This document shows, in pieces, positions 1 to 22,429 of a stretch of DNA of 22,429 bases. The translations under genes were made by a program, and so were the position numbers. Under the pieces are notes generated by a model. The model saw only the letters and a program-made list of their open reading frames with translations, was not told the DNA's origin and made no database searches. Location: positions 1-22,429 of the IMG/VR virus record IMGVR_UViG_3300037140_000008. One strand, 5' to 3'. Source of the DNA: a virus. How positions within the stretch are numbered: the first letter of the stretch is position 1; each line of letters starts with the position of its first letter.

Positions 1-111
1 GGCGGCGACACGATCAACTGGGTCTGCGGCAGCACCGCCGCTGTTGATGCACCGACAAAATTCGCCGCTGCAAACGACAACTTCCCAGTATTTATAGAGA
101 AGGCGGCATGA
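1..111 (+). CDS. 3' end of an unrecognised phage gene
   Basis: The window opens inside a reading frame that runs 36 codons to a TGA at 109-111. The visible C-terminus contains INWVCGST and ends FIEKAA. I do not recognise the family; a single WVCG motif is loosely reminiscent of pilin-like beta folds, but that is too little to call. Its stop overlaps the ATG of the next gene (ATGA at 108-111), so the two are translationally coupled and belong to one operon. By position, upstream of the neck gene, it could be the end of a head or head-decoration gene, but this is only context. Confidence 0.6.
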   Translation, partial: GGDTINWVCGSTAAVDAPTKFAAANDNFPVFIEKAA

Positions 112-806
112 GCCATCCGTTCGTCGACCTCTCCGCCGAATACGAATCTTGGGTCGCGCACGCCGTCCCGAACCATGACCGCATCGCGGAGATCAACCAG
201 GTCGCCACGCGGTTGACCCGTGCCGACGCGCTCGCTCGGCTCGGACTGGTGACGGCGGCCACCAAGATCCCGCAGGTCGTCATGGCGCCGATCGGCGAGC
301 GGGAATGCGACTTCGACTTCACGAAGAACTGGGGCCAGGGCGACCCGCTCACGCACCCTTCGACCCACGTCCCGCGCGGTCGCCCGCCGCTCGGCGCGCC
401 GCCGAACGATCACTTCCCGGTCACCTGGGAGTTCGCGGCAATCGACGCGTTCACGGTCTGCGACAAACTCAACGTCAACTCGGCACCCTGGTCGCTCGCT
501 TACGCATGCTTCAAGTGGGAGTTTTACAACGGCGGCGGCGCAGGCGCAGGCGGCGTTCGTACCGGCACTCAATCTGTCACGGTTGGTTCTCCGCTTACGG
601 TTACGGTCGGCGCGGGCGGCTCTGGAGCAGGTTTTGCAACCGGGTCAGACGGAGCCAATTCTGTTTTTTCTACCATCACCGCGCTAAAGGGCGGCGGTGG
701 CTCGGCTACGGCACCAGGCGGATCAAGTGGCCAACTGCAATGGAATAGTTCTAGTTCCTTTGGCGGAATTAGCATGTGGACCACGAACGGCACAAACACC
801 TCATAG
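108..806 (+). CDS. Lysozyme-family N-terminus fused to glycine-rich fibre-type C-terminus
   Basis: 232 residues. Residues 1-140 look like the lysozyme-family protein I know from rhizobial phages: a long helix with RIAEINQVATRLTR, then the candidate catalytic segment with ERE at 64-66, GQGDPL at 75-80 and STHVPRGR at 84-91, then WSLAYACFKWEFYNG. In that family the next stretch should continue as GFGYR..HG. Here the sequence switches at about residue 141 (nt 528) into GGGAGAGG, TGTQSVTVGSPLTVTVGAGG and GANSVFSTITALKGGGG, which is the style of glycine-rich tail-fibre domains. The enzymatic half is therefore probably missing its C-terminal part, and activity is doubtful. The start overlaps the upstream stop (ATGA). 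It may be a real chimera or a decaying gene that is still open. Lysozyme assignment is from remembered family patterns; fibre-type tail is from motif style. Confidence 0.75.
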   Translation: MSHPFVDLSAEYESWVAHAVPNHDRIAEINQVATRLTRADALARLGLVTAATKIPQVVMAPIGERECDFDFTKNWGQGDPLTHPSTHVPRGRPPLGAPPNDHFPVTWEFAAIDAFTVCDKLNVNSAPWSLAYACFKWEFYNGGGAGAGGVRTGTQSVTVGSPLTVTVGAGGSGAGFATGSDGANSVFSTITALKGGGGSATAPGGSSGQLQWNSSSSFGGISMWTTNGTNTS

Positions 807-829
807 GCGGCGCAGCGACGGTGAAATGA

Positions 830-1198
830 GTGACACCAGACATCCTGATCTTTCCGGTAGAGTGGAGACTGACTAAGAAACATCGGATTATTCTAGCTAC
901 GTTGGTTTATTCGCGTTTGGAGATCACGACGACGGAAACATTGTTTGATGCGGCCTACGGGGATCAAGCAATTGATGACCAGCCGACGACGCGGGCAGTT
1001 TACGTGCTTATATCCCAAGTGCGAAGTCGCATTCCGCGATGGATCAAAATAGTCAATGTTTCAGGCATCGGATACACGATCCATCGAGATATTCGTAAGC
1101 GATTGATAGGCGAGTGCAACCGGGCCGTTGAGGAGTTGCGAACCATGCTGGATACAATGCCGCTGGCGAAGTTGCAGAAACTGAGAGCGGAATCATGA
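830..1198 (+). CDS. Stand-alone winged-helix DNA-binding protein (OmpR/PhoB-type domain)
   Basis: 122 residues. It starts with GTG directly after an in-frame TGA at 827-829, so no longer N-terminus is possible in this frame; no strong Shine-Dalgarno is visible. Residues about 10-85 follow the OmpR/PhoB Trans_reg_C pattern: LT near 14-15 before the first helix, a central helix region ending in AAYG, the recognition-helix style ISQVRSRI at 61-68, and the wing VSGIGYTI at 77-84. No receiver domain is present. The C-terminal 35 residues are charged and probably helical. It sits between structural genes and overlaps the next ATG by four bases (ATGA), so it is co-transcribed with virion genes. A regulatory role for phage or host transcription is inference. 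DNA here is AT-richer than its neighbours, suggesting separate acquisition. Confidence 0.7.
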   Translation: MTPDILIFPVEWRLTKKHRIILATLVYSRLEITTTETLFDAAYGDQAIDDQPTTRAVYVLISQVRSRIPRWIKIVNVSGIGYTIHRDIRKRLIGECNRAVEELRTMLDTMPLAKLQKLRAES

Positions 1199-1941
1199 GC
1201 TTTGCTCCAACTCCTGATCAATCCGGTGTCCAAACGGCATTGCGATCTTTCCTGCTCGATGTGATTCCGGCTGGCATTGAAATTATTGAGGGCCAGGACA
1301 ACCGAAGTCCTGAGCCAGTTGGGACAGATTTTATCGTCCTCACAACCCTGCGCCGCATTAGGCTGGCGACGAACTTCGACACGGTCGCAGACGTCAAGTT
1401 TACCGGCTCTATCGCCGGGACCGTGATGACGGTGACCTCCGTCACCCGTGGCATAATCTCGGCCGGGGCGAAGGTGTTCGGCGTCGGCGTGGCGGCCAAT
1501 ACGGTTATTTCGGCGCAGATCAGCGGCACGCCGCCGGGTGGCATAGGAACTTATACCGTGGCACCGACGCAGACCGTTTCATCCGAGACGCTTTCCTGCG
1601 GCGCGAAGTCGCTGACTCAGAACACAGAAATTTCCGTGCAGCTAGATTTTCACAGCGCCGATGTTGGAGATTCCGCCGATCTAGCACAGACCGTGAGCAC
1701 ACTTTTTCGCGATGAATTTGCAACCAGGCAGTTCGCAAACCAAATCCCAAATTATGGGGTGACGCCATTGCTGGCGGACGATCCAAAACAAATCCCCTTT
1801 ATCAACGAAAACCAGCAATGGGAAACCAGGTGGATTTGCGAATGCCTACTTCAGTGCGATCAGACAGTCGCCGTATCTCAGCAATTCGCCGACTCTGCCG
1901 TTGTCGGTCTTATCGACGTGGATTCTGCCTACCCACCATGA
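1195..1941 (+). CDS. Phage neck terminator protein (LIC_12616/gp12-like) with inserted beta-module
   Basis: 248 residues. N-terminal VQTALRSFLLDVIP, EIIEGQDNRSPEPVG and DFIVLTTL, and C-terminal STLFRDEFA, PLLADDPKQIPFINENQQWE and VSQQFADSAVVGLIDVDSAYPP match my memory of the neck terminator family that caps the tail and joins it to the head. Between these halves, residues about 67-136 (TGSIAGTVMTVTSV... to ...TVSSETLSCG) are a foreign repeat module also present in the sheath and J proteins; removing it leaves about 178 residues, closer to the usual family size. Start ATG at 1195 overlaps the upstream TGA. The gene is followed by a 114-base leader before the sheath gene. Family call is confident; the insertion is directly visible by comparison inside the window. 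Confidence 0.85.
   Translation: MSFAPTPDQSGVQTALRSFLLDVIPAGIEIIEGQDNRSPEPVGTDFIVLTTLRRIRLATNFDTVADVKFTGSIAGTVMTVTSVTRGIISAGAKVFGVGVAANTVISAQISGTPPGGIGTYTVAPTQTVSSETLSCGAKSLTQNTEISVQLDFHSADVGDSADLAQTVSTLFRDEFATRQFANQIPNYGVTPLLADDPKQIPFINENQQWETRWICECLLQCDQTVAVSQQFADSAVVGLIDVDSAYPP
1393..1602 (+). repeat. Inserted beta-module, copy in neck terminator
   Basis: Residues about 67-136 of the neck protein follow the pattern G-(T)-x-(L/M)TV-x-x-V-x-x-G-x-I-x-x-G-x-x-(V/L)-x-G-x-x-V-x-x-NT-x-I-x-x-Q-(L/I)-(S/T)-GT-x-GG-x-GTY-x-x-(S/A)-x-x-Q-x-V-(A/S)-SE. The same pattern recurs in the sheath (2551-3192) and J protein (12435-13058, 13485-13688). Flanking sequence on both sides belongs to the neck family, so this is an internal insertion. 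Confidence 0.8.
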
Positions 1942-2055
1942 TCTAATGTTCGTTTTGTAAACCACGCAGGGGCGTGTTATCCGAATAACCAGCCACTCAC
2001 CGAATCGGCGCTAATTATGCTGTGATGCGGCTTGGCCGCCTTAAGGAGAGCCTAG
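1942..2055 (+). promoter_or_regulatory. Leader of the sheath gene with three small hairpins and a strong RBS
   Basis: This is the longest non-coding stretch of the window (114 bases). Three perfect 5-bp stems are visible: CACGC/GCGTG at 1963-1967 and 1972-1976 (loop AGGG), GTTAT/ATAAC at 1976-1980 and 1985-1989 (loop CCGA), and GCGGC/GCCGC at 2027-2031 and 2035-2039 (loop TTG). The last lies just upstream of AAGGAGAG at 2043-2050, which serves the sheath ATG at 2056. No U-run follows any stem, so a classical terminator is unlikely. A promoter or translational control for the abundant sheath protein is plausible, but no convincing sigma-70 boxes were found. Confidence 0.4.
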
Positions 2056-4236
2056 ATGTCAACGATCCCAGTCAACACGGTCGTCAGCGTCCAACCGAAC
2101 GTGCTTGGCACCGGCGGCAGCGCGGTCGACACCATCGGCCTCGTCTGCACGCAGAGCACCCGCGTTCCAATCGGGACGGTGGCTCCGTTCCCCAACGCTA
2201 CGGCGGTCGGTGACTTCTTCGGGCTGGCCTCGCACGAATACAACTGCGCGGAGGTGTATTTCCAGGGCTTCGATAACTCGAACGTCAAGCCTGGTTCCGT
2301 CCTGTTCGCGCAGTACAACGGCGCGGTCCCGGTCGCGGCCTACCTGCGCGGCGGTGACATTGCGGCCGAGGGTTTGACCGCCCTTCAACAGATTGCCAGC
2401 GGTACGCTCACCGTCGTCATGGACGGCTACACGCACACGGCGGCATCCATCAACCTCACCGGCGCCACCAGCTTCTCCAACGCGGCTGGCCTGATACAGA
2501 CCGCGCTCGATGCAAGCGAACCGACCGAGGCCAGTTTCACGAGTGCTCTAGGCGCGGCCATCACCGCGTCTATGGGCAGTAGCTGCACCACCAGCACCAC
2601 GACCGGCACCACACTCACGCTGGGTGCCTTGGCGTCCGGCTATCTGTCGGTCGGCGACTTGGTTTCCGGCACCGACAGCACCAACTCACTGCCCGCAGGC
2701 TGCCACATTCTAGCTCAACTTACCGGCACGCCGGGAGGTTCGGCCGGCGCGACGTTCACAATCAGCGCCGCTGCGACCCCCGGCAACATGACGAGCGCCA
2801 CGGTCACCGGCACGTCGACCATCATGGATGCTACGGTTGATACCGGGTATATCTCGATCGGCGACACCATTACGGGCACGACGGTCCCCACTAACACTAC
2901 GGTTCTCTCACAGTTGACCGGGACCACCGGCGGGGTCGGAACCTACCAACTTTCCTGCACCGCACAGGGCATTGCCAGCGAATCGATGTTGGCATTGTCC
3001 ACCGTGTTGGATGTCACGGTCTGTGCGACGCCGAACATTGCTGTCGGCCAGACGCTTGTCGGCTCCAGTGTCACTGGTACTCCAGTTATCACGGCCCAAA
3101 TCAGCGGCACGGCCGGAGGCGTCGGTTTCTATCGTATTAGTGGCTCACAGCAGCATGTTGTCAGCGAGAGCATGACCGCCGTGGCCACGGCACCGACCGT
3201 CACGTTCGATTCCACCAGCGGCGCATTTGTCGTCACCTCCGGCATCACCGGCACACCGTCAACGGCGGCCTTTGCAACCGGCTCGCTCAACGCATCCCTT
3301 CTCCTGACGTCGGCGACCGGCGCCATTCTCAGCCAAGGTGCGGCGGCAACGACGCCGTCGGCCTTCATGACAGGCATCACGCAAATCAACACGGACTGGG
3401 CGACCTTTATGCTCGCCTTCGATCCGGATAACGGCAGCGGCAACGCGCAGAAGCTGTTGTTCATAGAGTGGACATCGCTGCAGAACGACCAGTTCGGGTT
3501 TGTCTGCTGGGACACCGACGTCACCCCGACCACGCAGGTGCCGGCAACGTCGAGCCTCGGCTATCTCATCCAGCAGAACGACTACAGTGGAACGTGTCTG
3601 GTATGGGAGCCTTCGGACTTGCTGCTCGCACCGTTTGTGTGTGGCATGGCGGCATCTATCGACTTTACCGAAACGAACGGCCGCATTACCTTCGCGTTCA
3701 AACATCAGGCCGGTCTTACCCCGACCGTCACCAATGCAACCGTCGCCGCCAACCTAATCGCCAACGGCTACAATTTCTACGGCGCCTACGCTGCCGCGAC
3801 GCAGCCCTTCATGTGGTTCAACCCTGGTTCGGTGAGCGGGCCGTTCCTCTGGTTCGACAGCTACATCAATCAGATCTGGCTCAACAGCTACTTCCAGATC
3901 GTGCTCGCTAATCTGCTCAACACCGTCAAGTCGATTCCGTACAACGCCGCTGGCTATCTCATGATTGAGGCAGCCTGCGCGGATGTCATCAATGCAGGCT
4001 TGAACTTCGGTGCTTTCTACGCCGGAGTTCCGTTGTCAGCCGCACAAGCCGCGGAGGTCAACGCGGCTGCTGGAGCCAATATCGCGCCGACGTTGAGTCA
4101 GCGCGGATGGTATCTTCAGGTGTTGCCTGCGGCACCGTCCACTCGCGCCGCGAGACAATCTCCGCCTTGCAACTTCTGGTATATGGATGGCGAGAGTGTG
4201 CAACTTCTGCGATTAACCTCAGTTTTGGTTGAGTGA
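2056..4236 (+). CDS. Contractile tail sheath protein (DUF3383) with three inserted beta-modules
   Basis: 726 residues, well above the roughly 500 I expect. The N-terminal part (TVVSVQPNVLGTGGSAVDTIG, PIGTVAPFPNA, VYFQGFDNSNVKPGSVLFAQY) and the part after residue 380 (TVTFDSTSGAFVVTSGITG, SQGAAATTPSAFMTGI, DWATFMLAFDPDNGSGNAQK, GFVCWDTD, SGTCLVWEP, RITFAFKHQAGL, YNFYGAYAAATQPF) are DUF3383 sheath sequence, ending with SPPCNFWYMDGESVQLLRL. Residues about 166-379 are three tandem copies of a module found also in the neck and J proteins; without them the protein is about 512 residues. AAGGAGAG at 2043-2050 supports the ATG at 2056. The sheath surrounds the tube and drives injection by contraction. 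The C-terminus looks complete although a homing endonuclease gene follows immediately. Confidence 0.9.
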   Translation: MSTIPVNTVVSVQPNVLGTGGSAVDTIGLVCTQSTRVPIGTVAPFPNATAVGDFFGLASHEYNCAEVYFQGFDNSNVKPGSVLFAQYNGAVPVAAYLRGGDIAAEGLTALQQIASGTLTVVMDGYTHTAASINLTGATSFSNAAGLIQTALDASEPTEASFTSALGAAITASMGSSCTTSTTTGTTLTLGALASGYLSVGDLVSGTDSTNSLPAGCHILAQLTGTPGGSAGATFTISAAATPGNMTSATVTGTSTIMDATVDTGYISIGDTITGTTVPTNTTVLSQLTGTTGGVGTYQLSCTAQGIASESMLALSTVLDVTVCATPNIAVGQTLVGSSVTGTPVITAQISGTAGGVGFYRISGSQQHVVSESMTAVATAPTVTFDSTSGAFVVTSGITGTPSTAAFATGSLNASLLLTSATGAILSQGAAATTPSAFMTGITQINTDWATFMLAFDPDNGSGNAQKLLFIEWTSLQNDQFGFVCWDTDVTPTTQVPATSSLGYLIQQNDYSGTCLVWEPSDLLLAPFVCGMAASIDFTETNGRITFAFKHQAGLTPTVTNATVAANLIANGYNFYGAYAAATQPFMWFNPGSVSGPFLWFDSYINQIWLNSYFQIVLANLLNTVKSIPYNAAGYLMIEAACADVINAGLNFGAFYAGVPLSAAQAAEVNAAAGANIAPTLSQRGWYLQVLPAAPSTRAARQSPPCNFWYMDGESVQLLRLTSVLVE
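2551..3192 (+). repeat. Three tandem beta-modules inserted in the sheath gene
   Basis: Approximate limits: copy 1 at residues 166-254 (2551-2817), copy 2 at 255-315 (2818-3000), copy 3 at 316-379 (3001-3192). Shared landmarks are G-x-I/L-x-(V/I)-GD/GQ, the segment (S/A)QLTGTxGG or AQISGTAGG, GTY or GFY, and SESM near the end of copies 2 and 3. Copy 1 is longer, with an extra PAGCHILAQLTGTPGGSAGATF segment spread over its middle. Copies 1 and 2 together are strongly similar at protein level to the first two copies in the J gene, but codons differ at many third positions. Confidence 0.85.
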
Positions 4237-4238
4237 GG

Positions 4239-4290
4239 TTGCTAGATTACCTTTTGAGTGTATATATACTAAATATACACACAGGAGGCG
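4239..4290 (+). promoter_or_regulatory. Possible promoter, hairpin and RBS of the homing endonuclease gene
   Basis: After the sheath stop comes TTGCTA (4239-4244) followed 16-18 bases later by overlapping TATATA boxes at 4261-4268, a reasonable sigma-70-like candidate. The same AT-rich tract forms a perfect 8-bp hairpin, GTGTATAT (4258-4265) with ATATACAC (4273-4280), loop ATACTAA. A strong AGGAGG at 4283-4288 then precedes ATGATG. A hairpin just upstream of the RBS is compatible with translation control of a free-standing endonuclease gene, but this is inference. Confidence 0.45.
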
Positions 4291-5286
4291 ATGATGAATA
4301 TCTTCTACGTTTACGAACACTGGCGTCCAGACAAAAACACTTGTTTTTATGTAGGGAAGGGTAAAGGAAAACGAGCTTACTTGCTTCAGCGAGATAATAG
4401 ATATTATGCCCGTGTTGTAAATAAGCTGGTTCGTCTCGGCCTTACAGTTGAGGTCAAGATAGTAGAAGAGGGTCTGTCTGAAGATGCGGCGTTTAAATTG
4501 GAGAAGTACTACATCGAGGTCTGGCGCAACAAGGGTGCCGGATTAACAAATAAATCAGATGGCGGTGATGGCCCTGCGGGCTATAAGTTTACTCTCGAAC
4601 AGCGGAAAAGTTTGAGCGAGGCTCATCTTGGAAAGAAGCAGTCCAGGGAATCTGTGGAGAAAAGAATAGCTCCGCTAAGGGGAAGAAAACTGAGGTCGCG
4701 GACACCTGAAGAAATAGAGGCAATGCGGACGAAGCTTATAGGTAGAAAGAATGGACCACATTCTAAGAAAACGAAAGCCAACATCAGCGCGGCCTTGAAA
4801 GGCAAAAAACGTGGGCCTCATACTGAAGCTCACTGTGAGGCGATAAGCAAAGGCAACACAGGCAAGCGATTGTCAAAGATGCACCGGAAAAATATCTCTC
4901 TTGCCAAGACTGGCGTCCCACAGGGACCTCATACCGCTCAGCACAATGCAAAGATAGGCATGGCCCTGAGAGGCAGAAAAGATTCACCTGACGTGTGTGC
5001 TAGAAAAAAACTGGCTGCAAAACGGCGCGCTCCATCGACAAAAGAAACAAGGGCAAAAATCAGCGAAACTATGAGCCAACTTTGGGCGGCCAATTCTGAG
5101 TATCGCGAAAGAATGTCGGAGGCCGGGAAGAATCGGTCGCCGATTTCTCGGAAGACTCGTGCTAAGATGAGGGCTGCCCAGCGAAGGCGTCGGTCCCGAA
5201 TAAAGGTATCCGCTCAGACCAGGGCTAGAGCAAGTCTGAGCATGACTGAATGGCACGCGCGCCGCGCTGCCTTAATAGAAGGGTAA
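4291..5286 (+). CDS. Free-standing GIY-YIG homing endonuclease with NUMOD3 repeats
   Basis: 331 residues. The N-terminal GIY-YIG nuclease domain is clear: FYVYE at 5-9, FYVGKGKGKR at 19-28, EKYYIE at 71-76 with the likely metal-binding glutamate, and LTNKSDGGDGP at 86-96. From about residue 100 to 310 there are roughly seven to nine short NUMOD3-type DNA-binding repeats, for example KANISAALKGKKRGPHT, KIGMALRGRK and TRAKISETM, rich in Lys and Arg. AGGAGG at 4283-4288 favours the second ATG (4294) slightly over 4291 on spacing. The gene is visibly AT-richer than the structural genes around it and lies between intact sheath and tube genes, so it is a selfish intergenic element, not an intron or intein. 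It would cut a related phage lacking the insertion to spread itself and linked tail genes. Confidence 0.92.
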   Translation: MMNIFYVYEHWRPDKNTCFYVGKGKGKRAYLLQRDNRYYARVVNKLVRLGLTVEVKIVEEGLSEDAAFKLEKYYIEVWRNKGAGLTNKSDGGDGPAGYKFTLEQRKSLSEAHLGKKQSRESVEKRIAPLRGRKLRSRTPEEIEAMRTKLIGRKNGPHSKKTKANISAALKGKKRGPHTEAHCEAISKGNTGKRLSKMHRKNISLAKTGVPQGPHTAQHNAKIGMALRGRKDSPDVCARKKLAAKRRAPSTKETRAKISETMSQLWAANSEYRERMSEAGKNRSPISRKTRAKMRAAQRRRRSRIKVSAQTRARASLSMTEWHARRAALIEG

Positions 5287-5292
5287 TCGCCC

Positions 5293-5724
5293 ATGCCATC
5301 AATCACTTCCGCCAACGCCACGTTCATGATGACCGTTGGCACGCTGTTTCCAACGCCGCAGCAGATTCAGAATTTCGGGTCCGACGACGTCACCGACACC
5401 GACGAGATGGAAATCTCGCAGGTGCTCATGGGTGTTGACGGCAATCTCTCCGGCGGGTTTGTTTTCGTCGAGGTCAAGCAGAGCATCATGTTGATGGCCG
5501 ATTCACCGAGCATCGACCTGTTCGATCAATGGTACTTGGGCCAGTTGGCCAATCTGACGACCTACAACTCCAACGCGACGCTTCAGTTCGACGTCGGCAC
5601 GAAGTGGACGCTGACCAAGGGCTTCCTGACCGGCTACAAGCCGATCCCGCAGGCCAAGAAGCTGCTACAGCCGCAGCGGTTCGGTATCACCTGGCAAAGT
5701 GTCAGCCCGTCACCAAGCAATTAG
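5293..5724 (+). CDS. Tail tube protein (DUF3277-like)
   Basis: 143 residues, a normal size for a phage tail tube subunit. Landmarks: NATFMMTVGTLFPTPQQIQ near the start, the D/E-rich VTDTDEMEISQVLMGVDG, SGGFVFVEVKQSIMLMADSPS, and a C-terminus with GYKPIPQAKKLLQPQRFGITW. This resembles the tube family that follows DUF3383 sheaths in alphaproteobacterial phages. It polymerises inside the sheath to form the DNA channel. The gene starts only 6 bases after the homing endonuclease stop; its likely RBS, AGAAGGG at 5276-5283, lies within the end of the endonuclease gene. The insertion has therefore replaced or supplied the tube translation signal. Confidence 0.8.
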   Translation: MPSITSANATFMMTVGTLFPTPQQIQNFGSDDVTDTDEMEISQVLMGVDGNLSGGFVFVEVKQSIMLMADSPSIDLFDQWYLGQLANLTTYNSNATLQFDVGTKWTLTKGFLTGYKPIPQAKKLLQPQRFGITWQSVSPSPSN

Positions 5725-5747
5725 CAACATGAGAACGGGAGATCACA

Positions 5748-6230
5748 TTGCCGAGGAGAACCAAGACATACGTCATCGCTGACGAAAATCGCGACAAGGG
5801 CAAAATGTTCTTGCTCACGGAGATGCCTGCCCTTCAGGCCGAGAAGTGGGCGATCCGCGCGTTCCTTGCTCTGGCAAAGGCCGGCCTTGTCATTCCCGAT
5901 GATGTAGCCTCGCGCGGCATGGAGGCGATGGCGGTGGCCGGCTTCAACGCGCTGGCCGGGATGCACTACGAGGACGCCGAGCCGCTGCTCAACGAGATGT
6001 TCGAGTGCGTCAGGATCGTTCGCGACCACGCACACCCAGAGACGGCATTTCCATTACTTCCAGACGACATCGAGGAGGTCCAGACGATTCTGGAACTGCG
6101 GCGCGAGGTGTTCACATTGCATACGGGTTTTTTGCAGGCCGTCGTCAAGTCGAAATTGACAGAGACGTCTGGGACGACGGCGCCACACTCGCAACATGCC
6201 CGAACGTCCCACGCACAATCCACGCGGTAA
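5748..6230 (+). CDS. Tail assembly chaperone G (0-frame product)
   Basis: 160 residues, starting with TTG at 5748 after GGGAG at 5737-5741; no ATG in this frame fits. The protein begins PRRTKTYVIADENRDKGKMFLLTEMPALQAEKWAIRAF, a typical start for the G-type tail assembly chaperone (Phe/Leu-rich binding of exposed tape measure and tube surfaces). The main helical body runs to about residue 128 (TLHTGF). The last about 30 residues read past the slippery site are low-complexity (SHAQSTR end), as expected when the biologically important extension is in the -1 frame. Position between tube and tape measure is diagnostic. Made in excess over the G-T fusion. Confidence 0.85.
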   Translation: MPRRTKTYVIADENRDKGKMFLLTEMPALQAEKWAIRAFLALAKAGLVIPDDVASRGMEAMAVAGFNALAGMHYEDAEPLLNEMFECVRIVRDHAHPETAFPLLPDDIEEVQTILELRREVFTLHTGFLQAVVKSKLTETSGTTAPHSQHARTSHAQSTR

Positions 6231-6364
6231 TCAGCGGCGAGAAGGCGACGCTGCAAGAGTTAGGCACGGTCTACGGTCTCGAAGACCTCTATGATATGTT
6301 GGAGATCATCATCGTGGACGCGCACAATCACAAGATCCTGAGCAAGCGATCGGGGAAGAAGTAA
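5748..6364 (+). CDS. Tail assembly chaperone G-T fusion made by -1 frameshift
   Basis: If the ribosome slips back one base at 6128-6134, the first 129 codons of G join the -1 frame from 6134 and continue AGRRQVEIDRDVWDDG... to the TAA at 6362-6364, about 205 residues. The extension has sensible sequence (IHAVISGEKATLQELGTVYGLEDLYDMLEIIIVDAHNH), resembling T-domain sequences that recruit tube subunits to the chaperone-coated tape measure. The -1 frame has no credible start of its own near the extension: a start at 6005 would read Arg-rich out-of-frame sequence of G. The tape measure gene begins on the very next base after its stop. Confidence 0.8.
6128..6134 (+). promoter_or_regulatory. Programmed -1 ribosomal frameshift site T_TTT_TTG with downstream stem
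   Basis: The heptamer TTTTTTG fits X_XXY_YYZ exactly in the G frame (codons GGT TTT TTG). Three bases further, GCCGTCGTC at 6138-6146 pairs perfectly with GACGACGGC at 6173-6181, a 9-bp GC-rich stem closing a 26-base loop. That is a good frameshift stimulator, although the spacer is shorter than the usual 5-9 bases unless the base of the stem frays. Confidence 0.85.
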
Positions 6365-8248
6365 GTGGCCACCGTCATAGACGAACTTATCGTACGCATC
6401 GGTTTGGATGCCTCGCAGTTCGATAAGGGCCAGCGCGAGGCTTCCGGCGCATTTCTAAAAACGCGCGACGCCGCAGTCAAGAGTGGCAAGGAAATTGAGG
6501 CGCACGCCAAGACCAGCACCGAGGCGTTTGCGAAGCTGCGAGATACGGCCATTGCGTTGTTCGCAGTATTTACTGGCGGCGTGGGGTTAAAAGAGTTTGT
6601 TCAGACGATGACGACGGCCACTGCCGCCACTGGGCGGGTCGCGGCCGGACTCGGTATTTCAGTCAAGACCCTGAGCGCCTACGAGGGTGCTGCCGAGGCA
6701 GCCGGCGGTACAACGCAGGGCATGGCAAACGCCTTCTCATCCCTTGCTGATAACTTGCAGTCATTCCTCAACACCGGCAGCTCAGCTCTCCCGGCATATT
6801 TCACGGCGCTTGCTCGTGAGGGCGGCAAGGCCATCGATGTTAACAAGCCGCTCCCAGAGTTAATGCACGATATTATCGAAGATATTGCCAAGATAGCTCA
6901 AATCAATCCGCAGCGTGCCACATACTTCGCAAAACAGTTCGGTGTGGCAGAGTTGGTCCCGTTATTGACAGGTGGGATCGAGAAGTTCGACGAACTACAG
7001 AAAAAGATGAAAGCCTTTGCCGAGACGCCAGAACAGGCGCAAGCGGCGACCGATCTTCGCACTGCTTGGGTTCTACTGTTAGCGGAATGGGAAAGCGTTG
7101 GACGGGAGCTTCTTCTGGAGTTGAAGCCAGCACTAATGAGCATCATGGGCGTGCTTAAGCAGTTTGCTGACTGGGCGAAGACGCATCCGGCCGAGGTGAA
7201 GATTGGCTTTGAGATGATCACGGCCTCCGTTACCGCGCTATCTCTCGCAATGCTGGGCCTGTCCCTGGCCGCAGCACCGTGGCTGGTAGCAGGTGCTTTG
7301 ATTGCTGGACTTGCTTTAGTAATCTATGAAAATTGGGAACCTATTAAGACATGGTGGAAGGCACTCTGGAAAGAGATGGGAGATGATATTGATGATTTTG
7401 AGGCCCGCCATCCTTGGGTAAAACCCATCATAGAGGGGGCACGAGCTGTTGGTAAATTTCTGAATCAGGACATTGGCGGCGGGACATCATCTTCTGGGGC
7501 TTCTGGTTCATGGACAGACAGTACGCAGCCTTCGACTACGTCTGGTAGTGCTGCCACAAGCGGAGGTGCCGCGCCTCACAGTGGTGCGTTTCAAAGTAAC
7601 AAGACTGCTGCTGCAAAGCAGGCTGCAATGGAGCAACTCAGGCAAGAGGGCGTTCCAGAAAAGAACTTGGAATCAGCCGCCTCTCTGCTCACTGGACAGG
7701 CAATTGCGGAGAGCGGTCTTAATCCTAACACCATCCATGACGGCGGTCGCGGTTATGGCGTGTACGGCGCGGGCGGCATTCGTCGTACAAAGATGTTGCA
7801 ATGGTTGAAAGACAATAAATTTGCCCAAAATAGTTTAGAAGGGCAGATGAAATATATGGCCCATGAGGCCATGACCGGACCTAATTATAGAGCGTCGCGT
7901 CAAGCATTGATGCAGGCGTCTCCGCAGAATCTTGAGGCCGGAACAAGGGCGCTGACCCATAATTTTGAATCACCGGCAGTTGAAAATTGGGGCACTCGAC
8001 TTAAAAACTCGATGACGGCTCTTAGCGCGCTGCCGTCTCTGGCCGCTAGCGCACAGGCCGCCGCCGCGTCGAGCAGCGTCTGGAACGACAGCCACGCCTC
8101 AACCAACACCACCAGCAACGAGACTAACATCAACGGTGGGATGCACATTCACACACCAGCCACGGACGGTGCCGATTTTGCTCAGCGGTTCGGTGATTGG
8201 ACGCGAAACTCGCAGAAGTTTGCGGCGGCCAATTTCGGAGGCAACTGA
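6365..8248 (+). CDS. Tail tape measure protein with tail lysozyme domain
   Basis: 627 residues, GTG start adjacent to the G-T stop, with GGGGAAGAAG just upstream. Residues 1-70 (DELIVRIGLDASQFDKG, helical, Ala/Lys/Thr-rich) are a classic tape measure opening; a hydrophobic stretch at about 288-320 (ALSLAMLGLSLAAAPWLVAG) would serve in membrane insertion. After a Ser/Thr/Gly linker (371-410), residues about 415-555 form a phage tail lysozyme: GQAIAESGLNP with candidate catalytic E449, then DGGRGYGVYG, LQWLKDN, LEGQMKYMAHE and FESPAVENWGTR. DNA from about 7320 to 8000 is AT-richer than the flanks, suggesting the lysozyme module came from elsewhere. The tape is short, implying a short tail. It sets tail length and likely opens peptidoglycan during injection. 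Confidence 0.88.
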   Translation: MATVIDELIVRIGLDASQFDKGQREASGAFLKTRDAAVKSGKEIEAHAKTSTEAFAKLRDTAIALFAVFTGGVGLKEFVQTMTTATAATGRVAAGLGISVKTLSAYEGAAEAAGGTTQGMANAFSSLADNLQSFLNTGSSALPAYFTALAREGGKAIDVNKPLPELMHDIIEDIAKIAQINPQRATYFAKQFGVAELVPLLTGGIEKFDELQKKMKAFAETPEQAQAATDLRTAWVLLLAEWESVGRELLLELKPALMSIMGVLKQFADWAKTHPAEVKIGFEMITASVTALSLAMLGLSLAAAPWLVAGALIAGLALVIYENWEPIKTWWKALWKEMGDDIDDFEARHPWVKPIIEGARAVGKFLNQDIGGGTSSSGASGSWTDSTQPSTTSGSAATSGGAAPHSGAFQSNKTAAAKQAAMEQLRQEGVPEKNLESAASLLTGQAIAESGLNPNTIHDGGRGYGVYGAGGIRRTKMLQWLKDNKFAQNSLEGQMKYMAHEAMTGPNYRASRQALMQASPQNLEAGTRALTHNFESPAVENWGTRLKNSMTALSALPSLAASAQAAAASSSVWNDSHASTNTTSNETNINGGMHIHTPATDGADFAQRFGDWTRNSQKFAAANFGGN

Positions 8249-8251
8249 GTT

Positions 8252-8899
8252 ATGGTTGCCTATCCAGACGTTCCACTTGCGCTAGGAGTTCCGACCCTCT
8301 TTCGGGATCCGAACGCCGCGCCGTCCGTGATCGATCTACTCACGAGCGACACGGTGTCATTTGGATCGTCTTCCGCTCCGCAGTGGGGCATCTTCTTGAA
8401 TGGTGCGCCTATTATTCAGGCCGACAACGTGGTCAGTTTCACTTACAAACAAGAGTGGGTGATTGCTGACTACCCAGTCGAACAAGGTGGCTTTGAATCC
8501 TACGATAAGGTTCAGCGGCCGTTCGACGTCCGTGTTCGCTACTCGGCCGGCGGCGACACGGCCAACAGGGAGGCGCTTCTTGCCTCGGTCGCGGCCATCG
8601 CTGGCGACCTGAATTTTTACGACGTGCAGACGCCAGAGACGACGTACAGCAGTGCCAATGTTACGCATTACGATTACTCACGCACCAACACCAATGGCGT
8701 TGGCCTCATCATCATCGACGTCTGGCTGGTTGAGGTAAGGCAGACCGGCAGTGCCACGGCGGGTGCTACGGGGAGTACGCCGCAAGTTACGAACCCGCAA
8801 GACCCTAGTGCCACGTCGCCTGTTAGCGGGGGACAGGTGCAGCCAACCGACGTTACGTCGCAGCAGACGACCTTGGGTGGCGCGACGGGGAGTTGGTAA
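8252..8899 (+). CDS. Dit-like baseplate protein
   Basis: 215 residues. The core (APQWGIFLNGAPIIQADNV, FTYKQEWVIADYPVEQGGFESYDKV, PFDVRVRYSAGG) resembles the Dit-like phage tail proteins that ring the tube at the top of simple contractile baseplates. Residues from about 157 to the end are a low-complexity Ser/Thr/Gln/Gly tail. GGAGG at 8238-8242 supports ATG 8252. Position directly after the tape measure and before the plug fits a tube-baseplate adaptor. Exact family assignment is from remembered motifs and is less certain than the gene itself. Confidence 0.65.
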   Translation: MVAYPDVPLALGVPTLFRDPNAAPSVIDLLTSDTVSFGSSSAPQWGIFLNGAPIIQADNVVSFTYKQEWVIADYPVEQGGFESYDKVQRPFDVRVRYSAGGDTANREALLASVAAIAGDLNFYDVQTPETTYSSANVTHYDYSRTNTNGVGLIIIDVWLVEVRQTGSATAGATGSTPQVTNPQDPSATSPVSGGQVQPTDVTSQQTTLGGATGSW

Positions 8900-8900
8900 C

Positions 8901-9230
8901 ATGCCTCTCGTTGTTCCTCTCCAACCTGTGCCGTCCCAGAACGTCTCGGTGACGCTCAACAATCAGGAATGCCAGCTCAGTGTCTACACCGAGAACGGTC
9001 AACTCTATATGAACGTCTCCGTGGCCAATGAGCTGATCATCGGTGGCGTGATCGCACAAAATCTAAACCTGATTGTGCGCGATCTCTACCTCGGCTTCAT
9101 CGGAGATTTCGTATTTCTCGACAACAGCGGCAACGGCGCGGACCCCGTGTTTGTTGGGCTGGGCACCGCGTTCAGCCTGATCTACCTGTTCCCGGCTGAT
9201 TTGCAGAACCTCCCGCCGGGGGTCGGCTGA
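8901..9230 (+). CDS. Baseplate plug protein (cyanophage Pam3 gp18-like)
   Basis: 109 residues. I chose ATG 8901, one base after the upstream TAA, over an upstream in-frame start, because MPLVVPLQPVPSQNVSVTLNNQECQ is the characteristic family start; LIIGGVIAQNLNLIVRDLYLGFIGDFVFLDN and GLGTAFSLIYLFPADL follow. This small beta protein closes the lumen of the hub in Pam3-type simplified baseplates. GGGG at 8887-8890 is the nearest ribosome-binding candidate. Its last codons (PPGVG-stop) lie in a 17-bp sequence repeated exactly at the end of the next ORF. Confidence 0.75.
   Translation: MPLVVPLQPVPSQNVSVTLNNQECQLSVYTENGQLYMNVSVANELIIGGVIAQNLNLIVRDLYLGFIGDFVFLDNSGNGADPVFVGLGTAFSLIYLFPADLQNLPPGVG
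9214..9230 (+). repeat. 17-bp direct repeat, copy 1 (end of plug gene)
   Basis: CGCCGGGGGTCGGCTGA occurs here and again exactly at 9564-9580, 350 bases apart. It encodes PGVG-stop in the plug frame and carries GGGGG 10 bases before the ATG at 9233. The core GGGGGTCGG recurs at 10511-10519 near the end of the hub gene. Confidence 0.95.
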
Positions 9231-9232
9231 TC

Positions 9233-9580
9233 ATGAGATATAAATTAGTATTCTATATTGAGGACGCCGAAACCAAGGAAATTATTGGAGAGAAGAAGCA
9301 GATGTTTGTTGATCTTGCAGAGGATCAACTCAAGCGCGCGGATGATGTTGACGCGGAGAAACTCAAGAAGGTGAACGATCTGATTGGTGATTGCTTTGCA
9401 AACAGAGTGGCCCACGGGCGCGGGAAATATATTCGTGAAATCTGTACAGCGGCCGGGACCTTGGTTGGTAAATCTATAGAGCGGTTGCTGGCCAAGAGAT
9501 GTGGCAGCAACCACATCGAGATGCTCGACGCCGCCGCTGAAAAGAATCGACGTAGCAAAGAAACGCCGGGGGTCGGCTGA
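9233..9580 (+). CDS. Small charged protein of unknown function, apparently captured between plug and hub
   Basis: 115 residues, rich in Lys, Glu and Asp (IEDAETKEIIGEKKQMF, DAEKLKKVNDLIGD, AEKNRRSKE), with no signal peptide or membrane segment. It is unlike a virion beta protein. I do not recognise a family. It is AT-richer than plug and hub on either side. Its final residues TPGVG and stop fall in the exact 17-bp repeat also found at the end of the plug gene, in the same reading phase. This implies it was inserted at the plug/hub junction, reusing the junction as its own end and as the next gene's translation signal. ATG at 9233 follows the first repeat by 2 bases. Confidence 0.75.
   Translation: MRYKLVFYIEDAETKEIIGEKKQMFVDLAEDQLKRADDVDAEKLKKVNDLIGDCFANRVAHGRGKYIREICTAAGTLVGKSIERLLAKRCGSNHIEMLDAAAEKNRRSKETPGVG
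9564..9580 (+). repeat. 17-bp direct repeat, copy 2 (end of 115-residue ORF)
   Basis: Exact copy of 9214-9230. It ends the 115-residue ORF with PGVG-stop and places GGGGG (9568-9572) 9 bases before the hub ATG at 9582. Either copy can therefore act as a stop plus ribosome-binding unit. Confidence 0.95.
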
Positions 9581-9581
9581 C

Positions 9582-10532
9582 ATGGCCTTGCTCCAACGGC
9601 TTCTCAACGTCACATTCGGGCTCACCTCCGGCACGTTCACCGATAGCGGCAGCAACTCCCTGACGCTTACCGGACTTCGCATTCACGCCGACGCGCACTT
9701 CCCCGGCGGCAGCGACATGAACTCGCTGCACGCCGAAATCTACGGAATGACGCTGAGCCAGATGAACGACCTCATGACCTACGGGGCAATCCCGCAGAAC
9801 ACCGGAAAGAATACCGTGACGCTGACGGCCGGAGATGCAGTCAACGGAATGAGCCAAGTGTTCAGCGGCACCATCGTCAATGCGTGGGGTGACTTCCAAT
9901 CGGCGCCAGAGGTGGTGCTGCACGTGCAGGGTAGCGGTGGTACAAACCCGGCGGTGGCGGCGACGCCGCCGACATCAAGCGCCGGATCTGTCAGTATTCC
10001 GACGCTGATGCAACAGGTGGCTGGCGCTGCTGGTATGCAGTTTGAAAATAATGGCGTCACCGGGATGCTGTCCAACCCGTACTATCCAGGGACTGCCCGC
10101 GAACAACTCTTGGCGATGGTCAAGGACGTCGGCTGCGAGTGGAACGCGATGGAGAATAATGTCGTCTCGATCTGGCCGGTGGATGGATCGAGGGCAGGTG
10201 GCGTGACGACGCAGGTCAACAAGGACACCTGCATGGTTGGTTATCCTCTGTTCAACGCGAATGGAATCGTGGTCAAGACGCTTTATACGCCGTCGATAAA
10301 GTTCGGCACGCTCATCCAGGTCACTAGCGATCTCACCGGCAGCCAAACCAGCGGCAACGTCACGGTCGGTGGTGGCACATCCGGTGCCAACGGAACGTGG
10401 AAGGTTATGAGCATCGACTACGATCTAGACTCTCTAGTCTTCGGAGGGCAGTGGTTTTCTACCTTGTTTGCGTCACTCCCTGGTTATGTGCCTACGTTGA
10501 CGCCAGCCGCGGGGGTCGGTCCCGGTCCATGA
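9582..10532 (+). CDS. Baseplate hub protein (gp27/D-like)
   Basis: 316 residues from ATG 9582; in-frame upstream codons read a Lys/Arg-rich leader from the previous gene and are not used. Sequence such as MALLQRLLNVTFGLTSG, LTLTGLRIHADAHFPGGSDMNSLHAEIYGMTLSQMNDL, AGDAVNGMSQVFSGTIVNAWGDF, PYYPGTAREQLLAMVKDVGCEWNAMENNVVSIWP and VGYPLFNANGIVVKTLYTP fits phage baseplate hub proteins, which form a trimeric ring between tube and spike. It lies between plug and spike as in Pam3-like baseplates. The C-terminus AAGVGPGP is read from a G-rich stretch containing GGGGGTCGG, and the TGA overlaps the spike ATG. Confidence 0.75.
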   Translation: MALLQRLLNVTFGLTSGTFTDSGSNSLTLTGLRIHADAHFPGGSDMNSLHAEIYGMTLSQMNDLMTYGAIPQNTGKNTVTLTAGDAVNGMSQVFSGTIVNAWGDFQSAPEVVLHVQGSGGTNPAVAATPPTSSAGSVSIPTLMQQVAGAAGMQFENNGVTGMLSNPYYPGTAREQLLAMVKDVGCEWNAMENNVVSIWPVDGSRAGGVTTQVNKDTCMVGYPLFNANGIVVKTLYTPSIKFGTLIQVTSDLTGSQTSGNVTVGGGTSGANGTWKVMSIDYDLDSLVFGGQWFSTLFASLPGYVPTLTPAAGVGPGP

Positions 10533-11215
10533 GCGATACCTCACAAGCCGTAGGTCAGATGGGCGTCAACTCGGCGACGTCCGAGTTCAACGGCATAGAG
10601 TTCATGTTTCAGCAAATGCTTGGCCGCCTCGCAACGGCGACCGTCGTTAAGGTCGTGGCGGTTAAGCCGGGCACGACTAACGCTCTGACAAACATGGTTG
10701 GAACTGTGGACGTGCTGCCGCTCGTCAATCAGATCGACGGTGTCGGCAATGTGACCAAGCACAAGACGGTCTTCGGTCTTTCATATTCTCGGATACAAGG
10801 TGGCGCCAATGCGGTCATCATGGACCCGGTGGTTGGAGACTTAGGGATTGCCGTCTTCGCCAACCGCGATATTTCTTCTGTCAAGGCCAGCAAGGCGCAG
10901 GCTAATCCGGGGTCCAAGAGGCGGTTCAGTTATTCCGATGGAATGTACGTCGGTGGTTTGCTCAACGGAGCGCCGACGCAGTATGTTATTTTCTCGGCAG
11001 ATGGCACCACAGGGATCACTTTGGTGTCCCCCGGCCTCGTCAAGATTCAGGCCCCGAACGCCGAGTTCACTGGGAACGTCAAGGTAGACGGTTTGATCAC
11101 AGCGACTGGCAACATAACTGCCGGGTCAGGCACTGGGGATTCGGTCGGACTGCAGAAGCACACGCATCCGACGGCGGCCCTCGGAGCTCCGTCAGCACCG
11201 ACGGCGGGGACGTGA
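10529..11215 (+). CDS. Baseplate spike protein (Gp138/V-like)
   Basis: 228 residues from ATG 10529, overlapping the hub TGA (ATGA). The N-terminal OB-fold-like part includes FMFQQMLGRLATATVVKVVAV, VGTVDVLPLVNQIDG and YSRIQGGANAVIMDPVVGDLGIAVFANRDIS, the pattern of Gp138-type membrane-puncturing spikes. Residues about 165-205 (TTGITLVSPGLVKIQAPNAEFTGNVKVDGLITATGNITAG) are a beta-helical stalk of short repeats, and QKHTHPT near the end could hold a metal at the tip. It pierces the outer membrane when the sheath contracts. Confidence 0.82.
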   Translation: MSDTSQAVGQMGVNSATSEFNGIEFMFQQMLGRLATATVVKVVAVKPGTTNALTNMVGTVDVLPLVNQIDGVGNVTKHKTVFGLSYSRIQGGANAVIMDPVVGDLGIAVFANRDISSVKASKAQANPGSKRRFSYSDGMYVGGLLNGAPTQYVIFSADGTTGITLVSPGLVKIQAPNAEFTGNVKVDGLITATGNITAGSGTGDSVGLQKHTHPTAALGAPSAPTAGT

Positions 11216-11216
11216 C

Positions 11217-11657
11217 ATGAACACTCTTCTTTTGGATGTGAGTGCGTGGGATTTAGTTGTTGATATATCTGGCAACATCGCGGTTGCAGAATCGCCTTAC
11301 GCTCTTGCACAAGACGCCGCCAGCGCGATCAAACTGTTCCATGGCGAGCTCTGGTTCGACACCACGCAAGGCGTCCCGTATTGGGCGCTGATTCTCGGCC
11401 TGTCGCCCCCTGTCGCCTTGATGAAGAGCAAGTTTAAGGCTGCGGCACTAACGGTGCCTGGGGTAGCCTCTGCCGTGTGTTATCTATCGTCGATAGTTGA
11501 TCGAGTCGTCGGAGGGCAGGTGCAGGTGACAAGCGCGACTGGTCAGACATCGGCGGCATCGTTCTCTCCCGCCAGCACGGTCATTCCGCCGTCAGCCAAT
11601 CCGTCGCTTGATTTCTCGAACCCAAGCAATTCGCAATATCTGCCTGGGGGGCTATAG
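11217..11657 (+). CDS. Baseplate wedge / sheath initiator protein (gp25/W-like)
   Basis: 146 residues. The central part (VVDISGNIAVAESPYALAQDAASAIKLFHGELWFDTTQGVPYWALILG, LMKSKFKAAALTVPGVASAV) matches the gp25-like fold pattern of small wedge proteins from which the sheath starts to polymerise. The C-terminal 40 residues are a Ser/Pro/Asn-rich tail. It starts 1 base after the spike stop with GGGG 7 bases upstream. Position between spike and J supports the call. Confidence 0.72.
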   Translation: MNTLLLDVSAWDLVVDISGNIAVAESPYALAQDAASAIKLFHGELWFDTTQGVPYWALILGLSPPVALMKSKFKAAALTVPGVASAVCYLSSIVDRVVGGQVQVTSATGQTSAASFSPASTVIPPSANPSLDFSNPSNSQYLPGGL

Positions 11658-11663
11658 CCTGAC

Positions 11664-13763
11664 ATGGTAAACACCACAAATGTTCCGCAGCCGGCGTTCA
11701 CGGCGCTAGGATTCGTCCCTCCGACGCAGGCGCAGATCCTCGCCGGTGTCATTGCGGACTTTCAAGCCGCATTCAATAACGCGCTCAACCTAAGCCTTGC
11801 CAACACGTCATCGTTGAGCACGCCGCAGGGGCAGCTCGCGTCGAGCGAGACGGCGATCATCGCCTTCACCAACGCTCTGTTTTGCGCGCTCGCCAACGGC
11901 GTCGACCCGGCTTATGCCTCGGGCCGGATGCAGGACGCCATTGCCCGCATCTACTTCATCGAGAGGAATCCACCACAGCCGACCGTGGCGGCCTGCTTGT
12001 GCGTTGGACTGGCTGGCGTCGTCATTCCGCAGTTCGCACTGGCGCAGGACAGCGCGGGGAACACCTACTACGCGGTCGACGGCGGGACCATTCCTTCGGG
12101 CGGCTCAATCACGCTCAACTTCGCCAACAACATCACGGGACCGATCCCGTGCCCGGCGAATACGCTCACGACGATATACCAGTCCGTCACTGGCTGGGAC
12201 ACGATCAACAACCCGTCCGATGGCGTGCTCGGGAATGTGGTCGAGAGCCGCGCGGCCTTCGAGGCTAGACGCCAGGCCACCGTCGCTGGCAACTCGGTAG
12301 GGATGCTGGCCTCGGTTCGGGGTGCCGTCCTTAATGTTCCAGACGTTGTTGACTGTTTCACCACCGAGAACGAAACGGCCTACCAGGGCATCGCCAATGT
12401 TCAGGCCGTGATCACCGGCTACATTGCGGCGGCGAACACCACCATGACCGCCTCGATGGGCGGCCACTTCGCCACCTGTATTACGACTGGGACTACGCTC
12501 ACGCTTGGGTCAGTGACCAACGGCTATCTGTCGGCCGGGGATTTGGTTTCTGGCACTGACAGCGCCACCGGCTACACTCTGCCAGCAGGCTGCCACATCA
12601 TCGCACAGTTGACAGGAACGCCTGGTGGCTCGGCCGGTGCCACTTTTCTGCTTAATGCCCCTAGCACTGGAGGAAATTTAGGAAGCTTCACGGTCACTGC
12701 CATATCAATCGTCCTCGACGCAACGGTGGTTACAGGTGTCATCCAGATTGGTGCCACCATCATTGGCACCAGCGTCCCCACCAGCACGACGGTCGTCTCG
12801 CAGCTCACCGGAACTCCGGGCGGAGTTGGCACGTATCAATTGAGTTGTACGACTCAGTCCATTGCGAGCGAGTCGATGACCGGCGGGTATGCTGGTCTGA
12901 ACGTGGCTGGGGTCACATCCGGGATCATCGCGCCGGGCCAGTACATCTCCTGCCCCGGTATTGCCTACGGTACGACGGTCATAAGCGGCTCCGGCTTGTT
13001 GTGGTCGATCTCGGCATCGCAAACGATCGGGACCATCAGTGAGCCGATCGAGATGACGCTCGGTGCGGTTCAACTTCTACCAAATTCGATCTACGTTGCG
13101 GTTGCCGGCGGTGCCGAGGCAGCGATAGCTCAAGCAATCTGGAGCAAGAAGGCTCCCGGTTGCAACTACAACGGTAACACCTCTGTTGTCGTCTACGACA
13201 CCAGTCCGCCGTATCCGCCGCCTGGGATTCCATACACGGTCACCTATGAGACGCCGACTGACGAGACCGTGTTCTTTGCCGTCACGATTGCCAACTCGAC
13301 GCTGGTCCCCGCAAACGCGGCCACGCTCATCCAGAATGCCATTATCGCCGCGTTCTCTGGCGAGGACGGCGGCAGTCGCGCACAGATGAGTTCTACGATT
13401 CTTGCCTCGCGCTACTATTGTGGAATTGCCGCGCTTGGATCATGGGCACAGATCACCGCGCTGACGATGGGTTCGACGGTCACAACTGCTGCCGTGATGG
13501 CGACGTCATCAATCTCAGGCACCACACTCACGGTTGGGTCGTTGACCTCGGGGACGATTGCAGCCGGGCAGCAACTTGTTGGTGCCGAAGTTATTCCAGG
13601 CACCGTGATTGTAAGCGGAAGCGGGTCGTCCTGGGTCGTCAGCATCGGTCAGACCGTGGCCTCGACAACGATCGACGCTTATGCGGTCACAGCGTCATCA
13701 GTTACCATGTTAGCGAATCAGGAGCCGGTCACGTCGGCCGCCAACATCGTTGTGACAGTCTAG
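11664..13763 (+). CDS. Baseplate wedge protein J (gp47/JayE-like) with four inserted beta-modules
   Basis: 699 residues. N-terminal features are J-like: GFVPPTQAQILAGVIADFQAAF, LSTPQGQLASSETAIIAF, GVDPAYASGRMQDAIARIYFIERNPPQPT, GTIPSGGSITLNFANNITGPIPCPANTLTTIYQSVTGWDTINNPSDG, ESRAAFEARRQATVAGNSVGMLASVRGAVLNVPDV. The family then resumes at about 464 (EMTLGAVQLLPNSIYVAVAGG, AIAQAIWSKKAPGC, ETVFFAVTIANSTLVPANAATLIQNAIIAAFSGEDGG). Residues about 258-463 are three copies of the module also in sheath and neck; a fourth sits at about 608-675 near the C-terminus. Without them the core is about 425 residues. J proteins form the wedge ring that holds fibres. GGGGGG at 11646-11651 precedes ATG 11664. 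Confidence 0.85.
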   Translation: MVNTTNVPQPAFTALGFVPPTQAQILAGVIADFQAAFNNALNLSLANTSSLSTPQGQLASSETAIIAFTNALFCALANGVDPAYASGRMQDAIARIYFIERNPPQPTVAACLCVGLAGVVIPQFALAQDSAGNTYYAVDGGTIPSGGSITLNFANNITGPIPCPANTLTTIYQSVTGWDTINNPSDGVLGNVVESRAAFEARRQATVAGNSVGMLASVRGAVLNVPDVVDCFTTENETAYQGIANVQAVITGYIAAANTTMTASMGGHFATCITTGTTLTLGSVTNGYLSAGDLVSGTDSATGYTLPAGCHIIAQLTGTPGGSAGATFLLNAPSTGGNLGSFTVTAISIVLDATVVTGVIQIGATIIGTSVPTSTTVVSQLTGTPGGVGTYQLSCTTQSIASESMTGGYAGLNVAGVTSGIIAPGQYISCPGIAYGTTVISGSGLLWSISASQTIGTISEPIEMTLGAVQLLPNSIYVAVAGGAEAAIAQAIWSKKAPGCNYNGNTSVVVYDTSPPYPPPGIPYTVTYETPTDETVFFAVTIANSTLVPANAATLIQNAIIAAFSGEDGGSRAQMSSTILASRYYCGIAALGSWAQITALTMGSTVTTAAVMATSSISGTTLTVGSLTSGTIAAGQQLVGAEVIPGTVIVSGSGSSWVVSIGQTVASTTIDAYAVTASSVTMLANQEPVTSAANIVVTV
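12435..13058 (+). repeat. Three tandem beta-modules inserted in the J gene
   Basis: Approximate limits: copy 1 residues 258-347 (12435-12704), copy 2 residues 348-407 (12705-12884), copy 3 residues 408-463 (12885-13058). Copy 1 and copy 2 are close protein-level relatives of sheath copies 1 and 2, sharing TASMG, TTGTTLTLG, GYLS.GDLVSGTDS, LPAGCHI, AQLTGTPGGSAGATF, and GVGTYQLSCT with SIASESM. Copy 3 is more diverged and follows the shorter pattern with SGSG replacing the GTPGG loop. Confidence 0.85.
13485..13688 (+). repeat. Fourth beta-module, near the J C-terminus
   Basis: Residues about 608-675: ISGTTLTVGSLTSGTIAAG, QQLVGAEVIPGTVIVSGSGS, VSIGQTVASTTIDAYAV. Same module pattern as the other seven copies, separated from the J internal block by about 145 residues of J-family sequence, so it is an independent insertion or a displaced copy. 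Confidence 0.7.
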
Positions 13764-13772
13764 GACATCAGC

Positions 13773-16700
13773 ATGATGAAGAAGATCATCCTTGCGGTTG
13801 CGTTGCTCGCGCTTGCGGTCCCGCGCGTGGCATCGGCGCAATCCAGCCCTAATCTGGTTTATGGGCAGGTTCCAACGCCTGGGCAGTGGAATCAATTTTT
13901 CAAAAATAAGAACGACACGCTCGGTTACACGCCGCTTAACAAAGCCGGCGACACAATGCTCGGTTTGCTAGTCACGTCGGCACCGCAGCTTGGTCGCGCC
14001 GGGTTTAATCTGCCGCCAAGTACAGCTCCGGCTTCCCCGGTCAACGGCGACTTTTGGTCAACGTCCGCCGGGTTCTACGGACAAGCTTCTGGCACCACGG
14101 TTGGCCCATTTGCCGCTGCCAACTCAGCAACTTTTGCGGCCACGCTGCCGATGGCCGTCACGTTCCCGTCCAACGTCGTCACCTATGCGCTGAACTACAA
14201 TTCGTCGCTAACAAACTCCGGCGGGCTCGGCATAAATCTTGCGCACGGCAACACATTCATTGCCGCGCAGGGCATCAATCTTAATGCGGCGGCGCTTCCG
14301 GCTGCGCTGACCGGGACGGTTCTCAACCTCGGCCAAGTCGACGCCACGGTCACTCGCCTGCAACTGAACGCCTTTGGCGCTGTTTCGACGTTCTCCGGTG
14401 CGGCCTACGGCGGCACCAACGCGAGCCCGACAGCGGTGACGTCCGGTACAGAGGTAGCGAGCTTCAATTCTTGGGCATACAACGGCGCCGCGTTGGTCGG
14501 GCCGATTGCGAGCTTCCGAACTTATGCGGCTGAGAACATCGCATCAGGTCATCAGGGTTCCTACGCCTGCATCGGCACGACGCCGATTGCCTCGACGACT
14601 ATCGCCAATGCTCTATGTCAGCAGAACGACGGCGGCATCACGGTGGCATCACCGACCGGGGCCAGCGAGGGTTCCGGCACCGTCAATGTCGCTGGCGGTT
14701 ATTACGTCAACGGCGCGCTGGTTTCTCCGGCCGCTGCCGGCCTGACCGGGCAGATATTCACTGGCGTCACATCGTCCGCCCCCGCATGGAGCTATGCGCC
14801 TGTTCTCGGCGTCAACGCCACGACTGCTGGGTCGATCGGGATCGCCAACGGCCTGAGCACGGGTAAAACGATTACGATCCAGAATCTCAGCGCGACCGCG
14901 GCAAACTACAACTTCAACCTGCCTGCGACAGCTGGCAGCGCCGGACAAGTATTTCAATCTGGCGGCGGCACGTCGGCGGCGAATACGTGGTCGACCGCGA
15001 CTTATCCGGCGATTGCCACTGGGACTGGGACGATCCTGCGGGCCGATGGCACCAACTGGTCGGCGACGACCGCGACCTACCCGAACACGACGACAGTTAA
15101 CCAAATTCTCTACTCATCTTCGGCCAGCGTGATTGGTGGAATTTCCACGGTCAACGGCGGCATGATGAACGCCAGCACGTCGGGCGTCCCGACCATGACG
15201 ATCACGCCGGTCCTCGGTGTCCCGACCGCGTCACAGGGCACGCTAGGGTTTGCTGGTATTACGTCGGGGACGGCCACGATCACCGCGCAAGCGACGGCGG
15301 GGACACCGACGCTGACTCTTCCGAACGCTTCCGGTACGTTCGCCGTCAGTGTGTCGGCGCCACTTGCGCTGTCCGCGACCACCGGAAATCTCACGATCAC
15401 GGGTGCCGCTGGTCAGGTGCTCGCCGGAGCGACACCGGCATTCACCTCGACGCCGACGCTCGGCGCGTCCGGTACGCTCGGCACGATGGCGTTCGGAAAC
15501 GCCACTAGCGGAACGATCACGCTGTCCCCGGTAGCCGGCGCGCTCGGCTCGGCCGTCCTGACGATGCCAGCCATCACCGACACACTCGCCGGCAAGGCGT
15601 TGGCGAACGGCGGGACCAACGCCAGCCTGACTGCGAGCAATGGCGGCATCGTCTATTCGACGGCTTCCGCGTTCGCCATCCTTTCCGGCACCGCGACCGC
15701 GAACCAAGTGCTTATGTCAGGGACGAGCACTACCCCGGCATGGTCTACCAATACTTATCCAGCCACGGCGGTGGCTGGTACTGTTCTGGCCGCCGGTACA
15801 GCAAACACGATCACCGCGAGTGCCACGCCGACTCTCGGGGCCAGTGGCGTTATCGGTACTCTCGCTTTCGGCAACGCGACCTCGGGCACGGTGACTATCG
15901 GCACCGTCGCCGGAGCATTGGGTACGGTGACGGCATCCCTTCCCGCCAATACGGGCATCCTTGCCGAGCTAAACTATGCTCAGACGTGGTCGGCGGTTCA
16001 GAGCCACAATAGCGGCGATCTGGTACTGAACGGTTCCAGCAGCGGCGCCACCACGTTGAACGCCAACTCAGCGTCGGGCACCGTCACCGCCACGCTGCCG
16101 GCCAACACTGGCATCATCGCGGAACTGAACTACGCGCAGGGCTGGACGGCTACGCAGACGCTTCAGACGATTCTCGCCGGCACAACGAATACCTACGACA
16201 TTGGCACCAGCGCGACCATTGCTGCATTCCGCACAGTCTATGCGGGAACATCGTTTGTCGGTCCGGTTGGCACGTTCACGACCAGCATCACTACCCCGAC
16301 CGCCAATTTGTCCGGCACGTCAAATCAACTGGTTCTGCAAAGCGCGGGCGTGACCGGAACGCTGTCTTGGACGCCGACATCAACGAACAAGACAATCACC
16401 CTCCCCGACGCCACAGGCACGGTCATCACGACTGCGGGCGGCCAATCCATCGCTGGTCTGACGGTTACCAGTTCGTTCACCGCTACTGGTTTAGTGACGC
16501 TTGGCGACATTGCCACGCAGGCGACAAACACGGTCCTCGTGAATGCTACCGCCGGTTCGGCGTCTCCGACCGCGCAGGCTGTCAGCTCGTGCTCTGCCGC
16601 CGGCGATGCGTTGAATTGGACGACAAATACCGGGTTTGGATGCAACACTTCGATCACGGCAAACGCGGTGCCAGCGGCCAATCTTACCGGGGCGACGCTG

Positions 16701-18311
16701 GCCTCTGGCGTTACGGCCTCATCGCTTACGTCAGTCGGCACGCTGGCTGGCCTAACGGTGACTACATCGTTCACTGCAACCGGGTTGGTTACGAATGCCG
16801 ATCTGGCGAACCCTGCCACGACCGTCAACGGACAGACCTGCACGCTCGGCTCGACCTGCACGATCTCGGCTTCGGCCGGAACAATCACACCGGGCACCAC
16901 ATCGGTAGCGAGTGGCACGACAAATGGGCTGCTGTATGACAACGCCGGAACGCTCGGTAATCTAGCGACCGCCAACAGCGGCGTGCTTGTTACATCGTCA
17001 GGCGGCGTTCCATCTATCAGCACGACGCTGCCTACCGGATTGTCGGCACCAAATTTCACTGTCACGGGCGCTGGCTCTGCCACGGCTCCAACGCTTACTG
17101 TCGGCAATTCCACGACCGGCCTTTACTCGGTTAGCACGACCGGAATCGGCGTCAGTGTGAATGGCGCGCTGAAATTTGATTATGGAATTACAACCGGGGC
17201 GACGCTGACCGTGAATGCACTGGCCGTAACCGGCAATGTGAAATTCAGCGGTGCCAGCGGCGGCACGATTGCCTACGCGCTCTGCACTGACTCCGGCGGC
17301 AACATCGTGCCGAACTCGTCGGCCAACTGCTACGCGGGCGGTAGCGCATCGGCGGCGGGACTCTCGACGCAGGTTCAATATAATTCAGGCGGCAGCTTGG
17401 CCGCGAACGCAGGCTTCACTTTCGACGGCGTCAGCGTGCTGTCGCTAGGTGTTGTCGGCACGTCAGTCGGCGGCGTTAAATTCTTCGACGCCACCAGCGG
17501 CTATCTTGAATTGGTTCCGACCACCGGCGCGCTGGGATCGGCCGTTCTCACACTGCCGGATGCTACCGATCAACTGGTGGGCCGCGCCACCACCGACACT
17601 CTGACCAACAAGAGCATTGCTGGGTCTGAGATAAACAGCGGCGTGGTCGGCGTGGTTTATGGTGGCACCGGGCTGGCTACGCTCACGGCCAACAACGTCA
17701 TCCTCGGCAACGGCACCAGCACGCCGCAGTTCGTCGCGCCCGGCACCACCGGCAACATATTGACCAGCAACGGCACGACTTGGACATCAGCCGCCCCACC
17801 GGCGGCTGGCCCCGTGCTGCTCGCTACGCTTACGGCGTCGTCGTCGGCATCATTGAGCGACACCACGCACATTACGGCGACCTATAATTCATATTTATTT
17901 GTGTTTAGAGCGCTACTTGCCAGCGCGACAAACGCAAAAATAGAAATCACAATATCGACCGACAATGGGTCAAGTTATTTATCAAGCGGCTATGTCAATC
18001 CGAGCTATAACGTGGCAGTCACGTCTTATATGTCCCTTTTTAATGCGTTCGGCTTTGGCGGGACTTATGCAGCCACGGAGGCTCTTTGCACGGGTCCGAT
18101 AAGCGGGCAGCTGCTATTTTCTAATCCAAACTCCGCTACAGCTTATGGTGTTCAGCTTTCCGGCGAACTAAGTGCAGCCGGTGGCGGCGCCATGGCGGCA
18201 CCTATGGCGGCGACTAGCAATTCCACAACCTCAGTTATTAACGCCGTCAATTTTGGACTATCAACCGGCACTTGGACTAGCGGCTCAATTGAGATTTGGG
18301 GCAATCCGTAA
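13773..18311 (+). CDS. Large tail fibre protein with N-terminal signal peptide
   Basis: 1512 residues. Residues 1-22 are a textbook Sec signal peptide (MMKK, hydrophobic core IILAVALLALAV, cleavage motif ASA before Q23). Then comes YGQVPTPGQWNQFF and LGYTPLNKAGDTMLG, a motif common at fibre N-termini, and FNLPPSTAPASPVNGDFW. The body is Gly/Thr/Ser/Ala-rich beta-repeat sequence with recurring units ending in LP..TGT or LPDATD. The last about 165 residues (from VLLATLTASSSASLSD to SGSIEIWGNP) form a distinct, AT-richer C-terminal domain that is probably the receptor-binding tip. Start could be 13773 or the adjacent ATG 13776; AGGA at 13762-13765 fits both. It lies between J and the I-like protein, an unusual place for the fibre gene. 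A signal peptide on a phage fibre is unexpected. Confidence 0.85.
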   Translation: MMKKIILAVALLALAVPRVASAQSSPNLVYGQVPTPGQWNQFFKNKNDTLGYTPLNKAGDTMLGLLVTSAPQLGRAGFNLPPSTAPASPVNGDFWSTSAGFYGQASGTTVGPFAAANSATFAATLPMAVTFPSNVVTYALNYNSSLTNSGGLGINLAHGNTFIAAQGINLNAAALPAALTGTVLNLGQVDATVTRLQLNAFGAVSTFSGAAYGGTNASPTAVTSGTEVASFNSWAYNGAALVGPIASFRTYAAENIASGHQGSYACIGTTPIASTTIANALCQQNDGGITVASPTGASEGSGTVNVAGGYYVNGALVSPAAAGLTGQIFTGVTSSAPAWSYAPVLGVNATTAGSIGIANGLSTGKTITIQNLSATAANYNFNLPATAGSAGQVFQSGGGTSAANTWSTATYPAIATGTGTILRADGTNWSATTATYPNTTTVNQILYSSSASVIGGISTVNGGMMNASTSGVPTMTITPVLGVPTASQGTLGFAGITSGTATITAQATAGTPTLTLPNASGTFAVSVSAPLALSATTGNLTITGAAGQVLAGATPAFTSTPTLGASGTLGTMAFGNATSGTITLSPVAGALGSAVLTMPAITDTLAGKALANGGTNASLTASNGGIVYSTASAFAILSGTATANQVLMSGTSTTPAWSTNTYPATAVAGTVLAAGTANTITASATPTLGASGVIGTLAFGNATSGTVTIGTVAGALGTVTASLPANTGILAELNYAQTWSAVQSHNSGDLVLNGSSSGATTLNANSASGTVTATLPANTGIIAELNYAQGWTATQTLQTILAGTTNTYDIGTSATIAAFRTVYAGTSFVGPVGTFTTSITTPTANLSGTSNQLVLQSAGVTGTLSWTPTSTNKTITLPDATGTVITTAGGQSIAGLTVTSSFTATGLVTLGDIATQATNTVLVNATAGSASPTAQAVSSCSAAGDALNWTTNTGFGCNTSITANAVPAANLTGATLASGVTASSLTSVGTLAGLTVTTSFTATGLVTNADLANPATTVNGQTCTLGSTCTISASAGTITPGTTSVASGTTNGLLYDNAGTLGNLATANSGVLVTSSGGVPSISTTLPTGLSAPNFTVTGAGSATAPTLTVGNSTTGLYSVSTTGIGVSVNGALKFDYGITTGATLTVNALAVTGNVKFSGASGGTIAYALCTDSGGNIVPNSSANCYAGGSASAAGLSTQVQYNSGGSLAANAGFTFDGVSVLSLGVVGTSVGGVKFFDATSGYLELVPTTGALGSAVLTLPDATDQLVGRATTDTLTNKSIAGSEINSGVVGVVYGGTGLATLTANNVILGNGTSTPQFVAPGTTGNILTSNGTTWTSAAPPAAGPVLLATLTASSSASLSDTTHITATYNSYLFVFRALLASATNAKIEITISTDNGSSYLSSGYVNPSYNVAVTSYMSLFNAFGFGGTYAATEALCTGPISGQLLFSNPNSATAYGVQLSGELSAAGGGAMAAPMAATSNSTTSVINAVNFGLSTGTWTSGSIEIWGNP
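15240..17810 (+). repeat. Internal beta-repeat units of the fibre shaft
   Basis: Related units recur: near 15455-15600 (LGASGTLGTMAFGNATSGTI, VAGALGSAVLTMP), near 15830-15960 (LGASGVIGTLAFGNATSGTV, VAGALGTVTASLPANTG), near 16060-16130 (NSASGTVTATLPANTG) and near 17466-17590 (ATSGYLELVPTTGALGSAVL, LPDATD). A second motif, AGLTVT.SFTATGLVT, occurs near 16455 and 16748. These are protein-level structural repeats of a trimeric fibre shaft and are too diverged in DNA to be tandem satellites. Confidence 0.7.
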
Positions 18312-18312
18312 A

Positions 18313-18957
18313 GTGACTAACCTTCCCTACCAATACAGCAACATCCCAAACTCCATCGGGGAGTTCATCATTGGCGAGAGCCCGATCGGATCGGAGGGGT
18401 TTGACTGGTCTAAAACACTGGTGAGTCAATATGCAAATTCGCCGATCCTTCTTGCTTTGATTGCCAGCTTCGCCGCCAACGTCGATCAGACACAGAACAT
18501 CGACGCCTTCTACGACAACGTCTGGAACGTGCTGACCGCGCAGGGCTACGGCCTCGACGTGTGGGGGCGCATCGTCGGCGTCAGCCGCGTCTTGACGCTC
18601 ACGATGAAGTTCTTCGGCTTCGAGGAGGCCGGCGACGCCAGTGTCGACCCGTTCAACACGTCGCCGTTCTACACCGGGCTGCCCGCGACCTCGAATTTCT
18701 CGCTCTCGGACAGCGCCTATCTCCAGCTCATACTCGCCAAGGCGGCGGCAAACATTTGGGATGGTTCGATCCCGGCACTCAATGCAATTCTGCGGATACT
18801 ATTTCCTGGTCAGATCGCCTACGTTGTTGACGGTCTCAATATGACTCTAACTTATTATTTTGGCTTTGCGCTGAATCCGGTACAGTACGCCATAGCCAGC
18901 TCGGTCGGCATCCTGCCGCGCCCGACCGGAGTCATGTCGTCGGTCGTACAGCTCTGA
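18313..18957 (+). CDS. Tail protein I-like (DUF2612)
   Basis: 214 residues from GTG 18313, one base after the fibre TAA; GGGG at 18298-18301 is the nearest ribosome-binding candidate, and a longer in-frame reading upstream overlaps the fibre and is not family-like. IGESPIG, LVSQYANSPILLALIASF, VDQTQNIDAFYDNVWNVLTAQGYGLDVWGRIVGVSRVL, FGFEEAG, QPFY-like region FNTSPFYTG, ILAKAAANIWDGSIPALNAILRILFPG and ILPRPTGV are the standard DUF2612 series. It probably links J wedges to fibres, like P2 I. Confidence 0.88.
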   Translation: MTNLPYQYSNIPNSIGEFIIGESPIGSEGFDWSKTLVSQYANSPILLALIASFAANVDQTQNIDAFYDNVWNVLTAQGYGLDVWGRIVGVSRVLTLTMKFFGFEEAGDASVDPFNTSPFYTGLPATSNFSLSDSAYLQLILAKAAANIWDGSIPALNAILRILFPGQIAYVVDGLNMTLTYYFGFALNPVQYAIASSVGILPRPTGVMSSVVQL

Positions 18958-18968
18958 GGTAGAAGAAC

Positions 18969-19694
18969 ATGTTAGCTAGCCAACTACCAACCAGAATGCC
19001 GGTTCCATTCGGCGCTAGCGCGGCCGCTGGGACCATCCGCACCGTTCCGGTGCCGAGCCAGATTGCCATCACCCCAGGCGCAGCGTCGTTCACGACTGGG
19101 TTCCCGCAACTGACCCAGCTTGCCGAGGCGGCTGGTGGCGTGCCGCCGTTTGGGCAGGACATGAACGGCGTTCTCCTTGCCATCTGCAACTGGATCATGT
19201 GGCAGAGCGCCGGGGGCCAAGTCGTCTACGACGCGACGTTCTCCGCTGCGGTCGGTGGCTACCCGCAGGGCGCGTTGCTCACGGCGGTCTCGGTGCCGAA
19301 CGCTCAGTGGCTCTGCCTCGTCGACAACAACGTCACCGACCCCGACACCGGCGGGGCTGGGTGGCTCATAGTCAACCTGGAGGCAGGTCCAGGCTCGGTG
19401 CTGCCTTACTTCATAGCCGTCATCAGCAACGTCATTGCCTCGCCTCCCGGCAGCCCAAACAATGGCGACGCCTACCTTGTGCCGGTTGGGGCCACTGGCG
19501 GTTGGACCGGCGAGGACAACCACGTTGCGATCTGGAGCGCGGCGCTTGAGGCGTGGTCCTACACGAACTATCCGACGTACTCGATGGTTGGCATTGCCAG
19601 CATTCCTGACTTCTATCAACGCAACGCTGACGGGACGTGGAGCAGCATCTTCAACTATCAGAACGCAATGTCGTTTTTCCTCGGTATGATGTAG
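18969..19694 (+). CDS. Second tail fibre-type protein
   Basis: 241 residues. The N-terminus (PVPFGASAAAGTIRTVPVPSQIAITPGAASFTTGFPQLTQL, PPFGQDMNGVLLAICNWIMWQSAGG, YDATFSAAVGGYPQGALL, DNNVTDPDTGGAGW) is a widespread phage fibre/baseplate-proximal domain. The second half (SPPGSPNNGDAYLVPVGATGGWTGEDNHVAIWS..WSY) resembles DUF2793 domains of fibre proteins. It is short for a whole fibre and may be a connector or side fibre for the large fibre. Starts 11 bases after the DUF2612 stop with GAGG in the overlap region. Confidence 0.75.
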   Translation: MLASQLPTRMPVPFGASAAAGTIRTVPVPSQIAITPGAASFTTGFPQLTQLAEAAGGVPPFGQDMNGVLLAICNWIMWQSAGGQVVYDATFSAAVGGYPQGALLTAVSVPNAQWLCLVDNNVTDPDTGGAGWLIVNLEAGPGSVLPYFIAVISNVIASPPGSPNNGDAYLVPVGATGGWTGEDNHVAIWSAALEAWSYTNYPTYSMVGIASIPDFYQRNADGTWSSIFNYQNAMSFFLGMM

Positions 19695-19704
19695 GAACAA
19701 AACC

Positions 19705-19983
19705 ATGTCACTCGCAGCAACGGCTTTCAATCCGGTCTTGGCACCAGGCGCCAGTTACACCGTGCCGGCAGGTAAGACCGCCATTTTCTCAATGAGAAAT
19801 GTCTACACCGAAAGTGACCCCGGCAGCGACGCCACGGTCTTGATAAACGGCAACGTGGTCATTGTGTTCGACACCAATTTTGTTCAGGGAGAGTACAAGC
19901 CGTTCGCTTGCAACACTGGCGACGTCATCACAAATTATTCCCGCTCGTTGAACTCTGTCTCCCTGTCCGGCCTCTTGTACTAG
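19705..19983 (+). CDS. Small beta-rich protein of unknown function
   Basis: 92 residues, no signal peptide or membrane segment. Predicted mostly beta by eye (PGASYTVPAGKTAIFSMRNVY, ATVLINGNVVIVFDTNFV, GDVITNYSRSLNSVSLSGLLY), like small virion accessory or fibre-tip proteins. AGGA at 19693-19696, 8 bases from ATG, is a good RBS. Stop TAG is followed directly by the next ATG. I cannot assign a family; position after the fibre-type gene suggests a virion component. Confidence 0.6.
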   Translation: MSLAATAFNPVLAPGASYTVPAGKTAIFSMRNVYTESDPGSDATVLINGNVVIVFDTNFVQGEYKPFACNTGDVITNYSRSLNSVSLSGLLY

Positions 19984-20517
19984 ATGCAAGCCAACCTTGC
20001 TAAATCTCTGTCCTACATCACCGGCGACGAGGGGCAGGAGCTGAACGTCGGCGCGGGCGAGCCCGGCGGCGCCAGCAAGTGGGGCGTCTCGCTGACGGTG
20101 TTGTCAGAGGTGCGCGGCAAAGTCTGTACCGTCGCCGATGTCTCCGCCCTGACCCAGGACGACGCCAACGCGATTTACTCGACGCGGTTTGCGGTTCCGA
20201 TTCAATTCAACGTCTTGCCGTCCGGCGTCGACTATCGCATGCTGGACTGCGCCGTGACGCTGGGTACGACAGGGTCGGTAGAGGCTCTTCAGATGTGCCT
20301 CGCGATGTGGCCCACGACTGGTGCGATGGACGCCGCCACGCTGGCAGCGGTTGGTAAGGTCACGCCGGCTGTGCTAGTGTTGCAGCTCGATGCCGCTTGG
20401 CTGACCTGGAAGCGCGGCCTGACGCCGACTGGGTGGTCCGCCGACGGTCATGGCTGGACAAACCGAGTTCTCAAGGTGAGGGGCCGCTTGCCGGCTATGA
20501 TGGGAGCGCAGCTATGA
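19984..20517 (+). CDS. GH108-type muramidase (endolysin)
   Basis: 177 residues. YITGDEGQELNVGAGEPGGASKWGVS is a variant of the GH108 signature (E-G-G..., D/E-PGG.T..G.(T/S)); E16 is the candidate catalytic residue, in DEGQ instead of the usual EGG. ALTQDDANAIYSTRFAVPIQFNVLPSGVDYRMLDCAVTLG and RVLKVRG near the end continue the family pattern. It hydrolyses the glycan backbone of peptidoglycan at lysis. No Shine-Dalgarno is obvious: the ATG follows the upstream TAG with no gap, so translation is likely by reinitiation. No signal peptide, so it needs the holin or another route. Confidence 0.85.
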   Translation: MQANLAKSLSYITGDEGQELNVGAGEPGGASKWGVSLTVLSEVRGKVCTVADVSALTQDDANAIYSTRFAVPIQFNVLPSGVDYRMLDCAVTLGTTGSVEALQMCLAMWPTTGAMDAATLAAVGKVTPAVLVLQLDAAWLTWKRGLTPTGWSADGHGWTNRVLKVRGRLPAMMGAQL

Positions 20518-21125
20518 CAATAGCAAGTCTCAAGGCCGACGTAATTCAGCTCTTCGACAAAGAACTAGGGACTGTAGCTCCGGTGCCCGCGCCTACGATC
20601 ATTACGCCTCCGCAAAGCATAACACCTGTGGTGTGGCCGTTGCAGGCAGACATGCCGACATTCTACGGCGACCCTGGCGGCTACGAATCATCACCACAAA
20701 GAACTGCGTGGGAAAACGCAAACCTTGTAGACGTGTCTTGTCCGTGGGTTCTTAACATGGACGGCGTGGTAGTCAAACAAATCCGCATTCACAGAAAGTG
20801 TGCTGAAAGTCTAACGCAGATTCTTAACGCAATATGGAATACAACAGGCCAGAGCCAGTCAGCTATCGAGACGCTGCGGTACAACAGGTTCAGCGGCTCT
20901 TACGCACCGCGAACTATTCGTGGAGGCACGTCGCCATCGTGCCACAATTTCGGAGCGGCGATAGATTGGGATGCCGCCGATAATGAGCAACACTCAATGA
21001 ACCATTTATTCACCGACCAATCTCTTCTTATTGTAAAATTCAAAGAGGGCGGTTGGATATGTGGGTTGGATTGGTCTCCGCAGTCGATCGATTCCATGCA
21101 CGTACAGGCATCGAAAGTTCACTAA
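20514..21125 (+). CDS. M15-family zinc peptidase (VanY-like)
   Basis: 203 residues from ATG 20514, overlapping the muramidase TGA. The zinc-binding set is visible: SCHNFGAAIDWD gives H144 and D151, and SMHVQ gives H196; LRYNRFSGSYAPRTIRGG precedes the first motif as usual. Residues 1-40 are a Pro-rich N-terminal extension with no signal peptide. It would cut the peptide stem of peptidoglycan, complementing the muramidase. DNA is AT-richer than the muramidase gene, so the two may have been joined by mosaic exchange. Confidence 0.85.
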   Translation: MTIASLKADVIQLFDKELGTVAPVPAPTIITPPQSITPVVWPLQADMPTFYGDPGGYESSPQRTAWENANLVDVSCPWVLNMDGVVVKQIRIHRKCAESLTQILNAIWNTTGQSQSAIETLRYNRFSGSYAPRTIRGGTSPSCHNFGAAIDWDAADNEQHSMNHLFTDQSLLIVKFKEGGWICGLDWSPQSIDSMHVQASKVH

Positions 21126-21139
21126 ATAGGGAGCCTAAC

Positions 21140-21529
21140 ATGAACCTTTCATTCCTAACTCAATTTTTCGACGCCAGTAAAGTAGGCGGCTACGCGCGTT
21201 CTGGCGTAGCGGCGTTGCTCGGCATAGCTATCGCAAAATGGCCGGCCCTTGCGGCCTACCTCGATCCCGCCACGCAAGCCGCGCTGGGCCTTGCCGTGTC
21301 CGGCTTCGTTGTCGGCGTATGGTCGCAACTGACCAAGACCGAAGCCGCTAAAGTAGCCGCCGTGAACGATCTGCCAAAAGATCAGGTCCTTGGCGTCATT
21401 GTTGCTACCACAGCAACAGACGGCGTTCGAGCCGCCGCTAATGACCCAACGATGACAAAAGTAATGATGACCACACCGGCGCTTACGGCGGCGATTGCCG
21501 CCGCACCCGTAACGATAGCGATTAAGTAA
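21140..21529 (+). CDS. Holin-like membrane protein
   Basis: 129 residues from ATG 21140 with AGGGAG at 21128-21133. Two hydrophobic segments are visible: about 21-40 (SGVAALLGIAIAKWPALAAY) and 46-62 (TQAALGLAVSGFVVGVW), followed by a soluble tail of about 65 residues rich in Ala/Val/Thr/Asp. Short N-terminus, two membrane spans and position in the lysis cluster make it the best holin candidate in the window. The long C-terminal tail is not typical of minimal holins. Confidence 0.65.
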   Translation: MNLSFLTQFFDASKVGGYARSGVAALLGIAIAKWPALAAYLDPATQAALGLAVSGFVVGVWSQLTKTEAAKVAAVNDLPKDQVLGVIVATTATDGVRAAANDPTMTKVMMTTPALTAAIAAAPVTIAIK

Positions 21530-22293
21530 TGAACCACTGTCTCGGCAAGCTGCCGGCTCGCCCCGGTGCCATCAGTTTTAAGTTCTCCAAATACTTCAAG
21601 GTGGCCGCGCTGCCGACGCCGCCTGCGGTGTTCGGGCATCAGGCCCTTGTGAGTGCGTACGGCGTATTGGGCAACGATCAATACGGTGATTGCGTTCTGG
21701 CTGGCGGCGCGCATGAGGAAATGGTTTGGAATGCCGAAGCCGGGATCATGGTGCCGTTCAGCGACGCCAGCGTTCTATCGGACTACACCGCATTGACCGG
21801 GTTCAACCCCGCCGATCCAGCCACCGACCAAGGCACCGACATGCAGGCGGCGGCGAGCTATCGCCGCACGACCGGCCTGATTGACGCCAACAACGTGCGG
21901 CACAGGGTCGATGCTTACGTGGCGCCGGAGACAGGCAATCTCGACGAGCTCCTGGCGGCGACCTACTTGTTCGGCGCGGTCGGCTTCGGTTTTCAGTTCC
22001 CCGCGAGCGCGATGACCCAGTTCAATGCTGGACAGCCTTGGTCAGTCGTTCCTGGCAGCCCGATTGAAGGGGGGCACTACACCCCGATTGTGGGAAGACG
22101 TGCCAATGGGAATCTGGTATGCATCACGTGGGGAGAGATTCAAGAAATGGAGCCGTCCTTCGCTCAGTCTTTAAATGACGAATCCGTGGCATACCTAAGT
22201 CTGGAGTCTTTGAAGAACAACGTGTCACCTGAGAACTTTGACTTGGCGACGCTGCAAGCCGATCTGAACGCCTTACCCGTGCAAGGGAGTTGA
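21529..22293 (+). CDS. Papain-like cysteine peptidase homologue of unknown role
   Basis: 254 residues; the ATG shares a base with the upstream TAA (TAATG). GNDQYGDCVLAGGAHE gives a candidate nucleophile C55 in a helix start, preceded by Q51 as a possible oxyanion residue; GGHYTPIVG gives H183; CITWGEIQEM (198-207) occupies the place of the papain NSWG motif but lacks the usual Asn. PENFDLATLQADLNAL ends the protein. I recall similar proteins in rhizobial genomes, but not their function. No signal peptide. It could be an additional wall- or protein-cleaving enzyme in the lysis cluster or a lysogeny-related accessory protein; activity is inferred only from the Cys-His layout. Confidence 0.65.
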   Translation: MNHCLGKLPARPGAISFKFSKYFKVAALPTPPAVFGHQALVSAYGVLGNDQYGDCVLAGGAHEEMVWNAEAGIMVPFSDASVLSDYTALTGFNPADPATDQGTDMQAAASYRRTTGLIDANNVRHRVDAYVAPETGNLDELLAATYLFGAVGFGFQFPASAMTQFNAGQPWSVVPGSPIEGGHYTPIVGRRANGNLVCITWGEIQEMEPSFAQSLNDESVAYLSLESLKNNVSPENFDLATLQADLNALPVQGS

Positions 22294-22295
22294 AT

Positions 22296-22429
22296 ATGAA
22301 ACGATTGTTACTCGCCTCTGCCATCCTGTTTGCGCCAGCGATTGTCTCGGCACAGACCCCCACGCAAGTCGGTCCTTGCGTGTGTACCTACGCTCTCGGC
22401 ACTGGTGTGACCTGCACATGCCCCGCGGC
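22296..22429 (+). CDS. 5' end of a secreted Cys-rich protein
   Basis: ATG at 22296 follows AAGGGAG at 22283-22289. The first 20 residues form a Sec signal peptide (MKRLLLASAILFAPAIVSA before Q), very similar in style to that of the large fibre. The mature part starts QTPTQVGPCVCTYALG and continues with a second cluster TCTCPAG; the gene runs off the window end. No lipobox is visible. Function unknown; a collagen-like or fibre-like continuation is possible but not seen. Confidence 0.65.
   Translation, partial: MKRLLLASAILFAPAIVSAQTPTQVGPCVCTYALGTGVTCTCPA

Follow-up and report, generated by a model that had tools for sequence, protein, structure and literature searches.

A small all-beta module inserted in the neck terminator, sheath and J wedge of an environmental phage recurs in other exterior virion proteins

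Several described features of phage particles resemble the module reported here. Phage Ig-like domains are likewise small beta domains that lie in unrelated exterior virion proteins and are exchanged horizontally, and weak binding of cell-surface carbohydrates has been proposed for them (a view quoted in PMC9230969). The additional domains of tail sheaths, such as the InD of XM1 gp6 and those of the type 2/3 sheaths (PMC10457771, PMC9230969), are added to a conserved core away from the part that contacts the tube. Domain mosaicism, in which recent or continuing shuffling leaves functionally different proteins with a homologous fragment in common, is presented by Smug et al. 2023 (PMC10684548) with examples that include fibres, endolysins, polymerases and a neck passage protein; the main text of that paper makes no mention of the sheath. 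Among capsid cement and decoration proteins, the solved chain 8eci_1 of phage Bridgette, probably a cement protein, is the nearest match to the predicted fold, and two decoration families (XM1 gp53 and lambda gpD) themselves carry the module.

The stretch of viral DNA analysed here (the window, 22,429 nucleotides of IMG/VR record IMGVR_UViG_3300037140_000008) contains eight copies of an all-beta module of about 65 residues in three proteins, with one in the neck terminator, three in the sheath and four in the J-type baseplate wedge (Table 1). Unlike the phage Ig-like domains (Big_2, I-set, HYR), the module has no Ig-like Pfam match and a predicted fold unlike Ig, is arranged in tandem arrays of one to three per slot, and hardly occurs in the phage record collection. 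It differs from the sheath additional domains in being repeated inside a loop and in occurring also in about 60 other carrier clusters, and whereas cement and decoration proteins stand alone, it occurs as an inserted domain, both in these proteins and in many others. PHROGs 21413 and 38233, which contain a segment matching the module (E to 1e-11), are whole-protein families assigned to unknown function or tail fibre, and the segment they share has no domain name. The module apparently represents an unnamed domain family, and may be a non-Ig counterpart of the phage Ig-like domains.

Table 1. Carrier genes and module copies in the window; coordinates and i-E values of the copies are from a profile seeded with the eight copies and then iterated
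Feature	Residues	Position	Strand	Match
Neck/tail terminator gene, one module		1195..1941	+	PF23961, phrog_1876
Module N1 (terminator)	71-136	1405..1602	+	profile i-E 2e-22
Tail sheath gene, three modules		2056..4236	+	DUF3383 PF11863, phrog_205
Module S1 (sheath)	181-255	2596..2820	+	i-E 2e-12
Module S2 (sheath)	253-316	2812..3003	+	i-E 5e-15
Module S3 (sheath)	315-378	2998..3189	+	i-E 2e-17
J-type baseplate wedge gene, four modules		11664..13763	+	phrog_6
Module J1 (J)	272-348	12477..12707	+	i-E 2e-10
Module J2 (J)	350-407	12711..12884	+	i-E 3e-14
Module J3 (J)	411-456	12894..13031	+	i-E 2e-5
Module J4 (J)	616-674	13509..13685	+	i-E 3e-11

Definition and predicted fold of the module

The initial annotation of the window had described eight copies in three tail proteins, distinct in sequence from Ig-like domains. 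The profile search recovers all eight at essentially the same places, J3 weakly, and the distinctness is borne out by Pfam and NCBIfam, in which no model covers the module and no Ig-like family matches any of the eight copies. Models of CBMs and lectins also fail to match it, and a PDB sequence search with module profiles gives chance matches only. Searched with the profile of Table 1, the open reading frames of the loci examined and of the window yield 333 copies, and reversed or shuffled ones yield none, which excludes chance. An equally Gly/Ser/Thr-rich fibre of 1512 amino acids (P0004) contains no copy by profile; its apparent matches came from a BLAST self-comparison without composition correction and are spurious, and it was rejected as a carrier. 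Because the BLAST low-complexity filter masks the module consensus, a real copy was used as the tblastn query instead, and DNA patterns for the GTxGGxGTY core were used to scan records. Compared as sequences, the copies constitute one family that is distinct from Ig domains.

The terminator copy N1, modelled as a single domain with AF2, has a pLDDT of 93.4. The top Foldseek match of the module is 8eci_1, a 124-residue chain of Arthrobacter phage Bridgette (TM 0.70, prob 1.00, 20% identity), a similarity that at E 0.038 is suggestive only. A capsid cement protein is mentioned for phage Bridgette (PMC13033339), and 8eci_1 is probably that protein. Other matches are to F1-ATPase beta subunits (TM about 0.5) and, at E 5–8 only, to antibody Fabs (TM about 0.26), and the fold, as predicted, is not Ig-like. 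The composition is strongly biased, with 49% Gly/Ser/Thr, 3% charged residues, 0.1% Trp and almost no His, and does not point to a specific ligand.

Insertion slots and the origin of the copies

In the sheath, DUF3383 matches flank the insert (model positions 2–162 and 146–489), and the solved E217 and Pa193 sheaths align on both sides of it, with window residues 28–153 corresponding to 27–150 and residues ~380–677 to ~159–452. The modules are inserted at the loop that corresponds to residues 150–158 of E217 gp31; this loop probably lies in what, in phage XM1, forms an insertion domain attached to the N-terminal domain. Sheaths with zero, one, two and three copies are 498–504, ~570, ~647 and ~726 amino acids long, and terminators are ~183 amino acids without the module and ~241 with one. 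The expectation that host-family sequence resumes beyond the inserts, and that sheath and terminator return to ordinary sizes without them, is therefore confirmed. Among the loci used for the internal tail gene count below, the module is present in 44 of 57 sheath matches, 26 of 42 terminator matches and 10 of 13 J matches; a 986-amino-acid J-fibre reading frame that lies at the end of its record (L124), and is probably frameshifted, was left out. Alignments and size ladders together show the module to be an insertion, present or absent at fixed slots in zero to three copies, with stepwise changes in protein size. The AF2 model of the sheath matches the E217, Pa193 and XM1 sheaths, and gives the modules only moderate confidence (pLDDT ~34–80); judging from where they are inserted and from published work (PMC10457771), we infer that the copies project outward.

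The four J copies have different relatives. J1 falls inside the clade of the first sheath slot (tree support 97), J2 groups with the second sheath slot (support 94), and the DNA of J1 plus J2 is 68% identical to that of S1 plus S2 across 437 bp. Trees and DNA alignment show a two-module block of the sheath family sitting in J in the lineage of the window, and the dS of 1.3–2.0 for this sheath-to-J step marks it as old. J4 occupies a C-terminal slot also used by six other J proteins, and clades with other J copies (support 96); J3, the weakest copy, is partial or degenerate and resembles J4 (z 10.8), and both J3 and J4 are without the QLTGTPGG hairpin. By these relationships the J insertions are of mixed origins. 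In the sheath, dS between the window and a related locus (L125) is 0.60 in the module region vs. 1.4–1.6 in the remainder, and dN is also lower, as expected if the region has been exchanged. Transfer from one gene to another is less frequent than vertical inheritance, judging from the best matches of individual copies, 201 of 284 of which lie in the same protein family of another phage. The same figure argues against general gene conversion, which would make the copies within one genome most alike, and S2/J2 of the window is the only within-genome best match across genes between unlike proteins.

Carriers beyond the window

The roughly 240 viral loci examined contain more than 500 copies, spread over about 62 carrier clusters that represent at least 15 named families; the promiscuity that had been proposed for the domain is thus supported by profile search and by the count of host families. 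The carriers include decoration proteins of the XM1 gp53 type, itself a trimer on the capsid surface (PMC10457771), and of the lambda gpD type, HK97-type major capsid proteins, collar proteins, SU10-type adaptors, head closure proteins, sheaths, terminators and J proteins, together with fibres, a spike and glycosidase-like proteins (GH71, DUF1996). The capsid-decoration proteins have a size ladder of their own at a constant slot (167/190, 234/253, ~313 and ~386 amino acids with zero, one, two and three copies). In contrast, none of 234 homologous internal tail genes of the same phages (tube, chaperone, tape, plug, hub, spike, W25 and others) carries the module. Many unrelated virion families are thus shown by these searches to carry it, and the internal tail proteins to be without it, as the initial annotation had observed for the tube, tape, plug, hub and spike. 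Its view of the carriers as exterior proteins also stands, but they are far more than three and are not confined to contractile tails. Three carriers is correct for the window and an undercount for the phage, since the nearest relative (G001, 37 kb), whose sheath C-terminal half is 93% identical to that of the window, has 11 copies in five proteins, the extra carriers being a capsid-decoration protein (two copies) and an E217-gp28-type collar protein (one copy). An adaptor-type protein with the module is labelled 'portal protein' in GenBank.

The module was matched in one of 50,697 records of the phage record collection, and a scan of genome contigs found at least one MAG with it. The viruses that carry it are known almost entirely from environmental DNA; environmental phages often have it, such collections hardly show it, and research on cultured phages has all but missed it.

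Possible roles of the module

We consider it somewhat probable that the module is a promiscuous surface-decoration domain whose likeliest function is to provide many weak surface contacts per virion. It would be an independently folding domain, inserted in frame close to the termini of surface proteins or into their exposed loops, either singly or as two to three copies head-to-tail. The first and last long strands would bring its ends together, so that a copy hangs off a loop and the host protein, being undisturbed, tolerates it. Spread would be by recombination from gene to gene and from phage to phage. Hundreds of identical weak contacts per virion, of which the sheath alone would contribute three per subunit, could help the particle to adhere to cells, envelopes or extracellular polymers or to remain in their vicinity, a role that has also been proposed for the Ig-like domains of phages.

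Other explanations fit parts of these data. An ancestral origin of the module, as a ubiquitous component of all three host families (DUF3383, terminator and J), would agree with the inheritance of slots within lineages seen in the best matches, but six complete sheaths of 498–504 amino acids, twelve terminators of 172–205 and one complete J are without it, as are the Pfam models and the E217 and Pa193 sheaths, and we regard this reading as refuted. A specific receptor- or sugar-binding module akin to carbohydrate-binding domains is brought to mind by the fibre, spike and glycosidase-like carriers and by analogy with the Ig-like and CBM domains of phages. However, the copies have no conserved aromatic or charged pocket, the sole invariant aromatic being Tyr58 in the GTY motif, and this residue make-up, like the missing matches to CBM and lectin models, argues against a classical sugar site; such a role seems very improbable.

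Neutral or selfish spread of a self-folding, recombining domain that is tolerated in loops and has no selected function would account for the freely varying copy number, the many homologues without the module and the absence of conserved ligand residues. Against it are the limitation to surface proteins, the expectation that a useless 600-bp insert would be readily lost from a ~37-kb genome, and a conservation that equals or exceeds that of the host protein, with identities of 53–57% in the modules vs. 52% in the core for pairs of two-copy sheaths, and of 85–92% vs. 60% between the window and L125; we think it unlikely. A cementing role, in which modules touch adjacent subunits, not cells, and make capsid, neck and sheath more resistant to environmental stress, deserves slightly more credit while still being doubtful. 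The nearest solved fold is the Bridgette chain, probably a cement protein, capsid-decoration proteins are the commonest carriers among the matches listed (47 in cluster 0), and extra sheath domains have been proposed as disc stabilisers (PMC9230969); however, the neighbours around the module are very different (fibres, spike, glycosidase-like proteins, J, adaptor), and zero to three copies in one slot are hard to fit with specific interlocking contacts.

A broader reading is offered only tentatively. A single mobile domain family would coat the whole exterior (capsid, decoration, collar, neck, sheath, wedge and fibres) of many uncultured phages, each virion having roughly several hundred to a thousand copies, and would form a generic adhesive or protective layer and move between genes as a plug-in; its near absence from cultured phages would explain why it has been overlooked, and the family may reach into giant viruses, in collagen-like proteins of Indivirus.

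Recognition of the module should benefit annotation, in that module-rich proteins are otherwise mis-sized or mis-assigned. The ladder of zero, one, two and three copies in the same slot of the same protein provides a natural series for testing the effect of surface decoration on the virion, and the capsid-decoration and sheath slots, which naturally tolerate one to three extra domains, are of interest as display sites.

The window genes and their module copies

The 22,429-base virus record carries a myophage neck-tail-baseplate block. A module profile, started from the alignment of the eight proposed copies and then iterated over fetched relatives, scores all eight in the terminator (N1), the sheath (S1-S3) and the J wedge (J1-J4), as the initial annotation had claimed, with J3 alone marginal. 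Most copy pairs are also supported by pairwise tests against shuffled copies, and the same profile yields 333 copies in the ORFs of the first loci and the window but none once the ORFs are reversed or shuffled. Because the window starts downstream of the head genes, eight copies is a minimum for this phage. Its nearest relative, a 37-kb contig with 93% identity in the C-terminal half of the sheath, has 11 copies in five proteins: one in the terminator, three in the sheath, four in J, one in a 200-aa collar-type protein, and two in a protein adjoining the major capsid gene, which fits the capsid-decoration type.

Other window genes are included in the table. The glycine-rich segment of the first complete gene is joined to an unrelated N-terminal part, and is possibly another plug-in domain. 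An apparent homing-endonuclease-like gene lies between the sheath and tube genes, and two similar-looking genes lie in the head-neck region of the relative contig.

Coordinates of window genes and of features in other viral loci (L-numbers)
Feature	Location	Match	Module copies (profile score, bits)
Neck terminator	window 1195-1941	PF23961, E 4e-17	N1 (77)
Sheath	window 2056-4236	DUF3383, E 3e-113	S1-S3 (45, 54, 62)
J-type baseplate wedge	window 11664-13763	phrog_6, E 8e-44	J1-J4 (39, 51, 23, 42)
First complete gene	window 108-806	PF21722 Gly_rich_2, E 2e-5, C-terminal	
Small ORF among structural genes	window 830-1198	resembles winged-helix response-regulator-type DNA-binding domain	
Putative endonuclease gene	window 4291-5286	GIY-YIG-like	
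Two putative endonuclease genes	L134:7479-8219 and 8789-9391	GIY-YIG-like	
Glycosidase-like proteins	L037:2053-3609, L110:1680-3236, L003:116-2239	GH71 and DUF1996 domains	present
Tail protein	L228:207-3347, L233:1967-5101	phrog_376	present
Four capsid-decoration genes on one contig	L054:5917-10419	XM1-gp53-type	3, 2, 1, 0
Annotated 'portal protein'	MW202520.1 (L133) 12097-13065		present

Insertion slots and movement between genes

That the module is an insertion, with host-family sequence resuming on both sides, is borne out by several comparisons. The DUF3383 match to the window sheath is split, with model positions 2-162 before the modules and 146-489 after, and in the solved E217 and Pa193 sheaths residues 27-150 correspond to window residues 28-153 and about 159-452 to about 380-677, so that the module block of about 225 residues occupies a loop of about eight. 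Among complete relatives, size steps with copy number at a constant position in the protein. Sheaths are 498-504 aa with no copies (n = 6), mostly 563-580 with one, mostly 638-675 with two and 723-740 with three; terminators are 172-205 aa with none (n = 12), 237-260 with one (apart from a 430-aa exception), and 311 and 332 with two. Proteins of the XM1-gp53 type step through 167/190, 234/253, 302-347 and 372-402 aa. Second slots are found in the sheath (residues 63-132 of L004 and L112) and in the terminator (L058, L129), and thus these families acquired the module on more than one occasion. These comparisons thus rule out an ancestral, ubiquitous segment, an outcome named beforehand as refuting the proposal.

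The J1 and J2 DNA shares 68% identity with that of S1 and S2 across 437 bp. A tree of 124 copies places J1 inside the sheath slot-1 clade (support 97), J2 with sheath slot 2 (support 94), and J4 in a clade (support 96) with two L038 sheath copies and the modules that occupy the C-terminal slot in other J proteins. J3 is similar to J4, and S3 and J3 share only 24% identity. The J insertion is thus a mosaic of two sheath-type block modules and one akin to the copy that J already had. The sheath-to-J transfer is old, as synonymous divergence is 1.3-2.0. Elsewhere slot inheritance dominates, with the best match being the same family in another phage for 201 of 284 copies. Between the window and L125, residues ~126-460 (the modules and their surroundings) are far more alike than the remainder, with dS of 0.60 there versus 1.4-1.6 elsewhere; this similarity, synonymous sites included, suggests that the region was swapped between phages.

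Carriers and occurrence among viruses

Viral contigs were scanned twice with DNA patterns, and all locus and carrier counts are among the matches listed. The module is present in 126 of 126 loci from the first scan and 111 of 115 from the second, and module-masked carriers form at least 62 clusters. The three carriers initially proposed therefore hold for the window but are an undercount overall, as the five proteins of the nearest relative also show. Besides the DUF3383 sheath, terminator and J, carriers include capsid and head proteins (XM1 gp53-type minor capsid PF23982, lambda head decoration gpD PF02924, HK97-type major capsid PF05065, head structural protein phrog_3287, head closure Hc3 phrog_578), collar and adaptor proteins (E217 gp28-type collar phrog_1912, SU10-type adaptor PF24175, collar fibres phrog_1800 and 523), tail fibres (phrog_9729, 12796), a tail spike (phrog_2234), tail protein phrog_376, and GH71 and DUF1996 proteins. 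In the GH71 protein the module falls within the stretch that matches the enzyme domain.

Tube, tape, plug, hub and spike were said to lack the module, and this extends across the listed loci: none of 234 homologues of the window's internal tail genes has one (tube 47, chaperone 42, tape 34, plug 24, the protein after the plug 22, hub 23, spike 21, W25 14, DUF2612 7). The loci were selected for holding a module, although the gene holding it was unselected. The phrog_376 carrier has a weak major-tail-protein match, which suggests a tail component that could lie exposed when the tail is non-contractile, whereas the tube of the myophages is module-free.

Fold and possible function

AlphaFold2 predicts N1, with 110 natural sequences, as all beta with two long strands, one at the start and one at the end (pLDDT 93.4, pTM 0.83). 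The predicted fold is non-Ig. Among solved structures, none reaches E<0.001. The top match is chain 1 (124 residues) of an Arthrobacter phage Bridgette entry (TM 0.70, E 0.04), with F1-ATPase beta subunits next. Dimeric capsid cement proteins are reported for Bridgette (PMC13033339), and from its size we infer that this chain is one. Among predicted viral structures, good matches occur in proteins of uncultured phages annotated as major capsid, P22 gp10-like, side-tail-fibre and pectate lyase. Two collagen-repeat proteins of a giant virus, Indivirus ILV1, also contain the fold (BFVD A0A1V0SCQ2, A0A1V0SDM6; 34-40% identity). The full sheath model is moderate (pLDDT 79, modules about 34-80) and matches the E217, Pa193 and XM1 sheaths.

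Residues G49, G56 and Y58 are invariant and V18, G24, G29, G34, G53, T57 and S68 nearly so, and the composition is 49% Gly/Ser/Thr and 3% charged, with Trp and His nearly absent. This pattern is structural in kind and, with the composition, makes no conserved ligand site evident. Because the module sits among unrelated neighbours and in variable number, we prefer action by weak multivalent contact, with a cementing function as the main rival. The E217 sheath has 204 subunits (PMC10329688), and a similar number with three copies each would give the sheath by itself about 600 modules, although the tail of the window's phage may be shorter.

Promiscuous surface domains are a kind already known in phages from Ig-like domains. 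The open papers searched appear to contain no description of this module family or its non-Ig fold, nor of the copy ladder at fixed slots and the near absence from phage records; a prior description may nevertheless exist, for instance in subscription journals. No match was found in the plasmids searched, and 50,697 phage records gave one, the environmental genome MW202520. At that collection size the query would find 103 of about 129 test loci, and the scarcity is thus not mere insensitivity. The MW202520 carrier is probably misnamed in GenBank, as that genome has another protein annotated as a P22-like portal, and the carrier itself has the length and location of an SU10-type adaptor.
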